From NCBI RefSeq assembly GCF_013403865.1, contig NZ_JABFDK010000007.1, positions 1-64,000 of the forward strand: 64,000 nucleotides of DNA, given 5' to 3'. The notes beneath the pieces were generated by a model, which did no database searches, had not been told where the DNA came from, and saw only the letters and a program-made list of their open reading frames with translations. Below are positions 1 through 64,000 of the stretch, piece by piece. The number at the start of each line of letters is the position of its first letter. Position 1 is the stretch's first letter. A program made the position numbers and the translations under genes. Source of the DNA: Winogradskyella costae (lineage in GTDB: Bacteria; Bacteroidota; Bacteroidia; Flavobacteriales; Flavobacteriaceae).

Positions 1-207
1 GAACGTATTGGAAGTAATGCAAAAATTTATATATTTGACCGGTACGGAAAGTTACTGAAACAATTAAGTCCTGATGGAAATGGTTGGGATGGAACGTTTG
101 CTGGTGAAGCTATGCCAACGAGTGACTACTGGTTTACAGTAGAGTACGACGAACCAAGCGACGGAGTACGTAAAGAATTTAAAGCCCATTTTACCTTGAA
201 ACGATAA
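1..207 (+). CDS. C-terminal end of a T9SS type B (gliding motility-associated) exported protein, partial
   Basis: Only the last 68 codons are inside the window; the frame is open from base 1 and stops at 205-207. The residues match the end of the CHU_C / gliding-motility-associated C-terminal domain, with the signatures IYIFDRYGKLL, GNGWDGTFAGEAMPTSDYWF and a final KAHFTLKR. In this family the domain directs large adhesins through the type IX secretion system. The next gene starts 7 bp later and encodes a PorP/SprF protein, the usual partner of type B tagged proteins, which supports the call. The size and main domains of the protein lie upstream and are unknown. Confidence 0.85.
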   Translation, partial: ERIGSNAKIYIFDRYGKLLKQLSPDGNGWDGTFAGEAMPTSDYWFTVEYDEPSDGVRKEFKAHFTLKR

Positions 208-214
208 AAAAATT

Positions 215-1228
215 ATGAAATTAAAAAAGTATTGTTTAGTAGCATTTATAGCTTTTATAGCTAATTTTAGCTTTGCCCAAGAAGGTATTCCTATTTATTC
301 TGATTATTTAACAGATAATTATTACTTAATTCACCCGTCTATGGCAGGTGTCGCAAATTGTGCTAAGGTAAGATTGACGGCTAGACAACAATGGTTTGGT
401 GTTGATGATGCGCCGAGCCTGCAAACCTTAAGTATGAATGGAAGAATAGGGGAATCTCCTGTTGCAATCGGTGGTGTTCTTTTTAATGACTCTAATGGGT
501 ATCATTCAACGGTAGGTGGATATGCAACATTTGCTTATCACTTAATGTTTTCAAGAAATGAGATTGATTTAAATATGTTGTCATTTGGTTTGAGTGCTGG
601 ATTTTTACAATATAAATTAGATGAAACAAGTTGGTTAGCGCCAGGTGAGTTTGATGCAGCTGTTGCAGGAATTGAACAGAGTGCTACAAACTTTAACATT
701 GATGTAGGGTTTTCTTATCATTTCGTAGATTTCTATGCGCATTTTACCGCTAAGAATATTTTAGATAATGATGGTGTAAATTATAATCAAAATGGGGAAT
801 TCGAATTTAAAAACTTAAGAACTTACTTATTGTCTTCTGGATATACTTTCAGTCAATATGGAAGTGAGTGGAGTTACGAACCTTCTATTATGTATATGTA
901 CAGAGATGCAACGGCAGAATCTTCGATTGATATTAATGCTAAGGTTTACAAGGAAATGGATTTTGGTAAAGTTTGGGGTGGATTATCTTACAGACGTAGT
1001 TTAGATGGAGCAGAGTTTCAGGATGGAGCTGGTGTGAGCACTCAAAAATCACAATACATCACTCCATTTTTAGGAGTAGATTATAATAATTTTGTGTTTG
1101 CATATACGTATTCATACCAAGCAAATACGGTAAATTTTAATACAGGTGGATTTCATCAATTAACTCTAGGTTTTAATTTTAACTGTAGAAGAGAAAAATA
1201 TGAGTGTAACTGTCCTGCAGTAAACTAA
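215..1228 (+). CDS. PorP/SprF family type IX secretion system outer-membrane protein
   Basis: This 337-aa protein has a signal peptide of about 21 residues ending in FSFAQ. The typical PorP/SprF opening follows (GIPIYSDYLTDNYYLIHPSMAG), then ARQQWFG and amphipathic strands predicted to form an outer-membrane barrel. Family members work with the T9SS; SprF is needed for export of the type B tagged adhesin SprB. The gene starts 7 bp after a type B tagged protein, so the two are probably co-transcribed and function as a pair. It ends in a Cys-containing tail (CRREKYECNCPAVN). A strong hairpin terminator follows. The family is clear; which protein it serves is inferred from adjacency. Confidence 0.9.
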   Translation: MKLKKYCLVAFIAFIANFSFAQEGIPIYSDYLTDNYYLIHPSMAGVANCAKVRLTARQQWFGVDDAPSLQTLSMNGRIGESPVAIGGVLFNDSNGYHSTVGGYATFAYHLMFSRNEIDLNMLSFGLSAGFLQYKLDETSWLAPGEFDAAVAGIEQSATNFNIDVGFSYHFVDFYAHFTAKNILDNDGVNYNQNGEFEFKNLRTYLLSSGYTFSQYGSEWSYEPSIMYMYRDATAESSIDINAKVYKEMDFGKVWGGLSYRRSLDGAEFQDGAGVSTQKSQYITPFLGVDYNNFVFAYTYSYQANTVNFNTGGFHQLTLGFNFNCRREKYECNCPAVN

Positions 1229-1240
1229 TAAAAGTATCAC

Positions 1241-1278
1241 ATAAAAAGAGGCTCAATTGTTATTGAGCCTCTTTTTAT
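1241..1278. terminator. Bidirectional intrinsic terminator
   Basis: A 15-bp perfect stem (1243-1257 with 1262-1276) encloses a TGTT loop. The A-rich left arm and T-rich right arm make it usable from both strands. It lies between the convergent porP/sprF-like gene and the vWA lipoprotein gene. Confidence 0.9.
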
Positions 1279-1292
1279 ATGATATTAGCTTA

Positions 1293-2468
1293 TTATTCCC
1301 ATTTGTAATTTTTCTGTTCGGCTTGTGATTTTAAAGCTTTAATCATCGCATTTTCTAAACCATTACTAGTGTCTTTAGTCTGCTTAGCAATATAATCGCG
1401 TCGGTTGAGATTTAAAGTTGCTATTTCATCTTGAAGTTTTTTACGCAATTGGGCTTTTTCTTCGACATAAGTTTTGATTTCAGATTTAGATTTTCCCTTT
1501 AGTTCTTCAGGTAATTCGCTATCTTTTATTTCATCATAAGAAAAGTCAGCTTCTTTTTCAGCATCTACCAAATCCCAAGAACTGTTTTTGTATAAACGCG
1601 AACTTTTGCTCACGGTTCTACTTACCGCATTCGCTTTATTATAACTTCTAGCATTAGAGTCTTGCTCCGCTTGCATTTCCATTTTAGCTCTACCTGTACT
1701 TCCATAAGCAACATAAGTTGTATTTAGTTTTTCATTGAGCTCTAAAATTTTATCATCATACGGTGATGCGACATGTACTGTTGCTTGGTTGTGATTTATA
1801 GCGATATAATTGCCATGGGTTAAATCCGCTCCATCTTTCCATTTAGTTGAAATACCTTGGTTGTAATCACCACAAAAAATAGTATTCACGGTTACGTCAT
1901 TTTGATGTGCTAATTTAGAAGCATCTTTGTAACTGACGTTTCCTTGTGTATAAGGTTCGTTTCCTGCGATGAAAATAAGTTTTAAATCCGCTTTGCTATC
2001 TCCCCATTCTAATTGGCTTAAAGCCGTGTTAATTACTTTTCCGCAATATTCATTGCCTCCATTTGTGGTTAGTGAGAATAATGATTTTGAAATTTCATCC
2101 AAATCATCACTAAAAGCAATGACTTGTCTTAAATAACCTTCATCTGCATTAAGATTATCATTTCCGTATTCGTAAAGTGCGATTTTGAGATTAGGACTTT
2201 GGTCTTCGCATTTTGCATAAGACAATTCATTCACAATTTTCCAAAGTTGCGCTTTGGCTTGATCAATTAAACCATCCATACTATTGCTGGTATCTAGGAG
2301 TAACGCGACTTTAATTTCAGGATTTTGAACTTTTGAAGTTGTTTTAATTACAGTTTCAGAAATGGCTAAATCTTGAGTTCTGTTTTTCGAATTTGCATTA
2401 CAAGCTGTTAACGATGCTAAGCATAATGCAAATATTAAGGTTTTAAATTGTATTTTCATGTGTTTCAT
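1293..2468 (-). CDS. vWA domain lipoprotein
   Basis: This 391-aa protein carries a lipoprotein signal peptide with lipobox LTAC and acylated Cys at residue 23. A von Willebrand factor A domain follows (about 50-250). Its metal-ion-dependent adhesion site is seen as DTSNS at residues 59-63, a DxSxS motif. The C-terminal third (about 280-391) is rich in Lys/Glu and probably helical. vWA domains mediate protein-protein contacts. The start overlaps the stop of the upstream SIMPL-like gene by one base (TAATG), so the two are translationally coupled. A second ATG at codon 4 could also serve as start. The partner and pathway are unknown; the protein is expected to be anchored in the envelope. Confidence 0.8.
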   Translation of the reverse strand: MKHMKIQFKTLIFALCLASLTACNANSKNRTQDLAISETVIKTTSKVQNPEIKVALLLDTSNSMDGLIDQAKAQLWKIVNELSYAKCEDQSPNLKIALYEYGNDNLNADEGYLRQVIAFSDDLDEISKSLFSLTTNGGNEYCGKVINTALSQLEWGDSKADLKLIFIAGNEPYTQGNVSYKDASKLAHQNDVTVNTIFCGDYNQGISTKWKDGADLTHGNYIAINHNQATVHVASPYDDKILELNEKLNTTYVAYGSTGRAKMEMQAEQDSNARSYNKANAVSRTVSKSSRLYKNSSWDLVDAEKEADFSYDEIKDSELPEELKGKSKSEIKTYVEEKAQLRKKLQDEIATLNLNRRDYIAKQTKDTSNGLENAMIKALKSQAEQKNYKWE

Positions 2469-3496
2469 TATTTAGTGTTTAATTCTTTAACATCTATAGT
2501 GCCGTTCGGAGAAATCACATAGTATTTATGGTCTATTTTAGTTTCTACAATTGGTAATGCAGCTTTCTCTTTAGGTTTGGGCGTAAAGGCTAGTTTTATA
2601 TTCATTCCTATTTGAATAACAGGTTCTAAAATGGACGGATTAATTACCACATCGTAGTTTTCATACGTTAAAGGTTGATAATAATAAGAGGTCTGCTTCT
2701 TTACTGTTGTAACGCCTTTATTTTTATCTAAAGCTTCAACAGAAGTGCTATTATAGGCTTGATAGCTTTGGTAAAAATCCTTTGGAAAATAACAGTATTT
2801 GTCGTCAGCAATAGCCACGTTATAATCAGACATATCAAAACCTAAAACTTTATAATATGCTTTTTTCTCTTCAATGAGTTTTAATAATTGATCTTGAAGA
2901 TTTTTGTAAACATCCTGAATGTTTTCAACATAATAATCAACCTTAACCAAGTTATAAACTTCACTTTGTGCACAAGCTTCTAAAATAGCTTCAAATTGAT
3001 TGGTTTTTGTAAATTGAATATGGATGTTCTGTTGTAATTCAAAGCCTTTAGGAACTTCTGTATAGGTTTTACTAAATAATTTCTTAGTGACTTCAACTTC
3101 ATAAATCGGAATAAAAGAAATCACATCAATGGCGATATCGTTTTGAGTAATCCCTTTAGCATTTAAGCGATTTTTAATTTGGTCTATACGGTCTTTCATA
3201 AGCTTATTTGTAATTTCAGCTGAAGGTCCCATTTGAGATACATTAAATAGGGCTGTATAAGTTGTAGCACTTACATTTTGAAGCGCTTTTACATCAATGG
3301 TCAATATATTACTTGGATGAAGCGTCTGATTAATTTGTTGTTGTACCGTTGGGTTATAGATTTGTGCATTTCCAGAACTTAGAATATTTTGTCTAGAAAT
3401 ATCTTGGGTGATTTCATTGTAATTCCCTCGGTGTTGCGCCGATATGCTAAACCAACTTATTATGAATAAGAGTAGTATTGAATTGATTGTTTTCAT
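2468..3496 (-). CDS. SIMPL (DUF541)-like exported protein
   Basis: This 342-aa protein has a cleavable signal peptide (about 20 residues ending in SISAQ). The middle region has the order of elements seen in SIMPL/DUF541 proteins: a helix of the type KDRIDQIKNRLNAKGI, then a strand-rich stretch ending in GFELQQNIHIQF. SIMPL proteins are periplasmic or outer-membrane-associated and their biochemical role is poorly defined. The tail has tyrosine-rich segments (SYYYQPLTYENYDV). It is the first gene of a two-gene operon with the vWA lipoprotein. The match is by pattern and not strong; the safest name is exported SIMPL-like protein of unknown function. Confidence 0.6.
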   Translation of the reverse strand: MKTINSILLLFIISWFSISAQHRGNYNEITQDISRQNILSSGNAQIYNPTVQQQINQTLHPSNILTIDVKALQNVSATTYTALFNVSQMGPSAEITNKLMKDRIDQIKNRLNAKGITQNDIAIDVISFIPIYEVEVTKKLFSKTYTEVPKGFELQQNIHIQFTKTNQFEAILEACAQSEVYNLVKVDYYVENIQDVYKNLQDQLLKLIEEKKAYYKVLGFDMSDYNVAIADDKYCYFPKDFYQSYQAYNSTSVEALDKNKGVTTVKKQTSYYYQPLTYENYDVVINPSILEPVIQIGMNIKLAFTPKPKEKAALPIVETKIDHKYYVISPNGTIDVKELNTK

Positions 3497-3661
3497 AGTG
3501 CTAATTGTTTTTTGATTTATGGTGTAAAGCTCTACCTATAAAACAGAGATTAAAAATCAGAATGAGTAAAGTGATACTTCGACTGAGTGATGTGCTCTGC
3601 AATTTTAGTAGAGGTGACATTTTAAGCTTAAATAGAAATCGAATTTCGAAGAGGTCATTTT

Positions 3662-5878
3662 TTGAAACCAAATAAAGTATGTAGTTTAGTCCAACTAATT
3701 AAATATGACGTGAAGATTTCTAAAACATATTATATACTCTTACTATTTTTCTTTATAGGTTATACAACCTTCGGCCAAAATATAAAGATTGATAGTGCAA
3801 ATGAAAAGGCTGCTTTTACGATTAGGGGTTCTGTATCCGAAAAAGGAACAAATAAGCCTTACAGGAATGTTGAGATATTAGTAAACGGAGGAAGATATGT
3901 TACCACTAGTTTTGATGGCTCATTTAATATTAGAGCTAAAATAGGAGATGAACTTATTATTAAGCATCCCGATTTTGAAACCGTTTATTATATTATAAAG
4001 TCTGATGAACAAATTAGTATTGAAGTGGTAGATGCTAAACAATCTAATTCGAGAGGAATAAACAAAGGGGATTCTAAGCGTTTTAATCAGATGATAGATT
4101 CTGCAGATGTTTATCTTAAAAAGGATGCAGAGAAAAGCATAAAATTTATTGGTGATGCTTTAAATGTAAATACGAGTAGTTCGCAAAACGCTGAGGCTTA
4201 TGATGTGTTGGGTGATGTTTATATGCATTGGAAACAGTTCGATTTGGCGATTTCCGCTTATAAAATTAGTCTTCAAAATGTAGAAACAATTTCCGTAAGA
4301 CTTAAATTATCTAAAGGGTATCTTAATAATGGTGATTATGAAACGAGTCTGTCTTCATATAAAGGGTTAGAGGAAAAGAATTTATCTAATTATGAGAAAA
4401 CAGTATGGTACGAAGGAATTGGTGATACTTATGTAAAACTAAAAGCGTTTACTAAAGCCGTAAAGGCTTATGAAGACGGTTTAGAAGTGGCTCAAAAACA
4501 CCTCATAGCTCCAAAAGTTACTGATTTAAATTCTAAAATAGCACAAGTTTACAGCGCGCAAGGGCAAACTAGTAAGGCTAAAGGATACTTTACGAATTCA
4601 CTGAATTTAGCAAAGCAAGAAAATAAAAAACGAGCGGTAGAAGAGCAGGTCAAAGTCGCTGAATTTAATAGCGATAATGCAGAATACGAAAGTGAGATTG
4701 TATTACGGAAATTGGCTATAGAAGGAATTAAAGATATTGAGAACGATTCTGTTATTAGCAACGAAAGTCCAATTACATCGCAAAAGCAAAATTATAAAAT
4801 TGGTAATGCGTATTTGCTGAGCAACGATTTAACGAATGCCATTCCGTATTTAGAGAAAAGTAGGGAGGAAGCAGGTGAAAGGGGTGATTTAGATGTAAAA
4901 CTAGATGCCACACGTAAGCTTTCTGAAGTTAATGCGAGATTGGGTAACACAGAAAAAACAATAGCTTATAATGATGAATATAAAGACGTTGTTGACGAGC
5001 TTTATACAAAAAAAATCCAAGAAATTTCTCAAGCCGCCCGCTTTAGCCGCAGCATTGCTGAACAACAAAATAGAATAACCTCTCTAGAGAGTGATCGCGC
5101 ATTATCTAAAAGTACTTATGAGTTGACCCAAGAACGCAACAAAAGTCAACAACTCATTATTTATTCTTTAATAGGTGGTTTAATTCTATTGTTAATTACT
5201 GGTTTTTTAATGTTTAAATACATTAAGCAACAGCGTTTGGCTAATAATTTACTGGCTTTAAAATCGTTGCGAAGCCAAATGAATCCGCACTTTATTTTTA
5301 ACGCCTTAAACTCTGTAAATACGTTTATTGCGACAAACGATGAGCGAACAGCAAACAAATATTTATCGGATTTTTCACAATTGATGCGTGCCGTTTTAGA
5401 AAATAGTGAAGAAGATTTTATTCCCTTGAAAAAAGAAATCGAGTTACTAAATTTATATACTAAACTCGAACACTTCAGATTTCAAGATAAGTTTGATTAT
5501 ACTATTGATGTCGATGAAACTATTGATATTGAAGAATTTCAGATTCCACCAATGTTATTACAGCCATATATCGAAAACGCGGTTTGGCATGGCTTGCGCT
5601 ATAAAAAAGAAAAAGGACATTTGTATATTCATATCCAACCAAAATCTAAAGACGAAATAACCATTGCCATTTCAGATGATGGCATCGGAAGAAAGCGTTC
5701 TAAGGCTTTGAAAACTGATCATCAGAAAAAACAGAATTCAAAAGGCATGAACAACATTAAAAAACGTGTTGCCATTTTGAATGAAATGTATAAAGATAAA
5801 GTTGATGTTACAATTAACGATTTTCAAGACTTGGAAGATGCAGGGACGAAGGTGGTTGTGACACTGAAAAAAGACTAA
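3662..5878 (+). CDS. LytS/YehU-type sensor histidine kinase with carboxypeptidase-regulatory-like and TPR domains
   Basis: This is a 738-aa membrane sensor kinase. From the N-terminus it has a signal or membrane segment (ending GYTTFGQ), a carboxypeptidase-regulatory-like beta-sandwich (about 50-125, FTIRGSVSEKGTNKPYRNVE), tetratricopeptide repeats (about 140-440), a coiled coil, one transmembrane helix (about 498-520), and a His_kinase domain. The H-box is MNPHFIFNALNS with phospho-acceptor His at about residue 543. The N-box (LLQPYIENAVWHGL) and G-box (ISDDGIGR) of the ATPase follow. The longest frame uses TTG at 3662; GTG at 3710 would give a more normal signal peptide and may be the true start. 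The LytTR response regulator 67 bp downstream is its likely partner. The signal it senses is unknown. Confidence 0.88.
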   Translation: MKPNKVCSLVQLIKYDVKISKTYYILLLFFFIGYTTFGQNIKIDSANEKAAFTIRGSVSEKGTNKPYRNVEILVNGGRYVTTSFDGSFNIRAKIGDELIIKHPDFETVYYIIKSDEQISIEVVDAKQSNSRGINKGDSKRFNQMIDSADVYLKKDAEKSIKFIGDALNVNTSSSQNAEAYDVLGDVYMHWKQFDLAISAYKISLQNVETISVRLKLSKGYLNNGDYETSLSSYKGLEEKNLSNYEKTVWYEGIGDTYVKLKAFTKAVKAYEDGLEVAQKHLIAPKVTDLNSKIAQVYSAQGQTSKAKGYFTNSLNLAKQENKKRAVEEQVKVAEFNSDNAEYESEIVLRKLAIEGIKDIENDSVISNESPITSQKQNYKIGNAYLLSNDLTNAIPYLEKSREEAGERGDLDVKLDATRKLSEVNARLGNTEKTIAYNDEYKDVVDELYTKKIQEISQAARFSRSIAEQQNRITSLESDRALSKSTYELTQERNKSQQLIIYSLIGGLILLLITGFLMFKYIKQQRLANNLLALKSLRSQMNPHFIFNALNSVNTFIATNDERTANKYLSDFSQLMRAVLENSEEDFIPLKKEIELLNLYTKLEHFRFQDKFDYTIDVDETIDIEEFQIPPMLLQPYIENAVWHGLRYKKEKGHLYIHIQPKSKDEITIAISDDGIGRKRSKALKTDHQKKQNSKGMNNIKKRVAILNEMYKDKVDVTINDFQDLEDAGTKVVVTLKKD

Positions 5879-5945
5879 ACAAAGTTTGAAGCCTGAAGTT
5901 GGAAGTAACTTTGAGCTTCGAGTTTATCATTTTAAACTATAGACT

Positions 5946-6680
5946 ATGAAATTAAACTCCATTATAGTAGAAGACGAAGAAAATAGCAGACTAATCCTTC
6001 GGAATTATTTAACGAAGTATTGTCCTAATATTTCAATTTTAGGAGAAGCTTCTAATGTTGAAGAGGCTCTGGTTTTAATTAGAAATAATGATTTAGACGT
6101 GGTATTTTTAGATGTAGAAATGCCTTATGGAAATGCCTTCGATTTATTGGATAAAGTAGGAGATGTTAATTTTGAAACCATATTTGTAACCGCCTACAAT
6201 CATTATGCGATAGATGCTTTAAATGCACATGCATCTTATTATTTAATGAAGCCAATTTCTATTGATGAGTTAATAAAGGCTGTGGATTATGTTACTGAAA
6301 TTAGAACGAAAGAAGATGCGCTTCAAGATCAAATTTTAGTGCCAAAGACAAATGCTGTGAATGGTAAAATAACACTTCCACAACAAGATGGTTTTGAAGT
6401 TATAGAAACGGCAGACATTATGTATTGCAAGGCTGATGATAACTACACCGAAATATATCTGAATAACAACAAAAAGAAACTCGTTAGTAAGACTTTAAAA
6501 TATATTGAAGAAAGCCTAAAAGATGCCAATTTTGCTAGAGTTCATAAGAGCTATTTAGTTAATGTGAATGAAATTGTAAAATACGTAAAAGGCAAAGGAG
6601 GTAGTGTGATTTTAAGTAACGGTAAAGAAATTCTAGTGTCAGCTTCTAAGAAATCGGATTTGTTATCTTATTTCAAGTAA
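5946..6680 (+). CDS. LytR/AlgR family (LytTR) response regulator
   Basis: This 244-aa protein has a receiver domain (1-125) followed by a LytTR DNA-binding domain (about 140-244). The acidic pocket is IVEDEEN near the N-terminus, and the phospho-acceptor is Asp56 in VVFLDVEMP. The switch residues (FVTAYNHYAIDA) and conserved Lys (YLMKPISIDEL) are present. The LytTR part shows the usual pattern (ADIMYCKADDNYTEIYL, FARVHKSYLVNVNEI). It lies just downstream of the LytS-type kinase on the same strand, so the pair should form a two-component system. Its targets cannot be read from the window. Confidence 0.95.
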   Translation: MKLNSIIVEDEENSRLILRNYLTKYCPNISILGEASNVEEALVLIRNNDLDVVFLDVEMPYGNAFDLLDKVGDVNFETIFVTAYNHYAIDALNAHASYYLMKPISIDELIKAVDYVTEIRTKEDALQDQILVPKTNAVNGKITLPQQDGFEVIETADIMYCKADDNYTEIYLNNNKKKLVSKTLKYIEESLKDANFARVHKSYLVNVNEIVKYVKGKGGSVILSNGKEILVSASKKSDLLSYFK

Positions 6681-6768
6681 CCCACTATTTAATTTATGGC
6701 TGCTGAGCGAAGTAGAAGTGATAGTAACCTTGGAAAAAAAGAGGTTTGTGTCAATAATATTTCTCGGA

Positions 6769-7005
6769 TTAATTTAAGTCTCTATAGTTAAATTTAGGTT
6801 GAAATTTTCTTGGGCCTCCAGTGGTATGCTTTTTTCTAAATAGTAAATAAAATATAGAACCTATAACAGGAAATAATAAAATAACAAGAAACCATACAGT
6901 ACTCATATAAGGGAGCTTAAACCGAGATCTGGTGATGTCAGAAATTGCCCAAAACCATAATACAATAGCAACAATTATAAAGCCGATAATTAAAGATGAT
7001 CCCAT
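6769..7005 (-). CDS. PLDc_N (phospholipase D nuclease N-terminal) domain small membrane protein
   Basis: This 78-aa protein has two transmembrane helices (about 4-22 and 37-58). It shows the typical PLDc_N pattern WFWAISDITRS...VWFLVILLFPVIGSIFYLLFRKK with a basic tail. In cardiolipin synthases this segment precedes the catalytic domains; stand-alone copies are common in Bacteroidota and have no assigned function. It lies 31 bp downstream of the DUF2797 gene and is probably in the same transcript. It is convergent with the response regulator gene. Confidence 0.8.
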   Translation of the reverse strand: MGSSLIIGFIIVAIVLWFWAISDITRSRFKLPYMSTVWFLVILLFPVIGSIFYLLFRKKHTTGGPRKFQPKFNYRDLN

Positions 7006-7036
7006 GACGCAGTGTTTTTTAAATTAATTAAAATAT

Positions 7037-7828
7037 TTAAATACTCAATTCTACGGCCATCCCTTCATTAGCTCTTACATTAAAAACGGTATTATCTTCA
7101 AAAATTAAATACTGGCCTTTAATTCCAACTAATTTTCCTGAATAGTTGGGGTTTTTGCTTAAATTCAGACTTTTAAGTTTTTCGGGATACTGATTTACAG
7201 GAAATTTAATATGAGTTTCCGTATTGTCTTCAATAAAATAAGGTAAAGCCTCCTCAGGAATGTAAGCTTTTAATTTTTGTTTCCATTCTAATAAATCTTC
7301 ATCCTTTATATCATTTTTCAACATCGTTCTCCAATTGGTTTTATCGGCAACATAATCTTTTAAAGCAACTTCAGTAATTCCTGCTAAGTAACGGTTAGGG
7401 ACTTCAACAATTTCAACAGCCTCATGTGCTCCTTGATCAATCCAACGGGTTGGTACTTGGCTTTTTCTAGTTACTCCAACTTTTACATTGCTCGAGTTGG
7501 CTAAATATACGATATGTGGTTGTAGTTGCACTTTTGTTTCGTAGTCTAAATCTCTATCTTCTTTCCCTAAATGTGCGGTGCTCAATTCTGGTCGCATAAT
7601 CCAATCACCCGCAAAAGGTTTATCAAAAAAGCAGGTTTTACAAAAGCCTTGTCTATAAATAGGTTTGTTTAATCCGCAGCTCAAACATTGGTGTCCAATT
7701 AGTTTTATGTCAATGGTTTTGTTTAATAATTGATTTACATGAATAAAGTCATTCTCAAAGACAAGATAGTACTGAATAGGTTCTAAAAACTCGGTTTGCA
7801 TTTTAGTGAGGACTCCTGTATAAAGCAT
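7037..7828 (-). CDS. DUF2797 domain protein
   Basis: The frame opens at 7852, but the start chosen here is the ATG at 7828, giving MLYTGVLTKMQTEF, the conserved N-terminus of flavobacterial DUF2797 proteins; 263 aa result. Four cysteines (CLSCG...CKTC, about residues 47-66) look like a zinc-binding knuckle. The conserved core NVKVGVTRKSQVPTRWIDQGA follows. That core resembles the GIY-YIG-type VGVTR segment often noted in DUF2797, but I cannot confirm nuclease activity. Function is unknown. The gene is divergent from the GH3-family gene, with a short shared promoter region. Confidence 0.8.
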   Translation of the reverse strand: MLYTGVLTKMQTEFLEPIQYYLVFENDFIHVNQLLNKTIDIKLIGHQCLSCGLNKPIYRQGFCKTCFFDKPFAGDWIMRPELSTAHLGKEDRDLDYETKVQLQPHIVYLANSSNVKVGVTRKSQVPTRWIDQGAHEAVEIVEVPNRYLAGITEVALKDYVADKTNWRTMLKNDIKDEDLLEWKQKLKAYIPEEALPYFIEDNTETHIKFPVNQYPEKLKSLNLSKNPNYSGKLVGIKGQYLIFEDNTVFNVRANEGMAVELSI

Positions 7829-7880
7829 AAAGAAATTTAGTATTTTTAGCATTAATTAATAGTGTAAAGATAGCCAATCC

Positions 7881-9398
7881 ATGCCAATTCCTATTGTAAA
7901 TTCCATTGCGTCTTGGTTTTTGAAAAAACGATTTCATCAAATAGAATTGTTTTTAAAATACCCCAACGAAGTACAGAACGAGTTGCTTTTTAGTTTGTTA
8001 AAACTAGCAAAGGACACTGAGATCGGTAAACAATATGATTTTGATTCTATTAAAACCTATAGAGAGTTTAACGAGCGAATTCCTATTGTAAACTATGAAG
8101 AGTTTCAGCCTTTGATAGAGCGTTCGCGTAATGGTGAACAGAATATTTTTTGGCCAAGACCTATAAAATGGTTTGCTAAATCTAGCGGAACAACTAATGC
8201 TAACAGTAAGTTTATTCCTGTAAGTTTTGAATCTCTTGAGGATTGTCATTATGCAGCTAGTAAGGATTTACTGTGTATGTATTTAAACAACAATGAAGAT
8301 GCACAGTTGTTTACAGGTAAAAGCTTACGTTTAGGGGGAAGTAAGGAATTGTACAAAGAAAATGGAACAGTATTTGGCGATTTAAGTGCAATTCTTATTG
8401 ATAATATGCCTTTTTGGGCAGAATTTAGTAGTACTCCAAGTAACAGAGTTTCTCTGATGAGTGATTGGGAACATAAGATGCAGGCTATAGTTGAAGAAAC
8501 AGTAGAGGAAAACGTAACGAGCTTAGCAGGTGTGCCATCTTGGATGTTAGTGTTACTTAACAATGTTTTAGAGAAAACAGGTAAAGACAGTCTTTTTGAT
8601 ATTTGGCCCAATCTAGAAGTATATTTTCATGGAGGTGTAAATTTCAACCCATATGTAGACCAATACAAGGCAATTTTACCATCTAATAAGTTTAGGTATT
8701 ACGAAATATACAATGCGTCCGAAGGCTTTTTTGCAATTCAAGATCAAAATAATTCAAGTGACTTATTATTAATGTTAGATTATGGGATTTTCTATGAATT
8801 TATTCCAATGGATGCATATGGAACAGAAGCACAAGTAGTAATTCCATTGAGCGATGTTAAACTCAATACAAACTATGCGGTTATTATTACGACGAACGCA
8901 GGTTTATGGAGGTATAAAATTGGTGATACAATTCGTTTTGTAAGTTTAAGTCCTCATAGAATTAAAGTGTCTGGTAGAACAAAACACCATATCAATGCAT
9001 TTGGTGAAGAATTAATTATAGAAAACGCAGAGGAAGCACTAAGAAAAGTTTGTGAGCACACTTCTGCGGAAATTGTGGATTATACAGCCGCTCCTGTTTT
9101 TATGGAAGGGAAAGAAAAAGGTGCACATGAGTGGATTATAGAATTTAAAAAAGCTCCGGATAATATGTCTCATTTTGAAGAATTGTTTGATAATTCTTTA
9201 AAAGCTTTAAATTCAGATTACGAAGCAAAGCGTCTTAACAATATGACGCTTAACAAACCGAAGATACATAGTGCAAGACCTAATTTATTTTACGATTGGT
9301 TAAAGGAAAATAATAAACTTGGAGGTCAGCATAAAGTGCCGAGACTATCTAATAGTCGAATTTATTTAGACGCGTTATTACAGTTAAATTATCAGTAA
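7881..9398 (+). CDS. GH3 auxin-responsive promoter family protein (acyl-adenylate/amide synthetase-like)
   Basis: This 505-aa protein has the full length and order of GH3 proteins, which belong to the acyl-adenylate-forming superfamily. The nucleotide-binding loop is FAKSSGTTNANSKFIPVS (about residues 95-112). Later motifs include YYEIYNASEGFFAIQ and LWRYKIGDTIRFVS, equivalent to motifs II and III of plant GH3 enzymes. Plant members conjugate amino acids to acyl hormones; bacterial members are widespread in Bacteroidota with unknown substrates. It is monocistronic, divergent from the DUF2797 gene, and followed by a 320-bp non-coding stretch. Confidence 0.88.
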   Translation: MPIPIVNSIASWFLKKRFHQIELFLKYPNEVQNELLFSLLKLAKDTEIGKQYDFDSIKTYREFNERIPIVNYEEFQPLIERSRNGEQNIFWPRPIKWFAKSSGTTNANSKFIPVSFESLEDCHYAASKDLLCMYLNNNEDAQLFTGKSLRLGGSKELYKENGTVFGDLSAILIDNMPFWAEFSSTPSNRVSLMSDWEHKMQAIVEETVEENVTSLAGVPSWMLVLLNNVLEKTGKDSLFDIWPNLEVYFHGGVNFNPYVDQYKAILPSNKFRYYEIYNASEGFFAIQDQNNSSDLLLMLDYGIFYEFIPMDAYGTEAQVVIPLSDVKLNTNYAVIITTNAGLWRYKIGDTIRFVSLSPHRIKVSGRTKHHINAFGEELIIENAEEALRKVCEHTSAEIVDYTAAPVFMEGKEKGAHEWIIEFKKAPDNMSHFEELFDNSLKALNSDYEAKRLNNMTLNKPKIHSARPNLFYDWLKENNKLGGQHKVPRLSNSRIYLDALLQLNYQ

Positions 9399-9663
9399 AA
9401 ATCCGAGATACTATAATAATTAAGATGACTAATAATACTTTAAGGATCGCTATTATTTACGATACACTTTATCGCTAATAAAAACACTTATAGTCACTAT
9501 ATCGACAATCTTATAAGTTTTATCTAATAAAAAAATCAAATTTATCTTGCTTTAATTTATGCCATTATATTAGCAGTAATTAAATGTGCTATCATTAATA
9601 TAAATTCCCTCAAGTATATATAGTATTGCGTGCAATATTTAATTAATCAATCCTAACTAAACG
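9399..9663. other. Non-coding stretch between the GH3-family gene and clpX terminator
   Basis: No open frame of convincing composition was seen on either strand. The sequence is very AT-rich. The only structure noted is a short palindrome-like stretch around 9626-9642 (ATTGCGTGCAAT). Nothing else could be assigned. Confidence 0.5.
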
Positions 9664-9704
9664 AAAAAACCACAATTTCTAATATTGAAATTGTGGCTTT
9701 TTTT
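9664..9704. terminator. Bidirectional intrinsic terminator downstream of clpX
   Basis: A 10-bp stem, CCACAATTTC (9670-9679) with GAAATTGTGG (9687-9696), is flanked by an A-run on the left and a T-run on the right. It lies 18-50 bp beyond the clpX stop on the minus strand and also ends transcripts coming from the GH3-family gene. Confidence 0.88.
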
Positions 9705-9721
9705 ATGATCTAAATTGGAGC

Positions 9722-10951
9722 TTATGAAACGGCTTTCAATTTTTTAAGTGTCGATTTATTTAAGCGATCTTCAGCAAACGTTTTTGTAACGTTTAATTTT
9801 GTTTCATCTGAGCTCGGTAACTCAAACATCGCTTCAGTTAAAATCTCTTCGCAAAGGGATCTTAAACCACGAGCACCAAGCTTGTACTCAATAGCTTTTC
9901 CAACGATATAATCTAAAGCACCGTCTGTAATTGTAAACTCAACGTCATCCATCTCAAACAATTTTTTGTATTGTTTAATGATGGCGTTTTTAGGTTCAGT
10001 CAGTATTGCTCGTAATGTTTTAGCATCTAAAGGATCCATGTATGTTAACACAGGTAGACGACCTATGATTTCTGGTATTAATCCAAAATCTTTTAAATCT
10101 TTAGGGATAATATATTGTAGAATGTTATCCTTGTCTATAGTATCTGTTTTCATGGCGCTATATCCCATAGCTTGCATATTCAAACGTTTGGAAATGGCGC
10201 GCTCAATACCGTCAAAAGCTCCACCTGCAATAAATAGAATGTTTTCAGTGTTAACTTCGATAAATTTTTGATCGGGGTGCTTACGACCTCCTTTTGGTGG
10301 TACATTAACCACTGTACCTTCTAATAGTTTTAGTAAGGCTTGTTGTACTCCTTCTCCAGAAACATCTCTAGTTATAGAAGGATTATCACTTTTACGTGCA
10401 ATCTTATCGATTTCATCAATAAACACAATACCGCGTTCTGCTTTTTCAAGATTATAGTCTGCAGCTTGTAATAAGCGCGTTAATATGCTTTCTACATCTT
10501 CACCCACATAACCTGCTTCTGTAAGTACCGTCGCATCAACAATTGCCAAAGGGACATTTAACATTTTAGAAATGGTCTTAGCCATTAATGTTTTTCCTGT
10601 ACCTGTTTGCCCAACCATAATGATATTACTTTTTTGTATTTCAATATCATCATCAGATGGTGGCTGTAATAAACGCTTATAGTGATTGTAAACCGCAACA
10701 GACATTACACGTTTGGTGTTTTCTTGTCCTATGATATACTCGTCTAAAAAGCCTTTAATTTCTTTGGGCTTTTTAAGCATCAGCTCTGAGCTTAATTCTG
10801 AATTACCAGATTGTTTAGACTCTTCTATAACTATACCATGTGCTTGCTCAATACAACGATCACAGATATGTGCATCCAAACCCGCTATTAGCAAGCTGGT
10901 CTCTGGCTTTTTCCTACCACAAAATGAACATTCTAATTCTTCCTTTGCCAT
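9722..10951 (-). CDS. clpX: ATP-dependent Clp protease ATP-binding subunit ClpX
   Basis: ClpX is the AAA+ unfoldase that feeds substrates to ClpP. The N-terminal zinc-binding domain is seen as [10 protein letters not shown]...CDRC. The Walker A motif is [13 protein letters not shown], Walker B is [10 protein letters not shown], and the C-terminal AAA+ subdomain includes sensor-2 motif GARGLRS. The frame opens two codons earlier (10957), but [12 protein letters not shown] is the normal N-terminus, so the ATG at 10951 (409 aa) is preferred. It lies 73 bp downstream of clpP on the same strand. The two form the usual clpP-clpX operon. Confidence 0.97.
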
Positions 10952-11024
10952 TATCAATTTTTTAATTCCTGCGAAAGCAGAAATCTAATTTTACATTTTA
11001 ATTATAAGTCGAAAGTATTTTGGA

Positions 11025-11699
11025 TTACTTGCGTTCTAAAATTTCATCAATCATTCCGTAATCTAAAGCCTCTTGTGAACGCATCCAATAATCTCTATCA
11101 GAATCTTTTTCAACCTGCTCAATAGATTTTCCAGAATGCTTAGCTATTACAGCATATAATTCCTCTTTAACTCTAATCGTTTCCTTTAATGCAATTTGCA
11201 TATCGCTTAACTGCCCTTGAGTTCCACTACTTACTTGGTGAATCATTACACGAGAATGTTTTAATGCCGAACGTTTTCCTTCTGCACCAGCACACAATAA
11301 TACAGCTGCCATTGATGCTGCAATACCAGTACAAATCGTTGCTACATCTGGTTTTACAAATTGCATGGTATCATAGATCCCTAAACCTGCATATACAGAA
11401 CCTCCTGGAGAATTAATATAAATTTGAATATCTTTTGAAGCATCAGTACTTTGCAAAAACAATAATTGTGCTTGTATAATATTTGCAACTTGGTCATTAA
11501 CTCCTGTGCCTAAAAATATTATACGGTCCATCATTAAACGCGAGAATACATCAAAAACGGCGATATTCATCTGACGTTCTTCAATAATATTAGGCGTCAT
11601 ATTAGAAGGGTACATACTCTCAATAATCTTAGAGTAATAGTTACTATTTATACCTTGGTCTTTTATTGCAAATTTTTCAAATTCTTTTCCGTAATCCAT
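11025..11699 (-). CDS. clpP: ATP-dependent Clp protease proteolytic subunit ClpP
   Basis: This 224-aa serine protease forms the tetradecameric chamber that partners with ClpX. The catalytic triad can be read as Ser129 in GIAASMA, His154 in MIHQVSSG and Asp203 in SDRDYWM. The substrate-binding strand YINSPGGSVYAGLGIYDTM is intact. The N-terminal extension of about 30 residues before the core is usual for Flavobacteriia. It is followed by clpX on the same strand. Upstream lies a terminator that separates it from the trigger factor gene, so clpPX probably has its own promoter in 11700-11790. Confidence 0.97.
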   Translation of the reverse strand: MDYGKEFEKFAIKDQGINSNYYSKIIESMYPSNMTPNIIEERQMNIAVFDVFSRLMMDRIIFLGTGVNDQVANIIQAQLLFLQSTDASKDIQIYINSPGGSVYAGLGIYDTMQFVKPDVATICTGIAASMAAVLLCAGAEGKRSALKHSRVMIHQVSSGTQGQLSDMQIALKETIRVKEELYAVIAKHSGKSIEQVEKDSDRDYWMRSQEALDYGMIDEILERK

Positions 11700-11789
11700 A
11701 TGAATTTTAATTCTTTTAATTAATGTTTTTTCAATAAAGCACTACTACTGTGCTCAGTGTGATATCGATTTTTTGTAAAAAATATATTC

Positions 11790-11822
11790 CAAAAAAAAGC
11801 GTAAAACTTTTACATTTTACGC
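11790..11822 (-). terminator. Intrinsic terminator downstream of tig
   Basis: GCGTAAAA (11799-11806) pairs with TTTTACGC (11815-11822). The plus-strand A-run at 11791-11798 becomes a U-tract for minus-strand transcripts leaving tig. A second, weaker hairpin (11846-11855 with 11858-11867) lies between it and the tig stop. Confidence 0.75.
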
Positions 11823-11908
11823 CTTAAAGATACTAATAATTTTTAGGTTAGCGTTTTAACGTTAACCACATTTTAAGGTTTTAAGGCTTAGCCTTAATAT
11901 TTTTAAAA

Positions 11909-13231
11909 TTAGCTGTAGAATTCTTTTACAAAATCATCATAAGTGATGTCTTTTGTTTTAATATTAGCTTCTGTCTTGTATAAGTTTAATAATTTTTGAC
12001 TCATTAACTGTTCTGACATACGCTTTACTTCATCTTGATTTCCTAAAATACGTGCCGCGATGTCTTCTAATTCTTTATCTGAAGGATTCATTTGACCAAA
12101 CTGAGCCATCTGACCTTTAATCATGTCCATTGAATACGCTTTCAATTCTTCAAACTGAACCTGAAGCTTATGTTCCGTGATTAGTTTTCCTTCAATAAGT
12201 TGGTAACGCATGCTTTTTTCAGACTTTTCATATTCTTCTTTAGCTTGCTCTTCAGTCATTTGCTCTTCACCGGCAGTTTGCATCCATTTTTGTAAAAAAC
12301 TTGAAGGTAAATCGAATTTGGTATTTTCAACTAAATTTTCAGTAACGTCATTTAATAATTTCTGATCTCCTTGTTGAACAAATTGTTTTTCTGAGTCTTC
12401 TTTAATTTTATCTTTCAATTCCGTTACAGAACTTACAGCCCCTTCTCCAAATAATTTATCGAATAACTCTTGATCTAAGTCTGCTAATTCACGGTCGTTA
12501 ATTTCAGTGATTGTAAAATCTACTTCGATTTCTAAACCATGAGCATCATCATGAGCTACTTTTAAAGCATTCATTAAATCGTGGTCGTCGCTAAATAATC
12601 CTTTTGTTTTTAAGGTAATAACGTCTCCAACTTTAGCTCCTATAAATTTCTTAGAATTTGCTTTTCCTTTTAACTTGTCTAAAGTTAACATGGTAGAATT
12701 ATCAATTTCTTTTTCTTCGTTAGTGAAAGTTCCTGTGATTTCAGAAGCTTCAGTTACGGCGTCTTGAGAAACGATCTTTCCGTATTGTTTTTGGATATGT
12801 TCAATCTGTTCATTGATCATCTTGTCATCCGCCACAATATTATAATGTGTTATTGCTTTTTTGCTTTTCAAATCTACATCGAATTCAGGAGCTAGTCCTA
12901 ACTCAAATTCGAAAGTGAATGCCTCAGCATCCCAATTTAAATCGTCTTGTGCTTTTGGTAATGGATTACCTAAAACATCTAATTTTTCTTCAACTAAATA
13001 TTTTCCAAGCGCATCTTGAAGTAATTTATTTACTTCATCTACCAATACAGCTTTACCATATTGCTTCTTTACCATTCCCATCGGTACATGACCTTTTCTA
13101 AAACCAGGAATGTTAGCAGACTTGCGGTAATCTACTAAGATTTTCTCTACTTTGTCGCTATAATCTTCTTTAGCGATGTCCACTTTTACAACTGCATTTA
13201 ATGCATCGATGTTTTCTCTTGTAATATTCAT
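11909..13231 (-). CDS. tig: Trigger factor, ribosome-associated chaperone
   Basis: The protein has the ribosome-binding signature of trigger factor near the N-terminus (IPGFRKGHVPMGMVKKQYG). A central region corresponds to a divergent PPIase-like domain, and a long helical C-terminal chaperone domain follows. The frame extends upstream to 13258, but the preferred start is the ATG at 13231, giving MNITRENIDALNAVVKV and 440 aa. Bacteroidota trigger factors often have a degenerate PPIase domain, as appears here. It lies next to clpP and clpX, a common protein-quality-control grouping, but its own terminator separates it from them. Confidence 0.93.
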   Translation of the reverse strand: MNITRENIDALNAVVKVDIAKEDYSDKVEKILVDYRKSANIPGFRKGHVPMGMVKKQYGKAVLVDEVNKLLQDALGKYLVEEKLDVLGNPLPKAQDDLNWDAEAFTFEFELGLAPEFDVDLKSKKAITHYNIVADDKMINEQIEHIQKQYGKIVSQDAVTEASEITGTFTNEEKEIDNSTMLTLDKLKGKANSKKFIGAKVGDVITLKTKGLFSDDHDLMNALKVAHDDAHGLEIEVDFTITEINDRELADLDQELFDKLFGEGAVSSVTELKDKIKEDSEKQFVQQGDQKLLNDVTENLVENTKFDLPSSFLQKWMQTAGEEQMTEEQAKEEYEKSEKSMRYQLIEGKLITEHKLQVQFEELKAYSMDMIKGQMAQFGQMNPSDKELEDIAARILGNQDEVKRMSEQLMSQKLLNLYKTEANIKTKDITYDDFVKEFYS

Positions 13232-13310
13232 TTTTTTGAAACTAAAATTGGGCTGCAAAAATACAATATTTTTTGCAACCCAACAATAGTTTTAAGCGTT
13301 TGAACTTAAG

Positions 13311-13658
13311 CTACTTTTTATCTTCTTTTAAGAATGATTGCAATAACGATTGCAAAAGGGATAAAAGAATACTGAAAAGCAATGCGGTCCAAAAGCCAGA
13401 GACTCCAAATCCAGAGATAAGACTACTTGCTAATAATATAATAAGAGCATTAATGACTAATAGAAAAAGACCTAAGGTTATAATAGTTACGGGTATGGTT
13501 AAAATAACTAATATTGGTTTAACTAGTAAATTGAGAATAGCCAGTACAATGGCTACAATAATTGCTCCGGCATAACCATCTACAGTGACACCATTGAGGA
13601 TGTTTGCTAAAACAAAAACGGCTAAGGCGTTTAGTAAAAGTCGAATGATGAGATTCAT
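13311..13658 (-). CDS. Phage holin family / YvlD-like small membrane protein
   Basis: The chosen start is the ATG at 13658 (MNLIIRLLLNALAVF), giving 115 aa; an upstream frame extension to 13724 overlaps the preceding gene and looks spurious. Four hydrophobic helices fill the protein, with the family signature ILNLLVKPILVILTIPVTIITLGLF (Phage_holin_4_2 / YvlD). Despite the family name these are chromosomal membrane proteins without phage context, and none is present here. It follows the MORN/TonB-like gene on the same strand. Confidence 0.85.
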   Translation of the reverse strand: MNLIIRLLLNALAVFVLANILNGVTVDGYAGAIIVAIVLAILNLLVKPILVILTIPVTIITLGLFLLVINALIILLASSLISGFGVSGFWTALLFSILLSLLQSLLQSFLKEDKK

Positions 13659-13701
13659 ATTTTTTTTTGAATTAAAGTATAAGATACTAAATAATTGATA
13701 G

Positions 13702-14796
13702 TTATTTCTGAATTTGAAAAACAATAGGTATTGAAAACGGAATAATAACAGGTTTATCTCGTTGGTATGCTGGCTCTACAATTGGTAGGAGTTTTATAAC
13801 TCTTACGGCTTCTGCGGCTAAGCCAGGATGTGGTGCTCTTGCTTTAGCCTCTATGACTTTACCAGCTTTATCTATTTTGAAATTAAGAACGATTCTTTGT
13901 CTTCCTAATAAATTTAAATCTGTAGCTAAATAAGTGTTGAAATTTTTACCAATGAGTTGATTTATATTTGTGTTCATGCATGCTCTTCTAGTTTTATTAG
14001 TTAACATTTCTTCACAGCCTGGATAAACAGGTACAAGTTCTATAACACCGTCGGCAACTTTGGTTGGTTTTAATATGTCTTTGAATTTAGACTTTGAAGC
14101 AATGCCATCTTTAAACTTAACCTTTTCAATTTTCTTTCCTGTGGCGTCAAACTTAACCCATGTGCTGTTTAAAAGACCTTTAGAATATTTCCCTGTCCAT
14201 TCCAAAATATGACCTGGTAGATATCTTTTTTCTTCACCATCAACCTTATCTTTTAGGTTAGTGCCTTCAAGTTTTAGGTTGCCATATTCATCATATTTTT
14301 TGTAAAGGCCATTTCTGTAGCCTTCTTTATAAGTGACGAGCCATTCAAGTTTACCATTTTCGTGGTATTTTTTCCATTCGCCAACTAAATCAAATTCAAA
14401 ATAGTTAGCTTCTATTTCTTTGGCACCGCTTTCATAATAACTTTTAAAATAGCCTGATTCATTTTGTCTTTTATAGTCTAGATTACCGCTTTTATAATAG
14501 GCGATTGTAACATAGACCCCATCCTCTAATTCTGTTTTGTTACTTACGATACCATTGTCGTAGTATGTAATTGATGCATCGTTATATTTGCCGTCATTAT
14601 AGCTAAATACTTTTGAAACTTGTCCGTTTTTGTAATACATTTTCCACCCGCCAATACGTTTGTTATTTTTGTACTGCCCTTCTTCTTTGAGTTCCCCAGA
14701 ATCGTAATAGTCTTGATATGGTCCGTCTGGCATGTCTTGAGCCATTGTAAACTGAAAGCTAAATAAGTAGAGGATAATTACAATTAGATACTTCAT
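13702..14796 (-). CDS. MORN-variant repeat protein with TonB C-terminal domain
   Basis: This 364-aa exported protein has a signal peptide (about 19 residues, FQFTMAQ). At least seven MORN-variant repeats follow (about 25-230), of the form GxWKxYYxNGQ and GxLKLEGTNLKD. A TonB C-terminal-type domain ends the protein (about 275-364: RIVLNFKIDKAGKVIEAKA, IKLLPIVEPAYQRDKPV). Proteins of this layout are common in Flavobacteriaceae. The TonB-like domain here sits on a secreted protein without a membrane anchor beyond the signal peptide, so it may not energise transport. Two Cys (YPGCEEM and RRACMN) may form a disulphide. Function is unknown. Confidence 0.8.
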   Translation of the reverse strand: MKYLIVIILYLFSFQFTMAQDMPDGPYQDYYDSGELKEEGQYKNNKRIGGWKMYYKNGQVSKVFSYNDGKYNDASITYYDNGIVSNKTELEDGVYVTIAYYKSGNLDYKRQNESGYFKSYYESGAKEIEANYFEFDLVGEWKKYHENGKLEWLVTYKEGYRNGLYKKYDEYGNLKLEGTNLKDKVDGEEKRYLPGHILEWTGKYSKGLLNSTWVKFDATGKKIEKVKFKDGIASKSKFKDILKPTKVADGVIELVPVYPGCEEMLTNKTRRACMNTNINQLIGKNFNTYLATDLNLLGRQRIVLNFKIDKAGKVIEAKARAPHPGLAAEAVRVIKLLPIVEPAYQRDKPVIIPFSIPIVFQIQK

Positions 14797-14818
14797 AGTG
14801 ATAAGGTAGATGTTGAAA

Positions 14819-15580
14819 TTAAATAAAGTTCATTACAGCAGCATAAAAATCCTTTGGGTTTTCGGCATGTAACCAATGACCTGCATTTGAAATAGTAATA
14901 ATTTCAGAATTTGGAAAATGACGCTGAATGATAGCTTCATCAGCTTCTCCAATATATTCGGAACGATCACCACGTAAAAATAAAGTGTCTTTTTGAAAGG
15001 TGGCATGTATTGGAAGTGCTTCTCCAACTTCAGAAACATTTTCTTTTAAGACGCTCAAATTCATGCGCAAGCCCAATTGTCCTTTTTCTACCCAATATAA
15101 ATTTTTGAGTAAAAACATTCGAGTTCCGGTGTCGCGAACATAACTGCTTAGCGCAGTATCTGCTTCTCCACGACTTTTAATTTCAGAGAAATCTAAGCTG
15201 CTTAGGCCTTCCAAAATAGCATCGTGATGCACGGGATAATACCGTGGTGAAATATCGGCAACCATTAGTTTACTTACTAATTCAGGATGTTTTGCAGCAA
15301 ATAGCATTGCTGTTTTTCCTCCCATGGAATGCCCTAGTAAAATAATATCACTTAGATTTTTATCTTCGCAATAGTGTTTTAAGTCTTTGGCCATTACTTC
15401 ATAGTCAAATTCTTCAGAATGGAAACTACGACCGTGATTTCGTTGGTCTACAAGATGAACTTCAAAATTTGACTCAGAAAATTGCTTAGCTAAGGTTTTC
15501 CAATTGTCTCCCATACCTAAAAAACCATGAAGGATAATAAAAGGTTTACCTTCTCCTATAATGTTTGAGTGTAGTTGCAT
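14819..15580 (-). CDS. Alpha/beta hydrolase (YbfF-like esterase)
   Basis: This 253-aa alpha/beta-fold hydrolase has the oxyanion motif LHGFLGMGDNW (18-28), VDQRNHGRS (44-52), and the nucleophile elbow GHSMGGK with Ser85. The catalytic His lies in NAGHWLHAENP near the C-terminus. The pattern is closest to the YbfF/carboxylesterase group acting on short acyl esters. It lies 22 bp upstream of the MORN/TonB-like gene on the same strand. Upstream is a palindromic repeat-like element that separates it from pdxJ. The substrate is unknown. Confidence 0.88.
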   Translation of the reverse strand: MQLHSNIIGEGKPFIILHGFLGMGDNWKTLAKQFSESNFEVHLVDQRNHGRSFHSEEFDYEVMAKDLKHYCEDKNLSDIILLGHSMGGKTAMLFAAKHPELVSKLMVADISPRYYPVHHDAILEGLSSLDFSEIKSRGEADTALSSYVRDTGTRMFLLKNLYWVEKGQLGLRMNLSVLKENVSEVGEALPIHATFQKDTLFLRGDRSEYIGEADEAIIQRHFPNSEIITISNAGHWLHAENPKDFYAAVMNFI

Positions 15581-15590
15581 ATAATTTTTT

Positions 15591-15722
15591 TTTCACCCAG
15601 AGGCGCAAAGGCCCATAGCTGTGTGTGGTTGTGTGGATGTGAAATTTATTTATGAATTATAGGGACTTATTGAACGTGATATTATTATATGAGTGAGTTT
15701 TTCTTTGCGGATCTGCGTGAAA
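15591..15722. repeat. MITE-like element with imperfect terminal inverted repeats
   Basis: The left end (15591-15613, beginning TTTCACCCAGAGGCGCAAAG) and right end (15700-15722, ending GCGGATCTGCGTGAAA) are inverted copies with about 17 of 20 outer bases matching. The interior is AT-rich and non-coding. The CTTTGCG...CTGCGTGAAA type of sequence resembles dispersed intergenic repeats I recall from flavobacterial genomes. It fills nearly the whole space between the hydrolase and pdxJ genes. Confidence 0.55.
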
Positions 15723-15735
15723 TACTTTTAAATTC

Positions 15736-16449
15736 TTATTTAAGCTTTTCTAAATACATCCCAATCACATTCTCAACTCCCATATATAGACTTTCAGCAA
15801 TTAGTGCATGTCCTATAGACACCTCTAATAAACCTGTAATGTTTTCTTTAAAAAATGCGATATTATCCAAAGATAAATCATGACCTGCATTAATACCTAA
15901 TTGTAAAGTGTTGGCCAAGCCGGCACATTCCATATAAGGCTTAATGGAGTCTTCATTTCCTAAACTATACTGATGGGCAAATGCCTCTGTATATAATTCT
16001 ATGCGGTCCGTTCCTGTAGCTTTGGCACCTTCAATTTGACGTAAATCGGGATCTACAAATATGGATGTTCTAATGCCGTTTGCTTTAAATTCTTTAATCA
16101 CTTCAATTAAAAAATCTTTATGTTTAATAGTATCCCAACCTGCATTAGAGGTAATAGCATCAACTGAATCTGGTACTAAAGTGACTTGTGTGGGTTTAAT
16201 TTTTAAAACCATATCCACAAACTTCGGAATAGGGTTGCCTTCTATGTTGTATTCTGTGTAAACTTCAGATTTTAAATCGTAAGCATCTTGGTAGCGAATA
16301 TGTCTTTCGTCTGGTCTTGGATGAATAGTAACACCTTCACCACCAAAACGCTGTACGTCTTTGGCAAACTGCACTACATTAGGAACATCACCTCCGCGAC
16401 TATTTCTTAATGTGGCAATCTTATTTATATTAACACTTAGCTTTGTCAT
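15736..16449 (-). CDS. pdxJ: Pyridoxine 5'-phosphate synthase PdxJ
   Basis: PdxJ condenses 1-deoxyxylulose-5-phosphate with 3-amino-2-oxopropyl phosphate in the DXP-dependent pathway to vitamin B6. The hallmark N-terminal motif LSVNINKIATLRNSRGG is present. GVTIHPRPDERHI and the C-terminal GINAGHDLSLDN and EVSIGHALIAES phosphate-binding segments are intact. The start used is the ATG at 16449 (MTKLSVNINKIATLR; 237 aa), since the 10-codon extension to 16479 does not fit the family. It is divergent from the CBS-nadK operon. Confidence 0.97.
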   Translation of the reverse strand: MTKLSVNINKIATLRNSRGGDVPNVVQFAKDVQRFGGEGVTIHPRPDERHIRYQDAYDLKSEVYTEYNIEGNPIPKFVDMVLKIKPTQVTLVPDSVDAITSNAGWDTIKHKDFLIEVIKEFKANGIRTSIFVDPDLRQIEGAKATGTDRIELYTEAFAHQYSLGNEDSIKPYMECAGLANTLQLGINAGHDLSLDNIAFFKENITGLLEVSIGHALIAESLYMGVENVIGMYLEKLK

Positions 16450-16538
16450 TGTAATAGGTTTTGAATCACAAAAATACAAAGTAGGAGACGTATTTTGTGG
16501 TTATTTTTGATTAATTTGCAACATATTTATACAGGTTA

Positions 16539-17195
16539 ATGGAGCTTCAAGACTATATAATAAATGATATTAGACCGCTAGGTATAGCTGATAAAGTAGG
16601 TGATTTAAAATTACTCTTTAATCAGCTAACGTATTCTCATATTCCGATTGAGAACGATGGGGTTTATATGGGGTGTGTTTCTGAAACAGACGCTCATTGT
16701 TTTGATGGAGCTAAGACAATTGGCGAGTGCAACTACGCTATTGAAGGTTTTTTTGTGAGGCCTACAACTATTTGGTTAGATGTATTAGAAGCATTTGCTC
16801 AGAATGACTCTAATATAATGCCTATATTGGATCTTAATAATAAATATATTGGTTATTACGAGTTAAATGATATTATACATTTGTTTAATGAGACACCATT
16901 TTTTGCCGAGCCAGGTGGTATTTTGATAGTTGAAAAAGGTATTAACGACTATTCATTTAGTGAAATTAGCCAGATTGTAGAGTCTAATGACACGAAACTT
17001 CTAGGTGCTTTTGTGTCTAAAATGGAAGGTGATTTAGCAAGAGTAACTTTGAAAATAAGTAATACTAGTCTGAATGATATTATACAATCATTTAGACGCT
17101 ACAGTTATAATATTGTTTCTGGGCATGAAGATGATTCTTATCTCGAAACCTTAAAAGAACGTTCGCAATACCTCGATAAATACCTAAACATGTAA
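16539..17195 (+). CDS. CBS domain protein
   Basis: This 218-aa soluble protein has two CBS-type motifs in the first 130 residues (for example FNQLTYSHIPIENDGVYMG and NDSNIMPILDLNNKYIGYY). An ACT-like alpha/beta segment follows (about 135-205, GGILIVEKGINDYSFSEISQIVESN). CBS pairs usually bind adenine nucleotides. Its stop overlaps the nadK start by one base (TAATG), so it is translationally coupled to NAD kinase. This arrangement is conserved in Flavobacteriaceae and suggests a link to nucleotide or cofactor sensing, which is inference. Confidence 0.85.
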   Translation: MELQDYIINDIRPLGIADKVGDLKLLFNQLTYSHIPIENDGVYMGCVSETDAHCFDGAKTIGECNYAIEGFFVRPTTIWLDVLEAFAQNDSNIMPILDLNNKYIGYYELNDIIHLFNETPFFAEPGGILIVEKGINDYSFSEISQIVESNDTKLLGAFVSKMEGDLARVTLKISNTSLNDIIQSFRRYSYNIVSGHEDDSYLETLKERSQYLDKYLNM

Positions 17196-18076
17196 TGAAG
17201 AAGGTAGCGATTTATGGTCAGAATTACATAAAAGAGACCACACAAATAGCCGTTGAAAAACTAATAGATGTTTTGTTGGCAAAACAAGCTCAGGTGTTTA
17301 TAGAACGTGAGTTTTTGGATACGCAAAAGGCTTTTGTAAAAGAGAATACCGAAATAACTACATTTAGCGAGTTAGATGCAACTTTTGATTTATTAATTAG
17401 TGTTGGTGGTGATGGTACCATTTTGCGTGCTATTACATACGTTGGCGATTTAGCGATACCAGTAGTTGGTATTAATACAGGACGCTTAGGTTTTTTAGCT
17501 ACGATACAAATCGATGATATACAAACTGCATTAACAGAAATTTTTAATGGAGATTATAAGATTTCTGAACGTTCGTTGCTAAGTGTTTCAACAGACCCAG
17601 AGCATCAAGATATTGTAAGTACGCATTTCGCACTTAATGAAATTGCTATAAGTCGAAAAAACACGACATCTATGATAACTATAGAAACCCATCTCGACGA
17701 TGAGTTTTTAACTACGTATTGGGCAGATGGACTTATTTTGTCTACTCCAACGGGCTCTACTGGGTATTCGTTAAGTTGTGGAGGACCAGTTATTGCACCA
17801 AATGCAAAAAACTTTGTGTTAACCACTATAGCTCCTCATAATTTAAGTGCAAGACCATTAGTTTTGCCTGACAGTAAAACAGTGACGCTTAGAGTAAACG
17901 GTAGAGAGGATCAGTTTTTGATGTCTTTAGACTCACGGATTGTTACACTTTCAAATACGACAACAGTCACCGTAAGAAAAGCTGATTTTGTAATAAAAAT
18001 GGTAGAACTTCTAGATGAATCCTTTCTGGCAACCCTACGAAAAAAACTGCTTTGGGGAGAAGATCGTCGTAACTAA
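17195..18076 (+). CDS. nadK: NAD kinase
   Basis: This 293-aa enzyme phosphorylates NAD to NADP. The GGDGT motif that binds the substrate diphosphate is intact, with the catalytic Asp at residue 73. NTGRLGFLA and the NE-x-x-motif (FALNEIAISR) follow, and the glycine-rich segment TPTGSTGYSLSCGGPVIAP is complete. The start ATG overlaps the CBS gene stop by one base. Length matches bacterial NAD kinases. Confidence 0.97.
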   Translation: MKKVAIYGQNYIKETTQIAVEKLIDVLLAKQAQVFIEREFLDTQKAFVKENTEITTFSELDATFDLLISVGGDGTILRAITYVGDLAIPVVGINTGRLGFLATIQIDDIQTALTEIFNGDYKISERSLLSVSTDPEHQDIVSTHFALNEIAISRKNTTSMITIETHLDDEFLTTYWADGLILSTPTGSTGYSLSCGGPVIAPNAKNFVLTTIAPHNLSARPLVLPDSKTVTLRVNGREDQFLMSLDSRIVTLSNTTTVTVRKADFVIKMVELLDESFLATLRKKLLWGEDRRN

Positions 18077-18140
18077 AGTAGGTTTGTACAATAATTACTT
18101 TCAAAAACTGTTTATCTGTAAGACTATTTGTGTCAAATTA

Positions 18141-18169
18141 TTGCGCACAAATCAGAATTGTTATATTTG
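18141..18169 (+). promoter_or_regulatory. Bacteroidota-type promoter upstream of the DUF6089-uppS-bamA operon
   Basis: TTG (18141-18143), an 18-bp spacer and TATATTTG (18162-18169) match the Bacteroidota sigma consensus TTG-N19-TAnnTTTG. The ATG of the DUF6089 gene follows 17 bp after the box, so the leader would be short. Confidence 0.65.
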
Positions 18170-18186
18170 CAAACTTTGAAAACTCT

Positions 18187-18876
18187 ATGAAGTATTTTTT
18201 TCTGCTTTTATTGTGCACTTTTATCCCAAAAAATGTTGGCGCTCAGATTTATGAGGTTGGCGTATTTGCAGGTGGGAGTAATTTTATTGGTGATGTTGGA
18301 GCAACGGATTACATTTCTCCAAATCAAGCTGCATTTGGTGTTCTAGGAAGATGGAACCGCAGTGAGAGACACTCATTTAGAGCTTCTGTTATTTTTTCAG
18401 ACTTAAAAGGAATTGATAGAGATTCTGATGATCCAAGAAGAGTAGAGCGCAATTACGAATTTGATACCAGTATTATAGAGATTTCATTGGGTATGGAATT
18501 TACATTTTTCGAGTTCGATCTCCATACTATTGGAACAAAAGGAACTCCTTATCTCTACTCTGGGATTACATTTACTCATCATGATAATTCTTATTTTTTA
18601 GCAAATGGTGAGTACACATCAGAAAATACGAATAGTTGGGCATTAGGTATTCCTATGGCTTTAGGCTACAAAACAAACATATCAAACCAATTAGTTTTAG
18701 CTGGTGAAATCGGTGCACGCTATACTTTTTCTGATGAATTGGATGGAAGTGTGCCAGATTCTAAAGATAGAGAGGCGTTAAGTTTTGGGAACACTAATAA
18801 TAACGATTGGTATATGTTTACTGGAATTACATTAACTTACACCTTTGGTAGAAGACCTTGCTATTGCAATTTTTAA
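18187..18876 (+). CDS. DUF6089 family outer-membrane beta-barrel protein
   Basis: The start used is the ATG at 18187 (MKYFFLLLLCTFIP), because the frame extension to 18130 begins with GTG and would bury the signal peptide. The 229-aa product has a signal peptide ending in VGAQ. The DUF6089 pattern YEVGVFAGGSNFIGDVG follows, and the barrel ends in FTGITLTYTFGRRPCYCNF. Homologues lie next to uppS and bamA in many Flavobacteriaceae, suggesting a role in outer-membrane biogenesis, but the function is not established. A promoter-like box precedes it. Confidence 0.88.
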   Translation: MKYFFLLLLCTFIPKNVGAQIYEVGVFAGGSNFIGDVGATDYISPNQAAFGVLGRWNRSERHSFRASVIFSDLKGIDRDSDDPRRVERNYEFDTSIIEISLGMEFTFFEFDLHTIGTKGTPYLYSGITFTHHDNSYFLANGEYTSENTNSWALGIPMALGYKTNISNQLVLAGEIGARYTFSDELDGSVPDSKDREALSFGNTNNNDWYMFTGITLTYTFGRRPCYCNF

Positions 18877-18877
18877 A

Positions 18878-19618
18878 ATGAATTTAAAAGAAAAAATAAA
18901 TAAAAAGAACCTTCCTGCTCATCTAGCAATTATAATGGATGGTAATGGTCGTTGGGCAAAACAACAAGGATTGATGCGGGTTGTTGGTCATGAAAATGGC
19001 ACTAAATCTGTAAGACAAACCGTTGAAGCTTGTGCAGAGTTAGGTATTAAGAATTTAACGCTTTATGCATTCTCTACCGAAAATTGGAACAGACCTAAGT
19101 TAGAGGTACAGACTCTAATGAAACTTTTGGTGAAGTCTTTAAAGAGAGAGATGAAAACTTTTGAAGATAATAACATTAAATTATGTGCTATTGGGAATCT
19201 AAATGATTTACCTAAAAAAGCACATCAAGAGCTGTTAGGTGTTATCGAAAAAACTAAAAATAATTCTAATATGACATTAACTTTAGCCTTAAGCTATGGT
19301 TCTCGTGAAGAAATTGTTAATGTTATTAAAGAATTGTCAGTTAAAGTTAAAAATAATATAATTTCTTCTGAAAGTATTGACGAATCAATTATTAATAAGC
19401 ATCTTTACACGCAAAATTTACCAGACGTTGACCTACTTATCCGCACAAGTGGAGAGCAACGTATCAGTAATTTTTTACTATGGCAAATAGCCTACGCAGA
19501 ACTATATTTTACAGATGTTTTATGGCCAGATTTTTCAAAAGAAAATCTATATGAGGCACTCATAAACTATCAAAACAGAGAACGAAGATTTGGAAAAACA
19601 AGCGAACAACTTACCTAA
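18878..19618 (+). CDS. uppS: Isoprenyl transferase (undecaprenyl diphosphate synthase)
   Basis: UppS extends farnesyl diphosphate by cis-prenyl additions to make the C55 lipid carrier for peptidoglycan and LPS synthesis. The catalytic motif AIIMDGNGRWAKQQG contains Asp21. The conserved segments LTLYAFSTENWNRP and DLLIRTSGEQRISNFLLWQIAYAE are intact. The start chosen is the ATG at 18878, one base after the DUF6089 stop; the longer frame from 18845 overlaps that gene. Length is 246 aa, normal for the family. It is followed by bamA with a short overlap. Confidence 0.97.
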   Translation: MNLKEKINKKNLPAHLAIIMDGNGRWAKQQGLMRVVGHENGTKSVRQTVEACAELGIKNLTLYAFSTENWNRPKLEVQTLMKLLVKSLKREMKTFEDNNIKLCAIGNLNDLPKKAHQELLGVIEKTKNNSNMTLTLALSYGSREEIVNVIKELSVKVKNNIISSESIDESIINKHLYTQNLPDVDLLIRTSGEQRISNFLLWQIAYAELYFTDVLWPDFSKENLYEALINYQNRERRFGKTSEQLT

Positions 19619-22214
19619 TACCGCAATATTGAAGTCATATATTAAGCTTTTTTGTGTTGCATTCCTTTTTACAATTTCATTTAGCAGTTACGCTCAAGTA
19701 GAAGGAGGAGAAACCTATTTAATTAAGGAGATTAATGTTACTGGTAATACCAATTTTAGCGCGCAAACTATTATTGCCTATTCTAAACTTAGAAAGGATG
19801 AAGAGATTCAGGTAGGTGGTGAGAAAATTGCTAATGCAGTAAAGACTTTGTGGAAATCTAACTTATTTAGTAGTATAGATATTTATATAACTGACATAGA
19901 CGGTAAGAATGCAAATTTAGAGATTCACCTTAGTGATTTGCCAGAACTTAAAGACCTTACGATAGAAGGAGTTAAGAAGGGTAAGAAAGACGAGATTATT
20001 GACGAAAACAAACTTAAGACAGGTCAAAAAGTTACAGAAAACCTTATTGCTACAACGAAAAACTATCTTACAAATAAGTATAGAAAAAAGGGGTTTTTAA
20101 ATACAGACGTTAGAATCACAACATCAGAAGTTATTGATTCAGTAGAGAAAGAACGTGTTGATATGCGTATTGCAATTGATAAAGGGGAAAAAGTAAAAAT
20201 AAAGACTATTAATTTTGAGGGTAACGAGAAAATAGTCGATAAGAAGCTTCGTAAAGCTATGAAGAATACGAAGCAAAAGAAATTTATTCGATTCCTAAAA
20301 CGTTCAAAATATATTGAAGACAATTTTAGAGAAGATCTTATAAGTGTGGTAGATTACTATAAAGAGAACGGTTATCGTGATGCGAGGATTATATCAGATT
20401 CTATTTCTTATTTAGATGAAAAAACAATTAGTTTAGATATTGAAGTAGAGGAAGGAGAACAGTATACATTTGGTAAAATTACTTTTGTTGGTAATACCGT
20501 ATATTCTGATCAGCAATTGTCTAACCTACTTGGTATTAAGGAAGGTGATACTTATAATGGTGTAGAATTAAGAGAGCGTATTGCAGATGATAGTAACCCA
20601 GATGCAAATGATATAACAAATGCTTACCAAAACTTTGGTTATATGTTTTCCACAATCAATCCTGTAGAAGTTAGTGCAGAAGGTAATGTGATTGATATGG
20701 AAATCCGTATTTCTGAAGGTAAACCAGCATATTATAATAATGTAACTGTAGTCGGTAATGATGTTACTAATGATCATGTTATTTATAGAGAGATTAGAAC
20801 ACGTCCGGGAGAATTATATAGAAAATCTGATATTATTAGAACCATCAGAGAGCTTGGACAATTAGGGTATTTTGATGCACAACAAATTGTACCAGATATT
20901 AAAAATCCAAATCCTGTAGATGGAACTCTAGATGTGGAATATTCTTTAGTAGAGCAAGGTTCTAGTCAAATACAACTACAAGGTGGTTATGGCGGCGGAG
21001 GCTTCATTGGTACATTAGGATTATCATTTAATAACTTTTCAATAAAAAACATTTTTAACGGTGAGGCTTATAAGCCGGTACCTAGAGGTGATGGTCAAAG
21101 TTTAGCATTGAGACTTCAAGCAAGTCAGTTTTTTCAAACGTATAGTTTTTCATTTAGTGAACCGTGGTTTGGTGGTAAAAAACCATTTCAATTGTCATCA
21201 TCGCTTTCACATTCAAGACAGTTTTTGTACGATTCTAGTACGGGAAGCGCCGATAAAAGTAAAAGTTTCAATATTACAGGTTTAACTTTTGGTGTCTCAA
21301 CAAGATTAGCGGAACCAGATGATTATTTTCTATTATCGCAAGCAATCAGTTACCAACATTATGATCTTCAAAATTACAACACTGGTTTATTTACATTTGG
21401 AGATGGAACCTCAAATAACCTGTCATATACGATAGGTTTAAGTAGAAGTGATATTTACAATGATCCTATTTTTCCAACAGGTGGTTCTAGTTTTTCTGTT
21501 TCAGCTAAATTTTCTTTCCCTTATTCATTGGTAAATGGAGTAGATTATGGTGATTTAAAAGACGAAAGAGCTGATCAGAATGAAATTTTAAGTGATTATC
21601 AAAATAATCCGAATCCAACGCTACAAGAAACTGCGGCTTTTAATGATGCATCATCGAGAATATCAGAAATTGACCAAGAACGTTTTAAATGGCTAGAATT
21701 TTATAAGATTAAATTTAAAGCAGATTGGTATCAATCCCTAACCAAAAAATTAGTTTTACGTCCTAGTGTAGAATTTGGTTTCCTTGGAGCTTATAATAAT
21801 GATAGGGGAGTTATTCCTTTTGAACGCTTCTTTGTTGGTGGTGATGGTTTAGCTAATTACTCTTTAGATGGTAGAGAGGTTGTTCAATTACGTGGCTATC
21901 CTAATCAATCATTATCTTCTCAGGATGGTGGTTCAATATATAGTAAATTCTCATTAGAGCTACGTTACCCTATTACTTTAGGTGCACAAGCTAAAATATA
22001 TGCGCTTTCATTTTTAGAAGCAGGAACATCTGTTAATGACTTCAAGGATTACGATCCTTTCAAGCTTCAGAGATCTGCAGGTTTTGGATTGCGTATATTT
22101 ATGCCAGCCTTTGGTTTACTTGGTATAGATTTTGGTCATGCATTTGATGAATCTCCCTTCGGAACAACCGTTAAAAATTGGGAGACACACTTCATAATCG
22201 GTCAACAATTTTAA
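19590..22214 (+). CDS. bamA: Outer-membrane protein assembly factor BamA
   Basis: This BamA/Omp85 protein inserts beta-barrel proteins into the outer membrane. It has a signal sequence, POTRA repeats (about 45-430; for example YLIKEINVTGNTNFSAQTI and YTFGKITFVGNTVYSD), and a C-terminal Omp85 barrel ending in a terminal Phe (HFIIGQQF). The barrel includes GFGLRIFMPAFGLLGIDFG, the usual penultimate strand. No ATG fits: TTG at 19590 overlaps uppS by 29 bp, and TTG at 19629 would give a cleaner signal peptide (KSYIKLFCVAF). Either may be the real start. The order uppS-bamA-skp-skp is conserved in the phylum. Confidence 0.95.
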   Translation: MEKQANNLPNTAILKSYIKLFCVAFLFTISFSSYAQVEGGETYLIKEINVTGNTNFSAQTIIAYSKLRKDEEIQVGGEKIANAVKTLWKSNLFSSIDIYITDIDGKNANLEIHLSDLPELKDLTIEGVKKGKKDEIIDENKLKTGQKVTENLIATTKNYLTNKYRKKGFLNTDVRITTSEVIDSVEKERVDMRIAIDKGEKVKIKTINFEGNEKIVDKKLRKAMKNTKQKKFIRFLKRSKYIEDNFREDLISVVDYYKENGYRDARIISDSISYLDEKTISLDIEVEEGEQYTFGKITFVGNTVYSDQQLSNLLGIKEGDTYNGVELRERIADDSNPDANDITNAYQNFGYMFSTINPVEVSAEGNVIDMEIRISEGKPAYYNNVTVVGNDVTNDHVIYREIRTRPGELYRKSDIIRTIRELGQLGYFDAQQIVPDIKNPNPVDGTLDVEYSLVEQGSSQIQLQGGYGGGGFIGTLGLSFNNFSIKNIFNGEAYKPVPRGDGQSLALRLQASQFFQTYSFSFSEPWFGGKKPFQLSSSLSHSRQFLYDSSTGSADKSKSFNITGLTFGVSTRLAEPDDYFLLSQAISYQHYDLQNYNTGLFTFGDGTSNNLSYTIGLSRSDIYNDPIFPTGGSSFSVSAKFSFPYSLVNGVDYGDLKDERADQNEILSDYQNNPNPTLQETAAFNDASSRISEIDQERFKWLEFYKIKFKADWYQSLTKKLVLRPSVEFGFLGAYNNDRGVIPFERFFVGGDGLANYSLDGREVVQLRGYPNQSLSSQDGGSIYSKFSLELRYPITLGAQAKIYALSFLEAGTSVNDFKDYDPFKLQRSAGFGLRIFMPAFGLLGIDFGHAFDESPFGTTVKNWETHFIIGQQF

Positions 22215-22288
22215 GTTTGGCATGATATTTTCTAATAGCTAAACAAGGATTTCATCATATTGTTAAAATTTTTAAGAATATATTTCGT

Positions 22289-22296
22289 TAAATTTG
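22289..22296 (+). promoter_or_regulatory. Candidate -7 box (TAAATTTG) upstream of the first OmpH/Skp gene
   Basis: TAAATTTG matches TAnnTTTG and lies 72 bp before the ATG at 22368. The nearest upstream TTG (22260-22262) is too far for an ideal spacer, so the promoter is tentative. Confidence 0.35.
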
Positions 22297-22367
22297 AAGA
22301 CTAATAAGACTAAAATGATAACACATCGAGTTTTATAACCAAAATGTCTCAAAACATAAAAACATAA

Positions 22368-23480
22368 ATGATGAAATTTAAAGTTCTTTTTTTTATAATA
22401 ACAGTAGGTCTTGTAAGCTTCAGTGTAAATGCGCAACGAGGGGTGAGGATTGGTTATATTGATACTGAGTACATTTTAGAAAATGTACCGGAATATAAAG
22501 AAGCATCTTCTCAGTTAGATAAAAAGGTTACAGATTGGAAGACTGAAATTGAAACGAAATTAAATGCAATTGCGCAAAAGAAGAAAGAGCTAGATAACGA
22601 AAGCGTTCTTTTAACTAAAGAATTGTATGATGAGCGTTTTGAGGATATTACTTTCGAAGAAGCTGAGGTTTTAGATTATCAACAGAAGCGTTTTGGGCCT
22701 GATGGAGATTTAATGATTCAAAAGCGTCAGTTAATAGAGCCTATCCAAGATCAGATTTTTGCAGCTGTACAAGAAATTGCAGAAACTAAAAGTTACGATT
22801 TTGTTTTTGATAAATCTGCAGATGTTGTAATGTTGTATTCTGCTGAACGTTATGATATCAGTGAGCAAGTTTTAAGAACTATTACACGGACATCTAAGAG
22901 ATCGCAAGCTAAAAATAAGAAGGAACGCCAAGAATTAGAAGATGAAGAAGTTGTTCCCGTTGTAGATACAGGTAAAGATGCGCGTCAGCAAGCATTAGAG
23001 GATCTTAAGGCAAAGCGTGAAAAAGAATTAGCAGATAAGAGAGCAGAACGCGAACAAGCAGCTGAAGATAGACGTGCAGCACAGCAGGCGTTAAGAGATG
23101 CTAAAAGGAAAGAAGCAGAAGAGCGTCGCCAAAAAGTTATTGATGCAAAGAACGAGAGAGCGGAAATTTTTGAAGAGGCTAAGACGGTTAAAGTGGATAG
23201 CGTCACTAAAATAGAACCAACAGTTAAGACAGATAGCATTAAACAAAAAAATGTTGTTGTAAAAGATTCAATAGTTTCTAAAGAACCGTTAACAGCAGCA
23301 GAAATAGCGGCAGCGGAACGCGCTCAAAAATTGAAAGATAGGGAGGCACGTCAAAAAGAACTAGAGGATAGAAAAAAGAAAATAATAGAACAGCGTAAAA
23401 AAGCACGTGAAGAACGTGAAAAACAGGTAGAGAGAAACGATTCTATTGCCAAAGCAAAGAAAAACGAAGACAATAATTAA
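22368..23480 (+). CDS. OmpH/Skp family protein with long charged C-terminal extension
   Basis: This is a 370-aa periplasmic protein. The signal peptide ends in SVNAQ. The Skp/OmpH domain (about 24-185) starts with RIGYIDTEYILENVPEYKEA and ends in YDFVFDKSADVVMLYSAERYDIS. The remaining half (about 186-370) is extremely rich in Lys, Arg, Glu and Ala and should be a long coiled coil or disordered. Canonical Skp chaperones are about 160-190 aa, so the extension doubles the protein. It lies 32 bp upstream of a standard-size Skp gene. Long-tailed OmpH proteins next to bamA are known in Flavobacteriia; the role of the tail is not. Confidence 0.9.
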   Translation: MMKFKVLFFIITVGLVSFSVNAQRGVRIGYIDTEYILENVPEYKEASSQLDKKVTDWKTEIETKLNAIAQKKKELDNESVLLTKELYDERFEDITFEEAEVLDYQQKRFGPDGDLMIQKRQLIEPIQDQIFAAVQEIAETKSYDFVFDKSADVVMLYSAERYDISEQVLRTITRTSKRSQAKNKKERQELEDEEVVPVVDTGKDARQQALEDLKAKREKELADKRAEREQAAEDRRAAQQALRDAKRKEAEERRQKVIDAKNERAEIFEEAKTVKVDSVTKIEPTVKTDSIKQKNVVVKDSIVSKEPLTAAEIAAAERAQKLKDREARQKELEDRKKKIIEQRKKAREEREKQVERNDSIAKAKKNEDNN

Positions 23481-23512
23481 TAATTTATAACACGTAATAC
23501 AATTAAAATCAA

Positions 23513-24013
23513 ATGAAAAATTTAAAAACTTTATTATTTGCAGCAGTACTTTTTATAGGAGCTACAAGTTTAACTTCTGCTCAAAGCAATGTTGCACATA
23601 TAAATAAGCAAGAATTGATTAAAGCAATGCCAGCTTATACTCAAGCTCAAACTGAGATTGATAAATTAAGTAAAACTTACCAAGCAACAATTGAAACATC
23701 ATTAAAAGAGTTAGACGTTAAGCTTAAGCAATATGACGCTGAAGCTGAAACGCAAACGGAGCAGACTAATATGGATCGTATGCAGGAAGTTGATGGTATC
23801 AAACAAAGCTTAAGTGAGTACCAACAACAAGCTCAAAAGGATTTACAAGCAAAAGAATTTAATCTTTTAAAGCCTATCGTTGAGAAAGCAGATAAAGCAA
23901 TTAATACAGTTGCTAAAGCTCAAGGTATTCAGTATGTTTTTGACTCAGCAATGCTTATCGTAAAAGATGGTAAAGATCTTATGGCAGATGTTAAAAAACA
24001 ATTAGGAATGTAA
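23513..24013 (+). CDS. OmpH/Skp family periplasmic chaperone
   Basis: This 166-aa protein has a signal peptide (ending TSAQ) and a single Skp/OmpH domain: VAHINKQELIKAMPAYTQAQ at the start, a long helical hairpin, and GIQYVFDSAMLIVKDG near the end. Skp holds unfolded outer-membrane proteins in the periplasm and delivers them to BamA. It is the last gene of the bamA cluster before a strong terminator. It is the more canonical of the two tandem paralogues. Confidence 0.93.
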   Translation: MKNLKTLLFAAVLFIGATSLTSAQSNVAHINKQELIKAMPAYTQAQTEIDKLSKTYQATIETSLKELDVKLKQYDAEAETQTEQTNMDRMQEVDGIKQSLSEYQQQAQKDLQAKEFNLLKPIVEKADKAINTVAKAQGIQYVFDSAMLIVKDGKDLMADVKKQLGM

Positions 24014-24037
24014 GCCTAATTAAAAATAATTATTTAG

Positions 24038-24070
24038 AAAGTCGCTTATTGTTAAGCGACTTTTTATTTT
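24038..24070 (+). terminator. Intrinsic terminator after the skp genes
   Basis: An 11-bp stem (24038-24048 with 24053-24063) with a TTGT loop is followed by a T-rich tract to 24071. It ends the bamA-skp operon just 8 bp before the murI ATG. Confidence 0.9.
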
Positions 24071-24072
24071 TG
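24065..24072 (+). promoter_or_regulatory. Candidate -7 box (TATTTTTG) for murI inside the terminator tail
   Basis: TATTTTTG matches TAnnTTTG, and its last base is 5 bp before the murI ATG. No well-spaced TTG was found upstream. If real, it would give a leaderless or near-leaderless murI transcript. In T-rich sequence this may be chance. Confidence 0.25.
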
Positions 24073-24077
24073 TATAT

Positions 24078-24857
24078 ATGAGCAATGATCCTATAGGCAT
24101 ATTTGATTCAGGAATTGGAGGTACTTCTATCTTTAAGGAGATACATGCGTTATTACCCAATGAAAATTGTCTGTATTTAGCTGATAGCAAAAATGCACCT
24201 TATGGTAATCGGTCTGAAGATGAAATCATTCAATTAAGTATTAAAAATGCCGAATTTCTTATTGAAGAAGGGTGTAAAATTATAGTGGTGGCTTGCAATA
24301 CGGCAACTACAAATGCAATAGATTATCTTAGGCTAAATTATGATATTCCATTCATAGGTATAGAGCCAGCCATAAAACCAGCGGCTTTAAATACACAAAC
24401 TAAAGCTATTGGTATTCTTGCGACCAAAGGGACTTTAAGCAGTAAGCTTTTTCATAAAACCACAGATTTATATTCTAAAAATATCACAATTATAGAACAA
24501 GTAGGTGAGGGCATTGTACCGTTGATTGAAACCGGTCAGTTAGACTCTAAAGAAATGCAATCGTACCTCGAAACCTATTTAGAGCCTATGTTAAAGCAGA
24601 ATATTGATTACTTGGTTCTAGGGTGCACTCATTATCCTTATCTTATTCCTATGCTTACTAAAATGCTTCCAGATAATGTTAAGATTATCGATTCAGGACG
24701 GGCAGTTGCAAAACAGACACAAACCGTATTAACCGCGCTTGGTTTACTTAATGACGCATTAGATTTGCCAAAAATTGAATTGTGCTCTAATGGGGATATT
24801 GCGGTTTTAAATTCAATCTTAGATTATAAATTTAATGTCTCATATGTAGACTTTTAG
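24078..24857 (+). CDS. murI: Glutamate racemase
   Basis: MurI makes D-glutamate for peptidoglycan. Its two catalytic cysteines are Cys73 (VACNTATTNA) and Cys183 (LGCTHYPYL). The N-terminal IGIFDSGIGGTSI with Asp10-Ser11 and the PYGNRS segment are intact. The length of 259 aa is typical. The gene starts only 8 bp beyond the terminator of the preceding operon, so its promoter must overlap that terminator or it depends on read-through. Confidence 0.97.
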   Translation: MSNDPIGIFDSGIGGTSIFKEIHALLPNENCLYLADSKNAPYGNRSEDEIIQLSIKNAEFLIEEGCKIIVVACNTATTNAIDYLRLNYDIPFIGIEPAIKPAALNTQTKAIGILATKGTLSSKLFHKTTDLYSKNITIIEQVGEGIVPLIETGQLDSKEMQSYLETYLEPMLKQNIDYLVLGCTHYPYLIPMLTKMLPDNVKIIDSGRAVAKQTQTVLTALGLLNDALDLPKIELCSNGDIAVLNSILDYKFNVSYVDF

Positions 24858-24978
24858 TAAGGTTAGTAAATTAAAACATACTAATGCATTATGAAGCGCC
24901 AGATTTAAAGGTGTTATTTCTCACAAGATTCATAAAATGCAACGTGCATTAATGGTCTTAAAGTATAATAATGTATAT

Positions 24979-25326
24979 ATGAAATTACTATTTATCTACA
25001 ATGCGAATTCAGGTAAACTAAATGCTTTATTTGAAGCTGGACACAAGTTGATCAGTCCATCGACGTATAAATGTTCTTTATGTGCTTTGACGCACAATGC
25101 CTTTAATGAAAATGGCACTTGGAAGAATTATAGAACGCAAAGCAAGATGGAAATGGAATTCTATCACAAGGACGAATTTGAAGCCACTTTTCCGAATGTA
25201 AATATGATCTATCCAACGGTTTTAAAATTAGAAAATCAGCAACTTTCAACAGTTCTAAATTCTGAAGCTTTAAAAGAACTTTCTACTATTGAAGCGTTAA
25301 TTGAGCGCTTAAAACTTCAGGTCTGA
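24979..25326 (+). CDS. Conserved hypothetical protein with CxxC motif
   Basis: The start used is the ATG at 24979 (MKLLFIYNANSGKLNALFE), giving 115 aa; the frame opens at 24937 but the extension looks unrelated. No signal peptide or membrane segment is seen. Visible features are the opening FIYNANSGK, a KCSLCALTHNAF stretch with two Cys and a His that could bind a metal, and an acidic, helical C-terminus. It may belong to an uncharacterised flavobacterial family; I do not recognise a function. It is convergent with the gamma-carbonic anhydrase gene. Confidence 0.65.
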   Translation: MKLLFIYNANSGKLNALFEAGHKLISPSTYKCSLCALTHNAFNENGTWKNYRTQSKMEMEFYHKDEFEATFPNVNMIYPTVLKLENQQLSTVLNSEALKELSTIEALIERLKLQV

Positions 25327-25348
25327 TTGCGTTACTTAGAGTTACTTA

Positions 25349-25864
25349 TTAGTCTTTAAACCAGCTAGAATATTCCACATAGTTATTTGCAATCCTATCA
25401 ATTTCGCCAGAGATTAGTTCTTTGCTAATATCCTTAACTTTTTTGGCTGGTACCCCAGCATAGATACTTCCAGATTCAACAACAGTGTTTTTAGTTAATA
25501 CAGCTCCTGCCGCAATAATACTATTACTTTCTATAATGCAATCGTCCATTATAATACTTCCCATACCAATGAGTACGTTGTCTTGTATTGTGCAACCATG
25601 TACAATAGCATTATGTCCTATGGAAACATTATTACCAATTGTTGTAGGCGATTTTAGATACGTCGCATGGATAACTGCACCATCTTGAACATTCACCTTA
25701 TCGCCCATTGTAATATAGTGTACATCGCCTCTAATTACGGCATTAAACCAGACACTACATTGTTTTCCTATTGTAACTTCACCTACTATAGTGGCATTTT
25801 CGGCGATGTAACAATCCTCTGAGATTTGAGGCTGTTTTCCTCTAACGGCTTTAATTAATGGCAT
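25349..25864 (-). CDS. Gamma carbonic anhydrase family / hexapeptide repeat protein
   Basis: This 171-aa left-handed beta-helix protein has repeated hexapeptides (for example ATIVGEVTIGKQCSV, VSIGHNAIVHGCTI). The three metal-binding His of gamma carbonic anhydrases sit at residues 66, 84 and 89. The residues Arg45 and Asp47 in VIRGDVHYI fit the family too. Relatives include YrdA and PaaY, many of which bind zinc and some of which lack measured anhydrase activity. It is monocistronic and lies between convergent and parallel neighbours. Confidence 0.92.
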   Translation of the reverse strand: MPLIKAVRGKQPQISEDCYIAENATIVGEVTIGKQCSVWFNAVIRGDVHYITMGDKVNVQDGAVIHATYLKSPTTIGNNVSIGHNAIVHGCTIQDNVLIGMGSIIMDDCIIESNSIIAAGAVLTKNTVVESGSIYAGVPAKKVKDISKELISGEIDRIANNYVEYSSWFKD

Positions 25865-25926
25865 ATCTTAATGTTTTAGTGGGTTCAATATAGAATGAAA
25901 ATTTACAGAAATCAGAATTTAGGGTA

Positions 25927-25958
25927 TAAAAAAAGAGTAGCACAAATTGCTACTCTTT
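25927..25958 (-). terminator. Intrinsic terminator after rpsU
   Basis: An 11-bp stem (25932-25942 with 25948-25958) with a CAAAT loop has a plus-strand A-run on its left, which is a U-tract for minus-strand transcripts. It ends rpsU transcription. Confidence 0.88.
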
Positions 25959-25984
25959 AGTATTACGTTATATAAATATAATGT

Positions 25985-26179
25985 TTATATATTTTCAGCG
26001 TCTCTTAGACCTTGAATGTATTCAGCTTTCTGAACTTCTCTTCTTCTCTTAACAGAAGGTTTTGCGAAATAACGCTTTTCTCTTAAGTTTTGCATAATCT
26101 GCACATTTCTGTGTTTACGCTTGTAACGCTTAAGTGCACGTTCTATATTTTCTCCTTCTTTGATTTCGATTTTAATCAT
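25985..26179 (-). CDS. rpsU: 30S ribosomal protein bS21
   Basis: This 64-aa, strongly basic protein has the bS21 pattern IEIKEGENIERALKRYKRKHRN followed by REKRYFAKPSVKRRREVQKAEY. In Bacteroidota, bS21 with bS6 and bS18 helps hide the anti-Shine-Dalgarno end of 16S rRNA (established in Flavobacterium). I see no AGGAGG-like sequence in the leader of this gene. The gene is monocistronic with a -7-like box upstream and a strong terminator downstream. Confidence 0.97.
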   Translation of the reverse strand: MIKIEIKEGENIERALKRYKRKHRNVQIMQNLREKRYFAKPSVKRRREVQKAEYIQGLRDAENI

Positions 26180-26222
26180 TATATCGATATATTTTTGTTA
26201 ACTATTTCTTGCAAATGGTCGG

Positions 26223-26230
26223 CAAATATA
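26223..26230 (-). promoter_or_regulatory. Candidate -7 box (TATATTTG, minus strand) for rpsU
   Basis: The minus strand reads TATATTTG, a match to TAnnTTTG, 44 bp upstream of the rpsU ATG. No TTG with ideal spacing was found, so confidence is modest. Confidence 0.4.
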
Positions 26231-26281
26231 TGCTAACTATTTGAAAATAAAAAATTAATTCAATGTTTTAGAAATTTATTT

Positions 26282-27145
26282 TTAACCTAAGTATGTTTTT
26301 AAGATTTTACTCTTACTCGCATGTCTTAATCTTCTGATTCCTTTTTCTCTAATTTGACGTACACGCTCACGAGTTAAATCGTAGATGCTACCTATTTCTT
26401 CTAAGGTCATTGGTGGTTGATCTCCAATTCCAAAATTTAAACGAATCACATCACTTTCCTTTTGAGTTAGTGTTTCTAAGGCACGCTCAACTTCCGTGTT
26501 TAAGGACTCTTTCATTAACGCTTTGTCAGGTCTTGGTGATTCTCCAGAACTTACCACATCGTATAAACTAAATGTCTCTCCATCTTTTAATGGTGCATCC
26601 ATAGAAAGGTGACGACCAGAATTTTTCATAGATTGTTTTACTTCACGAACACTGATATCTAATTCGCGAGCAATTTCATCTGCATTTGGTGGTCTCTGAT
26701 TAATTTGTTCTAAATGAGAAAAGGCTTTATTAATCTTATTGATTGTACCAATTTTATTCAATGGCAAACGTACTATACGCGACTGCTCTGCTAATGCTTG
26801 TAAAATAGCTTGTCTAATCCACCATACAGCATAAGAAATAAACTTAAAACCTCTAGTTTCATCGAAACGTTTTGCTGCTTTTACTAAACCAGCATTTCCC
26901 TCGTTTATTAAATCGGGTAGTTTTAAACCTTGATTTTGATATTGCTTTGCAACAGAAACAACAAACCTTAGGTTTGCAGTTGTTAATTTATCTAATGCAG
27001 CTTGATCACCTTTTCGAATAAGCTGTGCTAACTCGACTTCTTCATCTGCAGTAATCAAAGGAATTTTACTAATATCCTGTAAATATTTATCTAACGATTT
27101 GTCTTCTCTGTTAGTTACCTGCTTGGTGATTTTTAATTGCCTCAT
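26282..27145 (-). CDS. rpoD: Primary sigma factor RpoD (short Bacteroidota form)
   Basis: This 287-aa sigma-70 factor has region 1.2 ([25 protein letters not shown]), region 2 ([40 protein letters not shown]), region 3 and region 4 with the helix-turn-helix [22 protein letters not shown]. It lacks region 1.1, as is normal for the primary sigma factor of Bacteroidota, which recognises TTG/TAnnTTTG promoters. It is transcribed alone, between the AsmA-like gene and rpsU. Confidence 0.96.
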
Positions 27146-27228
27146 GTATTCTTTTGAAATTTAGTGAACCTTCAATGTAATCTAATTATTAAGAAAAGCA
27201 AATAAAAGTGTATTTATTAACATAAATT

Positions 27229-27251
27229 GGGAAAAAGCATGTGCTTTTTCC
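27229..27251 (-). terminator. Possible hairpin terminator after the AsmA-like gene
   Basis: GGAAAAAGCA (27230-27239) pairs with TGCTTTTTCC (27242-27251). The stem is 10 bp but the nominal loop is 2 nt and no long U-tract follows, so this may be a weak terminator or another structured element between the AsmA-like gene and rpoD. Confidence 0.4.
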
Positions 27252-27260
27252 GCCCGTAGT

Positions 27261-29930
27261 CTAATTTTTAGTTGAATCAGCCTCTTTACTAGTGTCTGAT
27301 TTTTTCTTTCCGCCCAATAATCCACCTAATATGTTACTAACACCCTCTTTAACTTTATCTTGATTAGTTTGCTTAGTACTATCGGCTACAGTAGTCTTGG
27401 TAGAATCGGTTTTAGTTGCAGAATTACCACCTAAAATACCACCTAATAAATCGGTTATTTTATCTTTTCCCTGACCAATTAATTTTTGCTTTTCAATTTC
27501 AACTAGTTGCTTAGTTAAATTAGATACACCAGAAGTTAAATCTGTTTTAATATTTGGACTTGTAAATGTACCACCAATGTTTGCTGTTATCGGAACCGTT
27601 AACTTATTAACTTCATTATCATTAATTTTACCAATCAAACGATTTACCTCACTACCTAAGTATTTTGCTGGTACTTGTAAAACAGCACTGTAATTCATCG
27701 TGTTTGAAAAACTATGTGAACCTGAGACTTCAATAGGAATATCTTTATAATTAATTGTAAACGGTTTTACAGAAACACTACCATTCTCAAAGCTTAGATT
27801 GGTTTTAATGTCTTTTAAATCTATTTTACTAAAATCAATAAAATCTAATTTGCTATCTAATCCAGCTAGTAAAGGACTGTTACTCGTATCTACTTTGTCT
27901 GTTAAAATCTCAGCCAAAGCGCTTCCGGACATAGTTGTTAGGTCTGGTGAAAAGCTTTCGTCTAAAAATCCACTAATATCAATTGTAGAATTTAATTTTC
28001 CTTGTAAAACTTTGGCGATTGGTGCTAAGGCCTTTAACATTTCTAAATCGTTAAATGATTGCGATATATCAAAGTTTTGCATTCCTAATTTCATATCAAA
28101 ACTTGGTTTTGCAGATTTAGTGGATACATTCCCAGAAATTCCTAATTGACCATTAAATATATCTGTGGTCATATTTTTAAGACTAGCTGTTTGGTCTTTT
28201 ATAACCAACTGCCCTTTTACATTCTTTAAATTCAGGTTGTCATAAATCACTGTTTTAGCATTAGCTGTAATCGTGCAATCTAAAAAAGCAGGAATTTTAA
28301 GCGACTCAGCTGCGGGTGTGGTTTGAGTTGTTTTATTTGACGTTCCAGTTGTTGTAGTGTCTTCAGACATAAAATCTGACAGGGCAAACGTGTTAGAATT
28401 CAAATTAAAATTACCTTCTAAATTTTTGTCACTCAACATAAAACCTAGTAAGTTATTGATTGTCCCTGTAGCCGTAAAGTCACTTTTGCCCGTTTGGGCA
28501 TCAAAACTATTGAGGCTTACTGTTCCTGGTTTAAAGGTTAAGTCTGCTTTATTAATCTGAATAGGATTTAAAATATCATCAGAAGAAAATACAAAATTAG
28601 ATAAGGATACACTTCCAACATTTTTAATTCGTTGGTAAGCATTAGTTTCAATTGCATCCATATCGAACGAGGTGCTTACGTTTGCTTTTAAAATACCACT
28701 AAGTTCATTCTCTAATTCAACAGGATAAGCTTTGGTGATATTGGCTAAATTTAAAGTACCATCTAATTTAGCTGCAATAAGCATGTTTTTAGTAAGGTTT
28801 TTAATAGAGGCTTCTGATTTAAAAGTATCTTCATCAATCTGAAAATTAAGCTTATCAATATTCACAAATGTGTCATCAATATTTCCCGTAGTATTCTTCA
28901 CGGATACATCTATACTTATGTTTTTTACACTTTTCGGAAGTTGGGGGAATTTGAAAGAGGCATTTTCGGATAATAAATTAATGTCCAAAGTAGGAATTGT
29001 TTCTTCAGAAACTAAACCTTTTACAATTCCGTTTACGGTAAAGTTACCTGTAGTACTAACGTTGGCAACGTCTTTGGCGTAAGCTTGAGGAATAATGGCT
29101 AAGAAATCTTTAAACGTTGCTCCCGGATTTTTAAAAGTGATATCTATTTGTTGTCCGGCTTCAACCAATTGCACGTAACCATCAAATTCTAGAGGTAAAG
29201 CATTGATGTAACCTTTATTTTCTTTAAACGTATATTTTTGTTGGTCTAAATCTAGGTCTATAAGTGCGTCTAATTTAATACTATTATTACTTAAATATTC
29301 AGTGCTGTCCATAGCAAAAGTAACATTAGCTTCAGTATTAGTGTCTAGTTCAGATTTACCTCCAGAAAATATACCAGTTCCTTTATGGTTAATTTCAGTA
29401 AGATAAAAAGCCATGTTAGACGTGTCATCTATGTAAGTGAAGGCGCTATTATTAAGTTCATAGTTGTCGATATCAAAAGTAAAACCGCTTGAAGCTTCTG
29501 TTTCTGCAGGTGCAGCTTCTGTATCGCTTTCTTTTACAATATCATAATTTACAGCCCCTGTTTTATTGGTTTTTATGACCAAAAGAAGTTCGTTTGCTAT
29601 TATCTCGTTCACAACAAGGGGATCTTCTGTACCTTTTAATAATTGCATAATACCCATTTCAAAAGATAAAGACTTTGCAGTAGCTAAGGTTTCTCCTTCA
29701 AAAGGTGCGCGATTTATAATTTTTAGATTATCGACACTTATTTCTGCTTTTGGGAAACTACTTATAAGACTTAAACTAATATCGTCAAACGTAAGTTCAG
29801 CGTTCAAGTTTTCATCGGCATAGTTTTGAACAATCGTATCTATTTTAGATTCTAAGAAAAATGGTGTCGCAATAAGAATCGCGATAAAAAGGAGTAAAAT
29901 GATTCCAACAATTTTGAGGACTTTCTTCAT
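27261..29930 (-). CDS. AsmA-like family inner-membrane-anchored protein
   Basis: This 889-aa protein has one N-terminal transmembrane helix (about 5-24) followed by the AsmA N-terminal pattern LESKIDTIVQNYADENLNAELTFDDISLS. Long stretches of repeating beta-strands fill most of the chain, and the AsmA C-terminal region includes DFSKIDLKDIKTNLSFENGSV. AsmA/TamB-type proteins form bridge-like structures thought to carry phospholipids between membranes. The last 100 residues are a low-complexity tail with GGxLGG-type and Lys/Thr/Asp-rich segments (for example GGILGGNSATKTDST). The tail is probably disordered. It is not in an obvious operon. Confidence 0.85.
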   Translation of the reverse strand: MKKVLKIVGIILLLFIAILIATPFFLESKIDTIVQNYADENLNAELTFDDISLSLISSFPKAEISVDNLKIINRAPFEGETLATAKSLSFEMGIMQLLKGTEDPLVVNEIIANELLLVIKTNKTGAVNYDIVKESDTEAAPAETEASSGFTFDIDNYELNNSAFTYIDDTSNMAFYLTEINHKGTGIFSGGKSELDTNTEANVTFAMDSTEYLSNNSIKLDALIDLDLDQQKYTFKENKGYINALPLEFDGYVQLVEAGQQIDITFKNPGATFKDFLAIIPQAYAKDVANVSTTGNFTVNGIVKGLVSEETIPTLDINLLSENASFKFPQLPKSVKNISIDVSVKNTTGNIDDTFVNIDKLNFQIDEDTFKSEASIKNLTKNMLIAAKLDGTLNLANITKAYPVELENELSGILKANVSTSFDMDAIETNAYQRIKNVGSVSLSNFVFSSDDILNPIQINKADLTFKPGTVSLNSFDAQTGKSDFTATGTINNLLGFMLSDKNLEGNFNLNSNTFALSDFMSEDTTTTGTSNKTTQTTPAAESLKIPAFLDCTITANAKTVIYDNLNLKNVKGQLVIKDQTASLKNMTTDIFNGQLGISGNVSTKSAKPSFDMKLGMQNFDISQSFNDLEMLKALAPIAKVLQGKLNSTIDISGFLDESFSPDLTTMSGSALAEILTDKVDTSNSPLLAGLDSKLDFIDFSKIDLKDIKTNLSFENGSVSVKPFTINYKDIPIEVSGSHSFSNTMNYSAVLQVPAKYLGSEVNRLIGKINDNEVNKLTVPITANIGGTFTSPNIKTDLTSGVSNLTKQLVEIEKQKLIGQGKDKITDLLGGILGGNSATKTDSTKTTVADSTKQTNQDKVKEGVSNILGGLLGGKKKSDTSKEADSTKN

Positions 29931-30039
29931 AATTAGTATTTGTGGGGTTTAAATAGCTTCATTAATATATACGTAAAATTCCGAATAAAAGATGCTAATA
30001 TCGGTAAGTTTAAGAAGATTTTAATGTTTTGATTAACAG

Positions 30040-30744
30040 TTATAATAAATTTATTTCCTCATTTACGCTTAGCTTAAAACGCTTTCTAAATAAATACACT
30101 CCGAGATACAGGAATGGAGTGTCTAATAATGCAACTAAAACTTTGAAAATAAAACCGCTAATTAATAAGCCAGCGAAGTTCACCCAATCAATAATGCCGA
30201 AGGTGCAAAGTAAAACCAAAATAGTAAAGGTGTCTATAAATTGAGAAAACCAAGTAGAAAAATTGTTGCGGAGCCAAAGGTGTTTGCCTTTAGTTAATCG
30301 TTTCCAAAAATGATAAATTTGAATATCTACAAACTGAGCAAATAAATACGTAACCATACTTGCAAAAACTGCAAGGGAGGTATTGCCGAAGACTTGATTA
30401 AACGTTGTGTCATTAACGTAAGACCATTCTGTAGCAGTTACATTTGAAGCCGTATAGATAATTAATAGTGAAAATAGTGATGCGAAAATACCAACGATTA
30501 CAATGTCGTTAGCACGTTTTTTACCGTAAATCTCACTGATTAAATCTGTAATTAAAAACGTAATAGGATAAGGTAGTATGCCGACTGAAACCTCAAATAA
30601 TTTTGATCCAAAAATTTCGACATCAAAAGGATGCCAATAAAAGAATTTTTGAAATATTAAATTTGAGACTACTAATGATGTAATAAAAAGTCCACCAAGT
30701 ATAAGATAAATGCGTTGGGCTAAAAGCTTGTCTTTTAATGACAT
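30040..30744 (-). CDS. Queuosine precursor transporter (YhhQ/VUT family)
   Basis: This 234-aa integral membrane protein has about six transmembrane helices. The VUT/YhhQ signatures are TFLITDLISEIYGKKRANDIV, FAQFVDIQIYHFWKRLTKGKHLWLRNNFSTWFSQFIDT and FKVLVALLDTPFLY. YhhQ in E. coli imports the queuosine precursors preQ0/preQ1 for tRNA modification. No queuosine gene lies next to it here. It is divergent from the folK-dNK fusion gene. Confidence 0.9.
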   Translation of the reverse strand: MSLKDKLLAQRIYLILGGLFITSLVVSNLIFQKFFYWHPFDVEIFGSKLFEVSVGILPYPITFLITDLISEIYGKKRANDIVIVGIFASLFSLLIIYTASNVTATEWSYVNDTTFNQVFGNTSLAVFASMVTYLFAQFVDIQIYHFWKRLTKGKHLWLRNNFSTWFSQFIDTFTILVLLCTFGIIDWVNFAGLLISGFIFKVLVALLDTPFLYLGVYLFRKRFKLSVNEEINLL

Positions 30745-30815
30745 TGAAAATGGTTAATAAATAGTTTTGGTAAAGGTAAAGTTATAAAATTTGTTTTAGT
30801 TATTTTGTTCTTTCT

Positions 30816-31961
30816 ATGAAACCAACAAAAATCACTCATATAGCATTAGGAAGTAATAAAGGCAACAAATTGCAGTACTTGCAATCTGCTATAGACGCTG
30901 TATTTGTTAGAATTGGTGCCGTTAAAACGATTTCTAAAATCTATAAAACACCAGCTTTTGGGTTTAAAGGCGATGATTTTTTTAATGCGTGTATAACGGT
31001 TGAAACAGAATTGAAGCCGAAGAAGGTTCTTAAGGAACTTCAGACTATTGAAATAGAGTTAGGGCGGAAGTCTAAAACCACTATAGGTTATGAGTCTCGC
31101 GAGATAGATTTAGATATTTTATTTTTTGAAGATGAAAGTTTTGAAGAAAAAACTTTAGTAATCCCTCATCCGCAAATTCAAAACCGAAAATTTGTTTTAC
31201 AGCCACTTTTAGATATTGCAAAAGACTTTAAACATCCTGTTTTAAATAAGTCTATAGAAAATTTATGGGTGGAATGTAGGGATACTTCCGAAATTGAGCT
31301 TGTAGATATTTTGCTAAAACACCCTAATGCAGCCTATACTTTTAATAGTTATAATTATATAGCGATTGAAGGTAATATTGGCGCAGGGAAAACAAGTTTA
31401 ACTAATAAGATTTCTAAAGATTTTAATGCAAAATTAATTTTAGAGCGGTTTGCAGACAATGCATTTTTGCCAAAATTCTACAAAGAACCAGAGCGCTATG
31501 CTTTTACATTAGAAATGTCGTTTTTAGCAGATCGTTATCAGCAAATTAGTGATGACTTATCGCAACTCGATTTGTTTAAGGATTTTATGGTAAGCGATTA
31601 CGACGTCTATAAATCTCTAATATTTTCTAAGATTACCTTACCGGAAGATGAGTTTAGATTGTATCGAAAATTATTCTATCAAGTATATAAGGATATTGCG
31701 AAGCCAGATTTGTATATTTATTTATATCAAAATACTGAGCGTTTACAGGCTAATATAAAAAAACGAGGTCGGAATTATGAAAAAGACATCAAAGACGATT
31801 ATCTCGAAAAAATCAATGCAGGTTATCTTGAGTTTTTAAAAAGTCAACAAGAAATGAATGTTAAGATTATTGATATCTCTAACAAGGACTTTGTTAAGAA
31901 TCGTGCTGATTATTTATGGCTTCTGGAGCAGATTAGTGATGCTTCCATAAGCAAAGAATAG
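30816..31961 (+). CDS. Fusion of HPPK (FolK) and deoxynucleoside kinase
   Basis: This 381-aa protein joins two enzymes. Residues 1-160 are 6-hydroxymethyl-7,8-dihydropterin pyrophosphokinase of folate synthesis (ALGSNKGNKLQ, YKTPAFGFKGDDFFNAC, REIDLDIL at 95-102, IPHPQIQNRKFVLQPLLDI). Residues 175-381 are a deoxynucleoside kinase with P-loop GNIGAGKTS at 186-194, the acceptor-site region LILERFADNAFLPKFY, and the lid RLQANIKKRGRNYEKDI. The fusion links folate and nucleotide salvage and occurs across Bacteroidota. No stop codon or frameshift lies between the domains. It is divergent from the queuosine transporter. Confidence 0.92.
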   Translation: MKPTKITHIALGSNKGNKLQYLQSAIDAVFVRIGAVKTISKIYKTPAFGFKGDDFFNACITVETELKPKKVLKELQTIEIELGRKSKTTIGYESREIDLDILFFEDESFEEKTLVIPHPQIQNRKFVLQPLLDIAKDFKHPVLNKSIENLWVECRDTSEIELVDILLKHPNAAYTFNSYNYIAIEGNIGAGKTSLTNKISKDFNAKLILERFADNAFLPKFYKEPERYAFTLEMSFLADRYQQISDDLSQLDLFKDFMVSDYDVYKSLIFSKITLPEDEFRLYRKLFYQVYKDIAKPDLYIYLYQNTERLQANIKKRGRNYEKDIKDDYLEKINAGYLEFLKSQQEMNVKIIDISNKDFVKNRADYLWLLEQISDASISKE

Positions 31962-32009
31962 TAATCATTAGTTAGTTCTTTTGTTCTTGGATTGGTATAA
32001 AAGGGCTTC

Positions 32010-32666
32010 CTATAACTGATAAAGCGTGGTGACAATTATACCTTTATTATGATCTAGAAATATTTCTGATAATTTTTGTTCTTCGACAATTTTCAGTTTA
32101 AAAGGAGCTTTCAATACATCAACGCCACTATCTTTTTTAATTCTAATACCTTGACCAGAAATAATGTCTTTATTAGGCTCGAAGTTTCCTACGGGTATAT
32201 GTTCCGTGAGAATTACATATTTATAGTTATGTAATTTTTCAACTACTTTTAGGATTTCAGTATTAGATAAATGTTGTAAAACCTGTCTCAGAATAACAAC
32301 TTCTGCTTTGGGAAGTTCGTCTTTCACAATATCTAAACACTGAAACTCTAGATGGCCTTCTTTAAATAAGGCTTTATTTCTTTCAATGAGATTGTCAACA
32401 ATATCTATCGCAATATAGTTTTTAGTGTGTTTGGTGAGTTGTTTTCCGATATTGAAATCACCACAACCTAAATCACAAACGGTTAGTGGATTGTTCTGCG
32501 ATTTTAAAAACGTAGTGATACTATCAATATAAGGTTCAACGATTTTAATGTTATGAGAGCCATCACCTGAGTAAAAATCAAATTCTTTTCCACCCCAAAG
32601 ATGCATGTCATAGACTTGTTGCATCGCGTCTTTTGTGGGCCAAGGTGTTTTTGATGTTTTAATCAT
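32010..32666 (-). CDS. Class I SAM-dependent methyltransferase
   Basis: This 218-aa protein has the class I methyltransferase fold. Motif I is VCDLGCGDFNIGKQL, motif II region NYIAIDIVDNLIERN, and motif IV-like EVVILRQVLQHLSN. The substrate is not evident. Its start overlaps the stop of the small membrane protein gene by 4 bp (ATGA), so it is translationally coupled to it and probably forms a three-gene operon with the TrmH-type methyltransferase. It is convergent with the folK-dNK gene. Confidence 0.85.
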   Translation of the reverse strand: MIKTSKTPWPTKDAMQQVYDMHLWGGKEFDFYSGDGSHNIKIVEPYIDSITTFLKSQNNPLTVCDLGCGDFNIGKQLTKHTKNYIAIDIVDNLIERNKALFKEGHLEFQCLDIVKDELPKAEVVILRQVLQHLSNTEILKVVEKLHNYKYVILTEHIPVGNFEPNKDIISGQGIRIKKDSGVDVLKAPFKLKIVEEQKLSEIFLDHNKGIIVTTLYQL

Positions 32667-32878
32667 ATAATCAATAAAAATAGACTAATTAAGCTATAAA
32701 CTATGGCAACAATAAATACTGGATAAAATGACCATTTTATCTTTAAATTCTTGGTTAATTTTGAATTCCAAAGTAGTAAAAGACCAAGAATGTAAAATGG
32801 CACGCCATACCAAAAAGAATAAGGATTTGCTACAAATATTGCTGAAAAACAAGTGATTTGTTTTCCCCAACCAGACAT
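32663..32878 (-). CDS. Small hypothetical membrane protein
   Basis: The start chosen is the ATG at 32878 (MSGWGKQITCFSAIFVANPYSFWYG is the start region, read here only in part), giving 71 aa; the longer frame to 32950 runs into the TrmH-type gene. Two hydrophobic segments (about 25-42 and 50-70) indicate a membrane protein. I do not recognise a family. It lies 30 bp after the RNA methyltransferase gene and overlaps the SAM methyltransferase start by 4 bp, which supports real expression. Confidence 0.6.
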   Translation of the reverse strand: MSGWGKQITCFSAIFVANPYSFWYGVPFYILGLLLLWNSKLTKNLKIKWSFYPVFIVAIVYSLISLFLLII

Positions 32879-32907
32879 TATTTTTTCAATATTTTTCTTC
32901 AATAGGG

Positions 32908-33435
32908 TTAGGTTAGTTTCGAAAACACATCCCAAACCACAACACCACAACTCACAGAAATATTTAATGAATGCTTTGTGCCATATTGCGGAATTTCAAT
33001 CACAACATCACTTGCATCAACTACGTTTTGGTCAACACCTTTAACTTCGTTACCAAAAACAAAGGCATATTTAGTATTTGGTTCAGGTTTAAAATCATTG
33101 AGCATGGTTGCGTTTTCTGCTTGTTCAATAGAACAGATATTTACATTTTCAGATTTTAATTTTTCAACAACATCTAAAGTGTGTTCTGCATATTCCCAAT
33201 CTACGGTTTCTGTGCTTCCTAAGGCCGTTTTTCTAATATCGTTATGTGGAGGTTGAGCAGTAATGCCGCAGAGATAAATTTTCTCAATTAAGAACGCGTC
33301 GCTTGTTCTAAATACAGAACCAATATTGTTGAGACTTCTAATATTATCTAGGATAATAATGATAGGCGTCTTTTTCGCTTCTTTAAATTCTGAAACTTCT
33401 AATCGGTCTAATTCTTCGTTTTTTAGTTTTCTCAT
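32908..33435 (-). CDS. TrmH/SpoU family RNA 2'-O-methyltransferase
   Basis: This 175-aa SPOUT methyltransferase has motif 1 (LDNIRSLNNIGSVFRTSDAF), motif 2 (FVFGNEVKGVDQNVVD) and motif 3 (IPQYGTKHSLNISVSCGVVVWD), which together form the trefoil-knot SAM site. The catalytic Arg is in motif 1. Length and motif spacing suit a stand-alone TrmH-like tRNA/rRNA 2'-O-ribose methyltransferase. The target nucleotide cannot be deduced. It is the first gene of the putative operon and divergent from mutS, with a palindromic repeat in between. Confidence 0.9.
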   Translation of the reverse strand: MRKLKNEELDRLEVSEFKEAKKTPIIIILDNIRSLNNIGSVFRTSDAFLIEKIYLCGITAQPPHNDIRKTALGSTETVDWEYAEHTLDVVEKLKSENVNICSIEQAENATMLNDFKPEPNTKYAFVFGNEVKGVDQNVVDASDVVIEIPQYGTKHSLNISVSCGVVVWDVFSKLT

Positions 33436-33449
33436 CTTGGTTTCTTAAG

Positions 33450-33482
33450 AGACCTGTCAGGTTTTTAAAACCTGCCAGGTCT
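33450..33482. repeat. REP-like palindrome (AGACCTG...CAGGTCT)
   Basis: AGACCTGTCAGGTTTT (33450-33465) and AAAACCTGCCAGGTCT (33467-33482) form a near-perfect 33-bp palindrome with one mismatch. Each arm itself contains a shorter inverted repeat (ACCTGTCAGGT). Similar CCTGACAGG palindromes are dispersed in many flavobacterial intergenic regions, as I recall. It lies between the divergent trmH-like and mutS genes. Confidence 0.6.
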
Positions 33483-33616
33483 AGAATATAATTATTAACA
33501 CTTGTAAATAACTTCTAATTCTTCGGTTTCAATAAACCTCAAAATATAAGTAATTTAGCAAACTTGCAATTCTGAACATATTCAAGGCAAAAATAGAACT
33601 TAAAACTAGATTCCCA

Positions 33617-36229
33617 TTGGCAAAATCCGCAAAAAAAGTAACACCGTTAATGAAGCAGTATAATGCCATCAAGGTTAAATATCCCGATGCACTATTATTA
33701 TTTCGAGTTGGTGATTTTTACGAAACCTTTGGTAGCGATGCTGTAAAAGCGTCTAAAATTTTAGATATTATTTTAACCAAGCGTGGTGCAGGTAGCGAAA
33801 GTGAAATTGAATTAGCAGGTTTTCCACATCATTCTTTAAATACGTATTTACCAAAATTAGTAAAGGCAGGTGAGCGTGTTGCCATTTGTGATCAGTTAGA
33901 AGATCCGAAGCAGACTAAAACCATTGTAAAACGTGGAGTTACAGAATTAGTAACACCAGGTGTTGCATTTAATGATGATATTCTACATTCAAAATCAAAT
34001 AATTTTTTAGCAGCAGTCTATTTTGAAAAGCAACGCATAGGAGTGGCGTTTTTAGATATTTCAACAGGCGAGTTTTTAACCTCACAAGGAAATGCAGAAT
34101 ATATTGATAAACTACTTCAAAATTTTAGTCCTAGTGAAGTCTTAATTTCGAAACAAAACAGGAAAGTGTTTTCAGAGATCTTCGGAAATGATTTTCATAC
34201 TTTTTATCTTGAAGATTGGGTGTTTCAAGCCGATTATGCACATGAGACATTAACTAAACATTTTAATACGAAAACATTAAAAGGTTTTGGAATTGAAGAT
34301 TTGTATGAAGGAATTATTGCTTCTGGAGTCGTACTTCACTATTTAGGAGAAACACGTCATAATAAGTTAGAGCATATTGCTACGATTTCAAGAATTGCGA
34401 CAGATGATTATGTGTGGATGGATAAATTCACCATCCGTAATTTAGAATTGTATAATTCTACGAATGTCAATGCCGTTACATTGATTAATGTTATTGATAA
34501 GACTATTTCGGCAATGGGAGGGCGAATGTTAAAACGTTGGTTAGCATTGCCTCTAAAGCATGCTGAGAAAATAAAACAGCGTCATGAAGTGGTGAGATAT
34601 TTGTTAGAAAATGACGCTGTTTTGAATAAGGTTCAAGGGCAGATAAAACAAATTGGAGATATTGAACGTCTCATTTCAAAAATAGCAACGACTAAGGTAA
34701 GTCCTCGTGAGGTGATTCAACTTAAAAACTCTTTAGAAGCTATTGTGCCTATAAAGTCAGTTGCTGAGACTTGTGAAAATGAAGCTTTAAAAGTATTAGG
34801 AGATAATTTACATCGCTGTGATTTGCTTCGCGATAAAATAAAGGAAACGTTAAACGAAGACGCACCGGTTAATATATTAAAAGGTAGCACGATTGCTAAA
34901 GGGTTTTCGGAAGAACTGGATGAACTTAGAGGCTTATCGCAATCTGGTAAAACGTATTTAGATAATATGTTGAAGCGCGAAAGTGAACGTACCGGTATTA
35001 CATCTTTAAAAATAGCCTCAAACAATGTTTTTGGCTATTACATAGAAGTTAGAAATTCTCATAAAGACAAAGTTCCAGAAGAATGGATTCGTAAACAAAC
35101 TTTGGTGAATGCAGAACGATACATTACCGAAGAGCTTAAAGAGTACGAAGCAAAAATTTTAGGTGCAGAAGAACGTATCTTGGCTATTGAGCAGAAATTA
35201 TTTACTGATTTAGTGACTTGGATGCATCAGTTTATTATTTCGGTTCAACAAAATGCACAGCTTATTGGGCAGTTAGATTGTTTGTGTGGTTTTGCAAGTT
35301 TAGCTAAATCTAATAAATATGTATATCCACAGATCGATGATAGTTATGATTTAGAAATAAAAGATGGTCGTCATCCTGTAATAGAAAAACAATTACCAAT
35401 TGGTGAGCCTTATATTGCTAATGATTTGTTTTTAGATCGAGAATCACAACAAATCATTATGATCACAGGGCCAAACATGTCTGGTAAATCTGCTATTTTA
35501 AGACAAACAGCTTTAATTGTACTATTGGCTCAGATTGGAAGTTTTGTACCTGCAGGTGAAGCGAGGATTGGTTTAGTCGATAAGATTTTTACAAGAGTAG
35601 GAGCAAGTGATAATATTTCTATGGGGGAATCTACGTTTATGGTAGAGATGAATGAAACGGCTTCTATACTTAATAATATTTCTGAGAGAAGTTTAGTGCT
35701 TTTAGATGAAATAGGAAGAGGAACGAGTACGTATGATGGAATTTCTATCGCTTGGGCCATTAGCGAATACTTGCACGAGCATCCTTCTAAGCCTAAAACA
35801 CTTTTTGCGACGCATTACCATGAGTTAAATGAAATGACAGAAACGTTTGGGCGTATCAAAAATTTCAATGTTGCTGTAAAGGAATTAAAAGATAATGTGC
35901 TTTTTGTTAGAAAGCTGGTTGAAGGAGGGAGCGAACATAGTTTTGGTATTCACGTTGCAAAAATGGCAGGAATGCCACAACAAGTCATTCGACGTGCAAA
36001 TAAAATTTTATCTAAATTAGAGAAATCACATTCAAGTGAAGAGCTCACAGACAAGGTGAAAAGTATTAAGGACGATTTGCAATTAAGCTTTTTTAATCTC
36101 GATGATCCTCTTTTAGTGGAGATTAAGGATGAGATTTTACACACAGATATTGACACTTTAACACCCGTTGAAGCCTTGATGAAACTCAATGAAATTAAGC
36201 GAATGTTGCTAAAAAATAAACAAGCGTAA
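33617..36229 (+). CDS. mutS: DNA mismatch repair protein MutS
   Basis: MutS recognises mismatches and starts repair. The mismatch-reading Phe-x-Glu motif is present in [11 protein letters not shown] (about residues 29-39). The lever and clamp domains follow. The ATPase has Walker [10 protein letters not shown] at about 617, Walker [16 protein letters not shown], and the ATHYHEL H-loop. The C-terminal helix-turn-helix dimer segment ([16 protein letters not shown]) is complete. The start is TTG at 33617 ([15 protein letters not shown] follows), which fits homologues and has no closer ATG until codon 12. Length of 870 aa is normal. Confidence 0.96.
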
Positions 36230-36258
36230 AAAAAAATAAAAAATTTTCAAAAAAGGCT

Positions 36259-36287
36259 TTGGATTTAGAATTTAAATTTTAAATTTG
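36259..36287 (+). promoter_or_regulatory. Bacteroidota-type promoter for the tRNA-Gly/tRNA-Leu transcript
   Basis: TTG (36259-36261), an 18-bp spacer and TAAATTTG (36280-36287) match TTG-N19-TAnnTTTG closely. The first tRNA begins 36 bp downstream. No other promoter is needed for the second tRNA. Confidence 0.7.
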
Positions 36288-36322
36288 CATCCGCTTTGAA
36301 AGCGAAAATGTTCATTAAAATT

Positions 36323-36394
36323 GCGAAAGTAGCTCAGGGGTAGAGCATCACCTTGCCAAGGTGGAGGTCGTGGGTTCAAATCCCATCTTTCGCT
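36323..36394 (+). tRNA. tRNA-Gly (GCC anticodon)
   Basis: The 72-nt cloverleaf has acceptor arms GCGAAAG (36323-36329) and CTTTCGC (36387-36393), a D-loop with AGCTCAGGGGTAGAGC, anticodon GCC at 36355-36357, and T-loop GGGTTCAAATCCC. The 3' CCA is not encoded. The discriminator base is T, as usual for bacterial tRNA-Gly. Confidence 0.97.
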
Positions 36395-36439
36395 CTGATC
36401 ATATAAAATACCAAGTTGATTACAGTCTGTAATCAAAAT

Positions 36440-36523
36440 GCTGAAGTGGTGGAATTGGTAGACACGTTGGACTTAAAATCCAATGTCCATTAGGACGTAC
36501 GGGTTCAAGTCCCGTCTTCAGTA
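36440..36523 (+). tRNA. tRNA-Leu (TAA anticodon)
   Basis: This 84-nt class II tRNA has acceptor arms GCTGAAG (36440-36446) and CTTCAGT (36516-36522), anticodon TAA at 36474-36476 in a TTGGA/TCCAA stem, a long variable arm and T-loop GGGTTCAAGTCCC. Discriminator is A and CCA is not encoded. It lies 45 bp after tRNA-Gly in the same transcript. Confidence 0.97.
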
Positions 36524-36530
36524 CAGATGA

Positions 36531-36564
36531 AAAGCCGAAAACGAAAGTTTTCGGCTTTTTTGTT
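36531..36564 (+). terminator. Intrinsic terminator after the tRNA pair
   Basis: A 12-bp perfect stem (36531-36542 with 36547-36558) is capped by a GAAA tetraloop and followed by a T-run (to about 36562). It starts 8 bp after tRNA-Leu. Confidence 0.93.
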
Positions 36565-36566
36565 TT

Positions 36567-36764
36567 AAAATATATCCAAAAATCGCTTTACCTCATTATT
36601 TAAGTCAAAAGCAATACGCAATAACATAGATGAGTTTAGTTTATTATTTCAAAATCTGTTTTCTTCAAGTTTTAGTTATTAAAGTTATGTCCTAGATTTT
36701 AACGTACATTTAGAATTTTTGAAGTATATTTTGAACTATAATTAAACGATTACGCCTATACATT
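36567..36764. other. Non-coding stretch upstream of the glucan-locus regulator
   Basis: No gene was seen between the tRNA terminator and the regulator's candidate promoter. The sequence is AT-rich without clear repeats. It probably holds upstream regulatory sequence for the regulator gene, but no site could be defined. Confidence 0.5.
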
Positions 36765-36772
36765 TAACTTTG
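36765..36772 (+). promoter_or_regulatory. Candidate -7 box (TAACTTTG) for the glucan-locus regulator
   Basis: TAACTTTG matches TAnnTTTG and lies 76 bp before the preferred ATG at 36849. No TTG with a standard spacer was found, so this is tentative. Confidence 0.35.
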
Positions 36773-36848
36773 GTATTTATACATTGTATTGTAAATACAG
36801 GTTATTTAGAAATTTACTACCTTGACAATCTATTACAACAATAGTTTT

Positions 36849-39668
36849 ATGTCAGTTTTCAATAAATATAAATTCAATCTTAGTTTTTTATGTCTTACGC
36901 TAATTTTTAGTGTAATGTCATATGCGCAAGAGATTCCTCCTATTCAAATATTCACTCCCAATGATTATGGTGCAGATGACCAAAATTGGTCGATAACGCA
37001 ATCTCAAAATGATTTTATATACGTAGCTAACAATAAAGGGCTTTTAGAATATAATGGGGCATCTTGGCAGCTGTACAATTCTCCAAATGAAGGAATTTTA
37101 AGAACTGTAAAGCTAGTCAATGGCGTTATTTTTTCTGGTGGATACATGGATTTTGGATTTTGGATAAAAAATAAAAAAGGAAAGCTTTCTTATACATCAT
37201 TAAGCGATCATAAAGATTTATCGATTAAAGAAGATGAGGATTTTTGGGGAATTGTAAGTGTAGAGGATTTTGTGTTATTTCAGTCTTTCGATAGGATTTA
37301 CATATATAACACAACAGAGGATAGTTTTAGTATTATCGATTCTGATACGAGAATCAATAAAATGTTTAAGGTAAAAGAGTCCGTTTATTTTCAAAAAATA
37401 GGTGTAGGTGTTTTTAAAATTGAAAATGGAGAAGCATCGTTAGTCATTCCGTCCAACGATATTGATAATACTGAGCTAGTAAATATTTTCAACTCTGATT
37501 CTGGACTACTTTTTCAAACAAAAGAAAAGGGCTTTTACAAGTTTAAAGATCAAAAAGTAGAACATTGGAATATAAGCTCAGATAGTTTATTAGCAGATAT
37601 AAGTATCTATTGTAGTGTTAAATTAAAAGATGGGGGTTTCATTCTAGGAACAATTGCAAACGGAATTATCCATTTAGATGAAAATGGTGATGAATTAATG
37701 AAAATTGATCAATCCTATGGCTTAAGCAATAATACGGCGCTTTCAATGTTTGAAGATAGTTATGGAAATGTTTGGCTAGGGCTAGATAACGGAATTAATA
37801 TCTTAAATTTAAATTCACCTTTTAAAGTTTATACGGATAAATTGGGTGTTTTAGGAACGGTCTATGCCGCCGCTCAAACTGACGATTTTCTTTACTTAGG
37901 GACTAATCAAGGTTTGTTTTATAAACCTAAAGGTTCTAATGTGAAATTTAATTTTATTAAAGGAACAAAAGGACAAGTTTGGTTTTTGTCGGTATTAAAA
38001 CAGACGTTGTTTTGTGGGCATAATAAAGGGACATTCGTAATAGAAGGCGGCAAGGCGAAACAAGTTTCTTCAGAAATGGGGACATGGATTGTGAAAGAAA
38101 TTGAAGGCTATCCCAATCTTTTAATTCAGGGGAATTATATAGGAATGAATATTTTAGAATATGTAAATAACACTTGGCAGTACAGAAATAAAGTTGAAGG
38201 TTTCACTGTGTCTTCTCGGTATTTTGAATTTATTAACCCACATGAGTTATTGGTAAGTCATGAGCATAAAGGTGTTTATAATGTTAAAATGGATAATGAT
38301 TTTAGGTCTGTTTCTGAATATAGTAAATTACCCATTGGTTATGGAGTTGGGTCTAGTATAATCAGTTATAATAATACTATTTTATACAGTTATAAAGAAG
38401 GGGTTTTTAGTTATGACCTTAACAATAAGAACTTTGTGAATGATACGATTTTAAGTAATTTATTTAGTGAAGAGCAGTACATTTCTGGTAAACTTTTTAA
38501 TGAAACTCCAAGGAATAAGTTGTGGGGATTTTCTAAAGATAAGATCATATATATTGAGCCCGGTAAATTGTCTAGTGAGCCTGAAATTAAAGTTATAGCG
38601 ATTTCAAGTGAGTTGCGTAAAAGTAAGTCTGCATTTGAGAACATATTAGACTTAGGTGATGATAAATATTTAATCGGAACTACGGAAGGCTATCTCATTA
38701 TCGATTTAAAGAAATTGGTGCAACAAGATTTTGATATGCACTTAAATAGTGTGGAATTTGGAAAGTTGCCAAACGAACTTTTACCTTTAGATTTAGTTGC
38801 GTCTCCAACGCTCAAAAATAAATCCAATAACGTACGATTTACCTATAGTGTCACAAATTACAATAAACTTTCTGCTTCTAAGTATCAGTATAAATTATCT
38901 GGTATTTATAATGAATGGAGTGATTGGTCAGGGAGTTCTGAAGTGTTTTTTAAGAACTTACCTCATGGGGATTATAATTTTGAGGCAAGAGCAATGACAG
39001 ATGGGGTGGTATTAGATAATGACCTGTCTTATGATTTTAGTATTGAAAAGCCTTGGTACCTTAAACCTTTAGCTATCATTTCTTATATTTTGATGGCATT
39101 ATTATTTATATACGTGCTTTTTTATTTTAATAAGAAACATTATAAGAAACAGCAGCAGAAGCTTATTAAAAAGAAAGAAAGACAATTGAAATTTGAGCAA
39201 TTAGAAAACCAGCGTCAGTTAATTCAATTCAAAAATAAAAACTTGCAATTAAATATTGAGAATAAAAACAGGGAGCTTGGTATGGCAACCATGAATTTAG
39301 TTAAGCGTAATGAATTACTTAATAGTATTAAAAGTGAATTGTCTAAAAGCAAAACGCTAAACGAAGTTAAAAAAGTCATAAAGGTCATAAATTCAAATTT
39401 AAACAATACTAATGATTGGGAATTATTTGAAGAAGCCTTCAATAATGTAGATAAAGATTTTATGAAAAAGATGAAATCAATTCACCCAACTATTACTCCA
39501 AATGATTTAAGACTGTGTGCTTATTTAAGATTAAACCTGTCTTCTAAAGAGATAGCACCACTTCTAAATATCTCACATAAAAGTGTAGAGGTTAAGCGCT
39601 ATCGTTTGCGTAAAAAGTTAGAATTAGACCACGAACAAAGCTTATCTAACTACATTATAGAGATTTAA
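36849..39668 (+). CDS. Membrane-spanning propeller/Y_Y_Y sensor with LuxR-type DNA-binding domain
   Basis: The ATG at 36849 (MSVFNKYKFNLSF) is preferred to a TTG at 36822; it gives 939 aa. A signal peptide (ending MSYAQ) is followed by a large periplasmic beta-propeller region with two-component-regulator propeller motifs (for example MFEDSYGNVWLGLDNGINIL). A Y_Y_Y domain follows (YQYKLSGIYNEWSDWSG), then one transmembrane helix (about 737-757), a cytoplasmic coiled coil, and a C-terminal helix-turn-helix (TPNDLRLCAYLRLNLSSKEIAPLL, HKSVEVKRYRLRKKL; about 880-930). There is no kinase or receiver domain, so it should couple periplasmic ligand binding directly to DNA binding. It stands at the head of the glucan locus and is its likely activator. 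Confidence 0.85.
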   Translation: MSVFNKYKFNLSFLCLTLIFSVMSYAQEIPPIQIFTPNDYGADDQNWSITQSQNDFIYVANNKGLLEYNGASWQLYNSPNEGILRTVKLVNGVIFSGGYMDFGFWIKNKKGKLSYTSLSDHKDLSIKEDEDFWGIVSVEDFVLFQSFDRIYIYNTTEDSFSIIDSDTRINKMFKVKESVYFQKIGVGVFKIENGEASLVIPSNDIDNTELVNIFNSDSGLLFQTKEKGFYKFKDQKVEHWNISSDSLLADISIYCSVKLKDGGFILGTIANGIIHLDENGDELMKIDQSYGLSNNTALSMFEDSYGNVWLGLDNGINILNLNSPFKVYTDKLGVLGTVYAAAQTDDFLYLGTNQGLFYKPKGSNVKFNFIKGTKGQVWFLSVLKQTLFCGHNKGTFVIEGGKAKQVSSEMGTWIVKEIEGYPNLLIQGNYIGMNILEYVNNTWQYRNKVEGFTVSSRYFEFINPHELLVSHEHKGVYNVKMDNDFRSVSEYSKLPIGYGVGSSIISYNNTILYSYKEGVFSYDLNNKNFVNDTILSNLFSEEQYISGKLFNETPRNKLWGFSKDKIIYIEPGKLSSEPEIKVIAISSELRKSKSAFENILDLGDDKYLIGTTEGYLIIDLKKLVQQDFDMHLNSVEFGKLPNELLPLDLVASPTLKNKSNNVRFTYSVTNYNKLSASKYQYKLSGIYNEWSDWSGSSEVFFKNLPHGDYNFEARAMTDGVVLDNDLSYDFSIEKPWYLKPLAIISYILMALLFIYVLFYFNKKHYKKQQQKLIKKKERQLKFEQLENQRQLIQFKNKNLQLNIENKNRELGMATMNLVKRNELLNSIKSELSKSKTLNEVKKVIKVINSNLNNTNDWELFEEAFNNVDKDFMKKMKSIHPTITPNDLRLCAYLRLNLSSKEIAPLLNISHKSVEVKRYRLRKKLELDHEQSLSNYIIEI

Positions 39669-39717
39669 TAACTATACAGTATCGTTTTTTGCCTATACAA
39701 CACCCATACAAAACCAA

Positions 39718-39912
39718 TATACGCGTGTATTTCTCCATTTTTATTAAGGCAAGAACAATTAACTAAATACTTGGTATAAGCGGCTTTTATGTGAGATTTT
39801 AAGAGAATACATCACTTTATTTTAACGCGTATATATTTTGTATAGTCTTTTTTAGAGAATTTAATAATCTTTCGACTTAAATTTAACAAAATGATAATTT
39901 GGTTATTATCAT
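39718..39912 (+). promoter_or_regulatory. Regulatory region with inverted repeats upstream of the enzyme-barrel gene
   Basis: Two structures are visible in the gap before the glucan-locus structural genes. TATACGCG (39718-39725) is repeated in inverted form as CGCGTATA (39826-39833). ATGATAAT (39891-39898) and ATTATCAT (39905-39912) form a perfect 8-bp inverted repeat with a 6-bp spacer, 33 bp before the ATG. They could be operator sites for the neighbouring regulators. No experimental support is available and short repeats can arise by chance. Confidence 0.3.
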
Positions 39913-39944
39913 AAGCTAATAATTAACGCTCTAAAAACTGTATT

Positions 39945-42900
39945 ATGAGAAAACGCTTTCTTAAGTTAATATTCTTACTACTAGCAATTCCAATCTTTAG
40001 TCAATCTAATAATGTTGAGGTATTAAATAATGCCGAAGGAATGAAACTAATTGTTGATGGTGAAGATTTTATGATTAATGGTATGAATTGGGGTTATGTA
40101 CCAATAGGTACAAATTTTAACTACAGTTTATGGAAGCAATCAGACGATGTTATTAAGGCAGCGCTAGATGCTGAAATGTCGTTATTAAAGAATATGGGTG
40201 TAAATGCTATTAGGCAATACACAGGTATACAACCGAAATGGATAACCTATATTTATGAGAATTATGGTATTTATACCATGCTTAATCATTCATTTGGCCG
40301 TTATGGTTTAACTATTAATGGGAGCTGGGTTGCGGTTACGGATTACAGAGACGAAGCAACTCAGAACATATTAATGGATGAAATCACTGAATTAGCTGAA
40401 ACATATAAAGACACTCCTGGGCTACTATTATTTTTATTAGGAAATGAAAATAATTACGGATTATTTTGGGCAGGATCTGAAACGGAAGATTTTCCAGATG
40501 AAGAAGAACAGAGAAGAGAAGTTGGTGAGAAACGTGGACGTCCAATGTATAAGCTAATGAACGATGCAGCCATTAAAATGAAGTCAATCGATTCATCTCA
40601 CCCGATTGCAATCTGTAATGGAGATTTATTGTTTTCCGAAATAATAGCAGAAGAGTGTAAAGATGTCGATATCTACGGTACAAATATGTATCGCGGCAAG
40701 TCATTTGGTGATGCTTTTGAAAGGGTTAAAAATGAACTTAACATGCCAATCTTATTCACAGAGTTTGGATCAGATGCCTTTAATGCTGTTGACAATGAAG
40801 AAGATCAAAAAATGCAAGCATTTTTTGTTGTAGAAAACTGGAAAGAAATTTACCAAAATGCAGCCGGATTGGGTAAGGCAGGCAATTCAATAGGTGGTTT
40901 TACTTTTCAATTTAGTGATGGCTGGTGGAAACTAGGACAAACAAAAAATTTAGATGTTCATGATACTGGAGCGTCTTGGGCAAATGGAGGTTATTATTTA
41001 GATATGAAAGATGGAAATAATAATATGAATGAAGAGTGGTTTGGTATATGTGCAAAAGGTCCAACAAATGAAAGAGGATTATATACCTTATACCCACGTT
41101 CTGCATACTATTCTTTAAAAGAGGCACATCAAGTTAATCCTTATGACGAAGACATGACGGGTGATTTTATATCAAACTATTTTTCTAATATTAATTTAAT
41201 GGATGGTGTCTTAAGGGCACGAGGAGATAAAGCATTATTAGGAGGTAACGATTCTCAAAAAATAAGAATTAGCAGACTTACTGCAGAATTCTCAACATTT
41301 AATACAGGGGGAAGTTTAATTACTACACCAGACAATGTAGATGAGGATTCAGATGCATTTCCAAACCAACTAGGCTTCGATCATATGGAGTCATATTTCG
41401 TTGGAATTGAAGGTAAGCCGGCTTCAAATATGAGAGCTAATGTTAATTTTAACGTAGTTGGTAATATTGCAGGAAATCCAATTGACGAAATTTTCTATGA
41501 AAACAGATCAAGAGCAGTCAATGTTGATTCTGATGATGGAGAAGTTACACTTACGGATATTAATAGAGTTAATGTTTATGATGCAGAATTTGAATGGAAT
41601 GCTAAGGATTTTGATTTAAGAGGATTCTATCGTACAGGGCATTATCATTGGGCATATGAAGGAGATATTTTTAATCTATATCCCGAAGCTAATTACGGTC
41701 CTAACTTAGATATCTACGGTGGCGAAATTTTAGGATTAGAAATAGATGGAAAAGGGGATTTAAGTGGTTTAAAAGCTGCTTTCGGACCTCAACTTTGGTG
41801 GGGAGCAAATCCAACCGCTTTACTTAAATACAGTCGTAAAGTTGGAAAATGGGATATGACAGGTGTTTACCATAGAGATCTTCAAACAGAGCTTCGATTT
41901 GATGAAAATGGGCAACGAATATTAGATGCAAATCAAGTTCGTAGTGGTATTATTCCAGCATGGCCAACGGAAAGAGCAACCATTGCTGTAGAAAGAAAAT
42001 TAGGAAAATTTGGACTTACCGCAGGAGCTATTTGGGCAGGTAGTCCACTTAACGGAAGTTCATTCCAAGATGTAACGGGTGGTCCTGGAAATTACACCGT
42101 TTATGAAGATAAAGTTACAAGTAAAGATAATTGGGGTGGAAAAGCCAAAATTACATATCAAGAAGGTAAAATAAATGCCTATGCTCAAGCTGCCGTTATG
42201 GGATTAGTTGCTAATGCCGGGGCAGATCAAACGCAAACATTTACAGGTTGGAAATTAAAAGATAATGGAAGCGGAAACCAATCTAATGTTCTTGCAGGAT
42301 TTACATATACTGTTGGTGATTTTCAAATAGCACCAAACTTCTTATGGCAAAAGCCTTTAGTAGATGCAATGCCAAGTGATGTGGATGCGCCTGGTAGATT
42401 AAGAAATGTAATTGAAGACCCATTTGCGGTTAGAAATAATAGGGAGACAACAGCAGGAGAAATGTTAATTACGTTCGATCCAACTCCTGGAACATGGATG
42501 TATGAATGGGATAACGACCGCACTGAAGACGCCAAATTTGCGATGAACCTTGGTTTTGTTTACCGTCATCTTCCTACACAGCAAGATGCGCATATTGGTT
42601 TCCTAGCCAATCGCCAGTTCTTTGCTTTCCCTACATCTGCACCAGCAGAAGATTTGTGGGAGGTAAGTACAAGAATGGTATCCAAGTTAAATCCAGACTT
42701 AGGGGTTATTGGAAATTTCTATTATGGTAATGGCCAGGCAAACGGTGATAGTGATAGATTAATAAAAAGATTTGGTGGTGATGTAAGACTGATTTACAAC
42801 AAAATGAAAGTTGAGACACATGTTAAAATAAATGATTGGGGACCTTTTGATTATCATAGAGATTTCAACTTAACGTATCCAGTACAGTTGATGTTAGATG

Positions 42901-43112
42901 TGTCAACCTCTTTAGGAAAACCAGATTGGTTTATATTACCAAGCACAGTGATTGGGATAAGAGGAACATGGCGTTCACTTGATGCTAACTCACCAAGGTA
43001 CTCTCCTTTAGCGGCATCAGAATTTGAAGTAGCACCTATCAGTGCTGTTGGATTTCCTGATGGATCTGAATGGGAGATTAGAACCTATGTACATATTAAT
43101 ATTGGAAAATAA
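39945..43112 (+). CDS. Clan GH-A glycoside hydrolase (GH2-like TIM barrel) fused to an outer-membrane beta-barrel
   Basis: This is a 1055-aa exported protein with a signal peptide (ending IPIFSQ). Residues about 30-390 form a (beta/alpha)8 glycosidase domain resembling the GH2 catalytic barrel and beta-glucan enzymes of clan GH-A. The likely acid/base is Glu168 (LLGNENNYG) and the likely nucleophile Glu273 (LFTEFGSDAF). Residues about 410-1055 contain no second enzyme motif. They show alternating hydrophobic strands with aromatic residues at strand ends, closing with WEIRTYVHINIGK, as in outer-membrane barrels. I infer an enzyme-porin fusion. It leads the glucan gene set, 275 bp after the regulator, and 11 bp before the binding lipoprotein gene. 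Enzyme specificity is inferred from neighbours. Confidence 0.7.
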   Translation: MRKRFLKLIFLLLAIPIFSQSNNVEVLNNAEGMKLIVDGEDFMINGMNWGYVPIGTNFNYSLWKQSDDVIKAALDAEMSLLKNMGVNAIRQYTGIQPKWITYIYENYGIYTMLNHSFGRYGLTINGSWVAVTDYRDEATQNILMDEITELAETYKDTPGLLLFLLGNENNYGLFWAGSETEDFPDEEEQRREVGEKRGRPMYKLMNDAAIKMKSIDSSHPIAICNGDLLFSEIIAEECKDVDIYGTNMYRGKSFGDAFERVKNELNMPILFTEFGSDAFNAVDNEEDQKMQAFFVVENWKEIYQNAAGLGKAGNSIGGFTFQFSDGWWKLGQTKNLDVHDTGASWANGGYYLDMKDGNNNMNEEWFGICAKGPTNERGLYTLYPRSAYYSLKEAHQVNPYDEDMTGDFISNYFSNINLMDGVLRARGDKALLGGNDSQKIRISRLTAEFSTFNTGGSLITTPDNVDEDSDAFPNQLGFDHMESYFVGIEGKPASNMRANVNFNVVGNIAGNPIDEIFYENRSRAVNVDSDDGEVTLTDINRVNVYDAEFEWNAKDFDLRGFYRTGHYHWAYEGDIFNLYPEANYGPNLDIYGGEILGLEIDGKGDLSGLKAAFGPQLWWGANPTALLKYSRKVGKWDMTGVYHRDLQTELRFDENGQRILDANQVRSGIIPAWPTERATIAVERKLGKFGLTAGAIWAGSPLNGSSFQDVTGGPGNYTVYEDKVTSKDNWGGKAKITYQEGKINAYAQAAVMGLVANAGADQTQTFTGWKLKDNGSGNQSNVLAGFTYTVGDFQIAPNFLWQKPLVDAMPSDVDAPGRLRNVIEDPFAVRNNRETTAGEMLITFDPTPGTWMYEWDNDRTEDAKFAMNLGFVYRHLPTQQDAHIGFLANRQFFAFPTSAPAEDLWEVSTRMVSKLNPDLGVIGNFYYGNGQANGDSDRLIKRFGGDVRLIYNKMKVETHVKINDWGPFDYHRDFNLTYPVQLMLDVSTSLGKPDWFILPSTVIGIRGTWRSLDANSPRYSPLAASEFEVAPISAVGFPDGSEWEIRTYVHINIGK

Positions 43113-43123
43113 AAAAGCGAAAA

Positions 43124-45013
43124 ATGAAAAATACAAGTTTAATTCAAATTAAGAGAACATTCGTTTTAGGGATGGTTTTAGTCCTAGCTTTAGGATGTGA
43201 AAGAGATCTTACGGATGATGCAATACCAGCAACTTTCGCAAAAGTAGGGGACATATTTACAGATGACTTCGTATCTATGGGAAGTGATTTTTACTTTCCT
43301 TTTGGTGGGTCAAAATTAGATGCTTTCTCTGTAGATACAGAAGAAGGTTATGAAAGTTCAGCTTCTTATCGTATTGATGTGCCAAATTCAGATGATCCAG
43401 CGGGTAATTATGCTGGTGCTATATTAAGAGTTGATGGTGCAGGTAGAGATTTATCGGGTTATGATGCCTTGACATTTTGGGCAAAAGCATCGCGTGGTGT
43501 TAGTATAGATGCTGTTGGGTTTGGTCAAGATTTCTTAGATAATAAATTTCAAGTTAATGCTAGTAATCTAAGTGTTGGTACTAATTGGTCAAAATTTACT
43601 ATTCCGATCCCAGATGCTTCTAAATTAACAGAAGAGCGAGGTCTGTTTTGGTATGCTGCAGGTACGCAGGCCACAGGAGGTTCTGGTTATGTCATTTGGT
43701 TAGATGAAATTAAGTTTGAAAACTTAGGAAACATCGCACATCCAAGACCTGCTATTTTAAACGGAAGCAATGTGATAGAAGAAACCTTTAGTGGTGCTAC
43801 AATTGCATTAACGGGGCTTACTCAAACATTAAATTTGGCTTCTGGGGTTAATCAAGAGGTTACGATATCTCCAAATTATTTTGCTTTTACATCTTCAAAT
43901 ACAAGTGTTGCAACAGTTAGTGAATTAGGTATCGTTGACATTGTAGGTGGTGGTGAAGCAGTAATTACTGCTACGTTAGACGGAATGGATGCAGAGGGCT
44001 CACTAAATATTACATCATTGGGCGATTTTAATCCGGCTCCTGTACCTACAGTAGAGGCTAGCTCTGTAATTTCAATTTTTAGTGATGCTTATACAAATGA
44101 ACCTGTAGATTACTATAATGGGTATTGGGCGCCGTTTCAAACGACTCAAGGTCAGAATGATATTCAAGTTAACGGAGATAACATTATCAAATATTCTGAA
44201 CTAAACTTTGTTGGAATTCAATTTGCCGTAGATGTACCCACTATTGATGTTTCTCAAATGACACATTTCCACATAGATATTCAGGTACAAGGCGATATCG
44301 ATCCAGGCGACTTTTTACAGGTTAAACTTCAGGATATTGGAGCTGATAATGCGTTTGGAGGTACTGATGATTCTGATGACGAATTAACCTTAACTAACAC
44401 CACTTTGGTTTCTAATAGCTGGGTGAGTATTGATGTTCCGATTTCAGACTTTCCAGGGTTAACGAGTAGATCTAATTTGGCTCAAGTAGTGTTCATTTCT
44501 GATGCAACAATTACAGATGTCTATGTAGATAATATTTATTTCTATGAAATATCAGCAGAACCAACTGACGCTGCTCCAACTCCAACTGTTCCTGCTGCAA
44601 ATGTGATTTCAATTTTTAGTGATGCCTATGCTAATGTAGCAGGTACAAATTTAAATCCAGACTGGGGACAGGCAACAGCAGTTACAGAAGAAGCTATTGA
44701 AGGTAATAATGCGTTAAAATACTCAGGTTTAGATTACCAAGGAATTCTATTAGGTTCGGCTCAAGATGTATCTAGTATGACGCATTTACATATCGATTAT
44801 TTCACAGCAAATTCTACAGCACTTAATGCTTTTTTAATTAGTTCAGGTCCTATAGAAAAAGCGAAGGCACTAGCTGTGCCAAGTGCTTCGGGTTGGACAA
44901 GTTTAGAAATTCCATTAGCGGATTTCAATCCTGTAGATCTTGCAGATATTATTCAATTAAAATTTGATGGAAACGGTGACATTTATATAGATAATATCTA
45001 TTTCCATAATTAA
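43124..45013 (+). CDS. Modular surface glycan-binding lipoprotein (predicted)
   Basis: This 629-aa lipoprotein has lipobox ALGC with Cys25. A jelly-roll carbohydrate-binding-like domain follows (about 30-205; SGYDALTFWAKASRGVS, GYVIWLDEIKFENLG), then a BIG2-like Ig domain (about 215-297). Two copies of a domain starting VISIFSDAY end the protein (about 313-475 and 488-629), each closing with a YVDNIYF or YIDNIYF strand. No catalytic residues are evident. The same domain recurs in the T9SS-secreted protein at 55196. Position between the enzyme-barrel and GH16 genes suggests it binds the polysaccharide at the cell surface. That role is inference; the domain family has no function I can name with certainty. 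Confidence 0.75.
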   Translation: MKNTSLIQIKRTFVLGMVLVLALGCERDLTDDAIPATFAKVGDIFTDDFVSMGSDFYFPFGGSKLDAFSVDTEEGYESSASYRIDVPNSDDPAGNYAGAILRVDGAGRDLSGYDALTFWAKASRGVSIDAVGFGQDFLDNKFQVNASNLSVGTNWSKFTIPIPDASKLTEERGLFWYAAGTQATGGSGYVIWLDEIKFENLGNIAHPRPAILNGSNVIEETFSGATIALTGLTQTLNLASGVNQEVTISPNYFAFTSSNTSVATVSELGIVDIVGGGEAVITATLDGMDAEGSLNITSLGDFNPAPVPTVEASSVISIFSDAYTNEPVDYYNGYWAPFQTTQGQNDIQVNGDNIIKYSELNFVGIQFAVDVPTIDVSQMTHFHIDIQVQGDIDPGDFLQVKLQDIGADNAFGGTDDSDDELTLTNTTLVSNSWVSIDVPISDFPGLTSRSNLAQVVFISDATITDVYVDNIYFYEISAEPTDAAPTPTVPAANVISIFSDAYANVAGTNLNPDWGQATAVTEEAIEGNNALKYSGLDYQGILLGSAQDVSSMTHLHIDYFTANSTALNAFLISSGPIEKAKALAVPSASGWTSLEIPLADFNPVDLADIIQLKFDGNGDIYIDNIYFHN

Positions 45014-45048
45014 AATTAGAAATTTAAAATAGTCAAAAAAGAATTAAC

Positions 45049-45882
45049 ATGGAATCATCAATAAAGAATAAAATATCAGTAGCCGTAAGTTTATTTACAG
45101 CTGTTATACTAGTTACGTTTTTGAGTTGTTCAACAGATGAAACTCAGACGGTAACAAATTTTACTAATTTAACTATGGCAGACGAATTTGATTTGCCAGG
45201 TACACCAGATCCTACAATTTGGGGTTACGATATTGGTACAGGTCAAAATGGCTGGGGAAATAATGAATTACAATATTACACAGATCGTTCAGAGAATATT
45301 ATAGTAGAAGATGGTTTACTTAAGTTTACTGTAAGGCAAGAATCATATGAAGGTTCTGGGTATACTTCGGCAAGAATTCTTACTAAAGGTAAATTTGAAC
45401 AACAACACGGCCGTTTTGAAGCTCGAATTAAATTGCCTTGGGGCCAAGGATTATGGCCAGCATTTTGGATGTTAGGAGATGATAATGATGGTACCGAAGT
45501 TTGGCCACAAATTGGTGAAATTGATATTATGGAAAATCGCGGACAAGAACCAACTATAGTTGGTGGTGCGGTGCATGGACCAGGGTATTCTGGTGGGACA
45601 GCAATATCTAAGCCTTATGAATTAGAGAATGATCGTTTCGATACTGATTTTCATGTTTTTGGAATAGAATGGGGTGAGGATTACATAAACTATTATGTAG
45701 ATGATGTTTTGTATAATCGAATCACACCAGATGATGTTCCTGGAGAGTGGGTTTATAATGATTCGTTTTATATCATAATGAATGTCGCAGTAGGAGGATC
45801 TTATGTAGGATCACCAAATGCATCTACAGTATTCCCTCAAGAAATGTTAGTAGACTACGTAAGAGTTTATTCAGCAGAATAA
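45049..45882 (+). CDS. GH16 family endo-beta-1,3-glucanase (laminarinase), lipoprotein
   Basis: This 277-aa lipoprotein (Cys27 in LSCS, followed by acidic STDE that may act as a surface-export signal) is a single GH16 domain. The catalytic motif ExDxxE is EIDIMEN, with Glu157 as nucleophile, Asp159 and Glu162 as acid/base. Further family residues include GQNGWGNNELQYYTDR, PAFWMLG, and the closing MLVDYVRVY. The Met in EIDIME is the form typical of bacterial laminarinases, in place of the lichenase EIDIEF. It should cleave internal beta-1,3 bonds of laminarin or similar glucans. A hairpin terminator follows, splitting the locus into two transcripts. Confidence 0.92.
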   Translation: MESSIKNKISVAVSLFTAVILVTFLSCSTDETQTVTNFTNLTMADEFDLPGTPDPTIWGYDIGTGQNGWGNNELQYYTDRSENIIVEDGLLKFTVRQESYEGSGYTSARILTKGKFEQQHGRFEARIKLPWGQGLWPAFWMLGDDNDGTEVWPQIGEIDIMENRGQEPTIVGGAVHGPGYSGGTAISKPYELENDRFDTDFHVFGIEWGEDYINYYVDDVLYNRITPDDVPGEWVYNDSFYIIMNVAVGGSYVGSPNASTVFPQEMLVDYVRVYSAE

Positions 45883-45902
45883 TTAATACAAAATTTATTG
45901 AG

Positions 45903-45927
45903 GACCGAGAGTTTATCTCGGTCTTTT
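45903..45927 (+). terminator. Intrinsic terminator between the GH16 and GH149-like genes
   Basis: GACCGAGA (45903-45910) and TCTCGGTC (45916-45923) form a perfect 8-bp GC-rich stem with a GTTTA loop, followed by TTTT. It ends the first half of the glucan locus or attenuates read-through into the phosphorylase gene 42 bp later. Confidence 0.8.
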
Positions 45928-45969
45928 ACACAACCGAAGAAAATTACTAAAATCAACTAGACTTATACT

Positions 45970-48900
45970 TTGAAGAACACAGCACTAAATAGAGACGTAA
46001 AATTAGAACAAGTTACAATAGAGAACGAGACCTATTTCAAAATTAGAAATAGTATCCAAATGCGTCCGTTTTTTATGAGTATTGTAAGCGATTCTAACCA
46101 TTGGATGTTTATTTCTAGTAACGGCGGATTATCAGCAGGACGTAAAAATTCTGAGTTTGCCTTATTTCCATACTATACAGACGATAAAATAACAGAATCT
46201 GCTGATATTACTGGCAACAAATCAATTTTTCAAGTTCGTAAAAATGACGAAGAATTTATTTGGGAACCATTATCTATAAGACCGTTAGGAGGCTATAAAA
46301 TAACTCAAAATCTTTATAAAAATAGATTTGGGAATAAGGTGATTTTCGAAGAAATTAATCACGATTTAGAATTAACATTTAGATATCAATGGAGTTCTAG
46401 TAATACATATGGTTTTGTAAAGAAGTCTACTTTGATTAATTCTTCAAAAGAATCTGTGAATATTACTCTTATGGATGGTATTCAAAATATTGTGCCTGCT
46501 GGTATAGGTAGTTTTATTCAAAATCAATCGAGTAATTTAGTTGATGCTTACAAGCGAAATGAATTAGAGAAATCTACAGGGCTTGGAATCTATGCACTTA
46601 GTGCAATTTTGGTTGATAAGGCTGAAGCCAGTGAAGCATTAAAAGCAAATGTTGTTTGGTCTTTAGGTTTAGAGCATCCAAAACATTTAGTGTCATCTTT
46701 ACAGCTGAATAACTTTAGATTAGGTAAATCTATAAATGAAGAAGTTGACGTAAAAGCAGAAAAAGGAGCTTATTTTATTTCTACACAAATTGAGTTGACT
46801 TCAGAAGCATCAAAGGAATGGATGTTTATTACAGATGTAAATAAAAATCATTCAGATATCGCTTTATTATCTAAACAAATAAGAGAAGATAAATCATTAG
46901 CCTTAAAGGTGAATGAAGATATAAACAAAGGAACTGAAAATCTTATCGAGTTAAGTGCAGCTTCAGATGCCATTCAAGTTACAGGAGATAGTTTAAGAGA
47001 TACACGTCATTTTGCCAATACGTTATTTAACATAATGCGTGGTGGTATATTTGACGATAATTATAAAATCGAAAAGTGGGATTTTAGTAATTATCTAGAA
47101 AATGCCAACAAGAAAGTAGCACGAACATCAGAGCCTATTTTGGCAAAACTTCCAAAGGTGTTTTCATTAGAAGAAATAAAAAAAATAGCATATAATAGTG
47201 ACGATAAAAACTTTAGACGTCTTTGTTTAGAATATATGCCGTTAAAATTTAGTCGCCGTCATGGAGATCCAAGTCGACCTTGGAATAAATTCTCTATTAA
47301 CACTAAAAGCGAAATTGATGGTTCTAAGATTTTAGATTACGAAGGAAATTGGAGAGATATATTTCAAAATTGGGAAGCCTTGGCGCATTCTTATCCTCAG
47401 TTTATTGAAAGTATGATTCATAAATTCTTAAACGCAACAACCTTTGATGGCTACAATCCTTACAGAGTAACAAAAGGCGGGTTTGATTGGGAAACAATAG
47501 AACCAGATGATCCATGGTCTTATATTGGCTATTGGGGCGATCATCAAATTATTTACTTGCTTAAATTCTTAGAGTTTATCCAAAATCATCAACCAGGGAA
47601 ATTAGACAGTTTCTTTAAAAAAGACTTATTTGTTTACGCAAATGTGCCTTATAAAATAAAGCCGTATAAAGACTTACTAAAAAACCCTAAAGACACCATT
47701 GTTTTTGATGATGTATTAGATCATAAAATTAACGAAGAACGCGAGCAATTAGGAGCAGATGGTGCCTTACTTAGAGACGAGAATAGATTTATTATAAAGG
47801 CAAATTTTATCGAAAAAATCTTAGCAACCTCATTAGCAAAATTGTCTAATTTCATTCCTGAAGGTGGTATTTGGATGAATACACAACGTCCAGAATGGAA
47901 TGATGCAAACAATGCCTTAGTTGGTAATGGAGTTTCCATGGTTACGCTTTATTATTTGAGACGTTTTTTCAATTTCTTTGAGGAATTGTTAGGTTCAACT
48001 ACTATTGATGAGGTAGAAATCTCAAATGAGATCTTTGATTTCTTCAATAGTGTGTTAGAAACTTTTGAAAACAATAAAAATTTATTGTCTGCATCAATTA
48101 ATGATTCAGATAAAAAAATAATATTAGATAGCCTAGGAAAAGCAGGTAGTGAGTTTAGAACACGTATCTACGAACACGCATTTTCGGGTAGGAAATCAAC
48201 ACTTTCAATTAGTAGATTGAAAGATTTTGTTAGCATTGGTAAATCTTTTTTAGAGCATTCTATCAGAGCAAACAAACGCTCAGATAACTTATATCACGCC
48301 TACAATTTAGTCACAGTAAATGATGATTCTGTTTCTATTTCATATTTAAGCGAAATGCTAGAAGGTCAGGTTGCTGTTTTAAGTTCAGGATATTTAAATA
48401 CTAAAGAAACATTAGAGGTCTTAGATGCCCTAAAACAAAGTAAACTTTTCAGAGAAGATCAGTACAGTTATATACTATACCCAAATAAAGAACTTAAAGG
48501 GTTTTTAGATCGAAATACAATTTCTAAAGACCACGTACATTCCTCTCAATTAATGCAAGCATTAGTAAAGGATGGTAATGTTCAAATCCTCGAAAAGGAT
48601 GTAAATGGTGAGTATCATTTTAATGGCAACTTTAAAAATGCTAGTGATGTTACTTCAGCATTAGAAAAACTTTCTGAAACAAAATATAAGTCACTTGTAC
48701 AATCAGATACATCAAAAGTGTTACAAGCTTTTGAAGCTGTATTTAATCACAAAGCATTTACAGGTAGATCAGGTACATTTTATGGTTACGAAGGATTAGG
48801 GTCTATATATTGGCATATGGTTTCTAAATTGTTATTAGCAGTGCAAGAATCGTGTATTAAGGCGGTTAATGATGGTGAGAGTGATGTTTTAGTAAGTAGG

Positions 48901-49410
48901 TTATTAGAGCATTTTTACGAAATAAATGCAGGTATAGGGGTGCATAAATCACCAGAATTATATGGTGCATTCCCAACCGATCCTTACTCACATACACCAG
49001 GTGGTAAAGGAGCACAACAACCAGGGATGACAGGCCAAGTAAAAGAAGATGTTTTGAGTCGCTTTGGAGAGTTAGGAATTTTTGTTTCTGAAGGAAAGTT
49101 GATTTTTAATCCATGTCTGTTACGAAAAAGAGAATTTTTTAATGAAGCCACTAGTTTCAACTATACCGATGTTTTTAAAGAGAAGAAAACGATTGAAATG
49201 GTCAAAGGATCATTAGGATTTACGTATTGCCAAGTACCTATTGTTTATCAAATTTCGGAAAAAGATAGTTTAGAAATTTCTTTAAAAGATGGAAGTGTCA
49301 AAATATTTGAGAGTTTAAAAATTGATACCGCAACGAGCGCTAAAATTTTTATGCGAACAGGTGAGGTGACTAAAATTATGGCACATATTAGTTCAAGTTA
49401 TTTAAAATAA
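45970..49410 (+). CDS. GH149-like beta-1,3-oligoglucan phosphorylase (cytoplasmic)
   Basis: This 1146-aa protein has no signal peptide and should be cytoplasmic. Its length and layout match GH149 and the wider GH94-type phosphorylases: an N-terminal beta-sandwich (about 20-300), a helical linker, a large (alpha/alpha)6 barrel (about 400-950) with aromatic-acidic signatures such as GNWRDIFQNWEALAHSYPQF and FDWETIEPDDPWSYIGYWGD, and a C-terminal beta-domain. GH149 enzymes reversibly cleave beta-1,3-glucan chains with phosphate to give glucose-1-phosphate. The start is TTG at 45970; no ATG occurs until codon 31. The gene follows a terminator and precedes GH17 by 12 bp. The exact catalytic Asp cannot be fixed by eye; GH94 or GH161 is the alternative. 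Confidence 0.8.
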   Translation: MKNTALNRDVKLEQVTIENETYFKIRNSIQMRPFFMSIVSDSNHWMFISSNGGLSAGRKNSEFALFPYYTDDKITESADITGNKSIFQVRKNDEEFIWEPLSIRPLGGYKITQNLYKNRFGNKVIFEEINHDLELTFRYQWSSSNTYGFVKKSTLINSSKESVNITLMDGIQNIVPAGIGSFIQNQSSNLVDAYKRNELEKSTGLGIYALSAILVDKAEASEALKANVVWSLGLEHPKHLVSSLQLNNFRLGKSINEEVDVKAEKGAYFISTQIELTSEASKEWMFITDVNKNHSDIALLSKQIREDKSLALKVNEDINKGTENLIELSAASDAIQVTGDSLRDTRHFANTLFNIMRGGIFDDNYKIEKWDFSNYLENANKKVARTSEPILAKLPKVFSLEEIKKIAYNSDDKNFRRLCLEYMPLKFSRRHGDPSRPWNKFSINTKSEIDGSKILDYEGNWRDIFQNWEALAHSYPQFIESMIHKFLNATTFDGYNPYRVTKGGFDWETIEPDDPWSYIGYWGDHQIIYLLKFLEFIQNHQPGKLDSFFKKDLFVYANVPYKIKPYKDLLKNPKDTIVFDDVLDHKINEEREQLGADGALLRDENRFIIKANFIEKILATSLAKLSNFIPEGGIWMNTQRPEWNDANNALVGNGVSMVTLYYLRRFFNFFEELLGSTTIDEVEISNEIFDFFNSVLETFENNKNLLSASINDSDKKIILDSLGKAGSEFRTRIYEHAFSGRKSTLSISRLKDFVSIGKSFLEHSIRANKRSDNLYHAYNLVTVNDDSVSISYLSEMLEGQVAVLSSGYLNTKETLEVLDALKQSKLFREDQYSYILYPNKELKGFLDRNTISKDHVHSSQLMQALVKDGNVQILEKDVNGEYHFNGNFKNASDVTSALEKLSETKYKSLVQSDTSKVLQAFEAVFNHKAFTGRSGTFYGYEGLGSIYWHMVSKLLLAVQESCIKAVNDGESDVLVSRLLEHFYEINAGIGVHKSPELYGAFPTDPYSHTPGGKGAQQPGMTGQVKEDVLSRFGELGIFVSEGKLIFNPCLLRKREFFNEATSFNYTDVFKEKKTIEMVKGSLGFTYCQVPIVYQISEKDSLEISLKDGSVKIFESLKIDTATSAKIFMRTGEVTKIMAHISSSYLK

Positions 49411-49422
49411 AAACGTAAGACA

Positions 49423-50703
49423 ATGAAATTAAAATTAATTGTGCTTGGTGTATTGGTAGCTGTATTTATAATGTCTTGCAATGAAAATAAAAAAGAAAAA
49501 AGTGTTGTAAATCAAATGATGAAAGAAATGACAGCTAAAGATATATTAGGTGATCCAGACTATTTAGCAATTTCTTACGGAGGTTATAGGGAAACTAACA
49601 GAGATGTTCAGCCTACAATTCTAGAGCTAAAAGAGGATATGAAAATCCTCAATGCTATGGGAGTAAAAGTGCTTAGAACGTATAATGTTCATTTCGATCA
49701 AGCTGCAAATCTGCTAAAAGCAATAGACGAACTAAAAGAGGAAGATGCTACTTTTGAGATGTATGTTATGCTTGGTATTTGGATTGATTGTAAAAACGCT
49801 TTTAATTGGGAAGCGGGTGAACCAGATCATAGCCAAGAAAGTGAACGAAATTCTTTAGAAGTAGATACAGCTGTTGCACTCGCAAAACAATATCCAAACA
49901 TCGTAAAGATTTTAGCGGTTGGAAATGAAGCGATGGTAAAATGGGCAACAAGTTATTATGTGCAACCATGGATTATTTTAAAATGGGTAACCCATCTTCA
50001 AGATTTGAAAAAAACAGGAGATTTACCAGCAGATTTATGGATCACAAGTTCAGATGATTTTTCATCTTGGGGTGGAGGTGATCCAAGTTATCATACAGAA
50101 GATTTAGAAAAAATAGCAAATGCGGTCGATTTTATCTCGATGCATACTTATCCATATCACCAATCGCATTACAATTCGGATTTTTGGAAGGTGCCAGAGC
50201 AAGAAGAAAATTTATCAGATAAAGAAAAAGTTGATGCAGCCATGTTACGAGCTGTAGATTTCGCTAAAAGACAGTATGATAGTGTAGCAAATTATATGAA
50301 CAGTATTGGGGTTAATAAACCCATTCATATTGGAGAAACAGGTTGGGCTTCTATCTCAGATGGTCATTATGGAAAAGCAGGATCAAGAGCAACAGATGAG
50401 TATAAACAAGGACTTTATTACAACCATTTACGTGAGTGGACTAATACTAATAAAATTGCATGTTTCTATTTCGAAGCTTTTGATGAACAATGGAAAGATG
50501 GGCAAAACCCTTTAGGTTCTGAAAATCATTTTGGATTAATTAACTTAAAAAGTGAAGCTAAATATCCGCTATGGAATTTGGTAGATAAAGAAGCGTTCAA
50601 AGGTTTAACGAGAGACGGAAAACCGATTACGAAAACATATGATGGTAATATTGAAACCTTGATGAAAGAAGTTTTAGTGCCAAATACAGAATATCCAAAA
50701 TAG
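49423..50703 (+). CDS. GH17 family beta-1,3-glucanase, lipoprotein
   Basis: This 426-aa lipoprotein (Cys19 in IMSCN) is a GH17 (beta/alpha)8 barrel. The acid/base is Glu169 (AVGNEAM) and the nucleophile Glu305 (HIGETGWAS), the standard GH17 pair. ISYGGYR and VLRTYNVHFD near the start and CFYFEAFDEQWK near the end are family landmarks. Residues after the lipid Cys are basic (NENKKEK), which suggests retention at the periplasmic face, not surface export. It should act on beta-1,3-gluco-oligosaccharides, as described for marine Formosa GH17 enzymes. It lies 12 bp after the phosphorylase gene. Confidence 0.92.
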   Translation: MKLKLIVLGVLVAVFIMSCNENKKEKSVVNQMMKEMTAKDILGDPDYLAISYGGYRETNRDVQPTILELKEDMKILNAMGVKVLRTYNVHFDQAANLLKAIDELKEEDATFEMYVMLGIWIDCKNAFNWEAGEPDHSQESERNSLEVDTAVALAKQYPNIVKILAVGNEAMVKWATSYYVQPWIILKWVTHLQDLKKTGDLPADLWITSSDDFSSWGGGDPSYHTEDLEKIANAVDFISMHTYPYHQSHYNSDFWKVPEQEENLSDKEKVDAAMLRAVDFAKRQYDSVANYMNSIGVNKPIHIGETGWASISDGHYGKAGSRATDEYKQGLYYNHLREWTNTNKIACFYFEAFDEQWKDGQNPLGSENHFGLINLKSEAKYPLWNLVDKEAFKGLTRDGKPITKTYDGNIETLMKEVLVPNTEYPK

Positions 50704-50895
50704 AAATATCCTAACCATGTAAAAGTTATTTTACTTGCTTTATTTTTTAAAAGTTTTTGCCCAACAAATTCTTAAAGAAATAGACGAGTCTAAGTGAGGA
50801 CTGTATAATTAACACTATTTAGGTGACATTTTTGTAAAATATTTAAGACAATATAAACACCATAGACTAATGATACAATCAAAAAAGTATACGAT

Positions 50896-52398
50896 ATGAA
50901 AATACCAAAATATTCAATATTGGCAGTCTTAATACTTACTGTAATGAGTTGTGCTTCTGAGAAAAAGGAAAATAAAGATTTGAAAGTTGAAATTTATGAA
51001 ACTTCGGCAAGTGGAAATTCATTAACCAAGATTACTGAGTTATCTTCAATTGATACAACTTCAGTTATAAAGATCTTACCTGAGAAGAAGTTTCAGACCA
51101 TAACAGGTTTTGGAGGTTCTTTTACGGAGTCAACGGCCTATTTACTTAATAGATTGAGTAAAAAAAATAGAGATACTATTATTGAAGCTTATTTCGGTGA
51201 AGATGGAGCGCGGTACTCACTGACAAGAACTCATATCGCGTCTTGTGACTTTTCTTTAAGTAATTACACCTATGCACCTGAGGCAGATGATATGGAATTA
51301 AAGAGTTTCAATATAGATGATGATAGAGATGACTTGATACCGCTGATTAAAGATGCCCAAGCAATTTCAAAAGATGGATTTAAAATAATTTCTTCGCCTT
51401 GGTCGTCACCACCTTGGATGAAAGACAATCAGGACTACGTTGGAGGTAAATTATTGCCAAAATACTACGATGTATTCGCTCTATATTTTTCAAAATACCT
51501 TGATGCTTATAAAGCTGAAGGTATAGATATTTGGGGATTAACACCCGTTAATGAACCTCATGGCAATGGCAATAATTGGGAAAGTATGCACTTTACGCCA
51601 GAAGAAGAAACTGATTTTGTTCAAAACCATTTAGGACCAAAATTAGAAGCTAATGGATACGGTAGCATCAATATTTTGGGATATGATCAGAACAGAAAAG
51701 GTATAAAAGAATGGGTTGATGAAATGTATAAAGACGAGACTTCTTCAAAATATTTTGCAGGATTAGCTGTGCATTGGTATGAGAGCACTTATGATTATTT
51801 TCCAGAAGAATTACAATATGCACATAATAAAGCACCCAATAAATATTTAATTGAAACTGAGGGCTGTGTAGATTCTGAAATTCCTAAATGGCAAGATGAC
51901 GCTTGGTATTGGAGAAAAGAAGCAACTGATTGGGGTTGGGATTGGGCATCTGCAGAGGATAAACATTTACATCCTAAATATGCGCCTGTGAATAGATATG
52001 CAAGAGATATCATAGGTTGTCTTAATAATTGGGTTGACGGTTGGATAGATTGGAATATGGTACTCGATAAACAAGGCGGACCAAATTGGTTTGAAAATTG
52101 GTGTGTTGCACCAGTAATTGTAGACCCAGATAACGATGAGGTTTATTTTACACCCTTATATTACACTATGGCACATTTTAGCAAATACATTAGACCAGAA
52201 GCACAAGTAATCGGAGTAGAAAATCCTGATACAGAATTAATGATTACTGCGGCGCAAAACCCTGATGGATCAATAGCCGTAGTGCTTTTTAACGAAGGTA
52301 GTACCGAAAAGAACTTCGCTTTAAATCTTAACGATAAGCTTGTAACTATTAAAATTAATGCCCAAGCCATTCAGACTGTTGTAATACCACAATCTTAA
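50896..52398 (+). CDS. GH30 family beta-glucosidase/beta-1,6-glucanase, lipoprotein
   Basis: This 500-aa lipoprotein (Cys19 in VMSCA) has the GH30 core with its side beta-domain. The acid/base is Glu220 (LTPVNEPHG) and the nucleophile Glu322 (LIETEGC, aligned to the family SEAC motif). FQTITGFGGSFTESTA and FKIISSPWSSPPWMKDN are typical of GH30 subfamilies 1 and 3. Laminarin carries beta-1,6 branches and a Formosa GH30 removes them, so a debranching role is the best guess. The subfamily and exact bond need alignment. Basic residues after the lipid Cys (SEKKENK) suggest a periplasmic location. A 192-bp gap precedes it. Confidence 0.9.
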   Translation: MKIPKYSILAVLILTVMSCASEKKENKDLKVEIYETSASGNSLTKITELSSIDTTSVIKILPEKKFQTITGFGGSFTESTAYLLNRLSKKNRDTIIEAYFGEDGARYSLTRTHIASCDFSLSNYTYAPEADDMELKSFNIDDDRDDLIPLIKDAQAISKDGFKIISSPWSSPPWMKDNQDYVGGKLLPKYYDVFALYFSKYLDAYKAEGIDIWGLTPVNEPHGNGNNWESMHFTPEEETDFVQNHLGPKLEANGYGSINILGYDQNRKGIKEWVDEMYKDETSSKYFAGLAVHWYESTYDYFPEELQYAHNKAPNKYLIETEGCVDSEIPKWQDDAWYWRKEATDWGWDWASAEDKHLHPKYAPVNRYARDIIGCLNNWVDGWIDWNMVLDKQGGPNWFENWCVAPVIVDPDNDEVYFTPLYYTMAHFSKYIRPEAQVIGVENPDTELMITAAQNPDGSIAVVLFNEGSTEKNFALNLNDKLVTIKINAQAIQTVVIPQS

Positions 52399-52436
52399 AA
52401 ACTATATAATTACTTAACTAATTTAAAACCGCTACT

Positions 52437-54791
52437 ATGTCTAAAACAGCAAGTAAAGTACCAATGGGAAAAAAAATTGCCTTTGGATTAGGTATGTTAG
52501 CAAATCAAATGTTTCCTGCTGCTTTAGGAATATTTATGGTGGTACTAGTGAAAGATCTAGGATTTCCGACGTGGATGTGGGGAATTTTATATTTTCTACC
52601 TCGTATTTTTGATTCTATTACAGATCCAATTATGGGGTATATTTCCGATAATACAAGGTCTAAATGGGGAAGAAGACGTCATTATGTATTTCTTGGAGCT
52701 ATAATCATGGGAATTTCATTTGCCTTAATGTGGCAACTTCATAGAGAGGATACATTAGATTATAACTTTTGGTATTACTTAATTTGGTCTTTACTATTTT
52801 ATTTGGGCTTAACAATTTTTAGCGTACCCTATGTAGCTATGGGTTACGAGATGAGTGATGATTTTCATGAGCGTACCAATATTATGGCTGTTGCACAATG
52901 GATTGGACAATGGGCTTGGGTTTTAGCGCCATGGTTATGGGTCATTATGTACGATCCATCTTGGTTTGAGTCTGGTGATGTCGCTACAAGAACATTAGCC
53001 ATTTGGGTTGCTGTAGTTTGTTCTATTTTAGCTATGGTTCCTGCGATTTTTATAAAAGATAAATCTACTTTAAATGATGATAATCTAGAACCACTAAATC
53101 TAAGAGGTGTAGGAGGAAGTTTAAAGAAAATACTCAAAGGATTTCAAGAAGCTTTTAAATTAGAACCATTTAGAAAGTTATGTATTGCTACGTTTTTAGT
53201 TTTTAATGCCTTTAATACTGTTGCTGCATTTTCATTTTTTATAATAGTTTATTACCTCTTTAATGGTGATGCCGGTGCAGCTTGGATTTGGCCGACCTTA
53301 TTTGGAAGTGTAGGTGCTTTGGTTACAACGTTCGTTGTAATCCCTATTGTAGAGCGAATGTCTAAAAAAATAGGCAAGAAACAAGCGTTCTTGGTGTCTC
53401 AAGGAATCTCAATAATAGGTTACATAATGTTGTGGTTTTTGTTCATTCCAGGGAAACCCTATATGTTTTTATTCGCATTACCATTTTTCTCATTTGGTAT
53501 TGGGGGTCTGTTTACACTTATGATGTCTATGACTGCTGATGTTTGTGATTTAGATGAATTAAACTTTGGTCAGCGTCGCGAAGGCATTTTTGGAGCTATT
53601 TATTGGTGGATGGTAAAATTTGGTTTTGCCATTGCAGGAGGTTTAAGTGCTCTAATTATGTGGGCTGTAGATTTTACTCCAGATGCAGCAACTCAACCAG
53701 AAGGAGCCGTTACAGGACTTAGGTTTTTCTTTTCTGCTTTTCCAATATTAGGAACTGCAATTGCGATGTATGTAATGAGAAGCTATGATCTTACGGAAGC
53801 ACGCGCTATGGAAATTAGTGCTGAATTACAAAATCGTAAAGCCAAAAAGAAATCAAGACAACAGTCTTCTGTATATGGGGCAGGTAATCTACTTTCAGTA
53901 ATTAATAGCGATATTAAATTAGAGGATTACAAAGAAATTGACTTTACTAATAAAAGTGTTGAGCAAGCACAAATGCTTTTTCGAGAAAAATTAAATGCGA
54001 AACTTCACGGTTTATGTTTTAGTCCTTATGCTGAAGGTCAAGATATAGATGATATACTAACAGAGTCTCAAATTCGTAGACGTATGAATATTATTTCACC
54101 TTATACAAAATGGATTCGTTCATTTTCATGTACTGAAGGAAATGAATTGATACCGGAAATAGCTCACGAAAAAGGATTGAAATCTATTGTTGGTGCATGG
54201 ATAAGTGACGATGAAGTTAGAAATGAGAGAGAAATTGAAACCTTGATAAAATTGGCTAAAGGTGGTTTTGTCGATATCGCAGCTGTTGGGAACGAAGTAT
54301 TGTTACGTGGAGATGTTTCTGAAGACGCCTTAATCGTTTACATTAATAGAGTGAAACATGCTTTATCTGACTTGGATATTCCTGTTGGGTATGTAGATAC
54401 CTATTTCGAATATCATAAGCGTCCAAATTTAGTCGATGCAACGGATGTTATACTTGCTAATTGTTATCCGTTTTGGGAAGGTTTTAGTATTGATGATTCT
54501 TTACAGTATTTACGAGAAATGCATGCGATTACAAAACATGTCGCCAAAGGGAAACGCATAATTATAACAGAAACTGGTTGGCCTAGTCAAGGAGCAGCAA
54601 ATGAAGATGCTCACCCATCACAAATTAATGCCATGAAATATTTCATACAGACTCAAGATTGGTCCCATAAAGAAGGAGTAGAATTGTTTCATTTTTCATC
54701 GTTTGATGAATCTTGGAAAGTGCGGGTTGAAGGTGAATTGGGAGCACGTTGGGGAATATGGAGTAAGGACGAAAAATTAAAGTACAGGTAA
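52437..54791 (+). CDS. MFS (GPH-type) sugar transporter fused to a C-terminal GH17 domain
   Basis: This 784-aa protein has an N-terminal glycoside-pentoside-hexuronide/cation symporter-like transporter of about 12 helices (about 10-455). Its motifs are RIFDSITDPIMGYISDNTRSKWGRRR (loop 2-3 Asp-rich segment, read in part) and MMSMTADVCDLDELNFGQRREG. A basic linker (about 465-485) leads to a GH17-type (beta/alpha)8 domain (about 515-784). This domain has its own acid/base Glu620 (AAVGNEVLLRG) and nucleophile Glu712 (IITETGWPSQG). The frame is continuous with no stop. If the transporter has the usual topology, the GH17 domain lies in the cytoplasm, so it would process oligosaccharides as they enter. 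It is 38 bp downstream of GH30. Confidence 0.9.
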   Translation: MSKTASKVPMGKKIAFGLGMLANQMFPAALGIFMVVLVKDLGFPTWMWGILYFLPRIFDSITDPIMGYISDNTRSKWGRRRHYVFLGAIIMGISFALMWQLHREDTLDYNFWYYLIWSLLFYLGLTIFSVPYVAMGYEMSDDFHERTNIMAVAQWIGQWAWVLAPWLWVIMYDPSWFESGDVATRTLAIWVAVVCSILAMVPAIFIKDKSTLNDDNLEPLNLRGVGGSLKKILKGFQEAFKLEPFRKLCIATFLVFNAFNTVAAFSFFIIVYYLFNGDAGAAWIWPTLFGSVGALVTTFVVIPIVERMSKKIGKKQAFLVSQGISIIGYIMLWFLFIPGKPYMFLFALPFFSFGIGGLFTLMMSMTADVCDLDELNFGQRREGIFGAIYWWMVKFGFAIAGGLSALIMWAVDFTPDAATQPEGAVTGLRFFFSAFPILGTAIAMYVMRSYDLTEARAMEISAELQNRKAKKKSRQQSSVYGAGNLLSVINSDIKLEDYKEIDFTNKSVEQAQMLFREKLNAKLHGLCFSPYAEGQDIDDILTESQIRRRMNIISPYTKWIRSFSCTEGNELIPEIAHEKGLKSIVGAWISDDEVRNEREIETLIKLAKGGFVDIAAVGNEVLLRGDVSEDALIVYINRVKHALSDLDIPVGYVDTYFEYHKRPNLVDATDVILANCYPFWEGFSIDDSLQYLREMHAITKHVAKGKRIIITETGWPSQGAANEDAHPSQINAMKYFIQTQDWSHKEGVELFHFSSFDESWKVRVEGELGARWGIWSKDEKLKYR

Positions 54792-55195
54792 CGTATTTTA
54801 ACCATAGAGTATTATGTCTAAAAGAGAATAAAATTTTTTAGCGTTAGCATCTTTTTATGAGTCACGTAAAGTTTGAGGTGAAGGAGATGTAGGAGCTTTT
54901 CGGAGGATTTGGAATAAAAATAAAAAAATAAAAGATTAAAGTCAGATATTCAGCATTTTACCAACACAACATTACCGCTACTAAGGAAGATCTTATGCTG
55001 TTGCAGTAATTTGTAAAAGCTTTAAAAACCCTTTATATCATTGAGCTCAATTAGTTTTAATGTATTGGTAGCCATCAATGTTTTAAGTGTATGTTTTTTG
55101 TTGTGGTAGAATTATCTATAATGTATTAAATCTTAACTAAATTTATCAAACTCTATATTTTATAAATAACAATTAACTAAACAAAAACAACAATT
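54792..55195. other. Non-coding stretch between the transporter-GH17 and T9SS binding-protein genes
   Basis: No intact gene, tRNA or clear terminator was seen in these 404 bases. The last 60 bases before the ATG at 55196 form an A-rich leader (for example AACTAAACAAAAACAACAAT), a pattern common before highly expressed genes of the phylum. A separate promoter for the downstream gene is likely but could not be pinpointed. Confidence 0.5.
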
Positions 55196-56767
55196 ATGAA
55201 AAAATTTACTTTTCTTTTCCTGATGCTATCAGTAGTATTAGGTTACTCGCAAGGGCCGGCAGATAATGCGGCAACACCACCAACGAGAGACGCAGTCGAT
55301 GTGATTTCAATCTTTAGTGATGAATATGCTAATGTAATGGGTACGGATTTTAATCCAAATTGGGGTCAATCTGGTTTTGGCGTAGCAAATACTGCTTTCG
55401 ATCCAGGTACTGGAAACTTAGCTTTAGGTTATCCAAATTTCAATTATCAAGGAGTTCAATTCGGAAGCGTTCAAAATATCTCATCTATGGAGTTTTTGCA
55501 TGTTGATATTTGGATTGATGGTACCTTTAATCCTAATGTATTTGTAATTAGTTCGGGAGCAGAAATTGCTCATGGAATAACAAATGCAGGATCAGGTACG
55601 TGGACAAGTGTAGATATTCCTGTTTCAGGAATCACTGGAGACTTATCAAACGCTATTCAGTTTAAATTTGATAATGGTAATGGGTCTTCTGATGGCATTT
55701 ATGTAGATAACTTATATTTTTGGAAAAATCCAACAGCACCTGGATCAGATGCTACTTTAAGCGATTTACAAATTGATGCTACAACAATTAATGGTTTTAG
55801 TTCGGGTGTTTTTAATTACAATTATGGTTTATCTCCAGGTATAACAGATATTCCTCAAATTACTGCGGCAACTTCAACAGATGCAACAGCGACATCTGTA
55901 ACGATAAATCAAGCTACTGCACTTCCTGGTAATGCAAGTGTTGTAGTTGTTTCACAAAATGGATTGATTACAGAGACTTATACAGTTTCATTTACTTTTG
56001 AAGGTCCTCCTTCAGCGGCAACAGATCCAATAGCTAGAAATGCGTGGGATGTTATTTCTTTGTATAGCGATGCTTACACTGACGTTGCTAGTACATTTGA
56101 TGCAGGTTGGTGTGGATTTTCTTCTGTTGAAGAAGTTATGATTTTTGGTAATCCAACTCAAAAATACTTAAATAATGCTTGTCAAGGAATAGTATTAGAT
56201 ACAGCTGTTGATGCTAGTACTTTTAATGCTGCTGCGGGTACTAATTTACATGTTGATGTTTATATAGAAGCTGGTACTGATTTAGTTTCTTCTGTTTTTA
56301 ATTTGAAATTAGTAAATCAGCCAGGTGGTGCAGCATTCGAAATTAATTTAAATGCTGGTTCTTCTCCTGCTTTAGTAGCTGGTAGCTGGATGTCAATTGA
56401 TATCCCTTTAGATTTAACCACTTTTACTGGTTTTAAAGAATTTGGTATCACCTCTAATCTTCCAAGTAAGGTATGGTATGACAACTTATATGTTTATAGA
56501 GCACCAACGACGTTAAGTACTAACGAATTTGAATTAGAAAATGTGAGTGTATATCCAAATCCTACAAATTCAGTTTGGAATATTCAAACTACCAATCAGA
56601 GCATTAGTTCAGTACAGGTGTTTGATGTATTAGGAAAGCAAGTTGTTTCTATGACTCCAAATTCAACTGATGTGTCAATTGATGCTTCTGGTTTAATCAA
56701 AGGAATTTATATTGCTAAGATTATTTCTGACAATGGAATTAAAACAATTAAGTTAATTAAAAAATAA
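55196..56767 (+). CDS. T9SS-secreted multi-domain glycan-binding protein (predicted)
   Basis: This 523-aa protein has a signal peptide (ending LGYSQ). A VISIFSDEYANV-type domain comes next (about 36-178), then a cadherin-like or Ig-like domain (about 183-272, SDATLSDLQIDATTINGFS). A second, more diverged domain of the first type follows (about 286-435), and a type A T9SS sorting domain ends the chain (about 445-523; VYPNPTNSVWNI, GLIKGIYIAKI, TIKLIKK). No catalytic motif is visible. The first domain shares the phrase NPxWGQ and the closing YVDNLYF strand with the lipoprotein at 43124. The protein is probably secreted to the surface through the T9SS and binds the same glucan; the binding role is inferred. 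Confidence 0.8.
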   Translation: MKKFTFLFLMLSVVLGYSQGPADNAATPPTRDAVDVISIFSDEYANVMGTDFNPNWGQSGFGVANTAFDPGTGNLALGYPNFNYQGVQFGSVQNISSMEFLHVDIWIDGTFNPNVFVISSGAEIAHGITNAGSGTWTSVDIPVSGITGDLSNAIQFKFDNGNGSSDGIYVDNLYFWKNPTAPGSDATLSDLQIDATTINGFSSGVFNYNYGLSPGITDIPQITAATSTDATATSVTINQATALPGNASVVVVSQNGLITETYTVSFTFEGPPSAATDPIARNAWDVISLYSDAYTDVASTFDAGWCGFSSVEEVMIFGNPTQKYLNNACQGIVLDTAVDASTFNAAAGTNLHVDVYIEAGTDLVSSVFNLKLVNQPGGAAFEINLNAGSSPALVAGSWMSIDIPLDLTTFTGFKEFGITSNLPSKVWYDNLYVYRAPTTLSTNEFELENVSVYPNPTNSVWNIQTTNQSISSVQVFDVLGKQVVSMTPNSTDVSIDASGLIKGIYIAKIISDNGIKTIKLIKK

Positions 56768-56829
56768 TCGCATTATTTACAGGAAGGTTGCTAATAGATA
56801 CCCTCCATTAAATTAAAGCTTAGTTTAGG

Positions 56830-56872
56830 AGCGATTAGATGAGCTAAAATTCATTTAATCGCTTCTTATTTT
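56830..56872 (+). terminator. Intrinsic terminator after the T9SS binding-protein gene
   Basis: AGCGATTAGATGA (56830-56842) pairs with TCATTTAATCGCT (56851-56863) with one G-T pair; the loop is 8 nt and TCTTATTTT follows. It lies 63 bp beyond the stop codon. Confidence 0.8.
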
Positions 56873-57184
56873 AAACATTAAGCTTAGGATTTTTTTTAAC
56901 AAGAGTTAAAGTTTTAATTCAATTAGATACTGTGTTAGTTAATGTGTATTTTAATACTATTAACTCAAGTTAGAATTCAAAAATAAATTATAAATCAGTA
57001 ATACTGAAGACGTAATTATCAGTTTGAATAAGCCTATGTTAACACCCCTAATTCAGATAAAAAGATAATTGATACTAGTGATGTCAATAAGACTATTTGT
57101 TAAGCTCAAAAATCTATTAAAAATGACTCTCAAATAAATAAAACTTGTTAAAAACTAGTTTGAATATTTTTTAATAAGAATTAT
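56873..57184. other. Non-coding stretch upstream of the LacI-type gene
   Basis: About 310 AT-rich bases contain no convincing coding frame. Nothing beyond the palindrome at its right end (listed separately) could be assigned. It should hold the promoter of the LacI-type gene. Confidence 0.5.
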
Positions 57185-57209
57185 AAAGAGCGTATATTAT
57201 ACGCTCTTT
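57185..57209 (+). promoter_or_regulatory. 25-bp perfect palindrome upstream of the LacI-type regulator
   Basis: AAAGAGCGTATA (57185-57196) and TATACGCTCTTT (57198-57209) are perfect inverted copies around a single T, ending 25 bp before the ATG. It could be an autoregulatory operator, or a hairpin in the leader acting as an attenuator. It lacks the central CG typical of many LacI operators. Confidence 0.5.
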
Positions 57210-57234
57210 CTCGATTATATAAAAGATTAAAATA

Positions 57235-58236
57235 ATGACGACACTTAAAGAATTAGCTGCCCTTTTAAATATTTCAGTTTCAACCGTTTCAAAAGCGTTA
57301 AATGACAGTCATGAAATTAGTGAGAATACTAGGGTCCGAGTCAAAGAACTTGCCACTAAACTTAACTATAGACCTAATAGAATAGCACAGCAATTAAAAA
57401 CTAATAAAACTAAAATTATTGGCGTTATTCTTCCGACGGTTACTAACCCGTTTTTTGCGGAAGTATTACATGGTATAGAAAAAACAGCCACGAATAACGA
57501 CTATGATATCATTGTTTGTTTATCTAATGAAACCTTGCATAAAGAAAAACGAAGTTTAGATCTTTTAGCTAATGGAAGTGTTGATGGGTTTATAATAGCA
57601 GTAGCAAGAGAGAGTCAAGTCAAAGAACAAACAGATCATATAAAGTCTGCTATAAAAAGTAAATTACCTGTATTAATGTTTGATAGAGTCGTTGATGATA
57701 TTGAATGTAATAAAGTAATAGTCGATGATTTTCAATCTGTTTACGACGCTACTGAACATTTAATAGTGAAAGAAAAACGAAAAAACATTCTGCTGGTAAG
57801 TAATATAGAAGAACTCAGTGTTGGTCAACTTAGAATGAGTGGTTACACAAAAGCTTTAGAAGATCATAATTTAGATCTCCATATTTTAAAATTAGATAAT
57901 GCTGTTGATACTGATGTAGAAAAGCGAATATATGATTACTTAAAGGAGAATACCTCCATCGACGCTATTCTGTCAATTGATCATATTACAGGTATTGTTG
58001 CGATTAATATGGCTAAAAAGTTAGGTAAAAACATTCCTAAAGATTTGTCTGTAGTTGGTTTTGGTTACGAGCATACACAATTACTTTCGAGTCCAAAAAT
58101 TTCTATTATCCATCAAAAAGCACATAAGATAGGAGAGATGTCTACAGAATTATTGATTGATAATATTAAAGATGAAAATTTAAAAATGAAAACTATTGTA
58201 GTGCCTAGCGAGTTAAAACTAAGTGAATCATCGTAA
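57235..58236 (+). CDS. LacI family transcriptional regulator
   Basis: This 333-aa protein has the LacI helix-turn-helix and hinge at the N-terminus (TTLKELAALLNISVSTVSKALND, read in part; YRPNRIAQQLKTNKTK). A periplasmic-binding-protein-like sensor domain follows (about 60-333; IGVILPTVTNPFFAEVLHGIE, PVLMFDRVVDDIE, DLSVVGFGYEHTQLLSSPKIS). LacI members usually release DNA on binding a sugar. It is the last gene of the glucan locus, so it may repress part of it, but its 467-bp separation leaves this open. A perfect palindrome just upstream may be its own operator. Confidence 0.93.
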   Translation: MTTLKELAALLNISVSTVSKALNDSHEISENTRVRVKELATKLNYRPNRIAQQLKTNKTKIIGVILPTVTNPFFAEVLHGIEKTATNNDYDIIVCLSNETLHKEKRSLDLLANGSVDGFIIAVARESQVKEQTDHIKSAIKSKLPVLMFDRVVDDIECNKVIVDDFQSVYDATEHLIVKEKRKNILLVSNIEELSVGQLRMSGYTKALEDHNLDLHILKLDNAVDTDVEKRIYDYLKENTSIDAILSIDHITGIVAINMAKKLGKNIPKDLSVVGFGYEHTQLLSSPKISIIHQKAHKIGEMSTELLIDNIKDENLKMKTIVVPSELKLSESS

Positions 58237-58260
58237 ACTAAATTTTAAAAATAGGGCATA

Positions 58261-58293
58261 AAAAAAAGCTTGATAAAAATCAAGCTCATTTTT
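58261..58293. terminator. Bidirectional intrinsic terminator between the LacI-type gene and the repeat lipoprotein
   Basis: AGCTTGAT (58267-58274) and ATCAAGCT (58279-58286) form an 8-bp stem with an AAAA loop, with an A-run to the left and T-rich sequence to the right. It serves the two convergent genes. Confidence 0.85.
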
Positions 58294-58312
58294 ATTTTAA
58301 AGGGATATGATA

Positions 58313-58747
58313 TTACAAACCTTTAACTTTATCTGCAGCCTTAGTTGCAGCGTCGTTACCAGCTTTTTTAGCTGAATCCACCGCGTCAGTACCGGCTTTT
58401 TTTGCACCATCAACTGCATTGTTAGCAGCATCTTTTGCATCGTTAGCCATGTCATTAGCTCCTTCTTTAGCGCTGTCAAATGCATCACCTGCTGCAGTTT
58501 CAGCGTCATCCATAGCATCACCTGCATCGTCCATAGTATCTTCCATAGCGTCTCCTGCATCATCAATAGTATCTTCTATTGCGTCACCAGCGTCATCCAT
58601 AGCATCACCAGTATCATCTATAGCATCACCTGTAGCATCTGAAGCGTTTTCTACTGCGTCTTCTGCTTTGTCAGCTGTTTCTCTACAAGAAGTAAATGAT
58701 AATCCTAATACGGCAACTAGTGCTAAACTTAATACAACTTTTTTCAT
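58313..58747 (-). CDS. Acidic, alanine/aspartate-rich repeat lipoprotein (LEA/apolipoprotein-like)
   Basis: This 144-aa protein has a lipoprotein signal peptide (SFTSC, Cys21). The rest consists of short repeats: GDAIDDT/GDAMDDA 7-residue units and 11-residue units such as GDAIEDTIDDA and GDAMEDTMDDA. A more basic tail follows (AKKAGTDAVDSAKKAGND). Eleven-residue periodicity with Ala on one face and Asp/Lys on the other is the pattern of late-embryogenesis-abundant (group 3) and apolipoprotein-type amphipathic helices. Such proteins often respond to osmotic or drying stress, which here is only inference. The biased codons create long open frames on both strands; only this frame has a signal peptide. 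A promoter-like pair lies upstream. Confidence 0.8.
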   Translation of the reverse strand: MKKVVLSLALVAVLGLSFTSCRETADKAEDAVENASDATGDAIDDTGDAMDDAGDAIEDTIDDAGDAMEDTMDDAGDAMDDAETAAGDAFDSAKEGANDMANDAKDAANNAVDGAKKAGTDAVDSAKKAGNDAATKAADKVKGL

Positions 58748-58781
58748 TTTATTGGTTTTAGTGTTAATTTATGTTAATATA

Positions 58782-58810
58782 CGAAAATAATAATTTAAGT
58801 GAATTATCAA
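58782..58810 (-). promoter_or_regulatory. Candidate promoter for the repeat lipoprotein
   Basis: On the minus strand TTG (58808-58810), an 18-bp spacer and TATTTTCG (58782-58789) fit TTG-N19-TAnnTTTG with one mismatch. The ATG is 34 bp downstream. Confidence 0.45.
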
Positions 58811-59079
58811 TATCTTTTATTGATTAATCTTCGTACATCGTTGCTATATACGTTTGTAGTAATGCATTTGGATTTTATGCCTTGGATTATTTTCGATTTT
58901 AATTACTTTTATGATGACGATAACGCAATAATTTTAATTCAAGAACCGATAAAGACGACTTAAGATAATCTTAAGTTCTAAAATTTAAGAATTTGGGTTA
59001 ATCTAAATTCACATTCAGTGACAAACTTGTAACTCAGAAACATATATTTACCAGAAGAAATTTTTTAAAATAGATCAAC
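58811..59079. other. Non-coding stretch between divergent genes
   Basis: Together with 58748-58810 this 332-bp gap separates the repeat lipoprotein and the M20 peptidase genes. Apart from the candidate promoter listed, no gene, repeat or clear plus-strand promoter was found; TATATTTA at 59043-59050 is only a near match to the -7 box. Confidence 0.5.
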
Positions 59080-60399
59080 ATGACTTTAAAATCCAATTAT
59101 AAAAATTCACTTTTCATTGCTGTCTTATGCGTTTCACTTTTGGGTTTTTCTCAAAATAACAGAATAGAAAAAAGCATTATAGAAGCGGTTGATAAGCATA
59201 CTGAAAACGCTATTGACTTGATTAAAGAATCAGTCAATATTAATAGCGGCACTATGAATTTTAAAGGTGTAAAAACCGTAGGACGTTTATTTCAAAAGGA
59301 ATTAGATAAATTAGGGTTTAAAACCGAATTAACAAATGGTGATGCTTATGGCAGAGCCGGACATTTAATAGCCACAAGAAAAGGAAAAAAAGGACCAAAG
59401 TTTTTAATGATTGGTCATTTAGATACGGTTTTTGAACTAGAAAGTCCTTTTCAAGAATACACTATGCTCAATGATTCTATAATGAAAGGGCCTGGAGTTG
59501 CCGACATGAAAGGTGGTGACGTTATCATCATTTTAGCCATGCAAGCGCTACACGAAGCCGGACTTTTAAATGATATGTCTGTCGAAATCGTCATGACGGG
59601 CGATGAAGAAAAAAGTGGAGATCCTTTAGAATTGTCTAAAAAAGCGTTAATCGATGCTGCAAAACGTGCAGATATTGCTTTAGGCTTCGAAAATGGAGAT
59701 AACAATCCAAAGACAATAGTAGTTTCTAGAAGAGGTTCTGCAGATTGGCAACTTAAAGTTACTGGGAATCCAGCGCATTCTTCACAAATCTTCACGGAAG
59801 CTATTGGAGCAGGAGCCATATATGAAACGTCTCGAATTTTAAATGAATTTTACGTTCAGTTAGCTAAAGAAAAAGATTTAACTTTTAATCCGGGATTCAT
59901 TATTGGAGGTACAACGTTACAGCCGGATGACGATGGAACGGGAGGACATGCCTTTGGAAAAGCGAATGTGGTATCTCAAGACGTTATTGTTAGAGGAGAT
60001 TTAAGAGCGGTGTCTTTAGACCAATTAACAAAAGCTAAAGCAACAATGGAAAAGATTGTTTCAGAAAATTATCCGAAAACGAAAGCGGAATTAACATTTG
60101 CGGCAGGAGCGTATCCTCCATTGACAAAAACCGATGGGAATGTAAAGTTATTGGGGTATTACAATATCGTAAGTCAAGATTTAGGCTTTGGACCTGTTAC
60201 TGCTGTAAATCCAAGAAATGCAGGTGCTGCAGATATTTCATTTACATCAGAATATGTAGAGATGGCAATCGATGGTTTAGGACTTACGGGTGGTGGAGAT
60301 GACCATACAATTAATGAAACCGGGGATTTAAACACGGTGGCGATACAAGCAAAAATAACCGCAGTGTTGATGTATAGGTTAGTGAATTCTAAATTGTAG
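59080..60399 (+). CDS. M20 family metallopeptidase (CPG2-like), exported
   Basis: This 439-aa protein has a signal peptide (ending LLGFSQ) and an M20 di-zinc peptidase domain with the usual dimerisation insert. Predicted metal ligands and catalytic residues are His113 and Asp115 (GHLDTVFE), Asp142 (VADMKGGD), Glu176-Glu177 (TGDEEKSG) and a C-terminal His (GDDHTINE). The pattern is close to glutamate carboxypeptidase (CPG2)-type enzymes that remove C-terminal Glu or similar residues. The substrate cannot be deduced. It is monocistronic. Confidence 0.92.
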   Translation: MTLKSNYKNSLFIAVLCVSLLGFSQNNRIEKSIIEAVDKHTENAIDLIKESVNINSGTMNFKGVKTVGRLFQKELDKLGFKTELTNGDAYGRAGHLIATRKGKKGPKFLMIGHLDTVFELESPFQEYTMLNDSIMKGPGVADMKGGDVIIILAMQALHEAGLLNDMSVEIVMTGDEEKSGDPLELSKKALIDAAKRADIALGFENGDNNPKTIVVSRRGSADWQLKVTGNPAHSSQIFTEAIGAGAIYETSRILNEFYVQLAKEKDLTFNPGFIIGGTTLQPDDDGTGGHAFGKANVVSQDVIVRGDLRAVSLDQLTKAKATMEKIVSENYPKTKAELTFAAGAYPPLTKTDGNVKLLGYYNIVSQDLGFGPVTAVNPRNAGAADISFTSEYVEMAIDGLGLTGGGDDHTINETGDLNTVAIQAKITAVLMYRLVNSKL

Positions 60400-60621
60400 A
60401 ATAAAAATTCATAAAAAAAGACTTTACTACTTTTATGTTGTTTAAAATTGGAATTTACTCAAATATTTAGAGTATAATACAGTAAGTAATTTAGATGGTG
60501 CTGCCAGTAAAGAACAAGGTATTTAAAAAGTTTATTTAATAAAATTAAAAAGTAGTGTAGCTATTCAACTTTTAAGATTAGTAAAGAAAATAGGAGGACT
60601 TAATTATATGTATTTGAAACT

Positions 60622-61224
60622 ATGGACTTATTTAATTCAGAAATAGAATCTAATCTTTTACCATTTGATGGTGAAGTCAATTATTATGGTTCCATAATGT
60701 CTATTGAAAAAGCACAAGATTATTACGAAAAATTACTTCAACATATCAATTGGAGGAATGATAAAGCCATCATTTTTGGAAAATTAATTATCACGAAGCG
60801 AAAAGTAGCTTGGTACGGAGACCAACCCTTCGATTATACCTATTCTAAAACTACAAAATCGGCACTACCCTGGACTAAAGAGCTTTTAGAACTTAAGGAA
60901 ATGGTAGAAGCCAAAACAGGAGAAACTTTTAACTCTTGCTTACTTAATTTATACCATAGTGGAGAAGAAGGTATGGCTTGGCATAGTGATGGCGAAAAGG
61001 ATTTAAAAAAGAATGGAGCCATTGCGTCTTTAAGTTTTGGTGCAGAACGTAAATTCTTATTTAAAAATAAAGAGACTAAGCAAAATGTTTCTGTTCAGTT
61101 GGAAAAAGGCAGTTTGTTAGTGATGAAAGGATCAACTCAAACCCATTGGGTACATCGCTTGCCACCAACTAAAAAAGTAAAAACACCGAGAATAAACTTA
61201 ACGTTTCGAACTATAGAATATTAA
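60622..61224 (+). CDS. alkB: AlkB family 2-oxoglutarate/Fe(II)-dependent dioxygenase
   Basis: This 200-aa AlkB-type enzyme has the iron-binding HxD at His121 and Asp123 (MAWHSDGEKD), a later His in QTHWVHRLPP, and the 2-oxoglutarate-binding Arg segment PRINLTFR. YGDQPFDYTYS and LNLYHSGEEGM are typical of the AlkB/ALKBH2-like group, which removes alkyl groups from DNA bases. The annotated ATG is 60622; an upstream ATG at 60608 preceded by AGGAGG opens a 12-codon frame only. It is convergent with waaA, whose stop abuts its own. Confidence 0.9.
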   Translation: MDLFNSEIESNLLPFDGEVNYYGSIMSIEKAQDYYEKLLQHINWRNDKAIIFGKLIITKRKVAWYGDQPFDYTYSKTTKSALPWTKELLELKEMVEAKTGETFNSCLLNLYHSGEEGMAWHSDGEKDLKKNGAIASLSFGAERKFLFKNKETKQNVSVQLEKGSLLVMKGSTQTHWVHRLPPTKKVKTPRINLTFRTIEY

Positions 61225-62463
61225 TTAAGATTCTAAATAACCCATAATTTTTACGACAGCACCAATATTAGACTCAATATAAGATTTAGTAATCTCACCT
61301 TGTCTTTTTCTCAATTTAGCATCAGTAATTAAAGCGTTTAAAGAAGCATTGAAGGCTGAAGAACTAGCCAAACTAGTAACTCCTCCTAAATCAATAAGCG
61401 TTTTAGCTTCTGGAAATTTCTCATAGTTTTTTCCTATAAGAATTGGGATTCCAAATACTGCAGGTTCTAGTATATTATGCAAACCAGTTGTGCCTGCACC
61501 TCCACCAACGTAAGCCATGTCGGCATAGCTGTAAGCTTTACTTAAATAGCCAATAGTGTCTAAAATAAAGACCTTATAATCGGCTAAATTTTGATTTTCA
61601 GTTAATTCTGAATAACAAATCGTTTTTACGTTTAATTGCGATTTTAAAGAAGCCACATAACTTACCTTTATATTATGTGGAGCAATTACAAATTTTACAT
61701 CTAAATTTTCATTAGAATTAATAAAATCCATATATAATTTGTCATCATCTGGCCAAGAACTTCCAAAGACCATACATAATTTGTCATCTTTAAATTCTTC
61801 AATAAAAGAAACCGTATTATCAATTTTTAATTGATTTGAAACCCGATCAAATCGTGTATCTCCAGAAACGGAAACTGAATTATAATCAATACTTTTAAGT
61901 AATAATTTAGAATTCTCATCCTGTGTAAAAATATGATTGAATCCAAATAAAGCGGATTTAAGATAAGAACCGTACCATTTAAAAAAGGCTTGGTCTTTTC
62001 TAAATACAGCAGAAATTAAAATCGCATTTAAGTCGCGCTTTTTGATTTCATGTAGAAAATTAGGCCAGATTTCATACTTCACAAATAGAATATAATCAGG
62101 ATTCACGAAATCTAAAAACTGTTTAGCATTTGCAGTAGTATCTAGAGGAAGGTAAACCACAACATCCGCGATTTTTGAGTTTTTTCTAACCTCATAACCA
62201 GAAGGTGAAAAAAATGATAATACCACTTTATAGTTAGGATGTTTAGCTTTTAAAGCTTCAAAAACGGGCAAACCTTGTTCATATTCCCCCAAAGAAGCGC
62301 AATGAAACCAAAACGTTTTGTCTTGTGATGTAATAACATTTTCTAACTTCAAAAAGGTGTTTTTTCTACCTACAACACCTTGTTTCAATTTAGAATTGAA
62401 TAATGAAGCAATTTTAATAATAAAATCAGCTAAGTAAATTCCTATGGAATAGAGTCCTTTCAA
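61225..62463 (-). CDS. waaA: 3-deoxy-D-manno-octulosonic acid (Kdo) transferase
   Basis: This 412-aa enzyme adds Kdo to lipid A precursor at the inner membrane. An N-terminal hydrophobic anchor (about 3-20) is followed by the WaaA signature FWFHCASLGEYEQGLPVFEALK with its catalytic Glu. PDYILFVKYEIWPNFLHEI, VFGSSWPDDD and the nucleotide-sugar site AYVGGGAGTTGLHNILEPAVFGIPILIG are intact. Its stop codon directly abuts that of alkB, and it is divergent from the aminotransferase gene. The presence of surface-sugar genes to its right fits an LPS-related region. Confidence 0.95.
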   Translation of the reverse strand: MKGLYSIGIYLADFIIKIASLFNSKLKQGVVGRKNTFLKLENVITSQDKTFWFHCASLGEYEQGLPVFEALKAKHPNYKVVLSFFSPSGYEVRKNSKIADVVVYLPLDTTANAKQFLDFVNPDYILFVKYEIWPNFLHEIKKRDLNAILISAVFRKDQAFFKWYGSYLKSALFGFNHIFTQDENSKLLLKSIDYNSVSVSGDTRFDRVSNQLKIDNTVSFIEEFKDDKLCMVFGSSWPDDDKLYMDFINSNENLDVKFVIAPHNIKVSYVASLKSQLNVKTICYSELTENQNLADYKVFILDTIGYLSKAYSYADMAYVGGGAGTTGLHNILEPAVFGIPILIGKNYEKFPEAKTLIDLGGVTSLASSSAFNASLNALITDAKLRKRQGEITKSYIESNIGAVVKIMGYLES

Positions 62464-62587
62464 AAAAAAAGATTTGTGCTAAAATACATTTCTTTCAATT
62501 AAAAGCATTGGCTCAGCGCTTACAATTTCGTATTTTCGCTAAGAGCTTTATGCTTTTTTATATTTACACTAAAATGTAGTCTTCACG

Positions 62588-63748
62588 ATGAAAAAAATAC
62601 AGATGGTTGACCTTCAAAGTCAATATGCCAAAATTAAAGATATAGTAGATCCTTCGATTCAAGAAGTATTAGATAATGCCAGTTTTATTAATGGTCCTAA
62701 AGTCCATGAGTTTCAAAGAAATCTTGAGAATTATCTAGAAGTAAAACACGTCATTCCTTGTGCTAATGGAACAGATGCCTTGCAAATTGCGATGATGGGT
62801 TTAGGCTTACAGCCTGGTGATGAGGTCATAACAGCCGATTTTACATTCGCAGCTACGGTTGAGGTTATTGCGTTGTTGCAATTAACTCCGGTTTTGGTAG
62901 ATGTAGATCCTATTACATTTAATATTGATGTAGAGGCAATTAGGAAGGCAATTACACCAAAAACAAAAGCTATTGTGCCGGTTCATTTATTTGGTTTACC
63001 TGCCGCAATGGATGAGATTATGGAGTTAGCGAAAGCACATAACTTATTTGTAATTGAAGATAACGCACAGGCCATTGGCGCAAGTTATACACATAAAGAT
63101 GGTAGTAAAACAAAAACGGGCGCTATTGGACATGTGGCTTCTACATCGTTTTTTCCATCTAAAAATTTAGGCTGTTATGGAGATGGTGGTGCTATTTTTA
63201 CAAATGATGATGAGTTAGCACACAAGATTAGAGGTATTGTAAACCATGGAATGTATGAGCGTTACCATCATGATGTTGTCGGTGTAAACTCACGTTTAGA
63301 TTCTATTCAAGCAGCTGTTTTAGATGCTAAATTACCACATTTAGATGCATACAATAATGCAAGACGAGATGCTGCTAGAAAATATAGTGAGGCTTTTAAA
63401 AATCATCCAAATATTACCGTTCCATCTGGTTTAACAGAATGTGAAGGGATTTGTGATACATGCGATTGTCATGTATTTCATCAATATACACTTAATTTGA
63501 AAGGAGTAGATAGAGATGCACTTGTGGCACACTTACAATCGGCAAATATCCCATGTGGAGTATATTATCCAATTCCGCTACACAGACAAAAAGCATATAT
63601 GGATGATCGCTATAATGAATCAGATTTTCCAGTGACCAATGCGCTTATCCAATCGGTGATTTCGCTTCCCATGCATACAGAGTTAGACGATGAACAGATT
63701 GAATGTATTACAAGTACAATTTTAAAATTTATACAAGAGAATAAATAA
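62588..63748 (+). CDS. DegT/DnrJ/EryC1/StrS family sugar aminotransferase
   Basis: This 386-aa PLP-dependent enzyme has the DegT fold. [12 protein letters not shown] at the start, [26 protein letters not shown] and the PLP lysine Lys192 ([14 protein letters not shown]) are all present. [23 protein letters not shown] follows. Relatives transfer an amino group to UDP- or dTDP-linked keto-sugars for O-antigen or LPS. A cysteine-rich insert [11 protein letters not shown] (residues 285-295) is unusual for the basic fold and may bind a metal. The next gene, a GalE-like epimerase, starts one base after its stop. The sugar made is unknown; the WbpE-like subgroup is a possibility. Confidence 0.9.
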
Positions 63749-63749
63749 T

Positions 63750-64000
63750 ATGAAAATTTTAGTTACCGGAGGTTTAGGTTTTATAGGATCGCATACCGTT
63801 GTGGAATTACAGAATGAAGGCTACGACGTTGTAATAATAGATAATTTATCTAATTCATCAATTGAAGTTTTAGATGGTATTACTGCTATCACTAACAAAA
63901 AACCACTTTTCGAAAAATTAGACTTAAAAGTGAAACCTGACGTTCAAGATTTTTTTAAGCGTCATAACGATATTGTCGGTGTCATTCATTTTGCAGCAAA
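63750..64000 (+). CDS. galE: UDP-glucose 4-epimerase (GalE-like), 5' part
   Basis: The frame opens at ATG 63750 and runs off the right end. The visible 83 residues start with the NAD-binding Rossmann motif [31 protein letters not shown] and GVIHFAA follow, a classic GalE N-terminus in the extended SDR family. It follows the DegT aminotransferase gene with a one-base gap and is probably co-transcribed with it. Other UDP-sugar epimerases share this N-terminus, so the substrate is not certain. Confidence 0.85.

Follow-up and report, generated by a model that had tools for sequence, protein, structure and literature searches.

A glycoside hydrolase joined to a predicted outer-membrane beta-barrel, a candidate catalytic porin in a laminarin-type locus of Winogradskyella costae

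In marine Flavobacteriia, one type of PUL for laminarin, an algal storage sugar, has been named variant B (PMC6298971) or variant 1 (PMC10108472), and in the accessible parts of the reports on it (PMC6298971, PMC6246565, PMC10108472, PMC13188888) it is described as encoding GH16, GH17, GH30 and GH149 enzymes together with an MFS (MFS-GH17) transporter and a LuxR-type regulator; MFS-GH17 fusions in laminarin PULs are thus already on record (PMC10108472). These PULs also hold a gene listed as GH2 or GH0, which the accessible text of a Muricauda study places upstream in such clusters as a "GH2 beta-glycosidase" (PMC13188888). The same accessible parts make no mention of a barrel, and a literature search with most subscription journals outside its coverage yielded no description of a barrel or a fusion.

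A locus with this gene content was found in Winogradskyella costae, within a stretch of 64,000 nucleotides analysed here as a whole (assembly GCF_013403865.1, contig NZ_JABFDK010000007.1, positions 1 to 64,000; hereafter the window). Judged by gene content, the published GH2 or GH0 gene would seem to be the one that here encodes an enzyme fused to a predicted outer-membrane beta-barrel, a feature in which the locus differs from variant B/1 as described.

Domain layout and the catalytic domain

The fused protein (39945–43112, on the forward strand like all features given below; 1055 amino acids, ATG start) had originally been predicted to consist of two parts, and AlphaFold2 modelling recovered this layout as a TIM barrel and a separate C-terminal beta-barrel; computationally, enzyme and barrel are two domains. 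A signal peptide (39945–40004, residues about 1–20; Sec-like sequence and cleavage site by eye, helix 2–13 in the model) precedes a clan GH-A TIM-barrel enzyme with eight strands (40014–41129, residues 24–395), followed by the helical end of the enzyme (41130–41252, residues 396–436) and the predicted outer-membrane beta-barrel (41262–43103, residues 440–1053, 26 strands). The only Pfam match was to Glyco_hydro_2_C (PF02836; residues 73–282, 24.5 bits vs a cut-off of 21), with none on the C-terminal part. No matches were returned by NCBIfam and PHROGs, nor by searches of PDB sequences at E up to 1 with either the single fused protein or a barrel profile as query. A lipobox pattern was matched within the first 45 residues of 8 out of 85 fused proteins, which is probably fortuitous and due to residues of the signal peptide.

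For comparison, 14 relatives without the barrel were collected, ten close (50–60% identity) and four distant (23–26%). The helical segment forms the C-terminal end of the protein in all ten close barrel-less relatives. In the AlphaFold2 model, Glu168 (of Asn167-Glu168; 40446–40448), the predicted acid/base, lies directly after strand beta-4 (160–165), and Glu273 (40761–40763), the predicted nucleophile, closes beta-7 (269–274). N167, E168 and E273 were invariant across 59 sequences, 7 of these barrel-less, and the two glutamates align with E137 and E220 of BuGH158, respectively (numbering offset by hand). Position, invariance and alignment thus confirm, by computation, the catalytic pair that had been proposed from the DNA.

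The PF02836 match, being above its cut-off, is a trait of GH2. In GH2, N-terminal jelly-roll and Ig-like domains precede the TIM barrel by definition; no Pfam match to such domains was found in the fused protein at E up to 1, and the TIM barrel begins straight after the signal peptide, an architecture on which canonical GH2 was rejected. With BuGH158 (PDB 6pal), the best sequence-profile match, the enzyme shares the clan GH-A fold and the GH158 trait of an Asn-Glu acid/base and a Glu nucleophile at the ends of beta-4 and beta-7. The GH158 similarity had a whole-sequence E-value of 5.8e-5, of which the best single stretch reached only 0.051; identity in structural alignments with BuGH158 was 12–21%, and the fold Z-scores of GH158, GH157 and GH2 were tied. 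The sequence profiles and models place the domain closest to the GH158/GH157 endo-laminarinases, of which it is a candidate member only. BuGH158 carries an Ig-like domain beside its TIM barrel, according to the accessible part of its description (PMC7157763), in contrast to the fused protein, in which helices and then the membrane barrel follow the TIM barrel instead.

The C-terminal barrel

When folded alone, the C-terminal part gave a good model (pTM 0.77) with 26 strands from residue 440 onward, or 24 transmembrane strands if the weak hairpin at 706–723 does not span the membrane. All 50 solved structures listed by VIA-align for this model were outer-membrane barrels by title, the best-scoring ones spanning only about two thirds of it; AlgE was the top VIA-align row and BtuB3 of the BtuB-BtuG complex the top Foldseek match. 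The original prediction had named soluble beta-sandwich domains as the outcome that would speak against it. The lone-domain structure prediction gave an outer-membrane barrel, and the beta-sandwich reading was rejected on these matches; the barrel fold is thus a computed result. Other features typical of outer-membrane barrels, all predicted, include the Sec signal, antiparallel spanning strands, amphipathic alternation and an asymmetry of long and short loops. The most conserved loops all face outward (563–595, 0.92; 617–623, 0.99; 965–977, 0.98), and further conserved loops were found at 753–778 (outward) and 845–864 (inward).

The full-length model reached a pTM of only 0.53 and so does not define how the enzyme sits relative to the barrel. 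Because the number of strands is even and the turns next to the termini are short, both termini, and with them the enzyme, would lie on the periplasmic side of the outer membrane. Accordingly, of the earlier idea that glucan is cleaved at the pore mouth, the mouth is kept and moved to the inner, periplasmic side, and the cell surface is given up.

With SusC/SusD and BtuB/BtuG, the system shares an outer-membrane barrel and a co-encoded surface lipoprotein, from which it differs in having an N-terminal enzyme and a lipoprotein of a different family, and in lacking plug and receptor domains; no Pfam match to these domains of TonB-dependent transporters (PF07715 and PF00593) was found in the fused protein at E up to 1. 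The carbohydrate porins and exporters LamB, ScrY, OprD/Occ and AlgE likewise have a barrel fold, with 16–18 strands, in contrast to the 24–26 strands and fused enzyme of the protein in the window. LptD has 26 strands, which suggested a possible relation; no LptD was present among the 50 VIA-align matches listed, although such a relation may still hold.

The locus, its lipoprotein and the SusC/SusD pair

The fused gene is preceded by a regulator with a Reg_prop/Y_Y_Y sensor and a LuxR-type end (36822–39668; Pfam). Behind it and the lipoprotein gene described below follow a GH16 lipoprotein, predicted to be an endo-beta-1,3-glucanase (45049–45882; the sole PF00722 match in the genome), a GH149 beta-1,3-glucan phosphorylase in which no signal peptide was seen (45970–49410; 1806.8 bits), a GH17 lipoprotein (49423–50703), a GH30 lipoprotein, likely a beta-1,6-glucosidase (50896–52398), and a single ORF that combines an MFS transporter with GH17 (52437–54791), all three lipoproteins being assigned by eye. 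MFS transporters have 12 membrane helices, and the GH17 domain would thus be cytoplasmic. GH16, GH17, GH30, GH149 and MFS together are the trait of variant B/1, and by computation the locus is of the laminarin type.

The next gene (43124–45013, 629 aa) encodes a lipoprotein (LALGC-ERDLTDD) that matches CBM11 and Big_2 only weakly, in each case below the Pfam cut-off. In the relatives, this partner was called against the copy in the window; the neighbour counts draw on 79 of 80 genome_contigs loci and 6 of 20 additional stretches (85 fused in total), leaving out a locus with a split gene (L019) and those with about 1.5 kb per side (L082–L110). A CBM11-type lipoprotein was the next gene in 82 of the 83 fused loci in which an ORF follows, and in none of the 14 barrel-less relatives. 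It starts 5–17 bases behind the fused gene in 57 of 78 cases, and exactly 12 bases in 29. Only in L123 is this not so; there, a related protein (44% over 163 residues, E = 9e-30) is encoded immediately upstream. In 76 of 80 fused loci GH16 comes second after the fused gene, behind the lipoprotein; among the close barrel-less relatives GH149 directly follows the enzyme in 7/10, and some barrel-less loci have GH16 upstream. Barrel, lipoprotein and GH16 seem to be present or missing together, as a unit.

The partners matched a lipobox pattern within their first 60 residues in 74 of 82 cases; in four of these the matched Cys lies within the signal sequence, and the last few do not have the full acidic cluster. 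Of the eight missed, six read Cys-Glu/Asp-Arg and two are ORFs that start too late. The lipobox Cys is followed by ERDLTDD in the window and by a comparable acidic stretch in most homologues, which is similar but not identical to the surface-export signals QKDDE, SDDDD and SDDFE of Bacteroidetes lipoproteins given in the accessible part of PMC5080379. The lipoprotein is predicted to be a surface glycan-binding partner of the barrel, to which it would bind. A further protein (55196–56767), encoded right after the locus and ending in a Por_Secre (type IX) tail, has domains homologous to the lipoprotein (46% over 160 residues, E = 4e-31) and is possibly an extra, freely secreted glucan binder; in L123, a protein of this type stands next to the fused gene where the lipoprotein would be expected.

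As had been noted from the DNA, the window has no SusC- or SusD-like ORF in BLASTP searches with the nine SusC and nine SusD proteins of the same genome. The only SusD_RagB match of the contig lies outside it (C49:198159), out of nine in the genome. In the relatives, SusC/D were identified with BLASTP at a threshold of 1e-8, the nine pairs of the W. costae genome serving as references. Among the 54 fused loci flanked by 9 kb or more on each side, SusC/D was absent nearby in 37; in 14 a pair precedes the fused gene on its own strand, not separated from it by a regulator and thus in the same operon, and in 3 the ORFs are otherwise placed. The barrel can thus coexist with SusCD. A SusC/SusD pair is a trait of variant B/1 that the locus in the window does not show; a published NS4-clade copy of variant B/1 is likewise without susCD in the accessible text (PMC10108472). 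Of the ten close barrel-less relatives, two have a SusC-SusD pair just upstream (L111, L113) and two a SusC-like ORF at a greater distance (L112, and L115 together with L151, an extension of it), and none was found in the DNA examined, some of it short, for the remaining six. SusC/D being scarce beside barrel-less relatives as well, the barrel is not a strict substitute, and strict replacement was rejected on these two observations. The suggestion that it could replace the SusC/SusD pair is thus only partly supported; it may hold for the majority of well-flanked loci and does not for those that keep a pair in the operon, leaving replacement plausible rather than proven.

Genes beside three of the nine SusD_RagB proteins were inspected, with GH3 found at two of them and two PF10091 proteins at one of these. 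One SusC/SusD locus (L142, 4526–13442) holds GH3, GDPD and an endonuclease/phosphatase-family protein; another (L146, 2096–12629) holds GH3 and the two "Glycoamylase" (PF10091) proteins. PF10091 is presumably linked to GH144, and the latter locus possibly serves beta-1,2-glucan. With the only GH16 of the genome in the window, the locus there looks like the main laminarin system of the organism, one without an adjacent SusCD; a pair from elsewhere in the genome could act on laminarin in trans.

Distribution and proposed function

The two-domain layout, a search for which in relatives had been proposed at the outset, is widely conserved in Bacteroidota. In genome_contigs, 481 stretches encode relatives, the best 80 of which match nearly end to end at 69–99% identity, which rules out chance as the origin of the layout. 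The closest of these 80 (L019) is from Winogradskyella psychrotolerans RS-3, at 99% identity; in this draft two ORFs, of 295 and 789 aa, take the place of the single gene, by sequencing error or a true break. Of 392 genomes drawn from the phylum, 51 matched the whole fused protein and 38 carried the barrel part, the same 38 being found with a single sequence and with a profile of 80 sequences. All 38 also matched the enzyme, and a barrel without the enzyme was not found in the draw. Partial barrel matches occurred at contig ends or in broken frames (G204, G235) and as the barrel remnant described below (G119). Among 98 genomes of the order of G255, only G255 itself matched the barrel, and no wider barrel family was found in these searches within the phylum.

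In a quick tree built from 129 enzyme domains, 115 from fused and 14 from barrel-less proteins, the latter took up several scattered positions, with at least five changes of barrel state forced by its starred branches; a single gain or loss was therefore rejected. In one barrel-less locus (L129), a decayed leftover of barrel strands 1–2 lies directly behind the stop codon (3471–3620; tblastn E = 6e-6), showing that this lineage lost the barrel from a fused form. No leftovers were found below E = 0.1 in the other nine close barrel-less loci. Transfer of whole loci likely contributes to the distribution.

Our preferred reading, to which we give a probability of about 60%, is that the fused protein is the catalytic porin of a laminarin utilisation locus, with its enzyme at the periplasmic mouth. 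The C-terminal barrel of 24–26 strands would be inserted in the outer membrane, its closure requiring strand 1 to pair with strand 26, and on the cell surface the lipoprotein and GH16 would bind laminarin and cleave it. The resulting glucan pieces would then cross the barrel without a TonB-driven plug and be cut by the GH-A domain as they emerge at the periplasmic mouth, beta-1,3-glucan being hydrolysed there in a way that would maintain an inward gradient. Breakdown would be completed by GH17 and GH30 in the periplasm and by GH149 in the cytoplasm, together with the MFS-GH17 transporter. We infer the open channel and its direction, the periplasmic side, the substrate and the lipoprotein's binding. 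So wide a barrel would leak if empty, and our guess is that the conserved loops or the enzyme itself may close the lumen, which the helical segment may likewise plug.

The barrel might instead merely hold the enzyme at the outer membrane, with SusCD or general porins importing the sugar. The well-flanked loci that keep SusC/D in the operon would fit such an anchor, as would the lipobox pattern, another membrane anchor, in four of the ten close barrel-less relatives (a fifth by eye). We nevertheless consider it unlikely, since 24–26 strands far exceed what an anchor needs, its outward loops at 563–595, 617–623 and 965–977 would hardly be the most conserved ones in a passive anchor, the lipoprotein gene is absent where the barrel is absent, and most well-flanked loci have no SusC/D nearby.

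In type V secretion, an N-terminal passenger is followed by a C-terminal barrel, an order that the fused protein shares, as it does helices (406–435) ahead of the first strand, and the barrel might accordingly pass the enzyme to the cell surface, where laminarin would be cut outside. A classical autotransporter barrel, however, has 12 strands and about 280 aa, about half the size of the present one (about 615 aa, 24–26 strands); a Pfam search found no autotransporter domain in the fused protein, the helices belong to the enzyme and are kept in all ten close barrel-less relatives, and several free-standing relatives look periplasmic, all of which makes this improbable. Release of self-made beta-glucan through the barrel, as AlgE does for alginate, with the enzyme trimming it, would agree with AlgE as the top structural row and with a transglycosylase among the GH17 relatives of such loci in the accessible part of PMC13188888, and is in our estimate very improbable.

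Under the catalytic porin reading, the family might also represent a new class of TonB-independent importers in marine Bacteroidota, in which laminarin is drawn inward through its cleavage by a glycosidase at the inner mouth, with the help of a dedicated surface lipoprotein, and which can serve where SusC/SusD is absent; we put this forward tentatively, at somewhat less than even odds. Should the protein form a channel, loci like the one in the window may escape PUL surveys that search for susCD pairs, a gene known in papers only as GH2 or GH0 would gain a function, and another way through the outer membrane, possibly passive and driven by hydrolysis, could be put to the test. Many laminarin-eating marine bacteria carry this enzyme joined to what is apparently its own pore, of which published gene lists appear to record the enzyme only.
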